This document shows positions 1 through 51,675 of a stretch of DNA of 51,675 nt, in pieces. The translations under genes were made by a program, and so were the position numbers. Each line of letters starts with the position of its first letter. The stretch's first letter is position 1. The notes below the pieces were generated by a model. That model was not told the DNA's origin, made no database searches, and saw only the letters and a program-made list of their open reading frames with translations. This DNA comes from a virus: positions 1 to 51,675 of IMG/VR virus record IMGVR_UViG_3300025010_000081; one strand, 5' to 3'.

Positions 1-31
1 TAAGTAATCTCTGTTTTATTTTAATAAATAA

Positions 32-48
32 AACATTCTTATAATACA
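32..48 (+). promoter_or_regulatory. Putative late promoter, AACA-N6-TA type
   Basis: The sequence AACA, six bases, then TA (32-43) lies in the context AAACATTCTTATAATA. Nearly the same string, AAACATNNTTATAATA, recurs at 9849 and 12093, each time upstream of the first gene of a plus-strand unit. AACA(N6)TW is the consensus described for late promoters read by the AR9 non-virion RNA polymerase. Function here is inferred. Confidence 0.5.
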
Positions 49-79
49 AATACTATGATTAAAGGAGATGCTATAATTA

Positions 80-457
80 ATGGCTATTGAACAAGATAGT
101 GGATACCCGGTAGATAAAACACTGAGAGACGCCATCGCGGCATTAAACACAAAGGTAGATAATATCATTTCTGGTTCTGCTCCAGCATTTTCTAGAGAAA
201 AAGGAAGCACTATACTATATGATGGAACTATTACTGCAACAACAACTGCGGCACCGCTAGGTAGTCAGGCATGCAACGGTGTATTAATACAATCAGATTT
301 AGATAACACTGTAGATATTTTAATTGGGAATGCAACGTCTCAGCATATTAGAATATTACCAGGAGCAGATTTTCCAGTATCTTGTAGTAATATTAATCTT
401 ATATATATTAAATCCGTAAGTGGAACGGCAGTTATTAATTATCTTGCATTTAGTTAA
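80..457 (+). CDS. Small virion-type protein, 125 aa
   Basis: The start is set by AAAGGAG upstream of ATG. The C-terminal two thirds are rich in beta-strand-forming residues and in Thr/Ala/Gly, as in small phage decoration or tail-accessory proteins. No catalytic motif or membrane segment is visible. It is the first gene after a putative late promoter and lies 18 bases before the first of three giant beta-propeller genes, so a structural or assembly role in the same particle component is inferred. The exact family is not recognised. Confidence 0.75.
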   Translation: MAIEQDSGYPVDKTLRDAIAALNTKVDNIISGSAPAFSREKGSTILYDGTITATTTAAPLGSQACNGVLIQSDLDNTVDILIGNATSQHIRILPGADFPVSCSNINLIYIKSVSGTAVINYLAFS

Positions 458-475
458 AAGGAGGTAATCTAAATA

Positions 476-3448
476 ATGTTTGGTATAAATTCATCTCAAA
501 GTCTTATGAAAAAAATTAATATATTTAAAGACTACTTAGATTTAGATAGTACCCAAATAGACTTAGAATTATTAAATTTAAAAATGCAACTAGAAGAAGC
601 TAGTATTCTAAACTTTATTAATAAAACAGGTATCGGATTCTATGATTTATTTGATACTACAAATAATATAGATATTCCAAACACTACGGCAACTGTAGAT
701 ACTGTAAATAAGAAAATTACGTTTACTGGATCTAAAGTTCTTAAAATGCTTCCACAAACATTTGATTCATTTAGTAATATAAATCTTAATCTATATACAT
801 CAACCTCATATGCAACTAGTAAAAATGAAGTAAATAATTCATCAACAGTAATAGCTGAGATTACAGATAAGATATTAAATATTGGAGATGATTTATTTAT
901 AAATAATACATTAAATAGGATAATTGGACGAGAAAATAATATGGTTACAATAGATAAAACGATAAAAAGTTTACAGTCATATAACGCTATAATAGATAAA
1001 ACAACTCCAGTTAATGCTGCAATCGTATCTGGAGATACATCTTTCAATAATGGAGATAAAATTGTAATGGATACTAATGGTAATATATATGTAGTATATT
1101 TTTATAATTCTCAAGTTTATTGTAGAAAATCATCTGATGATGGAACTACATGGACTGATTTAGGATTTCCGCTAATAAGCGGATATGCTCAATTTAGTCC
1201 ATCAATAGCTATAGATTCATTAAATAATTTACATGTAGTATGGCAAGGACTGGATAGTTCCAATACTACATATACTCAAATCAAATATAGTAAATTTAAT
1301 GGAACTACATGGAGTAGTTGGATAAATATACAAACTATAAGTGCATATAATCAATATGTGCCATCTATAGCTATAGATTCATTAGATAATATACATGTAA
1401 TATGGTATGGAACTGACAGTTCCAATACTACATATTATCAAATTAAATATAGTAAATTTAATGGAACTATATGGAGTAGTTGGATAACTATACAACTTAT
1501 AGTTGGGTATAATCAATATTACCCATCAATAGCTATAGATTCACTAGATAATCTACATATAATATGGTATGGAAGAGATATTTCTAATCCGACATACTAT
1601 CAAATTAAATATAGTAAATTTAATGGAACTACATGGAGTAGTTGGATAGATATACAATCTATAAGTGGATATTATCAATATTATCCATCAATAGCTATAG
1701 ATTCATTAAATAATATACATGTAGTGTGGTATGGAACAGATAGTTCTAATACTACATATACTCAAATTAAATATAGTAAATTTAATGGAACTATATGGAG
1801 TAGTTGGATAGATATACAATCTATAAGCGGATATCATCAGTTATATCCATCAATAACTATAGATTCATTAAATAATATACATGTAGTATGGCGGGGAGTT
1901 GATAGTTCTACTCCATCATATTATCAAATTAAATATAGTAAATTTAATGGAACTATATGGAGTAGTTGGATAAATTATACAGCTGGAACAACGAATCATC
2001 AGGTATATCCTTCTGCTTGTAGAAATTATAAGAATTTTACAGAACCAATTATTATATGGCAAGATACACAAACTTCAACAGTTAAATTTAGAGGAAAATA
2101 CACAGTAACAAAAACTACAAATATATATTCATCAGTTGCAAATGTTTCAGGAGATACTTCTTTAAATAATGGAGATAAAATAGTGATAGATACTAATGGT
2201 AATATATATGCAGTATATTTTTATGATACTCAAGTTTATTGTAGAAAATCATCAGATGATGGAACTACATGGAGTGATTTAGGACTTCCTATTGTAAGTG
2301 GATATAATCAATATAGACCATCAATAGCTATAGATTCATTAGATAATTTACATGTAGTATGGTATGGAAATGATGCTTCTATTCCATCATATAATCAAAT
2401 TAAATATAGTAAATTTAATGGAACTACATGGAGTAGTTGGATAAATATACAACCTATAAGTGGATATAGTCAATATTATCCATCAATAGATATAGATTCA
2501 TTAGATAATTTACATGTAGTATGGTATGGGTCCGATGCTTCTAATCCATCATATCAGCAAATTAAGTATAGTAAATTTAATGGAACTACATGGAGTAGTT
2601 TTGTGAATATGCAAGTTATAAGTAGTTATCATCAAAATTATCCATCGATAGTTATCGATTCGTTAAATAATTTACATGTGGTATGGCAGGGGTATGATAG
2701 TTCTAATGCAAATATTCAAATTAAATATAGTAAATTTAATGGAACTACATGGAGTAGTTGGATAAATATACAAACTATAACTGGATATCATCAAAATAAT
2801 CCATCAATAGCTATGGATTCATTAGATAATTTACATGTAGTATGGCATGGGGTGGATAGTTCTAATCCATCATATATTCAAATTAAATATAGTAAATTTA
2901 ATGGAACTACATGGAGTAGTTGGATAAATATACAAACTATAAGTGGATATAATCAATTTTATCCAACAATATCTATAGATTTATTAGATAATCTACATAT
3001 AGTATGGTATGGAATGGACAGTTCTAATACTACATACTATCAAATTAAATATAGTAAATTTAATGGAACTACATGGAGTAGTTGGGTTAATTATACAACT
3101 GGAACAACAGCTCATCAAGTTTATGCATCTTCTTGTAAAAACTATAAGAAATTTACAGAACCAATTATCATATGGCAAGATAATCAAACTTCGACAGTTC
3201 AATTTAGAGGAAAATTCGAAGCCTCTGTTGGATATATCATAACACTAACAAACCCTGTTACATTAATATCATCTCAAAAAGTTCCAATAGCTGATTTTAA
3301 CGCTAAGCAAGATGGGACTCAATTAGTATTAAAAGCTATAGAATCAGATAAATTTATATTCTCATTAGCTAGTATCGATACAATAGTCGATATCACAATT
3401 GAAGGTATTGATACTATTTTAAATGATATTGCATATAGCGTAAGTTAA
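476..3448 (+). CDS. Giant double beta-propeller virion protein, paralogue 1 (990 aa)
   Basis: A conserved N-terminal region of about 185 residues, likely for attachment or trimerisation, is followed by two similar beta-propellers and a beta-rich C-terminal domain of about 80 residues. Each propeller opens with a classic Asp-box (SSDDGTTW) and continues with five blades built on IDSLxNxHVVW and IKYSKFNGTTWSSW, ending in a distinct closing blade (NYKNFTEPIIIWQ). Asp-box propellers occur in sialidases and in phage receptor-binding proteins, but no sialidase catalytic arginine/tyrosine set is recognisable. AAGGAGG precedes the ATG. The next two genes are paralogues in the same order. Carbohydrate or cell-surface binding on the virion is inferred. 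Confidence 0.85.
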   Translation: MFGINSSQSLMKKINIFKDYLDLDSTQIDLELLNLKMQLEEASILNFINKTGIGFYDLFDTTNNIDIPNTTATVDTVNKKITFTGSKVLKMLPQTFDSFSNINLNLYTSTSYATSKNEVNNSSTVIAEITDKILNIGDDLFINNTLNRIIGRENNMVTIDKTIKSLQSYNAIIDKTTPVNAAIVSGDTSFNNGDKIVMDTNGNIYVVYFYNSQVYCRKSSDDGTTWTDLGFPLISGYAQFSPSIAIDSLNNLHVVWQGLDSSNTTYTQIKYSKFNGTTWSSWINIQTISAYNQYVPSIAIDSLDNIHVIWYGTDSSNTTYYQIKYSKFNGTIWSSWITIQLIVGYNQYYPSIAIDSLDNLHIIWYGRDISNPTYYQIKYSKFNGTTWSSWIDIQSISGYYQYYPSIAIDSLNNIHVVWYGTDSSNTTYTQIKYSKFNGTIWSSWIDIQSISGYHQLYPSITIDSLNNIHVVWRGVDSSTPSYYQIKYSKFNGTIWSSWINYTAGTTNHQVYPSACRNYKNFTEPIIIWQDTQTSTVKFRGKYTVTKTTNIYSSVANVSGDTSLNNGDKIVIDTNGNIYAVYFYDTQVYCRKSSDDGTTWSDLGLPIVSGYNQYRPSIAIDSLDNLHVVWYGNDASIPSYNQIKYSKFNGTTWSSWINIQPISGYSQYYPSIDIDSLDNLHVVWYGSDASNPSYQQIKYSKFNGTTWSSFVNMQVISSYHQNYPSIVIDSLNNLHVVWQGYDSSNANIQIKYSKFNGTTWSSWINIQTITGYHQNNPSIAMDSLDNLHVVWHGVDSSNPSYIQIKYSKFNGTTWSSWINIQTISGYNQFYPTISIDLLDNLHIVWYGMDSSNTTYYQIKYSKFNGTTWSSWVNYTTGTTAHQVYASSCKNYKKFTEPIIIWQDNQTSTVQFRGKFEASVGYIITLTNPVTLISSQKVPIADFNAKQDGTQLVLKAIESDKFIFSLASIDTIVDITIEGIDTILNDIAYSVS

Positions 3449-3502
3449 TAGTGATATATATTAAATATAGTGCATTTTAGTTAGAAGGAGGCTATATAAA
3501 TA

Positions 3503-6466
3503 ATGTTTGGTATAAATTCATCTCAAAGTATTGCGAAAAAGCTTAATACATTAAAGGAGAATTCGACATCCTATAATTCTAAAATAAAATTAGAATTACT
3601 AGACTTAAAAATGCAACTAGAAGAAGCTAATATTCTAAACTTTATTAATAAAACAGGTATCGGTTTCTACGATCTATTTGATACTACAGATAATATAGAT
3701 ATACCAAATACTACGGCAACTGTAGATACTGTAAATAAGAAAGTTACATTTATTGGTTCCAAAGTCCTTAAAATGCTTCCACAATCATTCGATTCATTTA
3801 GTAATATAAATCTTAATCTTTATACAGAACCTAAATATGCAACTAGTAAAAATGAAGTAAATAATTCAGTTACTGTTATAGCTGAAGTCGCAGATAAGAT
3901 ATTAAATATTGGTGATGATTTATTTATAAATAATACATTAAATAGAATAGTTAATAGAGAAAATAGTATGAGTACAATAGATAAAACGATAAAAAGTTTA
4001 CAGTCATATAACGCTATAATAGATAAAACAACTCCAGTTGATGCCGCCTCGGTGTCTGGCGATACATCTTTTAATAGTGGTGATAAAATAGTAATAGATA
4101 CTAATGGTAATATATATACAGTATATACTTATAATAATCAAGTTTATTGTAGAAAATCATCCGATGATGGAACAACATGGGCTGATTTAGGATTGCCGAT
4201 TATAAGTGGATATGGGCAATATTATCCATCAATAGTTATCGATTCGTTAAATAATTTACATGTAGTATGGCAGGGGATAGATATTTCTAATACAGCCTAC
4301 CAAATTAAGTATAGTAAATTTAATGGAACTACATGGAGTAGTTGGGTTAATATACAAACTATAAGCGGATACCATCAGCAAAATCCGTCTATAGCTATAG
4401 ATTCATTAAATAATTTACATGTAGTATGGCAGGGACTAGATAGTTCCAACGCAACCAACCAAATTAAGTATAGTAAATTTAATGGAACCACGTGGAGTAG
4501 TTGGATAACTATACAAACTATAACTAGTTATAATCAATCTGGGTCATCCATAGCTATAGATTCATTAAATAATTTACATGTTGTATGGCACGGATCTGAT
4601 AGTTCTAATACCACAGCTTATCAAATTAAATATAGTAAATTTAATGGAACTACATGGAGTAGTTGGATAAATATACAACCTATAAGTGGATACAATCAAT
4701 ATAGTCCATCAATAGCTATAGATTCATTAAATAATATACATGTAGTATGGTATGGAATAGATAGTTCTAATACATATCAGCAAATCAAATATAGTAAATT
4801 TAATGGAACTACATGGAGTAGTTGGATAAATATACAACTTATAAGTAGTTATCATCAATATGTGCCATCAATAACTATAGATTCATTAGATAATTTACAT
4901 GTAGTATGGCATGGTTATGACATTTCTAATACATCATATAATCAAATTAAATATAGCAAATTTAATGGAACTACATGGAGTAGTTGGATTAATTATACAA
5001 CAGGAACCGCAAATCATCAATATAATCCATCCACTTGTAAAAATTATAAGAATTTTACTGAGCCTATTATTATATGGCAGGCTCAACAGACATTATCTAT
5101 TAAATTTAGAGGAAAATACACAGTAACAAAAACTACAAATATATATTCCTCAGTTGCAAATGTTTCAGGAAATCCATCTTTAAATAATGGAGATAAAATT
5201 GTAATGGATACTAATGGTAATATATATGCAGTATATTTTTATGATACTCAAGTTTATTGTAAAAAATCATCCGATGATGGAACAACGTGGGCCGATTTAG
5301 GATTTCCTATTATAAGTGGATATAATCAATATAGACCATCAATAGCTATCGATTCACTAAATAATCTACATGTAATATGGTATGGAACTGATGTTTCTAA
5401 TCCATTATATTATCAAATTAAATATAGTAAATTTAATGGAACTACATGGAGTAGTTGGATAAATATACAACTTATAAGTAGTTATGGTCAATATTATCCA
5501 TCAATAGCTATAGATTCATTAAATAATATACATGTAGTATGGTATGGAGTAGATAGTTCTAATCCATCATATACGCAAATTAAGTATAGTAAATTTAATG
5601 GAACTACATGGAGTAGTTGGATAAATATACAATCTATAAGTAGCTATAATCAATATAGCCCATCAATAGCTATAGATTCATTAGATAATTTACATGTAGT
5701 ATGGCATGGGCATGATAGTTCTAATGCAACTTATCTACAAATTAAATATAGTAAATTTAATGGAACCACATGGAGTAGTTGGATAAATATACAAACTATA
5801 ACTGGATATTCTCAATCAAGCCCATCACTAGATATAGATTCATTAAATAATATACATGTAATATGGTATGGAAATGATGCTTCTTATGTAAATCCTCAAA
5901 TTAAATATAGTAAATTTAATGGAACTACATGGAGTAGTTGGATAAATATACAAACTATAAGCGGCTATGATCAATATTATCCATCAATAGCTATAGATTC
6001 ATTAGATAATTTACATGTAGTATGGCATGGAACGGATAGTTCTAATATATCATATTATCAAATTAAATATAGCAAATTTAATGGAACTACATGGAGTAGT
6101 TGGGTTAATTATACAACAGGAACAACCAATTATCAATATTATCCTTCAGTTTGTAGAAATTATAAGAATTTTACAGAACCAGTTATTATATGGCAAGATG
6201 TTCAAACATCGACAGTCCAATTTAGGGGGAAATTCGAAGCTGCTATTGGATATGTCATAACACTAACAAATCCTGTTACATTAATATCATCTCAAAAAGT
6301 TCCAATAGCTGATTTTAAAGCTAAACAAGATGAAACTCAATTAATATTAAAATCTATAGATACTGATAAATTTATATTCTCATTAGCTAATATCGATACC
6401 GTAGTCGACATCACGATTGAATGTGTTGATAATATTTTAAATGATATTGCATATAGTGTAAGTTAA
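3503..6466 (+). CDS. Giant double beta-propeller virion protein, paralogue 2 (987 aa)
   Basis: The architecture matches the gene before it: an N-terminal region starting MFGINSSQS, two Asp-box propellers each with one SSDDGTTW blade plus five IKYSKFNGTTW blades, and a beta-rich C-terminal tail. The N- and C-terminal regions are the most conserved between paralogues. Differences concentrate in the short loops between the blade motifs, the pattern expected when loops form a binding face. The 54-base leader (ending TTAGTTAGAAGGAGG) is itself similar to the leader of paralogue 3, so the unit of duplication included the intergenic region. Confidence 0.85.
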   Translation: MFGINSSQSIAKKLNTLKENSTSYNSKIKLELLDLKMQLEEANILNFINKTGIGFYDLFDTTDNIDIPNTTATVDTVNKKVTFIGSKVLKMLPQSFDSFSNINLNLYTEPKYATSKNEVNNSVTVIAEVADKILNIGDDLFINNTLNRIVNRENSMSTIDKTIKSLQSYNAIIDKTTPVDAASVSGDTSFNSGDKIVIDTNGNIYTVYTYNNQVYCRKSSDDGTTWADLGLPIISGYGQYYPSIVIDSLNNLHVVWQGIDISNTAYQIKYSKFNGTTWSSWVNIQTISGYHQQNPSIAIDSLNNLHVVWQGLDSSNATNQIKYSKFNGTTWSSWITIQTITSYNQSGSSIAIDSLNNLHVVWHGSDSSNTTAYQIKYSKFNGTTWSSWINIQPISGYNQYSPSIAIDSLNNIHVVWYGIDSSNTYQQIKYSKFNGTTWSSWINIQLISSYHQYVPSITIDSLDNLHVVWHGYDISNTSYNQIKYSKFNGTTWSSWINYTTGTANHQYNPSTCKNYKNFTEPIIIWQAQQTLSIKFRGKYTVTKTTNIYSSVANVSGNPSLNNGDKIVMDTNGNIYAVYFYDTQVYCKKSSDDGTTWADLGFPIISGYNQYRPSIAIDSLNNLHVIWYGTDVSNPLYYQIKYSKFNGTTWSSWINIQLISSYGQYYPSIAIDSLNNIHVVWYGVDSSNPSYTQIKYSKFNGTTWSSWINIQSISSYNQYSPSIAIDSLDNLHVVWHGHDSSNATYLQIKYSKFNGTTWSSWINIQTITGYSQSSPSLDIDSLNNIHVIWYGNDASYVNPQIKYSKFNGTTWSSWINIQTISGYDQYYPSIAIDSLDNLHVVWHGTDSSNISYYQIKYSKFNGTTWSSWVNYTTGTTNYQYYPSVCRNYKNFTEPVIIWQDVQTSTVQFRGKFEAAIGYVITLTNPVTLISSQKVPIADFKAKQDETQLILKSIDTDKFIFSLANIDTVVDITIECVDNILNDIAYSVS

Positions 6467-6520
6467 TAATGATCTATATTAAATATATTGTATTTAGTTA
6501 GAAGGAGGTTACAATTAATA

Positions 6521-9490
6521 ATGTTTGGTATAAATTTATCTCAAAATCTTACAAAAAAGTTTAATACATTTAAGGAAAGTGCCATATCTGATAATTCTAA
6601 AATAAAATTAGAATTACTAAACTTAAAACTTCAACTAGAAGAAGCTAGTATTCTAAACTTTATTAATAAAACAGGTATCGGTTTCTACGATCTATTTGAT
6701 ACTACAGATAATATAGATATTCTTAATACTACGGCAGTTGTAGATACTGTAAATAAGAAAGTTACGTTTACTGGATCTAAAGTTCTTAAAATGGCACCTC
6801 AAACATTTGATTCATTTACCAATATTAATCTTAATCTATATACAACTCCTAAATATGCAACTAGTAAAAATGAAGTAAATAATTCAGCTATTGTTATATC
6901 TGAAGTTGCAGATAAGATATTAAATATTGGTGATGATTTATTTATAAATAATACATTAAATAGAATAGTTGATAGAGAAAATAATATCACTATAATAGAT
7001 AAAACGATAAAAAGTTTACAGCCATACGAGGCATTAATAGATAAAACAACACCAATTACAATAGTAGCGTCACAAGGCGATACCTCTCTTAATAATGGTG
7101 ATAAAATAGTAATAGATACTAATGGCAATATATATACAGTATATTCTTATAGTAATCAAGTTTATTGTAGAAAATCATCCGATGATGGAACAACATGGAC
7201 TGATTTAGGATTGCCTATTGTAAGTGGTTATAATCAAGCAGTTCCATCAATAGCTATAGATTCATTAAATAATTTACATGTAGTATGGCAGGGGACAGAT
7301 AGTTCCTATACTGCAAATACTCAAATTAAATATAGTAAATTTAATGGAACTACATGGAGTAGTTGGATAAATATACAACCTATAAGTAGTTATAATCAAG
7401 TTACGTCATCAATAGCTATAGATTCATTAAATAATTTACATGTGGTATGGAATGGTTACGACAGTTCCAACATATCATACTATCAAATTAAATATAGTAA
7501 ATTTAATGGAACTACATGGAGTAGTTGGATAAATATACAAGCTATAAGTGGATATCATCAACTTTCCCCATCTATAACTATAGATTCATTAAATAATTTA
7601 TATGTAGTATGGTATGGAACAGATAGTACTAATTCATCATATAATCAAATTAAATATAGTAAATTTAATGGAACTACCTGGAGTAGTTGGATAAATATGC
7701 AAACTATAAGTAGTTATAGTCAATATTATCCATCAATAGCTATAGATTCATTAAATAATTTACATGTAGTATGGCGAGGTTTTGATAGTTCTAATGCCGC
7801 AAATTATCAAATTAAATATAGTAAATTTAATGGATCTACATGGAGTAGTTGGATAAATATACAAACTGTAAGTAGTTATCATCAAAATAGTCCATCCATA
7901 ACTATAGATTCATTAGATAATTTACATGTAGTATGGTATGGAGTATCTAGTTCCAGTTCCTATTATCAAATTAAATATAGTAAATTTAATGGAACCACAT
8001 GGAGTAGTTTGGTAAACTATACTAGCGCCACGCTTGATCAATTATATGTATCTGCTTGTAAAAACTATAAGAATTTCACAGAACCAATTATCATATGGCA
8101 AGATACGCAAACTACAACAGTTAAATTTCGAGGAAAATTCACAGCAGTAAAAAATACAAATATGTATTCCTCAGTTGTAGATGTTTCAGGAGATACATCT
8201 ATAACTAGTGGAGATAAAATAGTAATAGATACTAATGGAACTATATATACAATATATCTTTATACTAATCAAGTCTATTGTAAAAAATCATCAGATAATG
8301 GAACAACATGGACTGATTTAGGATTTCCTCTAATAAGTGGATATGCTCAATATAATCCATCAATAGTTATAGACTCATTAAATAATTTACATGTTGTATG
8401 GTATGGTCGCGATAGTTCTAATCCGACATATTATCAAATTAAATATAGTAAATATAATGGAACTACATGGAGTAGTTGGATAAATATACAAACTATAAGT
8501 AGTTATAATCAAGAATTCCAATCAATAGCTATAGATTCATTAAATAATTTATATGTAGTCTGGCAGGGAGCAGATAGTTCCTATACTGCAAATAGCCAAA
8601 TTAAATATAGTAAATTTAATGGAACTACATGGAGTAGTTGGATAAATATACAACCTATAAGTAGTTATAATCAATATGTGCCATCAATAACTATAGATTC
8701 ATTAAATAATATACATGTAATATGGTCTGGTTATGATAGTTCTAATACTACATATTATCAAATTAAATATAGTAAATTTAATGGAACATCATGGAGTACT
8801 GTTGTAAATATACAAACTATAAGTGGATATCATCAGTATGCTCCATTAATAACTATAGATTCGTTAAATAACTTACATGTAGTGTGGCAAGGAAGAGATA
8901 GTTCTAATCCGACATATTATCAAATTAAATATAGTAAATTTAATGGAACTACCTGGAGTAGTTGGATAAATATACAAACTATAAGTGGATATGGCCAACT
9001 GTTTCCATCATTAGCTATAGATTTATTAGATAATTTACATGTAGTCTGGCACGGGAACGATTCTTCCAATACATCATACTATCAAATTAAATATAGTAAA
9101 TTTAATGGAACTACATGGAGTAGTTGGGTTAATTATACAACTGGAACAACAGATCATCAAGTTTATGCATCTTCTTGTAAAAACTATAAGAATTTTACAG
9201 AACCGATTATCATATGGCAAGATGTTCAAACATCGACAGTTCAATTCAGAGGAAAATTCGAAGCCTCTGTTGGATATGTCATAACCTTAACTAATCCTGT
9301 GACATTAATAGCATCTCAAAAAGTTCCAATAGCTGATTTTAAAGCTAAACAAGATGAAACTCAATTAATATTAAAATCTATAGATACTGATAAATTTATA
9401 TTTTCAGTATCTGGTAGCTATACGGTAGCAACTCTAACTATTGAAGGTGTTGATAATGTTTTAAATGATATTGCATATACTGTAAGTTAA
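6521..9490 (+). CDS. Giant double beta-propeller virion protein, paralogue 3 (989 aa)
   Basis: This is the third tandem paralogue. The ATG at 6521 is preferred over an upstream in-frame TTG because AGAAGGAGG lies just before it and the resulting N-terminus (MFGINLSQ) matches the other two. It has two propellers with ten IKYSK(F/Y)NG blades and two SSD(D/N)GTTW blades. One blade reads KYNGTTW and another NGTSWSTVV, the most divergent in the set. The C-terminal domain differs from its paralogues only near the end (SGSYTVATLTIEG). Surface binding is inferred as for the paralogues. Confidence 0.85.
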   Translation: MFGINLSQNLTKKFNTFKESAISDNSKIKLELLNLKLQLEEASILNFINKTGIGFYDLFDTTDNIDILNTTAVVDTVNKKVTFTGSKVLKMAPQTFDSFTNINLNLYTTPKYATSKNEVNNSAIVISEVADKILNIGDDLFINNTLNRIVDRENNITIIDKTIKSLQPYEALIDKTTPITIVASQGDTSLNNGDKIVIDTNGNIYTVYSYSNQVYCRKSSDDGTTWTDLGLPIVSGYNQAVPSIAIDSLNNLHVVWQGTDSSYTANTQIKYSKFNGTTWSSWINIQPISSYNQVTSSIAIDSLNNLHVVWNGYDSSNISYYQIKYSKFNGTTWSSWINIQAISGYHQLSPSITIDSLNNLYVVWYGTDSTNSSYNQIKYSKFNGTTWSSWINMQTISSYSQYYPSIAIDSLNNLHVVWRGFDSSNAANYQIKYSKFNGSTWSSWINIQTVSSYHQNSPSITIDSLDNLHVVWYGVSSSSSYYQIKYSKFNGTTWSSLVNYTSATLDQLYVSACKNYKNFTEPIIIWQDTQTTTVKFRGKFTAVKNTNMYSSVVDVSGDTSITSGDKIVIDTNGTIYTIYLYTNQVYCKKSSDNGTTWTDLGFPLISGYAQYNPSIVIDSLNNLHVVWYGRDSSNPTYYQIKYSKYNGTTWSSWINIQTISSYNQEFQSIAIDSLNNLYVVWQGADSSYTANSQIKYSKFNGTTWSSWINIQPISSYNQYVPSITIDSLNNIHVIWSGYDSSNTTYYQIKYSKFNGTSWSTVVNIQTISGYHQYAPLITIDSLNNLHVVWQGRDSSNPTYYQIKYSKFNGTTWSSWINIQTISGYGQLFPSLAIDLLDNLHVVWHGNDSSNTSYYQIKYSKFNGTTWSSWVNYTTGTTDHQVYASSCKNYKNFTEPIIIWQDVQTSTVQFRGKFEASVGYVITLTNPVTLIASQKVPIADFKAKQDETQLILKSIDTDKFIFSVSGSYTVATLTIEGVDNVLNDIAYTVS

Positions 9491-9505
9491 GGAGGTATTT
9501 AGATT

Positions 9506-9661
9506 ATGGGAAAAGTTTACAATACTCAGATAATTGAACAATTGACTATTGAAAAAGATACTGAAATATTAATTGCTGATCTACTATTAGAAAATTCTGA
9601 ATTAAAACAACGGTTATCTGATATAGAATTAATTTTATCGGAGGTAATGACAAATGCGTGA
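9506..9661 (+). CDS. Small coiled-coil-like protein, 51 aa, XkdW-position
   Basis: The ATG at 9506 follows GGAGGTATTTAGATT, and the gene starts 15 bases after the third propeller gene. The product is helical, with a heptad-like run of Leu/Ile and acidic residues (LLLENSELKQRLSDIELI). Its stop overlaps the start of the next tiny gene. Many Firmicutes phages carry two such short genes after the tail-fibre genes (xkdW and xkdX of PBSX). Position and size suggest the same arrangement, but sequence alone does not prove homology. Confidence 0.7.
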   Translation: MGKVYNTQIIEQLTIEKDTEILIADLLLENSELKQRLSDIELILSEVMTNA

Positions 9662-9776
9662 TTACGTTATTAGGTTTCTAAAAAGAATCTATGCAGTTAA
9701 AGGTATTGAGTATATGAATACCTTATTAGAATTAGGAACCATCACACAAGATGAATATAATGCAGTCATATCATAG
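9654..9776 (+). CDS. XkdX-like small phage protein, 40 aa
   Basis: The ATG overlaps the end of the upstream gene by eight bases, so translation is probably coupled. A site CGGAGG lies 9 bases before the ATG. The C-terminal half (LLELGTITQDEYNAV) matches the shape of XkdX-family proteins, which end in a pattern like G-x-I-T-x-E-x-Y-x-x-I. XkdX proteins lie at the end of tail-fibre operons in Gram-positive phages and their role is unknown. A strong terminator follows, closing the propeller unit. Confidence 0.7.
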   Translation: MRDYVIRFLKRIYAVKGIEYMNTLLELGTITQDEYNAVIS

Positions 9777-9800
9777 ATAATATATTTGAATAATATAAGT

Positions 9801-9838
9801 AAGAGAGATATCTATTAAATTAGATATCTCTCTTATTA
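9801..9838 (+). terminator. Rho-independent-type terminator after the propeller operon
   Basis: A 14-bp perfect stem (AAGAGAGATATCTA with its complement) encloses a short loop and is followed by a T-rich run. It separates the fibre unit from the lysis-type unit. Confidence 0.85.
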
Positions 9839-9848
9839 TTTACCTACT

Positions 9849-9866
9849 AAACATAATTATAATATA
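9849..9866 (+). promoter_or_regulatory. Putative late promoter, AACA-N6-TA type
   Basis: AACA at 9850-9853, six bases, then TA, in the context AAACATAATTATAATA. It sits directly after a terminator and about 95 bases before the protease start. Confidence 0.5.
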
Positions 9867-9955
9867 AGTTATTATTTAATTACAGAAGAAAATACATGTT
9901 ATATATTTAGTACTACACAATAACGTAGAAATACAATAATGAAAGGGTGTTTGTT

Positions 9956-11080
9956 ATGGAAAAAGATCTTAGTTCAATTTCAGTTAATGAAAAACAAACT
10001 AATTCTTTTAAAAAGTATATGCTTGGAGATATTGGACGTATTGAAGATGTGCAAGATGAAAGAGACTTTAGTTTATTGGCTATAGTCCCACATGATACAA
10101 AATTACCAGCTAAGATATCATGGAAAGATAAAGTCCCAATGGTTCTAGATCAGGGTCCTTTTGGTATTTGTGTCGGTGCAGCCGGTACTGCAATGGAAAA
10201 TATCCAAAAAACTATTAAGGGAAACTGTCCAGCCCATGGATTTAGTCCTATTTATCTTTATACACTATGTAAGAGTTTAGATGGGGATAAAACAAATAAA
10301 AATTGGGGAACTTATTCAAGATCAGCCGCTAAAGTTCTATGCTCTGATGGCATTTTGCCTTATGTGGAACTTCCAACAACCTATCTAAAAACTAACAAAG
10401 GTAAATTACCAGTAATTACACCAGATCAAATACAACGGGCTACAAAAAATAAATGTAAATCATATGCAAGTGTTCCAATGAATATTACGGCAATAAAGAA
10501 AGCTCTTATGCGTAGTCCAATTCTTGGAAGTTTTAATGTAAATGACTCATTCTGGGACCCGGAAGTAAATGACTCATTCTGGGACCCGGAACAAAATAAA
10601 TATATTAAGAAACCAGCAGGACAGTTTTGTGGCGGACACTGTATGTGTATTATCGGTTATGATAATGATATCGAATACACATATGAAGATGGAACTCACT
10701 ATAAAGGATTTTTAGAAATTCAAAATTCATGGAGTACTGGATGGGGAAATTCCGGTTTTGCCTATATACCATATGATTTATTAAAGCTAGAGAGTAATAT
10801 TCTCATATATGCCTCTTGGAGTGTTATCGATAGTTCTACACAAGTAAAGAAACTATGGAGAATTCATAGTAGTAAGTTTACAAATAAAGAAGATGCTCAA
10901 GCTCATCAGATTCAGTTAAAAAAGAAAAAGATATCCACATGTCTAGAATATATAGATGATGAATCTGCAGGATTAGTTATATGTGTTCAAATTAGGACAT
11001 ATATAAGTGAAAAAACCTGTAAGGCATATTCTGAAACATTAACCAAAAAAGGAATACAAAATTATATTGTTTATTATTAA
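9956..11080 (+). CDS. Papain-type (C1A) cysteine protease with C-terminal SPOR-like domain
   Basis: The ATG at 9956 has GAAAGGG at good spacing and is preferred to an in-frame GTG at 9947. The C1A landmarks appear in order: the oxyanion Gln and catalytic Cys in DQGPFGICVG (about residues 63-72), the catalytic His in GGHCMCIIGYD, and the catalytic Asn in IQNSWSTGWG. There is no obvious signal peptide and the propeptide is short. The last ~70 residues (WRIHSSKFTNKEDAQ onward) resemble a SPOR-like peptidoglycan-binding fold. An in-frame 27-bp duplication repeats nine residues (VNDSFWDPE). The next gene is an amidase, so attack on wall peptides or processing of virion proteins are both possible. 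Confidence 0.85.
   Translation: MEKDLSSISVNEKQTNSFKKYMLGDIGRIEDVQDERDFSLLAIVPHDTKLPAKISWKDKVPMVLDQGPFGICVGAAGTAMENIQKTIKGNCPAHGFSPIYLYTLCKSLDGDKTNKNWGTYSRSAAKVLCSDGILPYVELPTTYLKTNKGKLPVITPDQIQRATKNKCKSYASVPMNITAIKKALMRSPILGSFNVNDSFWDPEVNDSFWDPEQNKYIKKPAGQFCGGHCMCIIGYDNDIEYTYEDGTHYKGFLEIQNSWSTGWGNSGFAYIPYDLLKLESNILIYASWSVIDSSTQVKKLWRIHSSKFTNKEDAQAHQIQLKKKKISTCLEYIDDESAGLVICVQIRTYISEKTCKAYSETLTKKGIQNYIVYY
10538..10591 (+). repeat. Exact 2 x 27 bp tandem duplication, in frame
   Basis: Two identical 27-bp copies lie head to tail inside the protease gene, duplicating nine residues just before the catalytic-His segment. Papain-type enzymes do not need such a repeat. It belongs to a series of similar duplications in this window. 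Confidence 0.95.
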
Positions 11081-11110
11081 TATTTTTAATAGAAAGGATG
11101 ATAATTAATT

Positions 11111-11440
11111 ATGACAAAGATAGTTTGTCTCGATCCAGGACATGGCGGAAGAGATCCTGGAGCATTAGGTATTACTACACAAGAGAAAGCTAATAATTTG
11201 ATATTCTGCCTAAAGCTTGGAGGAGAACTTCAAAGACATGGCGTACTTGTGAAATATACAAGAACTACAGATAAAGATTTTTGCTCAGGAAGTTTTAGTG
11301 ATGTTATAGATTTAGAAAATCGTATTATAATAGCTAAATCATATAATCCAGATATATTCATAAGCTGCCATAATAATAGTTTTAATAAAAATGCAAAAGG
11401 ACTTGAGACTTTCTGCTATAAGTTTGGAGGAACTGAATAG
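11111..11440 (+). CDS. N-acetylmuramoyl-L-alanine amidase (Amidase_3), N-terminal fragment
   Basis: The product starts with the hallmark CLDPGHGGRDPGA, whose His is the first zinc ligand, and reaches SCHNNSF, whose His is another ligand, before a premature stop. A 61-bp tandem duplication (11375-11496) causes the frameshift. Removing one copy joins this fragment to the next frame and gives an intact amidase of 279 residues. The enzyme cleaves the bond between N-acetylmuramic acid and L-alanine in peptidoglycan. The site AGAAAGGATG precedes the ATG. Together with the neighbouring protease and holin-like genes it forms a probable lysis cluster. Confidence 0.85.
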   Translation: MTKIVCLDPGHGGRDPGALGITTQEKANNLIFCLKLGGELQRHGVLVKYTRTTDKDFCSGSFSDVIDLENRIIIAKSYNPDIFISCHNNSFNKNAKGLETFCYKFGGTE

Positions 11441-11496
11441 TTTTAATAAAAATGCAAAAGGACTTGAGACTTTCTGCTATAAGTTTGGAGGAACTG
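11375..11496 (+). repeat. Exact 2 x 61 bp tandem duplication breaking the amidase gene
   Basis: Copies 11375-11435 and 11436-11496 are identical. The unit length is not a multiple of three, so the reading frame is lost and a TAG appears at 11438. Collapsing one copy restores the frame. Confidence 0.95.
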
Positions 11497-12011
11497 ATCA
11501 AAAATTAGCAAATGATATCCATAGTAAATTATCAACATTACCATTTTCTAATCGTGGAGTTAAATCCGGGAATCTATATGTATTACGCAAATTCGATAAA
11601 ACATCAACAGATGCTTGTTTAATAGAATATGGCTTTATTGATTCTGAAGAAAAGTTAATTTTAGATAATATGAATAATGCCGTTATTTTAGCGGCAACTG
11701 GCATCTTAAAGAATATCGGAATAGAGTATAAAAAAGAAACTGATGAGGTGATTGATGTGTTAACTCATGCTATTGCGTATCATACAGCTAAAGATGTTTC
11801 CGTTGCACTTCTTGTAGCCGATAAGTTAGGAAATTGTGCAACATTTTGCTGCAATGCAAATCCTGTAATTCACCCTGAAGCAAAATCGGCAAAGCATCTA
11901 ATTAAAATCGGTGGTCCAAAAGTAGAAGATCATCCAAATGTGACTAATTGTTGTGGCTATGATGCTCCTGAAACAGCTATCTTAGCTGCTAAATACGCTC
12001 AGACATTGTAA
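11391..12011 (+). CDS. N-acetylmuramoyl-L-alanine amidase, C-terminal part with likely wall-binding domain
   Basis: This frame is open from the duplication onward and continues the amidase: QKLANDIHSKL, then the conserved end of the catalytic domain CLIEYGFIDS, whose Glu is the expected catalytic residue. After a short linker the last ~85 residues (VALLVADKLGN... LIKIGGPKVED... ETAILAAKYA) resemble a cell-wall-binding repeat of the CWB2 kind, though this assignment is tentative. The apparent ATG at 11391 lies inside the duplicated segment, so the true product is the fusion with the preceding fragment. A terminator follows. Confidence 0.8.
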   Translation: MQKDLRLSAISLEELNSFNKNAKGLETFCYKFGGTDQKLANDIHSKLSTLPFSNRGVKSGNLYVLRKFDKTSTDACLIEYGFIDSEEKLILDNMNNAVILAATGILKNIGIEYKKETDEVIDVLTHAIAYHTAKDVSVALLVADKLGNCATFCCNANPVIHPEAKSAKHLIKIGGPKVEDHPNVTNCCGYDAPETAILAAKYAQTL

Positions 12012-12027
12012 GATTTATAGTAAGAAG

Positions 12028-12061
12028 AGTTAAGCAATATATTTTATTGCTTAACTTTTTT
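12028..12061 (+). terminator. Terminator after the amidase
   Basis: A 10-bp perfect stem (AGTTAAGCAA with its complement) is followed by TTTTT. Confidence 0.85.
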
Positions 12062-12092
12062 ATATTAACGTCTTATATAATATTTAATATGT

Positions 12093-12110
12093 AAACATTT
12101 TTATAATATA
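12093..12110 (+). promoter_or_regulatory. Putative late promoter, AACA-N6-TA type
   Basis: AACA at 12094-12097, six bases, TA, in the context AAACATTTTTATAATA. It lies between the terminator and the membrane-protein gene, about 30 bases upstream of the start. Confidence 0.5.
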
Positions 12111-12138
12111 ATAATTAAAGGGGAGGTTATTGTAGTAA

Positions 12139-13134
12139 ATGATTTCTAGAAATAAGATTAAAATCTTCTTCATCTCAGTATTAATATCAGTTATATTATT
12201 ATTCACATATCAGGTTATAATATACTCCATGATGTTAGATTCCAAAGATAAGTTAGATAAAAAAATACAATATGACACATCTATAATATGGGATATGTTA
12301 GAAGTGGTTATAAATGAATCGATAACCACATCACAAAATGAGTTAGATACTGAAATAATCCCATCAATATTATTAGATATTAATAATACATATAAAGATG
12401 ATGCAAAGGATCTAAGTTCGGATTTAAAACAATTAGGATCAAAAGACAATAAGTTAACACATATCTTATATTCTAATATAGAAGGAAAATATTTTAATGA
12501 TATAAAAACTGATAGTAATGATATATTTATATTAACAAAAAAAAATGGCATAATTGTAGATCCATCTATATCGACAAGTTCAAATAAAAGACCGAGATCG
12601 ATAGAAGAAGAAATAGCTGATCACTATAATGAACAGTTAGCGACTGACGCATTCAATACGATTCTTGAACAAAACTATCAAAGACAATTTATATTTAGAC
12701 AATTTTTTGAGCCTGAAAATATGAATTCTAAGATAATAACACAAATGCGAATGTCTGAATTGGAAGAGGTATTTAATCAGAGCAATGGAGACTTATCTTC
12801 TTTAAAGTCATATGAGTTTATGGTTCCAAGATATATCCATTGTGATAGAGATATATTAGGAGATAAACTAGTTGATGAGCGAGGAGTGCGACAAGATATA
12901 TATCAAATAATATTGGTCCAATCCTTTAATATCTCAGAAATTATAGAGAATAATTCAATTCTGTATAAAATATATAAGAATATACACCCGGATAATACAT
13001 ATGCAAAATACCAAAATTTTATACTCTTAAATAGGGTTCAACAAATAATGTTAATATTGGGCCTTACTTCGATTATATTTTTAATACAATTTTCTATAAA
13101 AGTTCGCAATCATCTATTTAATATACCTAAATGA
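12139..13134 (+). CDS. Two-helix membrane protein with large extracytoplasmic loop, 331 aa
   Basis: A lysine-rich N-terminus is followed by a hydrophobic helix at about residues 9-29 and a second helix at about residues 305-323, with a charged, soluble region of ~270 residues between them. This topology resembles sensor-type or envelope-spanning proteins, but no known catalytic motif is visible. AAAGGGGAGG lies about 12 bases before ATG. It lies between the amidase and a holin-like gene, so a part in lysis timing or envelope disruption is plausible but unproven. Confidence 0.75.
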   Translation: MISRNKIKIFFISVLISVILLFTYQVIIYSMMLDSKDKLDKKIQYDTSIIWDMLEVVINESITTSQNELDTEIIPSILLDINNTYKDDAKDLSSDLKQLGSKDNKLTHILYSNIEGKYFNDIKTDSNDIFILTKKNGIIVDPSISTSSNKRPRSIEEEIADHYNEQLATDAFNTILEQNYQRQFIFRQFFEPENMNSKIITQMRMSELEEVFNQSNGDLSSLKSYEFMVPRYIHCDRDILGDKLVDERGVRQDIYQIILVQSFNISEIIENNSILYKIYKNIHPDNTYAKYQNFILLNRVQQIMLILGLTSIIFLIQFSIKVRNHLFNIPK

Positions 13135-13201
13135 TAATAGTCTATGGTAACTTAATACTATAATACAGATAAAAAGGAGGGAGGGCTAACAAATAGAGAA
13201 T

Positions 13202-13552
13202 ATGGGTAGTGAAAATTTTAAAATAGAGAATATGGTAAATAACGATATTGGACTTATTACCCTTATTTTTTCCATGGTTCTCCTAGGATCTTTTGCAAAA
13301 AAAATGTTTATTAATAGAAATAATAAGGATTATAAGTTACATAATATCTATATATCAGCTACGGTAATATCCTTAATAATATTTTCATTAATCGATGTAA
13401 TTTTAAAATATGTTTCTGAAAGAATGGTAATCGCACTATGTATATTATCAGGCCTAGTCTCTATTGAAGCACTTAAAAAAATCTCAACTTTACGCGGATT
13501 AAAGAGCTTTCTCGATTATGTTTTAGGATACTTTCACTATAAAAAAGAATAG
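13202..13552 (+). CDS. Holin-like small membrane protein, 116 aa
   Basis: The product has about three hydrophobic segments (roughly residues 15-33, 48-67 and 73-95) and a basic tail ending in KKE, the usual layout of a phage holin, which would open the membrane to release the lysin. An AAGGAGGGAGG site lies about 17 bases before the annotated ATG. A second ATG at MVNNDIG is possible because a 15-base direct repeat duplicates the start region. It follows the membrane protein and amidase. Confidence 0.65.
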   Translation: MGSENFKIENMVNNDIGLITLIFSMVLLGSFAKKMFINRNNKDYKLHNIYISATVISLIIFSLIDVILKYVSERMVIALCILSGLVSIEALKKISTLRGLKSFLDYVLGYFHYKKE

Positions 13553-13572
13553 GCAATGCCTATTCTTTCTTA
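13546..13572 (+). terminator. Terminator overlapping the holin-like stop codon
   Basis: The palindrome AGAATAGGC-AAT-GCCTATTCT includes the stop codon and is followed by a T-rich run. On the other strand it also lies just after the tiny minus-strand gene, so it may serve both directions. Confidence 0.75.
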
Positions 13573-13574
13573 TT

Positions 13575-13646
13575 TTAGTCTTCATCTTCATTATCTAAAT
13601 CGATTACTAGACATGTTCCATATGTTGAAAAATCGAAATCCTCCAT
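13575..13646 (-). CDS. Tiny acidic peptide, 23 aa
   Basis: An AGGAGGTGG site lies five bases before ATG, giving a 23-residue product rich in Asp/Glu (ending LDNEDED). It is the last gene of a short minus-strand unit, 29 bases after the stop of the 91-aa gene. The strong ribosome site supports translation. Function is unknown. Confidence 0.5.
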   Translation of the reverse strand: MEDFDFSTYGTCLVIDLDNEDED

Positions 13647-13675
13647 TTATCCACCTCCTAGAAATGATAAACTAT

Positions 13676-13951
13676 CTATCTGTTTATAAAATAATAATAT
13701 TCGCGTAATATTGCATCTTTTACCATATCTTCATATTTTCTAGCAAGATCTTCTTTCTTGAATCTACCTCCACATTTTATATAAAGGCTAATACCATATG
13801 TTCCCTTATTAGGGCCAGGAATTTCTGTGGATAATACATATTTAAATACATGACCAGTGTTCATCGTTATGATTCCAGTATATATTGCAATACCATCTTC
13901 TTTATTAACCATTTTTGCAGTATGTGTAGCACAGTATATCTCATAATCCAT
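13676..13951 (-). CDS. Hypothetical protein, 91 aa
   Basis: The gene has AGGAGGGTG before its ATG and an AT-rich promoter motif 40 bases upstream. The product is mixed alpha/beta with a basic C-terminal helix (KKEDLARKYEDMVKDAILREYYYF). No family is recognised. It forms a two-gene unit with the downstream 23-aa peptide, in the style of short early accessory genes of giant phages. Confidence 0.75.
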   Translation of the reverse strand: MDYEIYCATHTAKMVNKEDGIAIYTGIITMNTGHVFKYVLSTEIPGPNKGTYGISLYIKCGGRFKKEDLARKYEDMVKDAILREYYYFINR

Positions 13952-13990
13952 TTTTTATACACCCTCCTAAATAATATGTTTAATGTCTAT

Positions 13991-14010
13991 ATATATAATA
14001 TATAATTAAA
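13991..14010 (-). promoter_or_regulatory. AT-rich putative promoter motif (minus strand)
   Basis: On the minus strand the sequence contains TAATTATATATTATATAT, 40 bases before the start of the 91-aa gene. The same string recurs upstream of at least seven other minus-strand units in this window. Confidence 0.5.
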
Positions 14011-14032
14011 TTCTCTATGTATAGCGGGTAAA

Positions 14033-14062
14033 AAAGAAATGGGAAATTAATCCCATTTCTTT
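14033..14062 (-). terminator. Terminator after the polyphosphate kinase gene
   Basis: A 12-bp stem (AAAGAAATGGGA with its complement) lies directly after the polyphosphate kinase stop on the minus strand, followed by a T run. Confidence 0.8.
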
Positions 14063-14578
14063 TTATATTTTAGTTGCTAACTCATTATAGTAGTCAATTA
14101 GTGATTGTTGAGAATTATAATCTCCTAAATCTTTATTATAGATACAATCATATTGCATAGTATAGTTATTATAAGTATCTCCTAACATCATTAGAATACT
14201 CTTATACAAATCCGATTTTAATTTACTTGATTCTATTTCAAATAATACTTCCAATCTCCTATCAAGATTTCTGGTCATTAAATCAGAAGATGTGATAAAT
14301 GCTCTCATCTGATCTTGTGTGCCAAATATTAACACCCTACTATGTTCAAGAAATCTTCCTATGATAGATGTAACATTTATATTTTCACTATATCCAATAA
14401 CTTTTGGTATTACGGAACATGATCCTCTACAGATTATATCAATTTTGACTCCGGCATTTGATGCGTCATATAATTTCTTTGTTAATTCGATATCTGAAAT
14501 ATTATTTACTTTTATGCATATATATCCATTGTTTCTTTTACTAATTTCTTCATCTATTTCTTTTACTAATTTCTTCAT
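14063..14578 (-). CDS. ppk1: Polyphosphate kinase 1, C-terminal fragment
   Basis: This frame carries the second phospholipase-D-like half of PPK1, including FLEHSRVLIFG, which holds the second conserved histidine, and the closing segment DLMTRNLDRRLEVLFEI typical of PPK1. It is separated from the central frame only by a 25-bp tandem duplication (14532-14581). Without one copy the reading runs from ...DEEISKRN directly into NGYICIKVNN. The apparent ATG at 14578 is therefore probably not a real start. See the central fragment for function. Confidence 0.85.
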   Translation of the reverse strand: MKKLVKEIDEEISKRNNGYICIKVNNISDIELTKKLYDASNAGVKIDIICRGSCSVIPKVIGYSENINVTSIIGRFLEHSRVLIFGTQDQMRAFITSSDLMTRNLDRRLEVLFEIESSKLKSDLYKSILMMLGDTYNNYTMQYDCIYNKDLGDYNSQQSLIDYYNELATKI

Positions 14579-14581
14579 CTA
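14532..14581 (-). repeat. Exact 2 x 25 bp tandem duplication breaking ppk1
   Basis: Copies 14532-14556 and 14557-14581 are identical. The 25-bp length shifts the frame and creates a TGA. Collapsing it restores PPK1. Confidence 0.95.
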
Positions 14582-16154
14582 TAAGATCATATATATGCTT
14601 CCTATTATATATAGGAGATATCTTAACCTTATCTAGATTAATAGAATTAGATATGAACCCACCAGTTAGCATATTGAATATATTATTTATATCAGAACAA
14701 ATTTTTTTATTAGATGTAAAATATCCAAAATCTGTATATGTTCTGGAATTTTTCTCGGAATAGTTTCCAGTTCCGATATGGACAAATTGCTCAGATTTTC
14801 CATCTTTCAATTTAAAGATATGAATCAATTTGGCATGTGTTTTAATATGCTCATAACCATAGACTACAATAGCACCAGCTCGTTTTAATTTCTCAGCCCA
14901 TTCAATATTAACTTCTTCATCAAATCTGGCTTTTAACTCGATTACAACAACAACATTCTTACCGGCCTCAGCAGCCTTAAGAAGATATTTCAAGATATTG
15001 GAATCAGTTCCTGATCTATACAATATTTGCTTAATCGATATAACGTGTGGATCTACACAGGCTTCTTGGATTAATCTCAATACTGAGTCATTGAAACTTT
15101 CATATGGATGATGCACTAAGATATCTCGTTTAGCTATTGTGGACATAAGTGTTTTATCTGGAATATGCAACTTAGTTGGTTTAAATTCTGGATATTTTAA
15201 GTCAACTTTATTTATCTTATTGTATAGTATCATAATGTCTGATAATTTTAATCTCATAGATGTATTAAATATAAATTTCTTTGTAATATCTAAAGACTCC
15301 TTAATCATATTGATAATTTTCTTTCTAGGAAATCCCCAGATATCAACTCTGACCGGTTCGTTGAACAACATCCTACTCCGAACATGTTTTACCATCGATT
15401 CTACATATTTATTATCATCAAGTTCCTCTGGATTACCTTCTCTCAATATTCGAAATGCTGTTATATCCGAATATGTCATTCCAGGATATAATTGATCAAG
15501 ATTGGAAATTATGATATCTTCAATAAAATACCACTTACTAGACTCTTTATTTCCAAATTTGATAAGTCTCTCTAATTGAGGTGTTACTTCAATTAGGCCT
15601 ATTCTTTCTGAACCATTTTTAACGATTAGAGTTATATATATTGAAAATGGTTTAAGATGTGGGATAGGTCTTGTTTTATCTAATATTAATGGTGTTAATG
15701 ATGGTTGTATATTATTCTTAAAATAGTTAAACATTTCTTTAGTACATCCTAAATTATTAAGAATAGTTCTAGATGAATTTTCATCTACGTCATCATCAGA
15801 ATAACTATTCTTTTGTATGTGTTGAATATCTGAGTCAGATATATCAATGTCATAATTTCTAAGATTAAGTCGAAGTTCGCTATAACTAGAATCTATTCTT
15901 AATAGCATATCTCGGCATTCTTTTAATATTTTAGATACATTCTGATTGGAATCTTTATTCTCATTTAATCTAGATGATACTCTAATACTAAAGAATTCAT
16001 CCAAATTTGAGTTTGCGATAGATAAGAATTTAACTCGTTCCAGTATTGGAATATTTCCAGAGTCTACGAGATCCAATACTCTATTATTAAAATTTAACCA
16101 CGATAACTCTCTATCCATAAATGGAAACTCGGTGCTTGGAGGTACAGATATCAA
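14550..16154 (-). CDS. ppk1: Polyphosphate kinase 1, central part
   Basis: PPK1 reversibly moves the terminal phosphate of ATP onto polyphosphate. The product shows the N-terminal signature [15 protein letters not shown], the head domain with LDEFFSIRV, then HHPYESF, the phospholipase-D-like segment with IKTHAKL, whose His is the phosphorylated catalytic residue, and VHIGTGNYSEKNSRTYTDFG. With both duplications collapsed, the gene spans 14063-16401 and encodes about 706 residues, the usual PPK1 length. It is preceded by an AT-rich promoter motif and ended by a terminator, so it appears to be its own unit. PPK1 is unusual in a phage. Confidence 0.93.
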   Translation of the reverse strand: MISVPPSTEFPFMDRELSWLNFNNRVLDLVDSGNIPILERVKFLSIANSNLDEFFSIRVSSRLNENKDSNQNVSKILKECRDMLLRIDSSYSELRLNLRNYDIDISDSDIQHIQKNSYSDDDVDENSSRTILNNLGCTKEMFNYFKNNIQPSLTPLILDKTRPIPHLKPFSIYITLIVKNGSERIGLIEVTPQLERLIKFGNKESSKWYFIEDIIISNLDQLYPGMTYSDITAFRILREGNPEELDDNKYVESMVKHVRSRMLFNEPVRVDIWGFPRKKIINMIKESLDITKKFIFNTSMRLKLSDIMILYNKINKVDLKYPEFKPTKLHIPDKTLMSTIAKRDILVHHPYESFNDSVLRLIQEACVDPHVISIKQILYRSGTDSNILKYLLKAAEAGKNVVVVIELKARFDEEVNIEWAEKLKRAGAIVVYGYEHIKTHAKLIHIFKLKDGKSEQFVHIGTGNYSEKNSRTYTDFGYFTSNKKICSDINNIFNMLTGGFISNSINLDKVKISPIYNRKHIYDLIDEEISKRNR

Positions 16155-16397
16155 TCTATCTATATCAGATATCTGATCTTCCGACTCGGAAAAATTAATA
16201 GGGATTTGCGATAGATAAGAATTTAACTCGCTCTAGTATTGGAATATTTCCTGAGTCTACGAGATCCAATACTCTATTATTAAAATTTAACCACGATAAC
16301 TCTCTATCCATAAATGGAAACTCAGTGCTTGGAGGTACAGATATCAATCTATCTATATCAGATATCTGATCTTCCGACTCGGAAAAATTAATAGGGA
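16012..16397 (-). repeat. 2 x 193 bp near-identical tandem duplication in ppk1
   Basis: Copies 16012-16204 and 16205-16397 differ at four positions, and all four are silent in the PPK1 frame (Leu, Glu, Ser and Thr codons). The length breaks the reading frame. The silent-only divergence suggests two strain alleles rather than a decaying duplicate. Confidence 0.93.
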
Positions 16398-16401
16398 TCA
16401 T
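16195..16401 (-). CDS. ppk1: Polyphosphate kinase 1, N-terminal fragment
   Basis: This frame holds the true start of PPK1. The ATG at 16401 has AAAGGAAATGATAA upstream and lies 40 bases after an AT-rich promoter motif. The first 22 residues are acidic and phage-specific, and the signature [13 protein letters not shown] follows. The frame ends early at the junction of the 193-bp duplication. The remainder of the enzyme continues in the next frame downstream. Confidence 0.8.
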
Positions 16402-16440
16402 TATTTATCATTTCCTTTCAAATTGGATATTTGTATATTC

Positions 16441-16461
16441 TATATATTATATATAATTTAA
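16441..16461 (-). promoter_or_regulatory. AT-rich putative promoter motif (minus strand)
   Basis: The minus-strand sequence TAAATTATATATAATATATA is a variant of the recurrent AT-rich motif and lies 40 bases before the ppk1 start. The neighbouring plus-strand fibre unit starts from the same 180-base gap. Confidence 0.4.
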
Positions 16462-16583
16462 AAGAAAAATAATTAAATATTTATATAAAATTTAAATTTT
16501 ATATAAAATAGCATATGCATACTTTTTTATAGCTATCTAGTAAAGACAAAATGTAAATCTATATAAGAAAGGGAGTGAATTAT

Positions 16584-18260
16584 ATGGCTTGGAGAAAGGC
16601 AGGCGGCTCAGGATTTATCCCCGTATCCAAAGAAGAATTTGACAGTGGTATATTACTTAAATCATATATTGGCGATACACCATCCATGTATGATTGGAGA
16701 CTAACTGATATAGCTGGGTTATTATCATATTATCAATATCAGAGAATCGGAGAGGTAGATCAATGGGTTCTGATAAGTAATATCGGATCATTATCGACCG
16801 ATAAATTTATTGTATGGGATGCTACTGGTGGGATATTTTATAAATCGGAAAAATCATTAACTAAGGTTAATGATTGGTTAAGGCCTAGTTCATCATTAAA
16901 AGGTCTTATTGTTAGCAATATTGGTGGAGATTTATCTTTAGTAAGTGATGGGGAGTTAATTAAAATTTCTCCTTTTCACGATACTGAAATATCTTTTAAT
17001 TTTTTTAATTTAGATTCAATCATAGTCGAATCAAATGAATTTACATCATTAAGAAAAACTCAATTTAATTATATTCACAACTCAATATCATTTGAACTAT
17101 TTGAAGAACCACCAGCTGATACATTATGTTATGTAGCATTTAAGATATATGATATGGAATCGAATATTTATGTCCCAATAATTGAAAATATAGAATTTTC
17201 TAAATATGAAAATATTTCATCGAATCCAAGTTTAAAACCATCACTAATTGTCCATACTGGGTTAAACACCTGTGTATTTTCAGCTCCTAGGCCTATAAAG
17301 GAAGGTCGTATAATACAATTATATTTCAAATTTACTAATCCAGTAAAAATTAAAGGTGGTTATTATAACCAACCAAATGTAGAGGTTGATAACACATTTA
17401 TTCCAAAATTCACATCAACTGGAAAAATATTTGATAGAGAAGCAATAACGAGTGAAGAATGGACTCGTCAAAATGTATTTAATGATATACTAGCATCTTT
17501 AAAAATTAAAGATAGTGAAGGATCTTTTAGATCTATAGCCGAGTGGGATGCGAATGGAGGATTCCTATTTGGAAATAATAATAGTTTAGGGAATCAATTA
17601 TGGCTTCAAACCGATAAAGATTTGGGAGTTGGAGTTTCATATAATGGAGATGTATTTTCTCAAACTTCCGGAACTGATGTAGAAGATATAACTGGAACTA
17701 TATTTACTATTACAAATTTTAGTCCAACTAAAAATATGAAATTTGAAATATTGAAACTTAATGTTGTAACGGCACCAGCTGGAACTCAAATGAGATTGAT
17801 GATCCATGATGTTGCTAGTGACGTACATTTTTGGAAAAATGGAGTATATGACCACGCATTTGCATATAGTGTAGATAAAAATGTTTGGCAAGTCACGACT
17901 GGATTACAAGAATATGATTTACGTGAAGTTGTAGGAGCTTCATATATAGTAAAAGGAGATCTTTATAATCTAGAAATTACATTTTCAAATACTGTAAAAC
18001 TACGTGGTAATAATAATATACCATATGCAATTTTATCTGGAAAAGAAGATATATACGAAAATGCTGTAGCATATTCATATTGGGAAAAAGATAAATCTTA
18101 TTTTACTGGAGATATTATTAGTAAACTAGGAAAATTATATATATGCCAAGTAGACGGGATTCAAACAGGAACTTTCGCTTCTAATATATCAAAATGGAAT
18201 ACACTTAGAGATGTTGTGTCAAATATTGCAACTGGTGTTATATCTGGGGGATCTTGGTAA
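16584..18260 (+). CDS. Virion adhesin-type protein with C-terminal carbohydrate-binding-like module, 558 aa
   Basis: The ATG at 16584 follows AAAGGGAG and is preferred over an in-frame GTG at 16575. Most of the protein is beta-rich with two related segments containing EWDANGG or VWDATGG, suggesting an internal duplication. Near the end, YWEKDKSYFTGDIISKLGKL followed by YICQVDG and a spaced Trp resembles a CBM5/12-type chitin-binding module. It opens a 15-kb plus-strand block of fibre genes. A structural, surface-binding role is inferred. Confidence 0.75.
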   Translation: MAWRKAGGSGFIPVSKEEFDSGILLKSYIGDTPSMYDWRLTDIAGLLSYYQYQRIGEVDQWVLISNIGSLSTDKFIVWDATGGIFYKSEKSLTKVNDWLRPSSSLKGLIVSNIGGDLSLVSDGELIKISPFHDTEISFNFFNLDSIIVESNEFTSLRKTQFNYIHNSISFELFEEPPADTLCYVAFKIYDMESNIYVPIIENIEFSKYENISSNPSLKPSLIVHTGLNTCVFSAPRPIKEGRIIQLYFKFTNPVKIKGGYYNQPNVEVDNTFIPKFTSTGKIFDREAITSEEWTRQNVFNDILASLKIKDSEGSFRSIAEWDANGGFLFGNNNSLGNQLWLQTDKDLGVGVSYNGDVFSQTSGTDVEDITGTIFTITNFSPTKNMKFEILKLNVVTAPAGTQMRLMIHDVASDVHFWKNGVYDHAFAYSVDKNVWQVTTGLQEYDLREVVGASYIVKGDLYNLEITFSNTVKLRGNNNIPYAILSGKEDIYENAVAYSYWEKDKSYFTGDIISKLGKLYICQVDGIQTGTFASNISKWNTLRDVVSNIATGVISGGSW

Positions 18261-18289
18261 ATTAGTACCATAGAGGGGAGAATATTTAA

Positions 18290-18736
18290 ATGGATCGTAT
18301 TTTATTAAGAAGAGGAACCAATTCTGAAAGAGAACTCATGATTCCTGCATCCAGCGAACCAATATGGATTACGGATACTAAAAGATTGTATGTAGGAGAT
18401 GGTTCGACATCTGGTGGTATTTTAGTCTCTTCAGCAACGAAAGAAGTTGCAAAGACTAGTGATTATACAATAGTTACAACCGATTCTCATGTGGACTTTA
18501 CTAATCAGGCATCGACCGGAGTTATAATTTTAACACTCCCAACGGCTGTAACAGGATTAAGATTCACATTTGCTGTAACTACCGCATTTGAACTTCGAGT
18601 TCTTGGAACTATAAGATCTGGCGGATCTACTATTTCTAATATTAATTCTAATAGTATCGGAAGCTATTTATGTATAGAAGTAAGAAATAATACATATTTT
18701 GTTACTTCTAAATTAGGAACATGGACTGAGAGTTAA
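18290..18736 (+). CDS. Mtd-type N-terminal domain protein, 148 aa
   Basis: The N-terminus (LLRRGTNSERE... ITDTKRLYVGDGSTSGG) matches the domain found at the N-terminus of the major tropism determinant and many fibre proteins, with the conserved R-R-G-T and V-G-D-G motifs. The rest (residues ~50-148) is a small beta-rich domain that recurs in the 145-aa gene at 20363 (both contain a D-Y/N-Y-T-I segment and end GTW). AGAGGGGAG precedes ATG. A role as a small fibre or assembly partner is inferred. Confidence 0.75.
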   Translation: MDRILLRRGTNSERELMIPASSEPIWITDTKRLYVGDGSTSGGILVSSATKEVAKTSDYTIVTTDSHVDFTNQASTGVIILTLPTAVTGLRFTFAVTTAFELRVLGTIRSGGSTISNINSNSIGSYLCIEVRNNTYFVTSKLGTWTES

Positions 18737-18769
18737 GAACTGATTTTTTAGTAAAAGGAATGATTTATT

Positions 18770-19525
18770 ATGACCACTACAATAAAACTAAAAAATGGGT
18801 TAGAGTCGACTAGAACTACGATTACTCCAATAGTCGGAGAACCAATCATAAGTTACGATGCCAATAGTAAAGCTCGATTATATATTGGAGATGGTACGAC
18901 AGCTGGAGGTCAAAATGTCGCATTACAAGTTATTACTGATGTTAGAGCACAGCCAAATGGAATTGCTCCATTAAATGCAAGTAAAAAACTTGAATTAATA
19001 TATTTACCAGACACTGCCAGTATTGATTTATGCGTTGGAAAAATAGGAACTACCCATATTGCAGATGATGATCTACCATTAACTGATGATCATAATAGTG
19101 CAGAAATTCATTTTGAAGGATTAGGAGATATTACATTAGATGGAGACTCGATAACTACGGACACATTTGTTTGCAGAATCGTGAATACTGATGCTGGTGA
19201 GAATAGATTAGTAGCAACATCCAACTTCGAAGGAGTATTTATTCGAGATGGTTCATCAGTTATTTTTACCGGTACAGATTTAACAGTAAGGCCGAATGAG
19301 ACATTTCTTTTATCTGTAACTAATAACGAAGGAAATAAATATCTTAATATATTTCCAACATTAGGAATTCATACTCATCCAATATCAGACGTGGTTAATT
19401 TACAAAGCGACTTAGACTTAAAAGCGCCATTAGAATCTCCAGAATTAACTGGAACTCCAACGGCACCTACTCCTAGTATATCAACATATACTGATCAGAT
19501 AGCCACTACAAAACTGATCAGATAG
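18770..19525 (+). CDS. Mtd-like tail fibre, N-terminal fragment
   Basis: The N-terminus contains YIGDGTTAGGQ, the Mtd-type signature, followed by the beta-rich domain of a fibre and a segment (LKAPLESPELTGTPTAPTP) common to phage fibres. A 23-bp tandem duplication at 19490-19535 breaks the frame. Removing one copy joins this part to the frame ending at 20337 and gives a fibre of 514 residues whose order of modules matches the 2036-aa fibre encoded downstream. Confidence 0.8.
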   Translation: MTTTIKLKNGLESTRTTITPIVGEPIISYDANSKARLYIGDGTTAGGQNVALQVITDVRAQPNGIAPLNASKKLELIYLPDTASIDLCVGKIGTTHIADDDLPLTDDHNSAEIHFEGLGDITLDGDSITTDTFVCRIVNTDAGENRLVATSNFEGVFIRDGSSVIFTGTDLTVRPNETFLLSVTNNEGNKYLNIFPTLGIHTHPISDVVNLQSDLDLKAPLESPELTGTPTAPTPSISTYTDQIATTKLIR

Positions 19526-19535
19526 CCACTACAAA
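19490..19535 (+). repeat. Exact 2 x 23 bp tandem duplication breaking a fibre gene
   Basis: Copies 19490-19512 and 19513-19535 are identical. The second copy, read out of frame, creates a TAG at 19523. Confidence 0.95.
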
Positions 19536-19665
19536 ATTCACAAAAGATCTTATATCTGATGAATTATTTGGAGTATTAGATTATAGAACCAGCTTTGACC
19601 CAGCAGTCGAAAGCGGTTCAGATGGATTTCCAACGACTGGAGGTTCCGGAGCTTCTGGCGAAATA

Positions 19666-20337
19666 ATGAAAGGTAATGTTTTCATAGTAGCTTCTGATGG
19701 CTATCTTACAACAGAAGCTGTTTTTGCTGGTGATATTATTATTGCTAACATTAATGATCCTGGACAGATTTTAAATAATTGGGATATAGTAGAGAGAAAT
19801 ATAACATATGTCCCAGAAGATGTTATCAATAAAGTAAGTAATTTTCAAGTTACTCCAGATAATACTCATTATCCTACAGAGAAATTAGTTAAAGATAAAT
19901 TAGATTTAAAAGAAGTATTGGCTAATAAAGTAACCGCATTTCAGGTTACTCCAGATAATACGCACTATCCTACAGAGAAACTTGTTAAAGATACCTTAGA
20001 TTTAAAAGAAGTATTAGTTAATAAAACAACTTCATTTCAAGTTACTCCAGATAATACGCATTATCCTACAGAGAAACTTGTTAAAGATACCTTAGATTTA
20101 AAAGAAGTATTAGTTAATAAAGTAAGCGATTTTCAAGTTACTCCAGATAATACGCATTATCCTACAGAGAAATTAGTTAAAGATAAATTAGATTTAAAAA
20201 TAAATACTACAATAGCACTCATATCAAGATTTGAAGAAATGGATGCGTCTAGTGTTGAAACTTTACACGATACTGATTTATATATATTAGCAACAGAAAC
20301 TGGAGAATTTATCAATTTTAGAAGTTTATATATATAA
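19666..20337 (+). CDS. Mtd-like tail fibre, C-terminal part with repeats
   Basis: The frame is open from 19495, although the first ATG is at 19666. Before it, the frame encodes the LDYRTSFDP...GFPTTGGSG module, which is also found twice in the giant fibre. After it come four near-identical repeats of about 34 residues (FQVTPDNTHYPTEKLVKD), and then a short unique C-terminus. The repeats resemble the slender shaft repeats of phage fibres. The true protein is the fusion with the preceding fragment. Confidence 0.75.
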   Translation: MKGNVFIVASDGYLTTEAVFAGDIIIANINDPGQILNNWDIVERNITYVPEDVINKVSNFQVTPDNTHYPTEKLVKDKLDLKEVLANKVTAFQVTPDNTHYPTEKLVKDTLDLKEVLVNKTTSFQVTPDNTHYPTEKLVKDTLDLKEVLVNKVSDFQVTPDNTHYPTEKLVKDKLDLKINTTIALISRFEEMDASSVETLHDTDLYILATETGEFINFRSLYI

Positions 20338-20362
20338 ATAAACATAGGTGGGTGATTATACT

Positions 20363-20800
20363 ATGGCAAAACGAATAGATCAGTTACCATTAGTAGTCCT
20401 TGGAGATGGAGATAGGATTCCAATTTATGACTCTTCGACAAATAGTGTTGCAGTCATAAATCCAAGCGATATTGTTACTAGTCAAGTATTGACAAATGTT
20501 GTATCAAAATCTGCTAATTATACAATCATATCAGATGATAATTCAACTGTATTTTCTAATAATGGCCAAACTATCGATCTTATTTTTACACTTCCGGCAG
20601 TAAATACAGGAGTTGAATATGGATTTCTTGTAGAAGTAAATGGTAAATTTATTACAGTACGTGGTCAGACTATAAATTTATCAGACAATACTACAACCAC
20701 AGAAATTAAAAGTAGCATTAAAGGAAGCAAATTAGTATTGTTTGGAGGATTAGATGGTTATTATATCCACTCCATGTCCGGTACTTGGGAAGTTGTGTGA
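20363..20800 (+). CDS. Fibre-associated protein, 145 aa
   Basis: The ATG at 20363 has AGGTGGGTG at correct spacing and is preferred to an in-frame GTG at 20348. The N-terminus (MAKRIDQLPL... LGDGDRIPIYDSSTN) is the common phage-fibre head motif D-Q-L-P followed by a D-x-x-x-I-Y-D pattern. The C-terminal ~90 residues resemble the small domain of the 148-aa protein at 18290. It is likely a chaperone-like or terminal piece of the fibre set. Confidence 0.7.
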   Translation: MAKRIDQLPLVVLGDGDRIPIYDSSTNSVAVINPSDIVTSQVLTNVVSKSANYTIISDDNSTVFSNNGQTIDLIFTLPAVNTGVEYGFLVEVNGKFITVRGQTINLSDNTTTTEIKSSIKGSKLVLFGGLDGYYIHSMSGTWEVV

Positions 20801-20806
20801 TGATAT

Positions 20807-22093
20807 ATGGTAAGAAAGTTTATTGGAAATTTAGATAGTGAATCTCCTATATATGAAGATGCATGTAAAAATATAGTAGATAAAAGTCTAATAGTCTACA
20901 GTAATAAAATTAGATCAGTATTAAAACCAAGTGCCGAATATATAATAACCTTAACAGAAATAACGGGTGTTGATGAATTAGTGTCCTTAATAGTATTCTC
21001 TGAATATTATGATGCGTCAGTTATGGATTTTCATATTAATGGCAAATCACAAAAGGTTCCAGAGAATGCATATGATAGCGGCGATCTTATATTTACAGAT
21101 AAATATAATAATGAATTAGAATTTATAATTACACACGTCGAAAATGCTTATCCGGCATATGGTTTAAGATTGCTCATACTATGTAGCAATATTGATACTA
21201 TTATTCTTAGATGTGTTGGAGGCTCAAATGCACCAAACAGAGGATATTCATCTACTAAATTTATTTGGGATAAATCATATGATTTCACTGATTATTCATA
21301 TGAAGCATTTCGCCCAGTATTAAGGTATTTACCAGAAGATTTAACTTCTGAAGGATTATTATCTACATGGGTAGATAGTGGATATTCTCCATCATTAGTT
21401 AGAGATGCTATTCAAAATACAGATATGAATAAACCATCTGTTGTGTCAAATGTATTAAATGGATATCCTATATTAAGATTTTCTGGAGATAATTATCTAG
21501 ATATATCTAATGCTGCATCAGTAACAAGACAAAATAAATATTCAAATATTTTTGCAGTTGTAAGATGTACTAATATTATTACATCTCCACAATATATTAT
21601 ACTTTTTAAAGATAATTCTGATGGAATACGATTTGCCTTAGGTATTGAATTAGGAAAATGGAAAATATGGGGTAAATTTCTAGATTCAGAATCTACGAAT
21701 TCTCTAACATATGGAGATGTCATATTAAATGAATGGGTTATAATTCATGCAAAAATAGCAGATTCAATCGCAGATACTAAATATATTATTAGACTTAATG
21801 GTATTGAGACATTAAGAACTGCTACTAGAAATACAACTACTGGGATTAGCAATACTGATTCTACAGCAGTTAGAATAGGATGTAGAGATCCAGGAGATGG
21901 CCATTTTATAGGAGATATTGCTGAGATTAGATTTTCGCAGGAGTTCACTACGACTGAACATAGGTGGGAAGATGCTAGAGCTGCTAAAAAATATAATCTA
22001 GAATCATTATTACCTACAAACTATCCATGGTATAAAACCACATATAAAAAATTAAGACAAAATATGTTTTCTACTGTAGAGATTATTATATGA
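20807..22093 (+). CDS. LamG-like adhesin with DUF2341-like N-terminus, 428 aa
   Basis: Residues ~1-165 form a domain shared with the next gene and with the C-terminus of the 460-aa protein (pattern D-SGDLIFTDKYNNELEF followed by an I-x-L-x-C strand), resembling DUF2341. Residues ~200-405 look like a concanavalin/LamG fold, with NGYPILRFSGDNYLDI early and IGDIAEIRF near the end. LamG-type domains bind glycans. The start overlaps the upstream gene's end closely (6 bases), indicating translational coupling. A receptor-binding role is inferred. Confidence 0.75.
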   Translation: MVRKFIGNLDSESPIYEDACKNIVDKSLIVYSNKIRSVLKPSAEYIITLTEITGVDELVSLIVFSEYYDASVMDFHINGKSQKVPENAYDSGDLIFTDKYNNELEFIITHVENAYPAYGLRLLILCSNIDTIILRCVGGSNAPNRGYSSTKFIWDKSYDFTDYSYEAFRPVLRYLPEDLTSEGLLSTWVDSGYSPSLVRDAIQNTDMNKPSVVSNVLNGYPILRFSGDNYLDISNAASVTRQNKYSNIFAVVRCTNIITSPQYIILFKDNSDGIRFALGIELGKWKIWGKFLDSESTNSLTYGDVILNEWVIIHAKIADSIADTKYIIRLNGIETLRTATRNTTTGISNTDSTAVRIGCRDPGDGHFIGDIAEIRFSQEFTTTEHRWEDARAAKKYNLESLLPTNYPWYKTTYKKLRQNMFSTVEIII

Positions 22094-22107
22094 GTAGGTG
22101 AATATGA

Positions 22108-22623
22108 ATGGTTCGTAAATATATTATGGGTATTGATTTTTATTCAGATGAAGACTTTGTTTCAAAGATAATAGAACTTGGAGATCCAAATATTGTGATT
22201 ATCGATCAAAAAATTAGGACCCTATTCGATTCAAATTATATCTATAAAATATTATTCACATCAGCAACTACTGCTAGAATTATTGGAGATTTCTTTATAG
22301 GTGAAAGTTCTAGTAGTGACTCTAATATATATGACTTTCACGTGGATAATAAAAGCGAAGTATTTCCATCTGATATATATAACAGTGGAGAATTAGCATT
22401 TTTTGATCAAAATGGAAATTTAATAAAATTCTTAGTTAATTCAATTTCTGGAATAGCCCCAAATAGAATTGCAGAATTATATGTAGATATTGCAACAAAT
22501 TCGGATTTTATATATTTATGTGGTATAAATAATCAATTATCTGTAAATCGAAGCGAAAGTTCATATATCTGGGATGGGTCTATAGTTAAACAAACTATAT
22601 CTCATACAATACAACTTATTTAG
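22108..22623 (+). CDS. DUF2341-like small adhesin-related protein, 171 aa
   Basis: The whole product corresponds to the N-terminal domain of its upstream neighbour: MVRKYI, a strand-rich core, NSGELAFFDQNGN, and an ending like IWDGS. It lacks the LamG half, so it is either a stand-alone domain or a truncated paralogue. The two genes start with the same MVRK and lie 14 bases apart, supporting a tandem duplication. Confidence 0.7.
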   Translation: MVRKYIMGIDFYSDEDFVSKIIELGDPNIVIIDQKIRTLFDSNYIYKILFTSATTARIIGDFFIGESSSSDSNIYDFHVDNKSEVFPSDIYNSGELAFFDQNGNLIKFLVNSISGIAPNRIAELYVDIATNSDFIYLCGINNQLSVNRSESSYIWDGSIVKQTISHTIQLI

Positions 22624-22637
22624 AGGGGGAAATAACA

Positions 22638-22901
22638 ATGTCAATGTCTTATCAAAGAGCCGATACAACCCTTAATGCAGCTTTAAGAAATACTGCAACT
22701 CCACATATTCAATTACACACGGCAAATCCTGGAGCTACTGGTGTAGCTAGTTTAGCAAGCACTACAAGAAAATCAATAGCATTCAATGCGCCTGAAAATC
22801 ATCCATCTGCTACTAGCCGACGAGTATTGTCGTCTAGTGGTGCAACTTGGACTGGTGCTGAAATAGCAGCAAGTCAAACAGGCAACTTGGACTGGTGCTG
22901 A
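22638..22901 (+). CDS. Phage tail protein of the LHTANPG type, N-terminal fragment
   Basis: The segment HIQLHTANPGATGVAS is typical of a widespread phage tail/virion protein family of about 130 residues. An exact 40-bp duplication (22842-22921) shifts the frame and adds a spurious tail before a TGA. Collapsing one copy gives a 130-residue protein that ends in the expected QTVTHFSIWSAATGG and a final beta-strand region. AGAGGGGGAAATAAC precedes the ATG. Confidence 0.8.
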   Translation: MSMSYQRADTTLNAALRNTATPHIQLHTANPGATGVASLASTTRKSIAFNAPENHPSATSRRVLSSSGATWTGAEIAASQTGNLDWC

Positions 22902-22921
22902 AATAGCAGCAAGTCAAACAG
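22842..22921 (+). repeat. Exact 2 x 40 bp tandem duplication breaking a tail gene
   Basis: Copies 22842-22881 and 22882-22921 are identical. The 40-bp length shifts the frame. Confidence 0.95.
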
Positions 22922-23070
22922 TTACACATTTTAGTATTTGGTCTGCGGCAACTGGTGGAACCGTAGAGTTCATATCGACAGTTGCTGTAAATAAAGTCGT
23001 TGGTAGTGATGGTGTTGCTATAGCATCTGGAGCTATTGAGGTCATATTATCTGTATATGCTAAGCCTTGA
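22882..23070 (+). CDS. Phage tail protein of the LHTANPG type, C-terminal part
   Basis: This frame has no good start of its own and continues the preceding gene from the second duplicate copy: TWTGAEIAASQTVTHFSIWS, then a segment ending in VILSVYAKP at TGA 23068-23070. The pattern TVTHFSIW followed by GG is a conserved feature of this tail-protein family. It is listed separately only because the duplication breaks the frame. A terminator follows. Confidence 0.7.
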   Translation, partial: ATWTGAEIAASQTVTHFSIWSAATGGTVEFISTVAVNKVVGSDGVAIASGAIEVILSVYAKP

Positions 23071-23100
23071 TAATATATATATTATTTTAATATTCTAAAT

Positions 23101-23149
23101 ATAATCACCTAAAATTATAATTTTAATAATTTTAGGTGATTATTCTATT
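23101..23149 (+). terminator. Strong terminator after the tail gene
   Basis: A 17-bp perfect stem (ATAATCACCTAAAATTA with its complement) is followed by TCTATTTTAAT. Confidence 0.85.
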
Positions 23150-23191
23150 TTAATAATTTATTAGCATATATAACTGTGAGGATGGTGTATA

Positions 23192-23929
23192 ATGCGAGGA
23201 ACATATGCCGTAACTGGTAGTGCAACTACAATAACTGCAATTTCTGCAACATTATTCGGTAAAGCAAATCTGTGGGTATTCGAATTTAACAATCTTGTAC
23301 CAGCCACAGGAGAGAAAATAGCGGCGACGTCAAATACTGAAATAATACCAGAAGATTGTACATTATATATAGAATTTACTGGAACTCTATTATTATTACA
23401 GTATATAGTGAATGCTTCAACTAATGTTATTGCATATAAAACAGCAGATGGTGGTTGGGTTAATCAAATAAATTCATTTACTAAAAATACGTCAATAGCT
23501 TTATATATTAGTCACCTAGGGAATTCTGCAGTATCTGGCACTATTACTATTAGAATAAATAATTCCAGTGGCCGCATTATGTCACAAATTACTTGGGATC
23601 TATACAAATGTTATTTAACAACAGCATGCGTAGTTTATAAAAATCTACCAGATGACTGTTCAGAATTACAAGCTATGAGAAAATTGCGAGACTACTATAG
23701 TGACAAACCTGGATATTCTGAGTTAATAATGGAATATTATGAACTATCGCCAAAAATTATTAGCCGTATAAATCTAGAAAATGACCCAAGTATGATGTAT
23801 GATAAAATATATGATAGTGTAAAGATATGTGAAGGGTTTATCGCCATAGGAGATTGGCAAAATGCTCATGATGAATATTTAAATATGTATAATACACTTT
23901 TAGTTAAATATAATATTAAAGAGTTATAA
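23192..23929 (+). CDS. Virion-type protein with C-terminal CFI-box-like domain, 245 aa
   Basis: Residues ~1-135 form a beta-rich domain with many Thr/Ser, like a virion or adhesin module. Residues ~140-190 read CYLTTACVVYKNLPDD, then MRKLRDYY, then YYELSPKII, close to the CFI-box domain (C-F-I-A-T-A, R-x-x-R-D, Y-Y-x-x-S-P) found at the C-terminus of many bacterial and phage proteins. The last ~55 residues are helical. A GTGAGGATGG site precedes the ATG. Function of CFI-box domains is not established. Confidence 0.75.
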   Translation: MRGTYAVTGSATTITAISATLFGKANLWVFEFNNLVPATGEKIAATSNTEIIPEDCTLYIEFTGTLLLLQYIVNASTNVIAYKTADGGWVNQINSFTKNTSIALYISHLGNSAVSGTITIRINNSSGRIMSQITWDLYKCYLTTACVVYKNLPDDCSELQAMRKLRDYYSDKPGYSELIMEYYELSPKIISRINLENDPSMMYDKIYDSVKICEGFIAIGDWQNAHDEYLNMYNTLLVKYNIKEL

Positions 23930-23948
23930 TGAAAAGTGGTGATGATTA

Positions 23949-25331
23949 ATGGCGGAGTTATATTCGCAATATCGTAAAGTTGGAGACTCCGTATGGTTAG
24001 AAACTAATAAATCCACATTATCGTCTATAAATGGCGAGCAAGAGTTTTCATTCAATATATCCAATTTAATATATGGTACAGTATATGAATACAGAGCAGC
24101 TGTTGATTGGGGAAGTGGGCCATCATATGGATCAATAGCGCAGTTTACAACACCTACTCCAGTATTTGTTACTGGAATATCACAATCTACCAACTCAACC
24201 ACATTATCATTGACTTCTATTTCAAGACCAACTGGGATATCACAATCTACTAACTCAACCACATTAGCATTAACATCTATTTCTAGACCTACTGGAATAT
24301 CCCAATCAACTAATTCAACCACATTAGCATTAACATCTATTTCTAGACCTACTGGAATATCCCAATCAACTAATTCAACCACATTAGCATTAACATCTAT
24401 TTCCATCCCTACTGGTGTATCCCAATCAACTAATTCAACCACATTAGCATTAACATCTATTTCCATCCCTACTGGTATGTCAGATTCCAGCAGCTCAACT
24501 ATATTAGAATTGATTTCCATTCTCGATTCGCTTAGTTCACTATCTATAACTGATAGTATATCTGATATTATTTTAAATACACAAATATCATTATCGATGG
24601 AGTCACAATCTGAGGCCAGCTCAACATATGATATGTTTTTTGTCCCAAAATTAGATATCTTAACAGAGACTTTTACAGATACGATTAGTTATATAATAAG
24701 TGAGTCATATCCAATATGCGAATCGAATGTTGAGACACGTTCTAGTATTGAATTTAACACATTAATCGACTTAAGCTTAACATGTCCATCCTACACCTTT
24801 TTAAATTTACAATTTGAGGCTGGTGATGAAATAGTGTCGAAATTGTATTATAATGGAATAAACTTCGAAGATGAATATTTTGCAGATGCTGCAAGATCAA
24901 TTTTAAATAATGATATAGATAGTATTAATGGTAGATTAAAATTAACATCAATGTCGTCTTTTATATATCAGATAAATTTAAGTAATATTTCCACACTTTC
25001 ATCAATAATCGATTTAATTATCGGAGAATCAGATACCATAACAGATACGATTGACTTATCTGTAGAAAGTGAAAAATTTCCTTCTTGCTCATATGAAGGT
25101 GGAGATTTTGCATTTTTAGATTATACTGGAAAAGAATTACCATTCGCGATAATATCCGTATCCGGAATATCGCCAAATAAAATTGCCAGAGTATATATAG
25201 ATATAGAGAATTCAAATACCAAATATATTGTAATTAGAGGTTTTGGTGGATTAAATTCTCAAAATAGGAGTAGAGGTGAGGGTTTATATGATTGGACGAA
25301 TCCTCAAAGACCTACGGTTTCTATCTTATAA
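23949..25331 (+). CDS. Fibronectin-like repeat adhesin with DUF2341-like C-terminus, 460 aa
   Basis: Residues ~1-72 look like a fibronectin type III domain (YGTVYEYRAAVDWG). Then come five exact-length 20-residue repeats (PTGISQSTNSTTLALTSI) and a degenerate sixth, low in charge and rich in Ser/Thr, like a stalk. The middle is Ser/Thr/Ile-rich with more degenerate repeats, and the last ~80 residues repeat the DUF2341-like end seen in the 20-22 kb genes (GGDFAFLDYTGKELPF). The protein fits a rod-like virion adhesin. AAAAGTGGTGATG precedes the start. Confidence 0.75.
   Translation: MAELYSQYRKVGDSVWLETNKSTLSSINGEQEFSFNISNLIYGTVYEYRAAVDWGSGPSYGSIAQFTTPTPVFVTGISQSTNSTTLSLTSISRPTGISQSTNSTTLALTSISRPTGISQSTNSTTLALTSISRPTGISQSTNSTTLALTSISIPTGVSQSTNSTTLALTSISIPTGMSDSSSSTILELISILDSLSSLSITDSISDIILNTQISLSMESQSEASSTYDMFFVPKLDILTETFTDTISYIISESYPICESNVETRSSIEFNTLIDLSLTCPSYTFLNLQFEAGDEIVSKLYYNGINFEDEYFADAARSILNNDIDSINGRLKLTSMSSFIYQINLSNISTLSSIIDLIIGESDTITDTIDLSVESEKFPSCSYEGGDFAFLDYTGKELPFAIISVSGISPNKIARVYIDIENSNTKYIVIRGFGGLNSQNRSRGEGLYDWTNPQRPTVSIL
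24171..24530 (+). repeat. Six 60-bp in-frame tandem repeats
   Basis: Five copies of a 60-bp unit (24171-24470) are highly similar, with copies 3-5 nearly identical. A sixth copy is degenerate. They encode a 20-residue Ser/Thr-rich stalk unit. The constant unit length distinguishes them from the out-of-frame duplications elsewhere. Confidence 0.9.
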
Positions 25332-25360
25332 AAATTAATATAAAATAGGGGTGATGAGAA

Positions 25361-28300
25361 ATGAAGTTTAGACGAGGAAAGAATATTGATATCAATAAAG
25401 TAATACCAGATAAGGAGACTATTATTTATAATGAGGAAACTGGACGATTGCTTGTTGGTGATGGAGTAACAATAGGCGGTGTTTCAATAACGTCTGATGT
25501 TGCAGATGATGTATATAATAAAGATGAGGTAAATACTTTAATTTCAAATAAGGCTAATACAGTTCATACACATACAGAATCCCAAATATCTAATCTTGAT
25601 AAATATACAAAATCAGAAGTAACTGCATATTTAGAAACTAAAGAAATTCTCACTAATAAAGTTGCAGAATTTCAAACTATTCCAGATAATACTCATTATC
25701 CTACAGAAAAATTAGTTAAAGATCAATTAGATACTAAATCTCCTACAGCACATACTCATGTAGAAGCTGATATTACAGATTTAGATAAATATACTCAAGA
25801 CGAAGTTGATACATTATTACTTGAAAAATCAGATACTACTCATAATCATCCACAATCAGATATAGCCAATTTAGATACAGCATTAGCTGCAAAAGAGAAT
25901 AATTCTAATAAGGTAGCTGAATTTCAAGCTATTCCAGATTATATACATTATCCATCTGAGAGATTAGTTAAGGATCAATTAGACACTAAAGAGAATCTTA
26001 CTAATAAGGTTACAGCATTTAGTTCTCCTACTGATACTCAATATCCTACTGCCAAATTAGTTAAAGATCAATTAGATACTAAATCTGTAACTGGTCATAC
26101 ACATGTAGAAGCTAATATTACTGACTTAGATAAATATACACAAGCCGAGACGAATACTTTACTGGATACCAAAGAGAATCTTACTAATAAAGTTACAGAA
26201 TTTCAAACTACCACAGATAATACTCACTATCCTACTGAAAAATTAGTTAAGGATCAATTAGATACTAAATCTAATACCGGACATATTCATACTGAAACTG
26301 ATATAACGAATTTAACTTCCGATTTGGCATTAAAAGCTCCACTAGATTCTCCAGCTTTAACTGGAACACCAACTGCACCGACAGCCGCTGTCGGTACAAA
26401 TAGTACTCAAATAGCGACAACAGCATTCACAAAAGCCCTTGTGGATGCTAGTGTTTCAGGATTATTAGATTACCGAGGAGGATTTGTCCCAGAAACAACT
26501 AGTGGAGCTACCGGATTTCCAACAACTGAAGGTTCTGGTACTTCTGGAGCTATTATGAAAGGAGATGCATTTATTGCATCTGCAAATGGATTTATAACAA
26601 CTGAGGTTATTAATTCTGGAGATATGATTATTGCAAGTATAGATTCTCCAGGTCAAATATTGGCTAATTGGAATATTATACAGAGAAATATTACATATAC
26701 ACCAGAAGATCAAGCAAATAAAGCTACAGTATTTACTACAGTTAATGATACATTATATCCAACAGTAAAAGCTGTTAAGGATCAATTAGATACTAAATCT
26801 GTAACTGGCCATACTCACGTGGAAGCTAATATTACAGATTTAGATAAATATACTCAGGCCGCAACTAATACTCTATTAGCAACAAAAGAAAATCTTACTA
26901 ATAAAGTTACATCATTTAGTTCGCCAACAGATACTCAATATCCATCTGCTAAATTAGTTAAAGATCAATTAGATACTAAATCAGTGACAAGTCATACTCA
27001 CGTGGAAGCTAATATTACAGATTTAGATAAATATACTCAGGCCGCAACTAATACTTTATTAGCTACTAAAGAAAATCTTACTAATAAAGTTACGGCATTT
27101 AGTTCTCCTACCGATACTCAATATCCTACAGCTAAATTAGTTAGTGATCAATTAGCCACTAAGTCAGCTACAGGACATACTCATGTAGAGGCTAATATTA
27201 CAAATCTAGATAAATACACTCAAGCAGCTACTGATACACTATTATCAGCTAAAGAGAATACTATTAATAAAGTAACAATATTTAGTTCTCCTACAGATAC
27301 TCAATACCCTACGGCTAAATTAGTTAAAGATCAATTAGATACTAAATCAGTAACTGGTCATACTCATGTAGAAGCTAACATTACAGATTTAGATAAATAT
27401 ACACAAGCAGCTACTAATACTTTATTAGCAGCTAAAGAAAACCTAAGCAATAGAGTCTCTACATTTCAAACTACTCCAGATAATACACATTATCCTACAG
27501 AAAAATTAGTTAAAGATCAATTAGATACTAAATCCGCAACTGGTCATACACATTCAGAATCAGATGTTACGAATTTAATATCAGATCTATCGTTGAAAGC
27601 GCCATTAGCTTCTCCAAGTTTAACTGGTATTCCAACCGCTCCTACAGCAACTATTGGTACTAATACAACTCAATTAGCGACAACGGCATTTGTTAAAGCG
27701 ACTATAGATACAAATATTGCAGGATTATTAGATTATAGAGGCGGATTTACTCCAGCTGCATCTAGTGGAGCAGCTGGATTTCCAACAACTGGTGGTTCTG
27801 GAACTGCTGGTGCTATATTAAAAGGAGATGCATTTATTGCATCCGCAAATGGATTTGTAGCAACAGAAAGTATTCAATCTGGGGATATGATTATATCGAC
27901 TATAGATTCTCCAGGGCAAACAATAACTAATTGGGATATGATACAAAGAAATATCACATATACGCCAGAAAACAACTCTAATAAAGTTACGGCATTTAGT
28001 TCACCGACAGATATACAATACCCATCTGCTAAATTAGTTAAAGATCAATTAGATACTAAAACTAATACTGGCCATACTCATGTAGAGGCTAATATTACAG
28101 ATTTAGATAAATACACCCAAGCAGCTACTAATACTTTATTAGCTACTAAAGAAAATCTTATTAATAAAGTAACAATATTTAGTTCTCCTACAGATACTCA
28201 ATATCCTACGGCTAAATTAGTTAGTGATCAATTAAATACAAAATCATCAACTGGTCATACTCATGTAGAAGCTAACATTACAGATTTAGATAAATATACA

Positions 28301-31300
28301 CAAGCAGCTACTAATACTTTATTAGCAGCTAAAGAGAATATTAGTAATAAAGTTACGGCATTTAGTTCTCCTACAGATACACAATATCCATCTGCTAAAT
28401 TAGTTAGTGATCAATTGGCAACTAAAACCAATACTGGCCATACTCATGTAGAAGCTAATATTACAAATTTAGATAAATACACTCAAGCAGAGACTAATAC
28501 TTTATTAGCCACTAAAGAGAATTTGACTAATAGAGTCTCTACATTCCAAACTACTCCAGATGATACACACTATCCAACTGAGAAATTAGTTAAAGATCAA
28601 TTAGACTTAAAGACAAATACTGGCCATACTCATGTAGAGGCTAATATTACAGATCTAGATAAATATACTCAAGCAGCTACAGATACATTATTATCAGCTA
28701 AAGAAAATACTAGCAATAAAGTTACAGCATTTCAAACTACTCCAGATAATACACACTATCCTACTGAAAAATTATTAAGTGATCAATTAGCATTAAAAGA
28801 TGATAAGACTAATAAGGTAATTCAAATTTTAGGGTATAGCGGTATTAAATATCCATCAACATTTGCATTGCTTAATTATATTAAAAATATAATATATGCA
28901 CGACGAGCAACTTTAGTTGATATAACTTCTGAAGGAACTATAACGACATATATTGCAGATAGTTGGCATTATACTCAAGTAACTTTTACTAGTCATATAC
29001 AAACTGGCAGAGCATTTATTTCACACCCGTCATCAGGAATTGGTTTACTAAAAATTCAATATTCTGACGATGGAGCTACGTGGACAAATTTTGCAACATC
29101 TGGCACAGAATATTGGTATAATATAACAAGCGCAGCTGTTGTAGTTTCACGATATTACAGATTCTGCGGTCAAGCAACGGATGGATCGCCATTGGCTGTT
29201 AGTTCTTACCGTATTGAAGAATATGATTTAACGGCAACGTCTGAAAAATTGAGTAATAAAGTATCTACATTTCAAACTACTCCAGATGATACGCATTATC
29301 CTACAGAGAAATTAGTTAAAGATCAATTAGATACTAAGTCGTCTACTGATCATACTCATGTAGAGGCTAATATTACAGATTTAGATAAATATACTCAATC
29401 GGAAACGGATACATTATTAAGCGGAAAATCCAATAGTATTCATACCCATGATCAATCATCTATTACAAATCTAGAAACAGTTTTAACCGAGAAGTTAGTT
29501 AAATCTTCCAATTTATCCGATATACCAGATGTGAATATTGCAAGAACCAATCTTGGTGTAGAAGCAGTATCTAATAAATCTACTAATCTTACCTCTCCAA
29601 ATGACATAAAATATCCATCAGTTAAGGCAGTAGTTGACTATGTTGATATTGTAATAAATGCAGAAACCTTTACACAAACACTACCAACATCAACATTAAC
29701 TATGGCTATTACAAAAGAAAATATTATTCATCAAACCAGCGGATATACATTTGCATCAGATAGGGATTATATAGCTGCATTTACCGGATTAATTTCTGGA
29801 AGAATGTATAAAGTTCGTGTAACTGATACAGAATCGTTATTAAATGCAATACGATATAATGGTTTAATAACACCAAGTGGTAGTGACTTTTATATAACAG
29901 ATCCTGGAACGACGGAGAAGATATTCTCGTTTATTGCAAAATCATCAACAACTGGAGTTGTCGTATCAGCATCGGATGAAAATACTTTAGAATTTATCAA
30001 TAGTGGAGAAATAGTAGATATCACAGCAGATGGTGTAATCTCAACCTATATTATCACTCCAGAATCCACTGATTGGCATTGTACTCAAATTGTTTTTCCA
30101 GAAATAAGAAGAATAGAATATGCAGTAATTAAAGCTCCGACGTCAGCGTCGCTTGCAAAAATTGATTACTCAGATAATGGAATTTTCTGGACACTTGATG
30201 CATTTACTTTTTCAGAAAATACAAGAGATGGTTATTATACAATTCCAATTTCTGCAAAATATTGGAGATTTAGGGGGCAAGATTCTATTCTTGGAAGTTG
30301 GCTCCCACTTCAGATATCCGACTATTCACTACATGCATTTGAGTGGCATCGTGAAAGATCTACAAATAAATTTAGATTAAGAGGAGTTAGCGGAGCCGGT
30401 GAAGATGTTGCAAATAAAGTAACAATATTCAATAGCCCCACAGACGAGCAATATCCTTCTGCTAAATTAGTTAGTGATCAATTAGATTTAAAAGAAAATA
30501 TGGGACATGGACATTTAGAAGAAGACGTTTTTGATTTAGATAAATATACACAAGCAGCGACGAATACTTTATTAGCAGCTAAAGAAAATTTAACAAATAA
30601 AGCTATTAACTTTAATACAATTAACGATACATTATATCCATCAATTAAAGCAGTTAATGATCGTCTTAATACAAATTTTCAAGGCGCTATAGTAAATGAT
30701 ATACAACTTGATGCTGTTGTAACAACAAGCGACAATGGCACTTGGTATTTTACGGAATTAGCATTTGCTACTACGAGAAAATTTCTTGCAGGTACTGCAA
30801 CTATTGTTAACGGCTCCGATGCGTGTGCTGTAATGGTAAGTTATTCAACAGATGGAGTTAGTTATACACTACTAGCTGGACCTACTGAAACAATAGACTT
30901 TTCTCAAACTATAATAGCTCGTTATTGGAGATATTCAGGGCGTAATTATTCAACTAGTACCTCCAATCCAGTAACTACGTATACGCTATCTGCCTATGAT
31001 TGGGAAAAGGATATTACAGCTAATGAATTTAAACTAAGAGGCGCTATCGGAATATTAGGAGATAAAGAAAGTAAATCTAATAAAGTTACGGTATTTAGTT
31101 CTCCTACTAATACACAATATCCATCTGCTAAATTAGTCAACGATACAATAACTGCACTAAACTTAGCTTCCAACACTTGGACCCCTACGATTACTGGAAC
31201 TGGAACTGTAATATCTGCAATGTATAGTCGAGTTCTTAATGTTGTCAATTTTTCATTAAGAATTCATAATACTCTGGACACTATTAAATTCACTTTACCA

Positions 31301-31471
31301 GTTGGAAGTAATTTTACAAATGTGTATGATCTTATTGGGACTGTGACCTGCTTTGGCACTACAGGAAGTTCTACGATTGTCGAAGCTGATATTGCATTAG
31401 ATCGAGGTAGTGTATATACTGTAAACACATCAACAAATGCATTAATAGTTGGTCAATACATGGTTAAATAG
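25361..31471 (+). CDS. Giant modular tail fibre, 2036 aa
   Basis: The N-terminus carries an Mtd-type motif (LLVGDGVTIGG). The body has 13 repeats built on HTHVEANITDLDKYTQAATN and YPTAKLVKDQLDTK, like shaft repeats of large phage fibres. The LDYRGGF...GFPTT module occurs twice (about residues 367-450 and 785-870). Three discoidin-like (F5/8-type) inserts, each ending with a strand like YWRFRGQ or YYRFCGQ, lie at about residues 1181-1290, 1547-1665 and 1777-1885. The last ~100 residues are a beta-sandwich probably involved in trimerisation. GGGGTGATG precedes the start. Host recognition is inferred. Confidence 0.85.
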   Translation: MKFRRGKNIDINKVIPDKETIIYNEETGRLLVGDGVTIGGVSITSDVADDVYNKDEVNTLISNKANTVHTHTESQISNLDKYTKSEVTAYLETKEILTNKVAEFQTIPDNTHYPTEKLVKDQLDTKSPTAHTHVEADITDLDKYTQDEVDTLLLEKSDTTHNHPQSDIANLDTALAAKENNSNKVAEFQAIPDYIHYPSERLVKDQLDTKENLTNKVTAFSSPTDTQYPTAKLVKDQLDTKSVTGHTHVEANITDLDKYTQAETNTLLDTKENLTNKVTEFQTTTDNTHYPTEKLVKDQLDTKSNTGHIHTETDITNLTSDLALKAPLDSPALTGTPTAPTAAVGTNSTQIATTAFTKALVDASVSGLLDYRGGFVPETTSGATGFPTTEGSGTSGAIMKGDAFIASANGFITTEVINSGDMIIASIDSPGQILANWNIIQRNITYTPEDQANKATVFTTVNDTLYPTVKAVKDQLDTKSVTGHTHVEANITDLDKYTQAATNTLLATKENLTNKVTSFSSPTDTQYPSAKLVKDQLDTKSVTSHTHVEANITDLDKYTQAATNTLLATKENLTNKVTAFSSPTDTQYPTAKLVSDQLATKSATGHTHVEANITNLDKYTQAATDTLLSAKENTINKVTIFSSPTDTQYPTAKLVKDQLDTKSVTGHTHVEANITDLDKYTQAATNTLLAAKENLSNRVSTFQTTPDNTHYPTEKLVKDQLDTKSATGHTHSESDVTNLISDLSLKAPLASPSLTGIPTAPTATIGTNTTQLATTAFVKATIDTNIAGLLDYRGGFTPAASSGAAGFPTTGGSGTAGAILKGDAFIASANGFVATESIQSGDMIISTIDSPGQTITNWDMIQRNITYTPENNSNKVTAFSSPTDIQYPSAKLVKDQLDTKTNTGHTHVEANITDLDKYTQAATNTLLATKENLINKVTIFSSPTDTQYPTAKLVSDQLNTKSSTGHTHVEANITDLDKYTQAATNTLLAAKENISNKVTAFSSPTDTQYPSAKLVSDQLATKTNTGHTHVEANITNLDKYTQAETNTLLATKENLTNRVSTFQTTPDDTHYPTEKLVKDQLDLKTNTGHTHVEANITDLDKYTQAATDTLLSAKENTSNKVTAFQTTPDNTHYPTEKLLSDQLALKDDKTNKVIQILGYSGIKYPSTFALLNYIKNIIYARRATLVDITSEGTITTYIADSWHYTQVTFTSHIQTGRAFISHPSSGIGLLKIQYSDDGATWTNFATSGTEYWYNITSAAVVVSRYYRFCGQATDGSPLAVSSYRIEEYDLTATSEKLSNKVSTFQTTPDDTHYPTEKLVKDQLDTKSSTDHTHVEANITDLDKYTQSETDTLLSGKSNSIHTHDQSSITNLETVLTEKLVKSSNLSDIPDVNIARTNLGVEAVSNKSTNLTSPNDIKYPSVKAVVDYVDIVINAETFTQTLPTSTLTMAITKENIIHQTSGYTFASDRDYIAAFTGLISGRMYKVRVTDTESLLNAIRYNGLITPSGSDFYITDPGTTEKIFSFIAKSSTTGVVVSASDENTLEFINSGEIVDITADGVISTYIITPESTDWHCTQIVFPEIRRIEYAVIKAPTSASLAKIDYSDNGIFWTLDAFTFSENTRDGYYTIPISAKYWRFRGQDSILGSWLPLQISDYSLHAFEWHRERSTNKFRLRGVSGAGEDVANKVTIFNSPTDEQYPSAKLVSDQLDLKENMGHGHLEEDVFDLDKYTQAATNTLLAAKENLTNKAINFNTINDTLYPSIKAVNDRLNTNFQGAIVNDIQLDAVVTTSDNGTWYFTELAFATTRKFLAGTATIVNGSDACAVMVSYSTDGVSYTLLAGPTETIDFSQTIIARYWRYSGRNYSTSTSNPVTTYTLSAYDWEKDITANEFKLRGAIGILGDKESKSNKVTVFSSPTNTQYPSAKLVNDTITALNLASNTWTPTITGTGTVISAMYSRVLNVVNFSLRIHNTLDTIKFTLPVGSNFTNVYDLIGTVTCFGTTGSSTIVEADIALDRGSVYTVNTSTNALIVGQYMVK

Positions 31472-31558
31472 TATAAATAAAAAAATTGTAATATTACATT
31501 ATAGAGATTTTGAATTTAAAATTCATGGATCTGAAATATAATTAGGAGATGATATGTT

Positions 31559-31747
31559 ATGCCAATTATTAAACCAAAATTGCACGAACCTAAACCAGAG
31601 TTTATTTCAAGATGTATGTCTGATGATGAGTTAGTTAAAGAATTTCCAGATAATAAACAACGAGTAGCCGTTTGTTATAGTTTTTGGAATAGAAAGAATG
31701 AAAATCGTAACGAGAGTGATGGCTGGGAGAAATTTAGATTATATTAA
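31559..31747 (+). CDS. Conserved small phage protein (RCM-EFPD-QR-AVCY motif), 62 aa
   Basis: The product shows the order EFISRCM, KEFPDNKQR, VAVCYSFW, which recurs in short phage proteins and at the termini of some phage prohead-protease fusions. Two Cys and Arg/Asp pairs suggest a small metal-binding or assembly motif, but function is unknown. TTAGGAGATG precedes the ATG. It follows the giant fibre by 87 bases. Confidence 0.7.
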   Translation: MPIIKPKLHEPKPEFISRCMSDDELVKEFPDNKQRVAVCYSFWNRKNENRNESDGWEKFRLY

Positions 31748-31772
31748 TAAAACTAACTAGGAGGAAAATATA

Positions 31773-31910
31773 ATGATCAGATATGTATGTAAAGATTGTC
31801 AAACTAACTACTATACATCAATAGACAGCAATAATCTTAAATGTGAAAGCAATAATCTTAAATGTGAAAAATGCGATTCTGACTTAATTAATGAAGGTCC
31901 AGCAAACTAG
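31773..31910 (+). CDS. Mini zinc-ribbon protein, 45 aa
   Basis: An AGGAGG site lies nine bases before ATG. The protein starts MIRYVCKDCQTNYY, which is the first half of a zinc ribbon (C-x2-C), and has KCEKCD as the second half. An in-frame 21-bp duplication repeats SNNLKCE, inserting an extra Cys between the two knuckles. Without it the fold would be a normal ~38-residue ribbon. A terminator follows immediately. Confidence 0.75.
   Translation: MIRYVCKDCQTNYYTSIDSNNLKCESNNLKCEKCDSDLINEGPAN
31827..31868 (+). repeat. Exact 2 x 21 bp tandem duplication, in frame
   Basis: Two identical 21-bp copies repeat seven residues inside the zinc-ribbon gene, adding a cysteine. Confidence 0.95.
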
Positions 31911-31914
31911 ATTA

Positions 31915-31955
31915 ATTAACCTAATGAGATATTTTTCTCATTAGGTTAATTTTTA
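31915..31955 (+). terminator. Terminator after the zinc-ribbon gene
   Basis: A 15-bp perfect stem (ATTAACCTAATGAGA with its complement) is followed by TTTTTA. Confidence 0.85.
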
Positions 31956-32007
31956 TATACATATAACTTATATATAAGAAAAATATAAGAAAGGATTTGA
32001 CTTTAAT

Positions 32008-32082
32008 GTGTATGACGTTTGCTTAGTTATTTCTATGTACGTAATAATAGGAATGATGCTATATGTTACAGATAGACCATAA
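32008..32082 (+). CDS. Possible tiny membrane peptide, 24 aa, GTG start
   Basis: In this frame GTG at 32008 starts a product with a hydrophobic core (CLVISMYVIIGMMLYV). An AGAAAGGA site lies 12 bases upstream. An overlapping ATG in another frame stops after six codons. Small phage membrane peptides of this form exist, but the evidence is limited to the hydrophobic segment and the ribosome site. Confidence 0.35.
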   Translation: MYDVCLVISMYVIIGMMLYVTDRP

Positions 32083-32158
32083 AAGATAAAATTGATATAT
32101 TTAATAATACGCACCTTTTACTGAAATAATTTTAAAAAATAAGGAGTTGGAATTATTA

Positions 32159-32524
32159 ATGATGAATACAGTCGAACTTTGGATACTATTAACTATTTGT
32201 ATCGGACTACTAATCACGCTGGCCAGATTTGGATATTCAAAATTATATAAAACAGATATTACTAGTGCTGCTCCAGATACTATATTAGAAGTTAGAAATA
32301 AAATTATAGCTGGAATAACAAATGCTGTTCTATTATCTGATATTAAAAAGGAAAAAGGAAATATCGCAGTTAAATCTGAAATTTCAAATCAAATAAGAAC
32401 TATCATCAATGAAACTGAATTGTTAACAGATTCTGAAAAAATAATAATAAGTAATTTGAATATTGTCTATTTTGTTGATATTGTTGAGAAAGAGTTATTA
32501 CGATTAGGAATATTAAAAGAATAA
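32159..32524 (+). CDS. Holin-LLH-like protein with N-terminal membrane helix, ~122 aa
   Basis: The start is uncertain (ATG at 32159 or 32162); AAGGAG abuts an in-frame TTG at 32147, which is too close to be used. One hydrophobic helix (ELWILLTICIGLLITLARFG) is followed by a soluble helical tail, the layout of the LLH-type phage holins. It could be the second holin or an antiholin to the one at 13202. It stands between two terminators, so it is its own unit. Confidence 0.6.
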   Translation: MMNTVELWILLTICIGLLITLARFGYSKLYKTDITSAAPDTILEVRNKIIAGITNAVLLSDIKKEKGNIAVKSEISNQIRTIINETELLTDSEKIIISNLNIVYFVDIVEKELLRLGILKE

Positions 32525-32529
32525 ATTAA

Positions 32530-32566
32530 ATATAGCATAGGATTACTTTCCTATGCTATATTTTTT
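32530..32566 (+). terminator. Terminator after the 122-aa membrane protein
   Basis: A stem built on ATATAGCATAGGA and its near-complement is followed by TTTTTT. Confidence 0.85.
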
Positions 32567-32615
32567 AGTTACATATTATATATGTGAATAATATAAAAAG
32601 AAGGAGAGTTAATAT

Positions 32616-33167
32616 ATGGAATATTCAAACTATGGAAGTATGCTGCATACCGAATTTGGAAAATTTAAGTTGCATGTACTTAACATGTGTCCATTCTTAG
32701 TTAAATCTCATCCAGAATATTCAGAAGAATTAAAGAACTTGCTTGAGTCGCAGATTATAGAATACAGAATAGAAAATACCATTAATGATATTAGTGGATG
32801 TGTGGAAATTAAGAGTTATATCATATTTAATGACAATATTAAAGAATTAATAATTAGAGCATCTAAAGATATACATGATGTTATTATGGCTGATAATTTC
32901 ATATTACAATGTGTAGAATCTGGATTTAATATTAATAATTATTCTTTTAATATTCTTGTATATGAATATAAGCAATATGCTAAATCAATATCGATCAAAT
33001 CGGCTCATTGCTTAACAAATGCGATACCGATATTAACATTAATAAATCCTGGAACCGACCTATTTGATAATAAAATAATTACAGTAGAATTTAATGCCGC
33101 AGTTTATACTACGCCTAGAATTAATAATCTTGCTAGAAACCTAGCTAAAAAAGTTAATATAAAATAG
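32616..33167 (+). CDS. Hypothetical protein, tandem paralogue A, 183 aa
   Basis: AAGAAGGAGAG precedes ATG. The product shares with the next gene the order NMCPFLVK, P-E-x-x-x-x-L-K-x-L-L-E, an NYSFNILVYEYK segment, SIKSAHCL and EFNAAVYT, so they are tandem paralogues of about 30-35% identity by eye. No family is recognised and no membrane segment is present. They may form a heteromer. Confidence 0.75.
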   Translation: MEYSNYGSMLHTEFGKFKLHVLNMCPFLVKSHPEYSEELKNLLESQIIEYRIENTINDISGCVEIKSYIIFNDNIKELIIRASKDIHDVIMADNFILQCVESGFNINNYSFNILVYEYKQYAKSISIKSAHCLTNAIPILTLINPGTDLFDNKIITVEFNAAVYTTPRINNLARNLAKKVNIK

Positions 33168-33184
33168 AGAGAGGTGTGATAACT

Positions 33185-33757
33185 ATGGAAATATACGATA
33201 TTGGCTATGGCTTACATGTTATTAGAATGTGTCCATTGCTAGTTAAATTTTACCCAGAAGATGCGCAGATATTGAAGGGATTACTAGAAAGAACAATTAT
33301 GTCATATGCGTTAGAAAATGATATATTAGTCAATAGTGGTAATGATAATACAGAAGTTACTATTGTATTCAATATAGAGAATATAGCAATATTATTAAAA
33401 ACATTTAAAACTATCTATGATAATATAATAAGCGACTATCTTAATAGATCTGGAGAAATAGAAGGTGGATACAATATTATTAATCATTCATTCGATATTC
33501 TTTTATATAAATATAAGAGAAATGATGGAATTTTCATTAAATCGGCTCATTATTTAAGATTTGCTATGTCGAATTCAATAATTTGTAATTATAATGTGGG
33601 ATTAAATAAAAAATTAAATACTAGTAAATATTCAGCAACATTTAATGCCGTAGTTTATGCTGGGAAAGAAGTTAATAAATTAGCTGAATGTATGCATATA
33701 TCTCCATATTTATATAGGGACAAAATTAATAGCGTTTTGGGTTTATATAAAGAATAG
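33185..33757 (+). CDS. Hypothetical protein, tandem paralogue B, 190 aa
   Basis: The ATG at 33185 has GAGAGGTG in good position and is preferred to an in-frame GTG at 33176. The order of conserved segments (RMCPLLVK, NHSFDILLYKYK, FIKSAHYL, TFNAVVYA) matches the gene before it, but it lacks the first ~15 residues and has an extra C-terminal helix. Seventeen bases separate the two genes. A long terminator overlaps the stop region. Function unknown. Confidence 0.75.
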   Translation: MEIYDIGYGLHVIRMCPLLVKFYPEDAQILKGLLERTIMSYALENDILVNSGNDNTEVTIVFNIENIAILLKTFKTIYDNIISDYLNRSGEIEGGYNIINHSFDILLYKYKRNDGIFIKSAHYLRFAMSNSIICNYNVGLNKKLNTSKYSATFNAVVYAGKEVNKLAECMHISPYLYRDKINSVLGLYKE

Positions 33758-33789
33758 AAAGTATAATATACTTTCTATTCTTTTTTTTT
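33751..33789. terminator. Bidirectional terminator between convergent genes
   Basis: A 14-bp stem (GAATAGAAAGTATA with its complement) is followed on the plus strand by nine T. It lies between the converging ends of the paralogue pair and the minus-strand structural gene. Confidence 0.8.
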
Positions 33790-35044
33790 AATAATCTGTT
33801 CCGATAGTATTAACTGGTTGTATAAACTTTTTAATCTTAGCTATATAATTCATATCAAAATAAATAGCAAATGTATAGAAATCTTCTAATGATGGAGGGT
33901 GAAATGTCGCTTTAAGTGTTGAAGAACTAAATGATATTATAGTTGTATCTGTATTATTCAGTTCAACATTTATCCTATATACATATAATGCGGTAAATGG
34001 ATCAGTTAAATTATTATCTTTAATATATTTTAAAACATCTTTTGTATCATCACCCATAAATCTATTGAAATCAATTTCTTCCGATGGCTGATCAAATTCG
34101 ATTGTTATTTTAGTATATAATGTCATATTATTTCTAATTTTAGAAATTGTTGGATTCATATCATTTAAGCTGGCTCTTGTCATATATTCAGAAGTTAGTT
34201 CTCCAGTGGTAATTACATCATAAGATAATAGTAAAAAATTGTTCATAATATTTGTCTCAACTTCTATAGAAAATCCAACTTGTGAATATTTTTCTATCCT
34301 ACCAATTCGGACACTATCCTCATTAGGATATGATGGAAGTTTAAGTTGTAGCTTAGACATTAGTAAAATAAAAAACTCAGTTTTATTAGTAGCCGGTCTA
34401 TGTAAACGCAATATTGTATATGGAGATTCTCTATTTAATCTCTGAATAAAATCGTTAGATGTTATAGCCATCCCCCATGCATCTGCTATATATTGTATAT
34501 ATGAATTAGGAATTAATGTTTCGGTATATCTATCAATAGGAAACAGATGTCTGAATCTAAAATTAGATTTTAGATAATTCATTAATGATAGACGCTGCAT
34601 TTGAGTATTTACAAGTATATTTATATCGAATTGAAATTTATACCTATTTAACGTATATCCAAGCATGAATTTATTTGTGGTATTATCTGCATTTTTAATA
34701 AAGAACTCATGATTCATCATATATAAACTAGGCATATCTGTATGATCCGTAGGATTAAATCTATCCCAATTAAGTTGTGGTAAAGCATCGGATTCCTCGG
34801 ATAGTAATAATTTAGGATCTATTATCATATAGGGCTTTTCAGCAACAATTAAATTTTTCTTAAAATCCTTAATATCTCTAAATGCAACTTCTGTAGTAGC
34901 ACGAACCTGTTTAAAGTACTCATTTGGCATCATTTTAGTAATATAATCTTCAATAAGTGCTGTTATATTTCCAAGAACATGACTGAATGAACTTGTTTCT
35001 TTATATAATTTAGCAGATGATAATTCAGTCTCTATGATAGGCAT
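33788..35044 (-). CDS. Large virion-type protein, 418 aa
   Basis: The ATG at 35044 is used here; an in-frame TTG six bases upstream is also possible. The product has no membrane segment and is mixed alpha/beta, with several RF/RHLFPIDRYTET and FQFDIN stretches of the sort seen in jumbo-phage structural proteins, but no family is recognised. It is alone in its unit, with an AACA-N6-TA promoter upstream in the same orientation and a terminator downstream. Late expression and a virion role are inferred from that promoter type. Confidence 0.7.
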   Translation of the reverse strand: MPIIETELSSAKLYKETSSFSHVLGNITALIEDYITKMMPNEYFKQVRATTEVAFRDIKDFKKNLIVAEKPYMIIDPKLLLSEESDALPQLNWDRFNPTDHTDMPSLYMMNHEFFIKNADNTTNKFMLGYTLNRYKFQFDINILVNTQMQRLSLMNYLKSNFRFRHLFPIDRYTETLIPNSYIQYIADAWGMAITSNDFIQRLNRESPYTILRLHRPATNKTEFFILLMSKLQLKLPSYPNEDSVRIGRIEKYSQVGFSIEVETNIMNNFLLLSYDVITTGELTSEYMTRASLNDMNPTISKIRNNMTLYTKITIEFDQPSEEIDFNRFMGDDTKDVLKYIKDNNLTDPFTALYVYRINVELNNTDTTIISFSSSTLKATFHPPSLEDFYTFAIYFDMNYIAKIKKFIQPVNTIGTDY

Positions 35045-35079
35045 TTTCAATACACCATCTTTCTTTTAACATCGTATTT

Positions 35080-35098
35080 AATATTAATTAGCTGTTTT
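35080..35098 (-). promoter_or_regulatory. Putative late promoter (minus strand), AACA-N6-TA type
   Basis: On the minus strand AACA, six bases (GCTAAT), TA, then ATATTAA lies about 40 bases before the 418-aa gene. It is back to back with a plus-strand site of the same type at 35104. Confidence 0.45.
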
Positions 35099-35103
35099 TA
35101 TGA

Positions 35104-35121
35104 GAACAAAAAAATAATAAG
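35104..35121 (+). promoter_or_regulatory. Putative late promoter (plus strand), AACA-N6-TA type
   Basis: AACA, six A, then TAATAAG, about 40 bases upstream of the TraB/ChaN-like gene. It forms a divergent pair with the minus-strand site at 35080. Confidence 0.4.
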
Positions 35122-35154
35122 CAATAGATTATATGAAAGCCTGGTGATTAATTT

Positions 35155-35688
35155 GTGTTTTCAGATATATTAGAAGCCAATGACTTAAAAAATAAGATAC
35201 ATAATTATCGCATTATCATATTCGGAGAAAATCATGGAAATGATAAAGAGCGACTATACTATTATGATATAATAAAACAATTTAAACCAGAATATCTATT
35301 ACATGAGTTGTTATATGAGGATATATCATTGACTAGTAGTGTAATACAAGATAGACTAAATAAATGCGATAAAGAAAATCTATGCGACTCTAGGTACAAT
35401 AAAGATATCTATGAATTTGGACTAAAGTCAAATATTAAGCTAGTGGGAATTGATATTAATGATATTCCTAATGCTAAACAATTATCTACAAGAGATAAAT
35501 TTAAAATTAGAGAAGCTCATATGATAAAAATAATTGATAGATATTCAGGTAGCAAAATATGTGTAGTCGTTGGAGATACTCATTTGAGAAAGATAGAAAC
35601 TAAAGAACTTGGAAGTGTATCTCCAATATATGAAAAGTATAAAGATAAAGCATTAATTATAAGAAGCAAACATAGAGAAATTAAATAA
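35155..35688 (+). CDS. TraB/ChaN/EreA-like protein, 177 aa
   Basis: The order IIIFGENHGND (G-E-x-H), LLHELLYED, KLVGIDIND, REAHMIK and VVVGDTHLRK follows the conserved layout of the EreA/ChaN/TraB superfamily, which has two conserved histidines and acidic residues; some members bind metal or haem or act as hydrolases. Start is GTG with no clear ribosome site, so the start is less certain. It is the first gene after a late-type promoter and precedes a small unknown gene. Substrate is unknown. Confidence 0.65.
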   Translation: MFSDILEANDLKNKIHNYRIIIFGENHGNDKERLYYYDIIKQFKPEYLLHELLYEDISLTSSVIQDRLNKCDKENLCDSRYNKDIYEFGLKSNIKLVGIDINDIPNAKQLSTRDKFKIREAHMIKIIDRYSGSKICVVVGDTHLRKIETKELGSVSPIYEKYKDKALIIRSKHREIK

Positions 35689-35702
35689 AGGAGGAAAACT
35701 AA

Positions 35703-36026
35703 ATGGCATTATCGCGTGGTCAATTATTGTATTTAATCGAACATAATGGAGCGGATGATTGGAAGAATATCAGTTTCATTAGTGCTACGACGCATTATCC
35801 AATCTATTTTTCAGAGTATAATATAGTTGGACAGAAAGGAATCGACTTTGTCGATATAGATCTAGGTAGTGGAGAATTTTTATGTGGGTTCTTAATCTAC
35901 GGACTTTTACCTGTTGGTGCCAGAACAAGTGACAATGAACGCGTTGAGCATTATGTTGACGTATCGGAGATCATTAGAATTGGGTTCAAAAGAGATACAG
36001 CACCTAGTTATGTTCCAACAGAATAA
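35703..36026 (+). CDS. Hypothetical protein, 107 aa
   Basis: A good AAAGGAGG site lies before ATG. The product is beta-rich with no recognisable motif. It begins 14 bases after the TraB-like gene, so both are probably co-transcribed. A terminator follows. No function can be inferred. Confidence 0.7.
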   Translation: MALSRGQLLYLIEHNGADDWKNISFISATTHYPIYFSEYNIVGQKGIDFVDIDLGSGEFLCGFLIYGLLPVGARTSDNERVEHYVDVSEIIRIGFKRDTAPSYVPTE

Positions 36027-36032
36027 AAAAAT

Positions 36033-36065
36033 AGAAGAGGTGATTTGTGCTCACCTCTTCTTTAT
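36033..36065 (+). terminator. Terminator after the 107-aa gene
   Basis: An 11-bp stem (AGAAGAGGTGA with its complement) is followed by TTTATC. Confidence 0.8.
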
Positions 36066-36115
36066 CTTAAAAATATGGATAAGAAATTTTAGTTCGGTAT
36101 TTTTAAGTTTTATAT

Positions 36116-36430
36116 TTACTCATCTTGTATATATCGTATATACTCAGGAGGTATTACAATCTTTGAAATTTTCTCATATTCAACAATGCTATCAAAGATA
36201 GGGAAATCGTCTGGTATAGTTATTTCAAGAGACATTAATATTGTATTTTCAAGAAACAAATCTCCGAACCACTGATCTAATGCATTGTTCATATCATCAA
36301 TAGAAGGAAATAAAAATATACCAAACTCATCTTCGGCCCATTTTGATCGCGGGCCAATTTGTGGAATTAACCCATTCTTCATAATAGAATTTAACTTTTT
36401 TTTCAATGTTATATGATAAAATTTTTTCAC
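36116..36430 (-). CDS. Small ADP-ribosyltransferase-like protein, 104 aa
   Basis: The N-terminus KFYHITLKKKLNSIMKNGLIP matches the NAD-binding entry of the DarT/KptA-type ADP-ribosyltransferase superfamily (Y-H-I-T, then L-x-x-I-x-x-x-G-L-x-P), followed by FGIFLFPSIDD. The C-terminal part has IVEYEKISKIVIPPEYI, where such folds often place a glutamate. The length (about 100 residues) suits a minimal ART-like protein. An AT-rich promoter motif lies 31 bases upstream. Modification of host proteins or nucleic acids would be expected if active, but activity is inferred. Confidence 0.55.
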   Translation of the reverse strand: MKKFYHITLKKKLNSIMKNGLIPQIGPRSKWAEDEFGIFLFPSIDDMNNALDQWFGDLFLENTILMSLEITIPDDFPIFDSIVEYEKISKIVIPPEYIRYIQDE

Positions 36431-36460
36431 TATACTACCATCTCCTATCTTTTCATATCA

Positions 36461-36480
36461 TATATATAATATATATCTAG
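36461..36480 (-). promoter_or_regulatory. AT-rich putative promoter motif (minus strand)
   Basis: On the minus strand TATATATTATATATATG lies 31 bases before the ADP-ribosyltransferase-like start. Confidence 0.45.
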
Positions 36481-36511
36481 ATTCGTTTATTATTCTAGAT
36501 TCGTTTATTAT
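36476..36511. repeat. Exact 2 x 18 bp tandem duplication, intergenic
   Basis: Copies 36476-36493 and 36494-36511 are identical. They lie between the minus-strand promoter motif and the plus-strand DUF6527-like gene. Confidence 0.9.
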
Positions 36512-36539
36512 TATAAAAAATAGAAATGGGGTGTTTTAA

Positions 36540-36812
36540 ATGGCTAAAGTAGATATACTCAATGATCCGAATGGGCAATTTAATTCATATATGATTTATT
36601 GCCCTGGATGTAAACGATATCATGCATTTGATAGCCGGTGGAATTTTAATGGAAACTTTGAAAAACCGACATTTACACCATCGATGTTAGTTTTTCAAAG
36701 TCGTCCAGAGCGTAGATGTCATAGTTTCATAACTGATGGTAAGATTATATTTTTATCAGATTGCTACCATGAACTTGCTGGTAAAACAGTAGTTTTGGAA
36801 GATATTGAGTAA
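36540..36812 (+). CDS. DUF6527-like putative zinc-binding phage protein, 90 aa
   Basis: The order YCPGCKRYHAFDSRW, FNGNFEKPTFTPSML, RRCHSFITDG, LSDCYHELAGKTV matches a small phage family (DUF6527 as recalled) with conserved C-P-G-C and R-C-H. The four Cys and His residues suggest one zinc site. AAATGGGG precedes ATG. Function unknown. A terminator follows. Confidence 0.7.
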   Translation: MAKVDILNDPNGQFNSYMIYCPGCKRYHAFDSRWNFNGNFEKPTFTPSMLVFQSRPERRCHSFITDGKIIFLSDCYHELAGKTVVLEDIE

Positions 36813-36822
36813 TATAAAAAAT

Positions 36823-36853
36823 AAGAGATAGCATTTTTTGCTATCTCTTTTAT
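36823..36853. terminator. Terminator between convergent units
   Basis: The stem AAGAGATAGCA with its complement has a T-rich loop and a T run on both strands. It serves the DUF6527-like gene and also lies just after the zinc-ribbon gene on the minus strand. Confidence 0.8.
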
Positions 36854-37087
36854 TTAATATCGAATTTCCAGTACTGTGATATCGATAAGTATTTTTGCGG
36901 TAAAATAATGATCGCAATCAGGACAGTTACACTGTGCGATATAGTAATTTTCAAAGTCGTCTTTTTCTCCAAATTCTTTTTTAAATCGCGCACATGTCTC
37001 TTCGTCAAAGAAATGCATACCAAGCCAGGACCATTGTTTAGCATTTGTGGAACCACAACTTGGACATACTAATTCTAATTTTTTTAT
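36854..37087 (-). CDS. Zinc-ribbon protein with apparent ATA start, 77 aa
   Basis: The frame starting at 37087 encodes KKLELVCPSCGS, then AQCNCPDCDHYF: two pairs of Cys knuckles 50 residues apart, as in zinc ribbons. An excellent GGAGG lies eight bases upstream of the expected initiation point, but the codon there is ATA instead of ATG, so a gene finder would miss it. The next in-frame ATG would lose the first Cys pair. An overlapping frame at 36850-37056 has no such motif. The gene belongs to the minus-strand unit of the 95- and 152-aa genes. Confidence 0.7.
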   Translation of the reverse strand: MKKLELVCPSCGSTNAKQWSWLGMHFFDEETCARFKKEFGEKDDFENYYIAQCNCPDCDHYFTAKILIDITVLEIRY

Positions 37088-37108
37088 TAGAACTACCTCC
37101 TATCAGTT

Positions 37109-37396
37109 TTAATTTCTCAATATCCTCTTTTCCTGTTCATCCGTTATTGTAACTAAATGAAATTGTTTCTTTTCATTAACTAATGATGCTAACCTGGAAT
37201 CAAACGTAGTATGCAGATTATCGATAACATATTCATAGATTTCACCAACTCGCAACATTGTGTCATGATTAATCCCACTAAACTCAAATTTGAATAGATA
37301 GAAGTATGATTTCCGATTTGTTTTAATATTTCTCAATATGATCTTATAGTCGTGTCTCAACTTTAAGATATTCTCAATTTTAACAAATACATTCAT
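37109..37396 (-). CDS. Hypothetical protein, 95 aa
   Basis: AGGAGATATTAAC precedes ATG. The product is basic and beta-rich at the N-terminus with no recognised motif. It lies between the 152-aa gene and the zinc-ribbon gene of the same operon. No function inferred. Confidence 0.7.
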   Translation of the reverse strand: MNVFVKIENILKLRHDYKIILRNIKTNRKSYFYLFKFEFSGINHDTMLRVGEIYEYVIDNLHTTFDSRLASLVNEKKQFHLVTITDEQEKRILRN

Positions 37397-37466
37397 GTTA
37401 ATATCTCCTACCTTATCCGAGTTATTACATTTTGATCATGTGATATATTGAATAACTTAAAACAGT

Positions 37467-37925
37467 TTAACGAATAACCTTTAATTTCATTATTTCTGCA
37501 GACATATTTCCTTCCATAACATCTCCAGAAACCCAATCATCGCCATTCCAATCTTTTGAGCATATTTTATCTCGATAGATGTTGAACCTTTCTGGTGAGG
37601 TTTTAGCATTTTCGACAATTCGCAACCATCTCATATGCATCTTTGCAGTCTCGGTGGATGGATAAATATCCGATTTATAGCAAACGTCGTACATTTCTTG
37701 CATACCATAGTCAAATCCTTTGTATATATCAACATATGATACATATTTACCGACAAAAGGTAATTCAATAGAATCAACATAGACACTCTCGCCATTAAAT
37801 TCATATTCGCTTACACGTCGCTCGGCTTTTTCTTTACTTAGATAGACAGTCTCACCCTTAATCTCGTTCGTATGTATAGATTTAATTACAAATATAACAG
37901 TAGTATCCATAATTCTGTTTGCCAT
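37467..37925 (-). CDS. Hypothetical protein, 152 aa
   Basis: A GGAGAGATG site precedes ATG. It is the first gene of a three-gene minus-strand unit, with an AT-rich promoter motif 40 bases before the start. The product has no membrane segment, several Tyr/Asp-rich segments (YVSYVDIYKGFDYGM) and no recognisable family. It fits the pattern of small early accessory genes. Confidence 0.75.
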   Translation of the reverse strand: MANRIMDTTVIFVIKSIHTNEIKGETVYLSKEKAERRVSEYEFNGESVYVDSIELPFVGKYVSYVDIYKGFDYGMQEMYDVCYKSDIYPSTETAKMHMRWLRIVENAKTSPERFNIYRDKICSKDWNGDDWVSGDVMEGNMSAEIMKLKVIR

Positions 37926-37964
37926 GATATCATCTCTCCTTATTTAATTAAATTTACTTTATAC

Positions 37965-37984
37965 ATATATAATATATAATTAGA
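37965..37984 (-). promoter_or_regulatory. AT-rich putative promoter motif (minus strand)
   Basis: On the minus strand TCTAATTATATATTATATAT lies 40 bases before the 152-aa gene. Confidence 0.5.
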
Positions 37985-38015
37985 TTATACTGCTATAGCG
38001 GTATAAAAAATTAAA

Positions 38016-38036
38016 AGATAGTATTTTTTACTATCT
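38016..38036 (-). terminator. Terminator after receiver paralogue A
   Basis: An eight-bp stem (AGATAGTA with its complement) with a T-rich loop lies just after the receiver stop on the minus strand, followed by a T-rich stretch. Confidence 0.65.
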
Positions 38037-38050
38037 CTTAATCCTATAAG

Positions 38051-38443
38051 TTATAAAACACACTTCTCTAATATTAATTTACATTTTAATAGTTTTATCT
38101 TGTCTTTCATAGTACACCCTTTGTTAAATAGAATATAGTCCAATATTGGCATATAGTTTATTGTATTTACATATTTAGGTGAGAATATGACAACAGGAGT
38201 AGATATTTTATGTATTTTAATAAGATTTAAGAATCCCAGCCCAATATTGGTTTCGATGAAACTATCATCATATAGTGGAAAATCCATACCGAGTATTAAA
38301 CAATCATAGTCCTCCATATTCTGTATCAATTCACTAATTCCACTACTAAATGATTTTGTTATTTTGAATGAATCATCAACTGTTAATTGTGTAATAAATT
38401 TGTCTATCATATATTCATCATTATTTACTATTAAAAATCTCAT
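38051..38443 (-). CDS. CheY-like receiver paralogue A, phosphorylation site lost
   Basis: The start MRFLIVNNDEYM aligns with the acidic pocket of response-regulator receivers (usually D-D), but two positions are Asn. At the phospho-acceptor position the motif YDCLILGMDFP has Gly instead of Asp. The usual C-terminal Lys is also absent. The fold elements (five hydrophobic strands) are otherwise kept. It is a single-domain protein with no effector domain, paralogous to the next gene. The product may bind a partner without phosphorylation. AAGGAGATTG precedes ATG. Confidence 0.7.
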   Translation of the reverse strand: MRFLIVNNDEYMIDKFITQLTVDDSFKITKSFSSGISELIQNMEDYDCLILGMDFPLYDDSFIETNIGLGFLNLIKIHKISTPVVIFSPKYVNTINYMPILDYILFNKGCTMKDKIKLLKCKLILEKCVL

Positions 38444-38538
38444 AATATCAATCTCCTTTTAAATATATAGATATTTATTAATTAAATATGACTGATATGT
38501 AAGTATTTTTATCTACAAGCCTCCTTTATATCTTGAGT

Positions 38539-38558
38539 ATATAATATATAACTAGACT
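38539..38558 (-). promoter_or_regulatory. AT-rich putative promoter motif (minus strand)
   Basis: On the minus strand TAGTTATATATTATATAC lies 96 bases before receiver A. The gap is longer than usual and contains an AAAGGAGG site (near 38520) not followed by a normal start codon. Confidence 0.4.
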
Positions 38559-38596
38559 ATAACAAAATTACGGGTCGATAACTTTTATATTATAGA

Positions 38597-38627
38597 TAAA
38601 AAAAGAGATAGCAGAAATGCTATCTCT
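38597..38627 (-). terminator. Terminator after receiver paralogue B
   Basis: The stem AGAGATAGCA-GAAA-TGCTATCTCT is followed on the minus strand by seven T. Confidence 0.8.
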
Positions 38628-38658
38628 AAATTTTTTATAGTTTACATATGATGATAAC

Positions 38659-39045
38659 TCAATAGCTCCATAGATTAAATTTAAGTTTTAATAGATCCAC
38701 TTTACTCTCCATGCTATCTGCCATATCAAATACGATATAATCAAATACAGCTATATTATTTGCCATATCGACATATTTGCTAGAGTATATAGCTATAGGT
38801 ATATAAATGCGACGTCTTTCAAGTTCTCTTATTACAACTATACCAGTATTGACTTCAATTTTACCATTATCGAACATTGGAAAATTCATATCCAATATTA
38901 GACAATCATAACTTTGCCTATTCCCAATTAGTTCCTTAAGACCACTGTTATATGATTGAAATACTTTAAATGTATCAGTAGGATCTAAATGTTCTACAAA
39001 TTTTTCTACTTTAATAGGATCATCATCTATTATTAAAAAATTCAC
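38659..39045 (-). CDS. CheY-like receiver paralogue B, phospho-acceptor kept
   Basis: The motif FLIIDDDPIKV supplies the acidic pocket and YDCLILDMNFP has the phospho-acceptor Asp at residue 52. A Ser in IAIYSSKY takes the place of the conserved Thr/Ser. The conserved Lys near the C-terminus is not seen, so phosphorylation may be weak. There is no output domain, which suits a protein that binds a partner in the host or phage. It lies 58 bases below the small membrane protein. GGAGGAATTC precedes ATG. Confidence 0.7.
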   Translation of the reverse strand: MNFLIIDDDPIKVEKFVEHLDPTDTFKVFQSYNSGLKELIGNRQSYDCLILDMNFPMFDNGKIEVNTGIVVIRELERRRIYIPIAIYSSKYVDMANNIAVFDYIVFDMADSMESKVDLLKLKFNLWSY

Positions 39046-39087
39046 TAGAATTCCTCCAAATTGATAATTTTATTGAACGCATATAAA

Positions 39088-39109
39088 GAGATAGCATTTC
39101 TGCTATCTC
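39088..39109 (-). terminator. Hairpin at the end of the small membrane protein gene
   Basis: The stem GAGATAGCA-TTTC-TGCTATCTC overlaps the stop codon. Its stem is nearly the same as the terminator after the receiver B gene. The T tract is weak. Confidence 0.55.
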
Positions 39110-39261
39110 CTTCTTCTATTAGAATCATTCCAGTATCGTCTAGATTCCCTAGAATCAATTTGTAGACTAATATGCGTTATTATAAGATAACAGCCTCCAA
39201 AAAGTAATATACCAGCTAATACGCTAAGCATCATATAGCCAATCTTAATATCTAGTGGCAT
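39103..39261 (-). CDS. Small single-helix membrane protein, 52 aa
   Basis: AAAAGGAGG precedes ATG by eight bases. Residues ~9-30 form a hydrophobic helix (YMMLSVLAGILLFGGCYLII), and the C-terminus is strongly basic and ends in RRRR. It lies 33 bases after the polyglycine gene. It may be a small membrane peptide that anchors or disturbs the membrane. No family recognised. Confidence 0.65.
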   Translation of the reverse strand: MPLDIKIGYMMLSVLAGILLFGGCYLIITHISLQIDSRESRRYWNDSNRRRR

Positions 39262-39294
39262 TGTATTAACCTCCTTTTATTCTAATATCTTAAT

Positions 39295-39513
39295 TTATCT
39301 AGGACTTCCTCCGCCACCTCCGCCACCTCCGCCACCACCTCCGCCACCACCGCCTCCTCCGACGATTCCAAACGTAGATTTGTTAATGGCATAGTTATTA
39401 CTACTATTAGTAAATGCTATATTTTGAATTTGGCCCATATCTTTATTTTTATGGACCCAAAATAAATCAATATCATTATAATCTACGACATGATCAACTT
39501 TTGTTATCGCCAT
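39295..39513 (-). CDS. Polyglycine-tailed small protein, 72 aa
   Basis: The first ~52 residues are mixed and unremarkable, after which the protein has 18 consecutive glycines (39307-39360) followed by Ser-Pro-Arg. The tract is encoded by mixed GGN codons, making it the most GC-rich stretch in a very AT-rich region. It lies 26 bases after the AAA+ gene. Ribosome-site evidence is weak (GTGGTG). The tail might serve as a flexible spacer, but function is unknown. Confidence 0.6.
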   Translation of the reverse strand: MAITKVDHVVDYNDIDLFWVHKNKDMGQIQNIAFTNSSNNYAINKSTFGIVGGGGGGGGGGGGGGGGGGSPR

Positions 39514-39539
39514 TTAACACCACAACTTTCTTAATTAAG

Positions 39540-40739
39540 TTAACCTTCCTCCTCTAGCTTTTCAACTAATGATATACCGCCAGCTTTAGCTCTGGCATAT
39601 GGTCCAATATTCTTTACTTTCTTATTCCTATTATCATCTTCAATATCTGATTGATACTCCATATGTTTCTGTAGATGATCTAATTTTTCAAATTTTAATT
39701 TTTCACAGGCTCTTTTAACAGCAACTTCAAGAGATATCTTCATATTATTAATTAGTATATAATTTACACTAGTTATAATTTCTTTAAGATCCGACATTGG
39801 TAAGCCATTTGTATAATCAACAAATGTCTTTACGATATCTTTAGAGTATAATCCTGTAAGATCCTTAATTAATTCATCAATATTATGACTTTGAAAGAAT
39901 AACTCTCGCATTTTATTTGATGGATTTTCAATTCTAAATATTTGATCAAATCTGCCGGATCTATTGATAAATGCCGGATCAATTCTTTCTGGATAATTTG
40001 TAGTTCCAATAAAGTATACTCCAGATTTCATATCTATTCCATCTAAGATATTTAGAAATTGAGATCTGTTAGCATGTGCTATAAATGAATCTAAATCTTC
40101 CATAATAATTATGGAAGGAGCTCCATCTAATGCTGTTATTAATTCTGGTAAAATATTTGTAATCTCATATGATATGTTAGGATTTATGACGATTTTATTA
40201 ATGTCCGTTCCAACTCTTCGGATAATCTCGCGGATCACTGAACTTTTTCCATTTCCTGGATTTCCATACATAATAACACCGCGTTTATAATTAATCTGCA
40301 TTTTCTTATATAATTTTTCTGTATCACTATTGAAAAAGTGTACCATATCTGTATCACTATTGAAAAAGTGTACCATATCTTTCATAATATCAGATAATGC
40401 TGAAGTATCTTCAAATACTAGTTTTTCATCATGGATCTCTTTCTTTAAAACATTTACTGGCATATCTTTCATATGATCATCATGTTTGCGTTTATTTTTC
40501 TTATTGGATATCTTAGAAATTTCAATATATTCTCCAGAACTGCATTGAAAATTCATATCTTTAAATATATTATCGGCATCCTTTGTACCGAAATTATTTT
40601 GCATTATAGGATTAAGAAGTTTAGAAAAGTCCATAAGTTTTCTTGGGTGAATTAAGCAAATGCAATATACGGAACCATTCTGAGCATTATATGCGAGTAT
40701 TGCTTTAAACTTTTTAGATATAGCAATACGATTTATCAT
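39540..40739 (-). CDS. BCS1-like AAA+ ATPase, main part
   Basis: Walker A is YGNPGNGKSS, Walker B is IIIMEDLDSF, sensor 1 is GTTNYPERIDP and the arginine finger is in NRSGRFDQIF, the order of BCS1/AFG1-type AAA+ proteins. The N-terminal ~140 residues are unrelated and carry a 10-residue in-frame repeat (MVHFFNSDTD). A 41-bp duplication (40757-40838) splits the gene from its true N-terminus. Without it the gene runs 39540-41014 and encodes about 477 residues. Host-protein remodelling or virion assembly are possible roles. Confidence 0.85.
   Translation of the reverse strand: MINRIAISKKFKAILAYNAQNGSVYCICLIHPRKLMDFSKLLNPIMQNNFGTKDADNIFKDMNFQCSSGEYIEISKISNKKNKRKHDDHMKDMPVNVLKKEIHDEKLVFEDTSALSDIMKDMVHFFNSDTDMVHFFNSDTEKLYKKMQINYKRGVIMYGNPGNGKSSVIREIIRRVGTDINKIVINPNISYEITNILPELITALDGAPSIIIMEDLDSFIAHANRSQFLNILDGIDMKSGVYFIGTTNYPERIDPAFINRSGRFDQIFRIENPSNKMRELFFQSHNIDELIKDLTGLYSKDIVKTFVDYTNGLPMSDLKEIITSVNYILINNMKISLEVAVKRACEKLKFEKLDHLQKHMEYQSDIEDDNRNKKVKNIGPYARAKAGGISLVEKLEEEG
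40321..40380 (-). repeat. Exact 2 x 30 bp tandem duplication, in frame
   Basis: Two identical 30-bp copies repeat ten residues in the AAA+ protein. Confidence 0.95.
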
Positions 40740-40756
40740 AGCATCATCAGTTGGTA

Positions 40757-40838
40757 ATTCATATCCAAGAATTGTCTCAGTGGATACTTTTAAGACTATT
40801 CATATCCAAGAATTGTCTCAGTGGATACTTTTAAGACT
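40757..40838 (-). repeat. Exact 2 x 41 bp tandem duplication breaking the AAA+ gene
   Basis: Copies 40757-40797 and 40798-40838 are identical. The 41-bp length shifts the frame and places a TAG at 40796-40798. Confidence 0.95.
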
Positions 40839-41014
40839 TTTTCTATTCTCTTATTTTGTTTAATAATTTTAAAATCACATTTAGTAATAAGCATATTGAC
40901 GGCATCTGGATCATCAATATAAAATACGATTTTTCTATATTTTTTAAGATTTAAATTATATTTTTCAGCGGATAATACTATAAGGTTATCACATAGATCA
41001 TCAGTTATATTCAA
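40796..41014 (-). CDS. AAA+ ATPase, N-terminal fragment
   Basis: This frame (MNITDDLCDN...STETILGYE) reads into the 40739 frame once one 41-bp copy is removed (STETILGYE then LPTDDAMINRIAIS), so it is the real N-terminus of the BCS1-like ATPase. AAAGGGGCTG precedes the ATG. It has no motif of its own beyond mixed alpha/beta. It lies 54 bases after the 150-aa gene. Confidence 0.75.
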   Translation of the reverse strand: MNITDDLCDNLIVLSAEKYNLNLKKYRKIVFYIDDPDAVNMLITKCDFKIIKQNKRIEKVLKVSTETILGYE

Positions 41015-41068
41015 TATGAGCAGCCCCTTTTTTATTTATTTTAGAAAACTCCTTTATATGCTATTATC

Positions 41069-41521
41069 TTAAGTATCTTTTTTAATATTATTTCCATTAG
41101 CAATATCTTCATAGCATTTTTTACAAATATGATGACATTTTTGCAATCCGGTATATATCGTATATGCTTTATAATCGCTTGGTATTTCTTTAATTCCTTT
41201 AATATCGCATCTTTTACATATTGGTATAACATATTCTGTATATAATAATTTACCACACATAAGACACTCGCTGTCGTAGAATAGTATTTTTGGCATATCA
41301 CTAAGTTCCATATCTAAAATCTCATGCTCAAAATAATATGGAATTTGGACAGCTTGGGTACTTGGCGTTTTAATTTCTAGTATGGTTGGTTTACTATACA
41401 TCACTATTTCTTCTGCAAGTATACTAATAATTTCTATTGAACTTAATTTATGTTTAGAAGTCAATTCACGAATAAATAGTTTAAGATCGGCTTTTACTGC
41501 CGTAAGATCATCCATACACAT
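41069..41521 (-). CDS. Putative zinc-binding paralogue A, 150 aa
   Basis: The C-terminal 85 residues share with the next gene IPYYFEHE, a knuckle (CLMCGKL), a second CxxC (ICKRCD) and HICKKCYE. The N-terminal 60 residues are a separate helical extension. AAAGG precedes either of two ATG codons (41521 or 41515). Four Cys pairs suggest one or two zinc sites. Function unknown; probably nucleic-acid or protein binding. Confidence 0.65.
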   Translation of the reverse strand: MCMDDLTAVKADLKLFIRELTSKHKLSSIEIISILAEEIVMYSKPTILEIKTPSTQAVQIPYYFEHEILDMELSDMPKILFYDSECLMCGKLLYTEYVIPICKRCDIKGIKEIPSDYKAYTIYTGLQKCHHICKKCYEDIANGNNIKKDT

Positions 41522-41547
41522 ATATAATTCGACAACCTTTCTATATA

Positions 41548-41865
41548 TTATTCAATATCTTCTATAATACAAGATTGTCTTCTATATTGAGATACTGATA
41601 ATTCTAAGTCTATCGTATACTCATCATAACAAGCTTTACAAAGATAGACAAGTTTTCCACACTTAATGATAAGATGTGGTTTAAATGCTTCTGGAATTTC
41701 TCTAAGTCTTTCAAATGGAGGCATAGTATTTTCAATAGAAGAACGATTAGTTTCAAAATATATAGGTCTATTGCAGAGACATCTACAATTGGCAGTTAAT
41801 ACCTCAAACGTATCCGGCGGCTCATTAATTGGTAATTCATGTTCAAAGTAATATGGTAATTTCAT
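41548..41865 (-). CDS. Putative zinc-binding paralogue B, 105 aa
   Basis: The start MKLPYYFEHE corresponds to the middle of paralogue A. CRCLCNR and LCKACYDEY supply the Cys pairs, and LREIPEAFKPH corresponds to GIKEIPSDYKAY in paralogue A. The unit begins at an AT-rich promoter motif 64 bases upstream of ATG. It is the first gene of a long minus-strand unit that includes the AAA+ gene. Confidence 0.7.
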   Translation of the reverse strand: MKLPYYFEHELPINEPPDTFEVLTANCRCLCNRPIYFETNRSSIENTMPPFERLREIPEAFKPHLIIKCGKLVYLCKACYDEYTIDLELSVSQYRRQSCIIEDIE

Positions 41866-41928
41866 TATTAATCCTCCTTTTTATAATTATTATACTGCTA
41901 AGACATAAATGATAATTTATATCTTAAT

Positions 41929-41948
41929 TATATAATATATAATTAAAT
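41929..41948 (-). promoter_or_regulatory. AT-rich putative promoter motif (minus strand)
   Basis: On the minus strand TTTAATTATATATTATATAA lies 64 bases before the 105-aa gene and follows the terminator of the RNA polymerase gene. Confidence 0.5.
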
Positions 41949-41962
41949 TATATTACATAAAA

Positions 41963-41991
41963 AATGAGGAGGTGGCATGATACCACCTCCT
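41963..41991 (-). terminator. Terminator after the RNA polymerase beta' N-terminal gene
   Basis: A nine-bp stem (AGGAGGTGG with its complement) lies directly after the stop codon on the minus strand and is followed by a T run. Confidence 0.85.
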
Positions 41992-42169
41992 AATTATCTC
42001 TACCTAATTCATATAACTCTGAAAGAACGATTATATAGTCTTTAATATAACTCATTCTTGGAGAGTATTTTCCATCGGTTCGTGAGATATAATTATATCT
42101 TGGAGATAATGTCGGTTTAAAGGTTTCAACTAACCTAGAGTCCCTTACAGCTAAACTATATAATGCATC
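41990..42169 (-). CDS. RNA polymerase beta' N-terminal half, exon 3
   Basis: Exon 3 begins with GAT (Asp), the last residue of the catalytic DFDGD motif, then ALYSLAV, and ends LSPRYNYISRTDGKYSPRMS...IIVLSELYEL. This aligns with the bacterial RpoC segment after DFDGD (roughly LSTNNILSPADGRPI...QDMVLGLYYL). The 59-codon exon ends at TAG. The sequence just upstream of GAT is intron, although it is open in the same frame from an ATG at 42274, so a gene finder would predict a false N-terminus. Confidence 0.85.
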   Translation of the reverse strand, partial: DALYSLAVRDSRLVETFKPTLSPRYNYISRTDGKYSPRMSYIKDYIIVLSELYELGRDN

Positions 42170-43716
42170 CAATATCTTCACATAGGTCGCTAATCTATGC
42201 AGTTCCCATAATCTTATTAGATTAATGAACTTCTCTAGGTTTTCCCTAGAAGTTGAGACTATATCATTATCCATAGAATATTACTATTCTTTAGGATTCT
42301 GTCATTTCCATTTAAGGGATTCTCACCCACTCGCTTGAGCCGTACTCCTAATGCTCATTTCAGAGCTACTCACTACTATAAATTAGTAGTTTTCGGATAG
42401 TCGTTGAACTACATAATATTTAAATTTATTGATCTACTAGAGGTGTTAGTATATAATTACGACTAACATCGGTCCATGTTAGCTTATTCGAAATTCTAGA
42501 TAATACGCTTTTTGTTACAGTGTAATTATATTTATTCTTTATATATATAAGATAATTGAATTATATGACCAATTTGGAATTTCCATAAGTTTACATACAT
42601 CATGAACTAAGTCTAATGAATATAACGAAAAACTCTTAGCATGTTTTAGGATATTATAGTTTTTACTTATATAAGTAAAAGTTCTTTTTTCATATATCGC
42701 ACGTATACTAGTTATAGGTATACTATAATTATATTTATTCTTTATATATAATGTAATTGAATTATATGTCCAAGTTGGAATCTCCATAAGTTTACATATC
42801 TCATGAACTATTTTATATAGTACTTTTTTAGATTTCGGGTTAGAATGCCTAACTATTTTATATTGGCTACTTATATTTAAATATGCTTTTTTATGATATA
42901 TATGAATTATTGCCAATTTATATAGATTATGCTTAATATCTTTTTCTAGATCGAAGTGTCTTATAATACTAGAGAAAGTCCAATTTGGAATCTCCATAAG
43001 TTTACATATCTCATGAACTTGATCAATAGTAAAATATGAAGTTCTTAATTTATGTATCAACGCATGCCTGATATTATCCGGCCCGGTTGACCATTCAAGT
43101 TTAAAGCTAAGATTAAGATCCTTATATCCAGATTTATGATTAACTTGTGGCAATTTATTTGGATTTGGGATAAAAGCTAATGCGACTAATCTATGAATTC
43201 TATAAGTTACTTTTAATACATTAAGTTCGGCTTCATGTAATGTCACTATTCTATACTCTCTATTAGATCTTATAGATGGGTATATATCACTAAGTTTATT
43301 ATAAACTCTTCCATGTGATGATATTAAATACTTTTTACTTTCTATAAGAATTCTAGTTTTATCATAAATTAGCGGTTTCCAGTTTTCTTCCTTGTACACA
43401 AAATTGTCTTTCTTAATTTTCCACATAGATATCCACAACCTTTACCTTGTAATACACCTCTAAGTAATGAATGTTGACCAGACATTCATGTAAGATACAA
43501 TAATATAAATATTATATAGCTGCTGATTCCCCATTTTGTTAACTTATATTAAGCTAACTATCCCTTAGGCTTACTATCACCATAGAACATCCTCTAACTT
43601 ATTTCTACTTTCGTTCCTATATAAATAAATCATATAGGCATAGAGGCTCTTAGTGGGTCCCAGCAATTAAACAGATTATTCAATTAACCCTTTCGAGTTA
43701 AAGGCGGCAATCGATT
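42170..43716 (-). mobile_element. Group I intron B with HNH endonuclease gene
   Basis: The intron starts after DFDG (GATTTCGACGGT) and ends at ...GATATTG before GAT. The 5' exon CGGT can pair with GCCG inside the intron with a terminal U-G, as P1 requires. Group I core features include TAATTGCTGGGACCCACTAAG, a variant of the GGAGTACGGC core segment, GATATAGTCT and a hairpin like P9. The core is nearly the same as intron A. The HNH gene sits between GGATAGTTA and ACGACTATCC, in a peripheral loop. Confidence 0.88.
42539..43426 (-). CDS. HNH homing endonuclease with IENR-type repeats, inside intron B
   Basis: Residues ~15-110 match the NUMOD4/HNH type: ISSHGRVYNKL, then YRIHRLVALAFIPNPNKLP, then VNHKSGYKDLNL and LEWSTGPDNIRHA. 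This pattern defines HNH endonucleases of group I introns. Three repeats containing CKLMEIPNW follow, likely DNA-binding segments. The last repeat is cut short by a two-base TA expansion in TATATATATA near 42540. Reading on in the alternative frame would add about 36 residues. ATG 43426 fits AAAGG. The enzyme would promote spread of the intron. Confidence 0.85.
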   Translation of the reverse strand: MWKIKKDNFVYKEENWKPLIYDKTRILIESKKYLISSHGRVYNKLSDIYPSIRSNREYRIVTLHEAELNVLKVTYRIHRLVALAFIPNPNKLPQVNHKSGYKDLNLSFKLEWSTGPDNIRHALIHKLRTSYFTIDQVHEICKLMEIPNWTFSSIIRHFDLEKDIKHNLYKLAIIHIYHKKAYLNISSQYKIVRHSNPKSKKVLYKIVHEICKLMEIPTWTYNSITLYIKNKYNYSIPITSIRAIYEKRTFTYISKNYNILKHAKSFSLYSLDLVHDVCKLMEIPNWSYNSIILYI

Positions 43717-43839
43717 ACCGTCGAAATCTCCAGAGTACCCATCTAGTAGAGATGGACTAACGCTGAGTGTTAAGTCGTCGATATTTTTCTTAATATTTCG
43801 TATTCTTAATATCCGTATAGAGTAGTTGGATAGCGTAGG
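43717..43839 (-). CDS. RNA polymerase beta' N-terminal half, exon 2
   Basis: The 41-codon exon begins PTLSNYSIRI, matching the bacterial RpoC segment (N-R-A-P-T-L-H-R-L-G-I), and ends LSVSPSLLDGYSGDFDG, the first four residues of the catalytic DFDGD. The three Asp residues of this motif chelate the catalytic Mg2+. The exon lies between two introns and is too short for a gene finder, which is why the catalytic motif would appear to be missing. Exons 1 and 3 join in frame. Confidence 0.88.
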
Positions 43840-44244
43840 CAGTATCTTCACATAGGTCGCTAATCTATGCAGTTCTCATAGCCTAATAGACTAATGAACT
43901 TCTCTAGGTTTTCCCTAGAAGTCGAGACTATATCATTATCCATAAGACATAGTAAGTGTCTTTTAGGATTCTGCTGTTTCCATTTAAGGGATTCTCACCC
44001 ACCTGCTTAGGCCGTACTCCTAATGTCCATCTCAGGACTACTCACTATATACTTATATAGCTTTCGGATAGTCGTATTACTGATTTAATATAACTATCCC
44101 TTAGGCTTACTATCACCATAGGACATCCTCTAACTTATTTCTACTTTCGTTCCTATATTAATATAGGCATAGAGGCTCTTAGTGAGTTCCAGCAATTAAG
44201 CAGATTATTCAACTAAGAATTTCTTCTTAGAGGGCCCCATACTA
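43840..44244 (-). mobile_element. Group I intron A, 405 nt, without gene
   Basis: The intron begins with TAGTATGGGGCC after exon end CGGCCT. Exon GGCCU pairs with GGGCC inside the intron, ending in a U-G pair, as in P1. After core segments shared with intron B it ends ...GATACTG before CCTACG. The first bases of exon 2 can also pair with the start of the intron (P10, 4 of 5 positions). It has no open reading frame, in contrast to intron B. Confidence 0.85.
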
Positions 44245-45450
44245 AGGCCGTCCTACGAGAAGGTATACTCCATCTTTACTTCTATCGCAGATAGATTGTG
44301 CAAGAGAATGTAATCTTGGATTATACGTTCTTAATCCATGATTAATGATCATATATGCTTCATTCTCTGTGATATCATCTAAAATTCTTAATAGGTATAT
44401 CAATTCTAATTCTAAAAATGTAATCGCTGTAATATATGGAACATCAATTTCATCTGGCTTTAAATCTTTTCCGTTTACAATTACACTTCTGGAACCGTAA
44501 TCAATTCTTATTCCTCCCATATTTGCTCTAAATAATCCATCTTTTCCAGAATAGCTATCTATGATAATATCATACAATTCATTAAATTCTGTTTGTATTT
44601 CATACAATACAGGTAATATAGTAAACATATTACCAACTTCGGTATTTATTAAGTTATACTGATTCATTATCGTATCATATATCTTATTTGCTTGAAATAA
44701 TCGTATTTTTTCATTACTTTCTATTCTTGGTCTTATTATCGCACTATAGACTGGTATATGATGCGTGAATATTGAATCTTTATATTCTATCAATAGTTTA
44801 TAGTGGTTAGAATACTTAGAATTTTTAGTCACATAGAATTTTAAGATTTCATCTATATTCTGATATAGGGCCATCATTCCTATTCCGGCATATGGTTTAT
44901 CCGGATTTATATCCTTTTGAACTATCCCATCGACATTCATTTTTGCAGAAGTTAAATGTAATATACTATATAATTCTTCTTTACCAATAAGAGATTCCAA
45001 ATGAGTATACATAGCTGGATTAATTACAACATATTCATTCAATGGTATCCAACCCATAATTGATAAATCGGCATCAGCAAAACTAACTTTAGTATTACAG
45101 TTTGGACATAATTCATCTAGGTAAATAGCCCCTGTTAATTTTCCACAATAGCATCTATATGAATCTTTCGTCCCAGCCTGATCATCAAATTGGCTAAATC
45201 CAAACTTTGGAGAAAATATACCATCTTCAGTTTTATTTCCATTCTTATCTACACTTATATGATTTGTAATTAAAAAGTCTTTACCTTTCTTTAATCTAGA
45301 ATCTGATATCTTATCTAGATTAGCTTTAACTAATTTTTCTTTTTTAATTACACTATCATACTTATCAAAATATCTCGTTATTTTTGGAAGCTTAAACTGT
45401 TTAGTATCTCCAAAATCTATAACATCACCATTCGACATAGTTTCTATCAA
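44245..45450 (-). CDS. RNA polymerase beta' N-terminal half, exon 1
   Basis: The product has TEDGIFSPKFGF followed by a zinc-binding stretch YRCYCGKLTGAIYLDELCPNC (C-x-C, C-x-x-C) and MGWIPL, matching the RpoC N-terminus, then GGIRIDYGSRSVIVNG, the active-site DYSGRSVIVVG equivalent, and ends CDRSKDGVYLLVGRP. Spliced to exons 2 and 3 it gives ~502 residues. The start is uncertain: TTG 45450 has AAAGGGTGG at best spacing, while ATG 45438 and GTG 45462 are alternatives. Beta' is split into N- and C-terminal genes as in phiKZ-type phages. Confidence 0.92.
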
Positions 45451-45467
45451 TAAAAACACCACCCTTT

Positions 45468-46013
45468 TTAATGTATTAGTAAACTATCGAAATTGTAATA
45501 TATAACATAGTAAAATCGTTTAAGTGTGTATCTTTTATACTTTCTAAATAATGATGAACTATGTCCATCTCGTGGATATGAGTACACTCGTCCAGTTGTA
45601 TCACATTTTTGTATTACTTCAGTATATAGATTTTTTAAAAATGAATCCACTATATTATGAATATCATCTATTCCATTACTGAATAATATAGCTACTGCAT
45701 CATCATATAACCTATTTTGTTTAATTATAGTCAATTTATCGGATAGTGTGTGTAAGAATATAACAATAGCTTCTGCAAATAATATATATACTTCTTTTTT
45801 AAGTATATATTTTTCTATAATATTAAAATTTGTCTTGATATAGTAATCAATCTTATCAATATCCACAGTGCAACTTTTCATTCTTACTATATTATAATTG
45901 ATAAAGTTAACCCTAAACATAGTATCTCGTTGAAGTGAATCGATATTGATACTAAAATTTGATAAATTTAAAGAATTATAGTGTTCAAATACCTTTCTAA
46001 TAATTTCCTTCAT
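45468..46013 (-). CDS. Hypothetical protein, 181 aa, RNA polymerase operon
   Basis: GTGAGG precedes the ATG. It is basic, helical in its middle part, and ends with a Tyr-rich C-terminus (YVIYYNFDSLLIH). No family is recognised. It lies five bases upstream of RNA polymerase exon 1, with an AT-rich promoter motif 32 bases upstream of its own start. Co-transcription with beta' suggests a partner for the polymerase, but no motif supports this. Confidence 0.7.
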   Translation of the reverse strand: MKEIIRKVFEHYNSLNLSNFSINIDSLQRDTMFRVNFINYNIVRMKSCTVDIDKIDYYIKTNFNIIEKYILKKEVYILFAEAIVIFLHTLSDKLTIIKQNRLYDDAVAILFSNGIDDIHNIVDSFLKNLYTEVIQKCDTTGRVYSYPRDGHSSSLFRKYKRYTLKRFYYVIYYNFDSLLIH

Positions 46014-46044
46014 TAGTGTAATAACCTCACTTTCTGTTGATCTA

Positions 46045-46064
46045 CATATATAATATATAATTAG
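46045..46064 (-). promoter_or_regulatory. AT-rich putative promoter motif (minus strand)
   Basis: On the minus strand CTAATTATATATTATATATG lies 32 bases before the 181-aa gene and so drives the beta' N-terminal gene. Confidence 0.5.
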
Positions 46065-46080
46065 TTTATGAATATGTAAA

Positions 46081-46107
46081 AAAAGATAGCTTAGATGCTA
46101 TCTTTTT
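46081..46107 (-). terminator. Terminator after the pentapeptide gene
   Basis: The stem AAAAGATAGC with its complement and a TTAGAT loop has a run of T on the minus strand. Confidence 0.8.
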
Positions 46108-46113
46108 TTATAC

Positions 46114-46962
46114 TTAAATAAGACTTCTAATATACTGGATCATTCCGATATACTCTTTAAGAGCTTGTTTATTATTTGCATGTGTTTTAGTAATAGCCTG
46201 TTCGAAATCGTCCAAACTTCCCTTGAAACACCCACACCATATATGATCATTATTGAAACAATAGACAGATGTTCCTTTTCGGCTACCAATGAGGGAGATA
46301 CTGATATATCTTTTATCTGAAATTACATCATTTAAGTTTACACCACTTAGATCTACGCCAATTAGATCAACATTGCTCAGATCTGTCCCAATCAAATTTG
46401 AACCACTTAAGTTTACTCTAATCAAAGTTGCACCACCTAGATCTGCCCAGCTTAAATTTGATCCACCTAAGTTTGCAACACTTAGGTTTGCCCCATGTAG
46501 ACTTGCTTTATGCAAATTCGAATTACTTAAGTCTGCCCAGAATAAGTCGGCCTCACTTAGATTTGCAGCATCCAAATTTGCCCCACTCAGGTTTGCCCCA
46601 TTTAGGTTTACTTTATGCAAGTTTGCCCCACTCAGGTTTGCCCTATTCAGATTTACTTTATGCAGATTTGCCTCACTCAGGTTGGCCCCGCTTAGATTGG
46701 CCCTGCCTATATCGGCCCCATTCAGATTTGCTTTATGCAGATTTGCCCCACTTAGGTCTACTTCAGTCAAATCTGATTCACTTAAATTAACCCAACGTAA
46801 ATCTGCCATTCGTAAGTCGGCTTTTTTCAGGTCAGCTTTACGTAGGTTTGCCCCACATAAATCCATCTTGCGCAAGTCAGCCCGAATGCCGATTCGATTA
46901 TCGCTTAACCATCTATTATGATTTTCCAAAATTGTGTTTAGATCGCCAATAGTTATTAACAT
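46114..46962 (-). CDS. Pentapeptide-repeat protein, 282 aa
   Basis: The ATG at 46960-46962 has GGAGAG upstream and lies 29 bases from an AT-rich promoter motif. The alternative upstream ATG at 47019 is rejected because it overlaps that motif. Residues ~25-210 are about 35 A(D/N)LxX pentapeptides, forming a right-handed square beta-helix. The last ~70 residues (RKGTSVYCFNNDHIWCGCFKGSL) are a distinct tail seen in phage pentapeptide proteins. Some such proteins mimic DNA and inhibit gyrase. Confidence 0.85.
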   Translation of the reverse strand: MLITIGDLNTILENHNRWLSDNRIGIRADLRKMDLCGANLRKADLKKADLRMADLRWVNLSESDLTEVDLSGANLHKANLNGADIGRANLSGANLSEANLHKVNLNRANLSGANLHKVNLNGANLSGANLDAANLSEADLFWADLSNSNLHKASLHGANLSVANLGGSNLSWADLGGATLIRVNLSGSNLIGTDLSNVDLIGVDLSGVNLNDVISDKRYISISLIGSRKGTSVYCFNNDHIWCGCFKGSLDDFEQAITKTHANNKQALKEYIGMIQYIRSLI

Positions 46963-46990
46963 TTCAAACACTCTCCTTATATATAATCTA

Positions 46991-47012
46991 GATATATAAT
47001 ATATAATTAAAA
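46991..47012 (-). promoter_or_regulatory. AT-rich putative promoter motif (minus strand)
   Basis: On the minus strand TTAATTATATATTATATATC lies 29 bases before the pentapeptide start codon. Confidence 0.5.
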
Positions 47013-47037
47013 TTCTCACCTATATCGAATAATAATA

Positions 47038-47067
47038 AAAGAAGATAGTTTAATTACTATCTTCTTT
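47038..47067 (-). terminator. Terminator after the RNA polymerase beta' C-terminal gene
   Basis: A 12-bp stem (AAAGAAGATAGT with its complement) lies directly downstream of the beta' C-terminal gene on the minus strand. Confidence 0.8.
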
Positions 47068-47072
47068 TATTA

Positions 47073-48269
47073 TTATTTAAATAAGTCATCTAATGTGATT
47101 TTATAAAGATGGACTGTCTTTTCATGGAATGATTTTAAACTCTTAGTTTTGAGCGTTTCACTTATCCTGGTGGTTGCTAATCCTATAGTAGTCATTCCTA
47201 ATGTATATGGATGAGTTCCAACGCATTTACTACAGATATTAGGAACTTCCCATTTGCAATACATAGGCGACCTAAATTTTATCTTCTTCCACACATATTG
47301 ATCAAAATTATCTGGAGTTAATAGTTTAAGTTTTGTACCTTCAACCATATACAAATATAATAATTCATTTTTAAAATATGGATCGACTAATATTTCTAGA
47401 TAATCAGTCGTTTTACAATCAGAGCCTTCCTCAGCTATCGAAACATCCTGCAATGTTGCTATAATCTTTTTACTTTCATATCCACCAACAGCAACACCCT
47501 TTGCCCGACTATATATTCCAGAGGTTGCACTATTTGCAAATAACGAATATTCTTCCTTAGATATTCCAGTATCGTAATTTGATTTTGCTATCTCCCATTT
47601 ACCAGTTCCAGTATTTAATATCGGACCTTTCATTAATACCATTGTTTTATAGTGATTTTCAAAATCTAGTTTAGAGCCAGATGCAAAATTATCATTTTCT
47701 GGCAATTTTGACATATAATCCTTTGATAAATTTATTAATTCTTTTTCAACCTTAGATGCTATTATGACATCACCAGCTTTAAATTCTTTATCATATTTAT
47801 CAAATAATTCTTCTCGACGTTTTTGTATATCTGGAGGTAATGAAAACATCTTACTAGAAAATGACACATTTATTAGTTCTGATATATCAGATCCACCTAA
47901 CCATTCAAAAATATCGATTAATTCAAAAAATTGTTCAGATATAATCTTATTGGCATAGAATGCTTGTGATATTAATTCATAGATTTTTTTCATAATTTTA
48001 TTAGTAACTGGTATATTAACATAACCAACAATATCCGATAGATATTTATCAGTTACCAATCTATTGAATAGATATAATGCAATAGTAGTTACTCCAGCTA
48101 TATTATTACTACAAGTATTTTCTGGGATATGAAAATAATCAGTTACTTTAAATCTAGATATAGGATGTTTAATAGTTCGTCCAAAATACGATTTAAATAG
48201 GGTATTTGTAATATCTGTATGGCGTATTTTTAATACTTCATCTATTTCAGCATTAGTCAATAGTCTCAT
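47073..48269 (-). CDS. RNA polymerase beta' C-terminal half, 398 aa
   Basis: The product contains GISKEEYSLFANSATSGIYS and GGYESKKIIATLQDVSIAEEG, matching the RpoC trigger-loop region (F-I-S-T-H-G-A-R, then G-Y-L-T-R-R-L-V-D-V-A-Q-D), then CKWEVPNICSKCVGTHP, matching the second zinc-binding site, and GLATTRISETLKTKSLKSFH, the counterpart of the IGEPGTQLTMRTFH region. It is a complete C-terminal half. AAAAAAGGAGAC precedes ATG. It lies in a unit with two virion-type genes and is separated from the N-terminal half by three features on the same strand. Confidence 0.9.
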   Translation of the reverse strand: MRLLTNAEIDEVLKIRHTDITNTLFKSYFGRTIKHPISRFKVTDYFHIPENTCSNNIAGVTTIALYLFNRLVTDKYLSDIVGYVNIPVTNKIMKKIYELISQAFYANKIISEQFFELIDIFEWLGGSDISELINVSFSSKMFSLPPDIQKRREELFDKYDKEFKAGDVIIASKVEKELINLSKDYMSKLPENDNFASGSKLDFENHYKTMVLMKGPILNTGTGKWEIAKSNYDTGISKEEYSLFANSATSGIYSRAKGVAVGGYESKKIIATLQDVSIAEEGSDCKTTDYLEILVDPYFKNELLYLYMVEGTKLKLLTPDNFDQYVWKKIKFRSPMYCKWEVPNICSKCVGTHPYTLGMTTIGLATTRISETLKTKSLKSFHEKTVHLYKITLDDLFK

Positions 48270-48317
48270 ATCCTCAAGTCTCCTTTTTTAGCGATCATAT
48301 TTCATAACTTTTATACA

Positions 48318-49133
48318 TTAAATGCTATATAATTTGTAGATAAAACGAAAATAATTTTCGCTATTAGATAGGTATAAGTCTCTTAAATTTATTTTAGTTG
48401 TTACTCTAACTCCGGCATAGTCAGTACCATCTAAGAATCCTGTAACTAGACCAATAGAATTAAATCTGCAATTATCGATATTTCCGTATACATTTATAAA
48501 ATATTCTCTTAAATCAGCAGTCGAAATTGTAAATACCATTTCTCCAAATACTAATAGCCCAAGATTTGTATCAGTCTCATTAATATTTGGAGGTATCTCA
48601 GTTCCATCTGTAAATAGATGGCGTATTACGATATCTGTATCAAATTTTTTAGCATAATAATAATAATTGGAACCGACAGTCTTCTTTAGAGCATATTTTG
48701 CTTGATCTGATGCAGATAAGTCAGCAGTAATTGGAACAACTCGTAATGGAACAATAGTATCTACAGATTTATCTTTAAACTTAACAGCTTTAATCAGATT
48801 GGCAGAATCACTTCCACCAATTCCGACAACAAACCCAAATGTTAATTCATTTTTAAGATTTTCTTGTGTAATAGCAATATCTGCTTTAATTCCAAGATCG
48901 GTAGATAGTGTTGTCATTGCAAAGGTCGATCTCTTTTTAAAAAACTGCTCTAATACATAAGTTGCTCCTGGTAATATAACATCATTAAATGTAAATAGTT
49001 TACTACCAGTTAATCCATTATATACTTCAACAACGCCTATGAGCTTAGATTCGTGTTTTCCTCTTGAGGATTCTAGCTTTCCATTTATGAAAAGTTCCTC
49101 TGATAATCCTAATTTTTCTATAATCTCGCCCAT
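48318..49133 (-). CDS. Virion-type protein, 271 aa
   Basis: AAAAGGGG precedes the start. The product is beta-rich, with a leading segment containing VVEVYNGLTGSKLFTFND and a long middle domain. No family is recognised. It lies between the 746-aa virion-type gene and beta' C-terminus on the minus strand with short gaps, so it is likely expressed late with them. Virion structure is inferred from size and neighbours only. Confidence 0.7.
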   Translation of the reverse strand: MGEIIEKLGLSEELFINGKLESSRGKHESKLIGVVEVYNGLTGSKLFTFNDVILPGATYVLEQFFKKRSTFAMTTLSTDLGIKADIAITQENLKNELTFGFVVGIGGSDSANLIKAVKFKDKSVDTIVPLRVVPITADLSASDQAKYALKKTVGSNYYYYAKKFDTDIVIRHLFTDGTEIPPNINETDTNLGLLVFGEMVFTISTADLREYFINVYGNIDNCRFNSIGLVTGFLDGTDYAGVRVTTKINLRDLYLSNSENYFRFIYKLYSI

Positions 49134-49159
49134 ATTAACAATCCCCTTTTCATATTATT

Positions 49160-51397
49160 CTATAAATACTCTAATGAGTCTATAATTTCCAATTTATCGT
49201 TGATTAAAAACCGCTCTTCAGAAGTTAAAGTTGTACTAACCTGCAATGTGTCTGTCAGTGTTATATTATTATGCGAGAATACATTACCTTCAGTATAGTT
49301 TTTATCTATTATTTTAATATTATTTAGATAGCTATCAATATTATATGTAGTGGTCATTGAGAATATATTAATAGTAAATGCTTTAAATACTGATAGTATT
49401 TTCAATATATATTTCATAAATACATCACTTCCAGATGATGATGATATATTTAAAAATAAATATTGAAATCTGTCAGTTTGAATGTAATCTTCCAATGCTG
49501 TTAATATTTTTAATACCGCAGAATCGATATCGGAGATAGCTATTGTCTCAATATAATTAGCTATTAATATATTTTCATCATATAAATAATCTATATATGT
49601 CGTTGCAATCGAACCATCTGATTTTTTATAAACATTAGAAGATAGTTTTGATTGCATTGTATATTCTAATAAATTTCGTATTGCTAGATATTCCTTATAA
49701 TTGCGAGTAGATGTTTTTACTTTAACCAATAGATCATATATCTCTTTATTTCTAAAATATAGATCTACTAGATCCGATGTCTTAGTATACTCACTAGTAG
49801 GCAACAATGGAGCATAGTTTGAAGATGATGTATACCCATATTTTTTCATTATATTATTTATTTCGGTTAAACTTCTATCAAAATTAAATTTATAAATAAC
49901 TGCAATATCTTCAGGATTTGTTATTATATTTCCGGTAAATCCAGATTTTTTACTTAATAATGCTGTTAGCATAGTTATCGAATAAAATAAACTAATTTCT
50001 TGTCCAAATATTGGTTCTATTAATAGCAGTTTTTTAAAGGAATCCTTCAATGCCAAACACATTGAAAAGAAATATGTAACTTCAAATGATAAGTTAGATA
50101 ATGCATATGCAATATCGATATTGATATAATCAGTATTGATATAGTTAAAATTTTCTTTAAGTAGTTTTTGTCTTATGGCCTCGTCAGTCTCATAGCCACC
50201 CCAATATATATCATTATTAGTTATATCTGTATATACTAACTTATTTTCCGGCTTTCGTATTTCGGCATCGATGTTAGTTGACTTAATATCAACTTGTGCA
50301 AATTCGATATCAAACATCTCATTATATTTTGGAGTAACGAGATCTGCTTCATAGCTAAATATATACTTTCCATTAATATCTTTTTTATGTTGCTTTATTA
50401 GTAGGAACTTCTTGACTGAGATATCATCGAATCCAAATATTTTAAATATCTTAAAAAGAACTTCATCAGTTCCTTTAGACACAATCAATGATTCTATATT
50501 ATCCACTATTTTTCTTCTATATGATAATGGTATATCATCAAATATATTAAGATTGTGGGACTGTAATATTTCTTTAACCATTACTTCATTGAAATATTCT
50601 TTCTTATTAAATATATCTAGTGATTCATTAATAGTCATTACAATACTATTAATTAATATAATGAATCCTATATATGCATCAAAATATGTTTGATCTATCG
50701 AAAATCTTTTTTTATAATAGTTATTTAATATATATGCCCTGGATAGTTCATAATTTATATTAAATCGATTTTTAATGAATATATTAGACATTTCTCCAGA
50801 TTGTATAATTTCAAACCTTTTAGCTGTTCTAGCTATAATAAAATTAATTTTATTATCTCCAAGATATCTTAGATATGGACGAGTTGGATATTGCACTATT
50901 AACTTATCTATATATCCTAATGCCGATAATATATCTATCTCACTACTAGACATACTATGAACTGGTAGTGTTGTATTAACGCCAACTATTGTATCTTCAA
51001 TATAAATATTTAAGTAGTCTTCGTTTGCAGGTAATCCATACAGCATTCTATAATAGTTATTAGATTCGATATATTCATCCAATATTTTGGCTCTTTGCAA
51101 TAAAACGACAGCATCTCTCTTATCGCTTGGTATATTCATTTTAAATTGTAATGCTAATGCCACTTCTTCTGTCGTCAATCCAGCGTCAATCAGTACTTGT
51201 TCATCGAATGTTTCATATGTTTCGAATCTGTCTGTTTTAGTATATGCTGATAGATATAAATCATAATTTTTTAAAGTATTCAATGTTTCATATTTAGAAG
51301 CTAGATCCTCCCGTTTTATTATAATACTAGATATAAAAGTTATTAAATCATTAGAAATTCCCATGACATATGCTTGATCGAGTAATAAGTCATCCAT
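49160..51397 (-). CDS. Large virion-type protein, baseplate-like, 745 aa
   Basis: The ATG at 51397 has AAGGTAGGTG at the correct distance; a longer frame starting at 51427 lacks this. The product is mostly helical with charged segments and the string YYRMLYGLPANEDYLNIYI, which is reminiscent of giant phage baseplate or tail structural proteins. It is the first gene of the minus-strand unit that ends with beta' C-terminus, and is preceded by a late-type promoter. No enzyme motif is seen. Confidence 0.75.
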   Translation of the reverse strand: MDDLLLDQAYVMGISNDLITFISSIIIKREDLASKYETLNTLKNYDLYLSAYTKTDRFETYETFDEQVLIDAGLTTEEVALALQFKMNIPSDKRDAVVLLQRAKILDEYIESNNYYRMLYGLPANEDYLNIYIEDTIVGVNTTLPVHSMSSSEIDILSALGYIDKLIVQYPTRPYLRYLGDNKINFIIARTAKRFEIIQSGEMSNIFIKNRFNINYELSRAYILNNYYKKRFSIDQTYFDAYIGFIILINSIVMTINESLDIFNKKEYFNEVMVKEILQSHNLNIFDDIPLSYRRKIVDNIESLIVSKGTDEVLFKIFKIFGFDDISVKKFLLIKQHKKDINGKYIFSYEADLVTPKYNEMFDIEFAQVDIKSTNIDAEIRKPENKLVYTDITNNDIYWGGYETDEAIRQKLLKENFNYINTDYINIDIAYALSNLSFEVTYFFSMCLALKDSFKKLLLIEPIFGQEISLFYSITMLTALLSKKSGFTGNIITNPEDIAVIYKFNFDRSLTEINNIMKKYGYTSSSNYAPLLPTSEYTKTSDLVDLYFRNKEIYDLLVKVKTSTRNYKEYLAIRNLLEYTMQSKLSSNVYKKSDGSIATTYIDYLYDENILIANYIETIAISDIDSAVLKILTALEDYIQTDRFQYLFLNISSSSGSDVFMKYILKILSVFKAFTINIFSMTTTYNIDSYLNNIKIIDKNYTEGNVFSHNNITLTDTLQVSTTLTSEERFLINDKLEIIDSLEYL

Positions 51398-51435
51398 GCT
51401 ATCACCTACCTTATTTATATTAAACAAGTAATAAA

Positions 51436-51454
51436 CTATATTATCTTTTTGTTT
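51436..51454 (-). promoter_or_regulatory. Putative late promoter (minus strand), AACA-N6-TA type
   Basis: On the minus strand AACA, six bases (AAAAGA), TA, then ATATAG lies ~40 bases before the large virion-type gene. Confidence 0.45.
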
Positions 51455-51503
51455 TCCAGATATAAATATAATACATAAACTTTAAAGTAGGAGGCATTGA
51501 AAT

Positions 51504-51675
51504 ATGGATCAATTTGAAACAGTTGGAACTAAAAATCCTAAAATTATAGCAGTAGATAGTGAAGCAGTTTTAAAATACTATTTAACTAGAAAGGATCTAT
51601 CAGATTATGAACTATTTTGTCAATTCATCAATAAAGTTAAATCAACAGTTAGGCATGATTTGAGGTATACTAATT
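51504..51675 (+). CDS. Partial gene at the right edge
   Basis: GTAGGAGGC precedes ATG, and the frame is open to the end of the window (57 residues: MDQFETVGTKNPKI...). The start lies back to back with the minus-strand virion-type unit. The visible part is mixed alpha/beta with no recognised motif. Length and function cannot be judged. Confidence 0.6.
   Translation, partial: MDQFETVGTKNPKIIAVDSEAVLKYYLTRKDLSDYELFCQFINKVKSTVRHDLRYTN

Follow-up and report, generated by a model that had tools for sequence, protein, structure and literature searches.

Among phage receptor-binding and baseplate-periphery proteins, Gp45 of Staphylococcus phage phi11, a receptor-binding protein, is a five-bladed propeller, and the C-terminal part of phiKZ gp131 is a seven-bladed one (PMC4901313). 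Other phage receptor-binding proteins carry DUF6273 domains, C-type lectins that are targets of diversity-generating retroelements (DGRs; PMC10743442). Highly repetitive propellers are known in all kingdoms, including viruses, and propellers with near-identical blades arise repeatedly (PMC9218822). In Podospora, the WD40 sensors HET-D and HET-E have two seven-bladed propellers with repeats over 80% identical. Concerted evolution of these repeats, both inside single genes and across genes, is reported, and the face used for recognition carries a small number of hypervariable codons (PMC12222747, PMC4986451). A family of phage BNR-like propellers (PHROG 21129; Bacillus phage G gp424, gp425, and gp427; loci L004 and L021-L037) belongs to the same seven-blade family as the proteins described here, as judged by tblastn, PHROG match, and fold, and its members, like those proteins, often have two propellers each.

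We analyzed IMG/VR virus record IMGVR_UViG_3300025010_000081 over its whole length of 51,675 bases, referred to here as the window, which contains three consecutive propeller genes. The propellers of phi11 Gp45 and phiKZ gp131 are likewise parts of receptor-binding or baseplate-periphery proteins, but each occurs once per chain, repeated hypervariable blades have not been described in them, and the five blades of Gp45 are unlike the seven of each window propeller. HET-D and HET-E are intracellular immune sensors of the NLR type in a fungus, built of WD40 instead of Asp-box/BNR blades. Their concerted evolution and diversifying selection rest on allele data, whereas for the window propellers these processes are read from one contig, and the likeness is one of pattern only, without homology. 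DGR tail fiber modules with DUF6273 targets (compare the tentaclins, PMC10743442) have an N-terminal joining domain and a C-terminal domain homologous to those of the window proteins. Their C-type lectin lies in a separate ORF after Avd and the reverse transcriptase (RT), whereas the window has a double propeller within one ORF and no adenine-specific signature.

Within the BNR-like family, most relatives have a best 50-aa self-identity of 0.26 to 0.52, versus 0.88 in the interior blades of the window, and the higher self-identity in L023, L030, and gp424 stems from copies of whole propellers or of other domains. Comparably homogeneous blades were found in none of the propeller relatives examined. 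Relatives with single or doubled propellers are present in many other phage contigs, and in Bacillus phage G the propeller genes stand in a row; the second gene downstream of them is annotated as XkdX family. A reading of this DNA made from the sequence alone had considered tandem double propellers unusual; the doubles in several other phage proteins and the gene row of phage G make them less unusual than supposed. Double and tandem propellers are thus already known in phages, and the feature not found elsewhere is the internally homogenized, hypervariable double propeller. A limited literature search likewise returned no phage receptor-binding protein that combines homogeneous blades, hypervariability on one face, and a double seven-bladed layout.

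Gene layout and genome context

Among the proteins encoded in the window are RNA polymerase beta-type subunits, for which the closest relatives in databases come from Staphylococcus and Bacillus jumbo phages, e.g., AR9 and PBS1. Because of this relationship, the window probably represents part of an AR9/PBS1-like jumbo phage genome, of which a large share is probably missing. The three propeller genes are intact ORFs (476-3448, 3503-6466, and 6521-9490) with good ribosome-binding sites and zero stops or frame breaks. The main features are as follows.

80-457, + strand: 125-aa protein immediately 5' of propeller gene 1, no family match
476-3448, + strand: propeller protein 1, 990 aa
554-928, + strand: N-domain of protein 1, homologous to the C-terminal part of fiber proteins just upstream of DGR cassettes
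1022-2110, + strand: propeller A of protein 1, interior hypervariable blades at 1193-2002
2141-3226, + strand: propeller B of protein 1, interior hypervariable blades at 2312-3118
3221-3445, + strand: C-domain of protein 1, homologous to the C terminus of DGR target (DUF6273) proteins
3503-6466, + strand: propeller protein 2, 987 aa, with N-domain at 3581-3955, propeller A at 4049-5128, propeller B at 5159-6244, and C-domain at 6239-6463
6521-9490, + strand: propeller protein 3, 989 aa, with N-domain at 6599-6973, propeller A at 7067-8149, propeller B at 8180-9265, and C-domain at 9263-9487
9506-9776, + strand: two small ORFs (51 and 40 aa) immediately 3' of propeller gene 3, no family match
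25361-31471, + strand: tail fiber, 2036 aa, with 16 phage-tail-repeat (PTR) stretches

The start of protein 3 was placed at the ATG at 6521, as a longer TTG form from 6488 adds residues absent from the paralogs. The two paralogs are 81% and 76% identical to protein 1 (76-81% overall). At about 990 aa each, the proteins had been overstated as "giant"; the fiber in the same window has 2036 aa. In each, an N-domain spanning about residues 27-151 is followed by two propellers, and the last 75 residues form a C-domain. Every propeller begins with a blade that has a canonical SxDxGxTW Asp-box, continues with five blades of 54 residues in which the turn is a degenerate FNGTTW, and ends with a closing blade, which amounts to two canonical Asp-boxes and ten FNGTTW-type motifs per protein. 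The canonical SxDxGxTW is confined to blade 1 of each propeller, and the Pfam BNR models scored below their cutoff. The blade period is 162 nt, and the interior blades number 30 (54 aa each), with near-identical scaffold DNA.

An AlphaFold2 model of propeller A (379 residues, 15-row alignment) had seven blades, with a pLDDT of 86.9 and a pTM of 0.88. It includes one additional strand at the N terminus, by which the ring could be closed, and its four-stranded blades are predicted to form a ring, the top Foldseek matches also being propellers. The full-length model was weaker (pLDDT 61, pTM 0.40), with poorly modeled N- and C-domains. Propeller B is 73% identical in sequence to propeller A, and its fold is otherwise taken from this weaker model. 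Two propellers per protein, each with six Asp-box-type blades and a closing blade, had been proposed from the sequence, and both the motif layout and the predicted structure of propeller A agree with that description.

The propeller genes are found in a tail and host-lysis gene region: Amidase_3 endolysin and holin ORFs lie downstream, the PTR fiber is encoded in the same window, and the relative in L004 is part of a virion gene cluster. The 125-aa protein 5' of gene 1 is possibly a tail accessory protein, and in IMG/VR locus L004, too, the propeller gene has a small ORF before it. The downstream 40-aa ORF had been considered XkdX-like from inspection by eye and from the gene order of phage G; Pfam and NCBIfam gave no confirmation, and the assignment was dropped. 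Between the propeller genes and the endolysin is a papain-family (C1) cysteine protease gene (9947-11080, +) encoding a weak SPOR-like tail and holding a 27-nt in-frame tandem duplication. The Amidase_3 endolysin gene (11111-12011, +) is broken into two ORFs, with a 61-nt exact tandem duplication at the break. A polyphosphate kinase (PPK1) homolog (14063-16154, -) consists of two overlapping ORFs that jointly carry the PPK domains, the split site being a 25-nt exact tandem duplication, and a 193-nt unit occurs in two copies at 97% identity (16012-16398) between this ORF and the next gene. The 2036-aa PTR tail fiber (25361-31471) has next to no match in known phages, and a 301-aa pentapeptide-repeat protein (46114-47019, -) is encoded between the two RNA polymerase subunit genes.

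Hypervariable loops and proposed exchange among blades

Codons 29-42 show almost no DNA variation across the 30 interior blades, and codons 1, 2, 18, 20, 25-28, 48, 51, and 53 encode 3 to 12 residues each. On the model, the variable codons cover the last part of strand B, the BC hairpin, and the first part of strand C, as well as the DA connection. Following the usual propeller convention, we take the BC hairpin and DA loop to form one face of the propeller and the AB and CD turns to form the opposite face. Mean entropy was 1.32 bits in BC and DA positions versus 0.19 bits in AB and CD positions, and none of the 54 circular shifts ranked above the observed register; there is almost no variation in the AB and CD turns. 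No two of the 30 BC loops have the same amino acid sequence, and 28 distinct DA loops occur among the 30 blades. DNA identity among the blades is about 81%, and that of the core-blade scaffold is 93%. These values bear out the observation, made from the sequence alone, that the paralogs differ mainly in loops, and exact matches of up to 78 nt bear out the near identity of blade DNA within and across genes. HET-D/E-type repeats show the same pattern, with identities of about 80% or higher and hypervariable codons located on one face.

We compared the three paralogs position by position to obtain pN and pS. The loops had a pN of 0.265 and a pS of 0.431, compared with 0.05 and 0.158 for the scaffold and 0.103 and 0.239 for the N-domain. 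In the hypervariable codons, pN/pS was 0.88, not above 1; the ratio stays below 1 in the loops owing to an accompanying rise in silent diversity. Codon pairs with identical residues had 0.26 silent differences per pair in loops, 0.09 in scaffold, and 0.12 in the N-domain, and silent variants at near-invariant residues made up 24% in loops versus 5% in scaffold (Fisher P = 4e-9, with cells that are not independent). For example, three codons are used for the glycine between two hypervariable codons, and a single one for the CD-turn glycine in 30/30 blades. Raised diversity extends to silent sites next to the hypervariable codons, so the pattern is not accounted for by selection on those codons alone. 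Either linked old variation combined with scaffold homogenization or local mutagenesis would give raised silent diversity near the loops.

Blade identity carried no trace of position or gene. Blades at the same position in different genes were 84.5% identical, versus 84.2% for other pairs (permutation P = 0.21), and identity was 84.4% within genes versus 84.2% between genes (P = 0.25). Positional orthology of blades between paralogs and independent amplification inside each gene were rejected for lack of a positional and a gene signal, respectively. Distances were uncorrelated between the two scaffold halves and likewise between BC and DA loops (Mantel r about 0). Of 15 comparisons made, that of the BC loop with codons 1-2 gave a Mantel r of 0.33 (P = 0.0025), which may be covariation across the face. 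Blade A1 of gene 3 shares a 78-nt exact match with blade B2 of the same gene, and B1 of gene 1 shares a 73-nt exact match with A3 of gene 2, so exact matches between nonequivalent blades are as long as those between the true paralogous N-domains. A PHI-like recombination test was not significant (P = 0.08 to 0.15 for the scaffold and 0.6 to 0.8 for all sites). The proposal that such repeats favor recombination agrees with the loss of positional and gene signal but gained no support from this test. As far as the sequences go, the identity pattern fits free exchange or continual reamplification of blades and suggests recombination, short of proving it; a star-like burst of blade amplification just before the triplication could also erase the positional signal. 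A degenerate scaffold pattern scan of viral contigs returned no close relatives for loop comparison, and known phages gave only 27-33% matches to the propeller proteins.

Structural spacers or platforms without a binding role, with loops that vary through weak constraint after a recent burst of blades, are an unlikely account of these data. The repeated origin of near-identical-blade propellers in all lineages (PMC9218822), the local pN/pS below 1, and the nonsignificant PHI-like test are compatible with it. However, relaxed constraint should affect both faces, yet the AB and CD turns are nearly invariant; loop pN exceeds the silent divergence of the neighboring N-domain (0.265 versus 0.239); and silent diversity is raised around the loops only.

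Fold relatives, flanking domains, and DGR modules

The best PDB folds for propeller A in Foldseek were Photorhabdus PLL lectins, followed by glycoside hydrolases, polysaccharide/ulvan lyases, and sialidases. The Photorhabdus PLL/PHL lectins, the closest solved folds, are glycan-binding propellers with about 15% identity to the window propeller. The closest viral predicted structures were Bacillus phage G gp424, gp427, and gp425 (TM about 0.8). The glycoside hydrolases, ulvan lyases, and sialidases among the top folds, together with a profile search that touches sialidase Asp-box segments, could indicate carbohydrate-active enzymes (sialidase-like proteins or polysaccharide lyase/hydrolase depolymerases) and not pure binders. 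We consider this improbable, given that the sialidase profile matches are short and mostly Asp-box stretches, that the face positions vary freely between blades, and that there is no RIP motif and arginines are very few (7-10 per 990 aa). A GH33 sialidase identity was rejected on the absence of RIP/KIP from all three proteins and the scarcity of arginine.

A profile search built on the three propeller proteins found fiber proteins in other phages. The N-domain matches the C-terminal 115-125 residues of these proteins (35-45% identity). Downstream of the fiber genes come Avd, a reverse transcriptase, and a DUF6273 protein gene, except in L014-L016 and L020, where the DUF6273 gene directly follows the fiber gene. 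The C-domain matches the C terminus of the DUF6273 protein (E about 1e-6 to 1e-12). Compared with the fiber and target of L007, L010, L018, L020, and L038, the N-domain is 37-45% identical and the C-domain 25-38% identical. The propeller proteins thus carry the flanking fiber module of known DGR loci. The DGR assignment of the loci with matching fibers is solid: L007, L010, L018, and L038 have complete cassettes (Avd, RT, template repeat, and DUF6273 target) with TR/VR mismatches at template adenines in 12/12, 9/10, 13/14, and 15/16 cases, and in the near-identical phages L010 and L011 most differences fall in the variable region. In the window, both flanking domains are encoded by one ORF, with two propellers between them. 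Since these domains match those that bracket DGR cassettes, the propellers appear to occupy the slot held elsewhere by a hypermutated lectin. The N-domain may also be distantly homologous to the N termini of other double-propeller proteins (L021, L029, and L032); this is a tentative assignment from an hhalign match over 39 columns (E = 4e-5, probability 69%). The earlier suggestion of a host-range module is in keeping with the DGR-fiber flanking domains, the virion gene cluster around the L004 relative, and the similarity to lectin propellers, all of which point to a receptor-binding setting.

The same flanking domains raise the idea that a DGR elsewhere in the phage genome mutates the blades directly. 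Loop columns with an A majority vary most (0.31 versus 0.13-0.21), and the raised silent sites near loops are as expected of targeted mutagenesis. However, scaffold adenines are conserved both between and beside the loops (minority fraction 0.045), and variation extends to loop columns with a T, C, or G majority, so the adenine signature is absent. No blade-like template repeat was found elsewhere in the window, and no RT was matched among the window proteins scanned. Direct DGR mutagenesis of the blades was rejected on the absence of both signature and template in the window, and we regard it as very improbable.

Contig integrity and the proposed role

Ten exact tandem duplications (unit of 18-61 nt, about two copies) occur in the 51.7 kb of the window, versus three in 504 kb of comparison phage loci.

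10538-10591, 11375-11497, 14532-14582, 19490-19536, 22842-22921: exact tandem duplications 1 to 5
24255-24403, 31827-31869, 36476-36512, 40318-40380, 40757-40838: exact tandem duplications 6 to 10

They reflect either an assembly artifact or a duplication-prone genome, and because two of them coincide with split genes (endolysin and polyphosphate kinase), the contig may contain assembly faults. None of the ten lies in a propeller gene, and blade counts are constant. These duplications and the exact matches of up to 78 nt between blade cores might suggest that reads were misjoined at near-identical cores, making blade order and part of the apparent shuffling artifactual, but this has very little probability: in 6/6 propellers the first and closing blades are correct and enclose exactly five interior blades, an outcome that random joining would not yield, the blade region contains no repeated 99-mer and only four repeated 77-mers, and the hypervariability itself is independent of blade order.

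The explanation we favor, and consider reasonably probable, is that the three genes encode paralogous tail receptor-binding (fiber tip) proteins of an AR9/PBS1-like jumbo phage, diversified by blade exchange and selection. Each protein would sit on the virion and display two seven-bladed propellers between an N-terminal fiber-joining domain and a small C-terminal domain. Blade scaffolds would be kept near identical across blades and genes, and the BC hairpin and DA loop of each interior blade, all predicted to lie on one face per ring, would remain hypervariable. With a separate loop set on each, the six rings would then present a wide choice of surfaces to ligands on the host surface, probably glycans. 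Further surfaces would most likely arise by blade exchange or reamplification within and between the three genes, with selection subsequently acting on the exposed loops. The moderate homology of the flanking domains (25-45% identity in sequence), the nonsignificant PHI-like test, the pN/pS of 0.88 in hypervariable codons, and the possible assembly faults of the contig count against this explanation. A more far-reaching possibility, which we put forward tentatively, is that the locus would be an RT-free alternative to a DGR, in which three tandem double-propeller genes at the lectin fiber position exchange and reamplify near-identical blades to yield combinatorial binding faces, convergent with HET-D/E.

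Known phage routes to receptor-binding diversity are DGRs, gene swaps, and point mutation. Thirty blades with a common scaffold and 30 different loop tips at the position of a DGR lectin would amount to repeat-based binding diversity. Such a system would be a viral parallel to the fungal propeller sensors for self/non-self recognition, and it would give engineers of lectin-like binders a natural scaffold whose permissive positions are already mapped.
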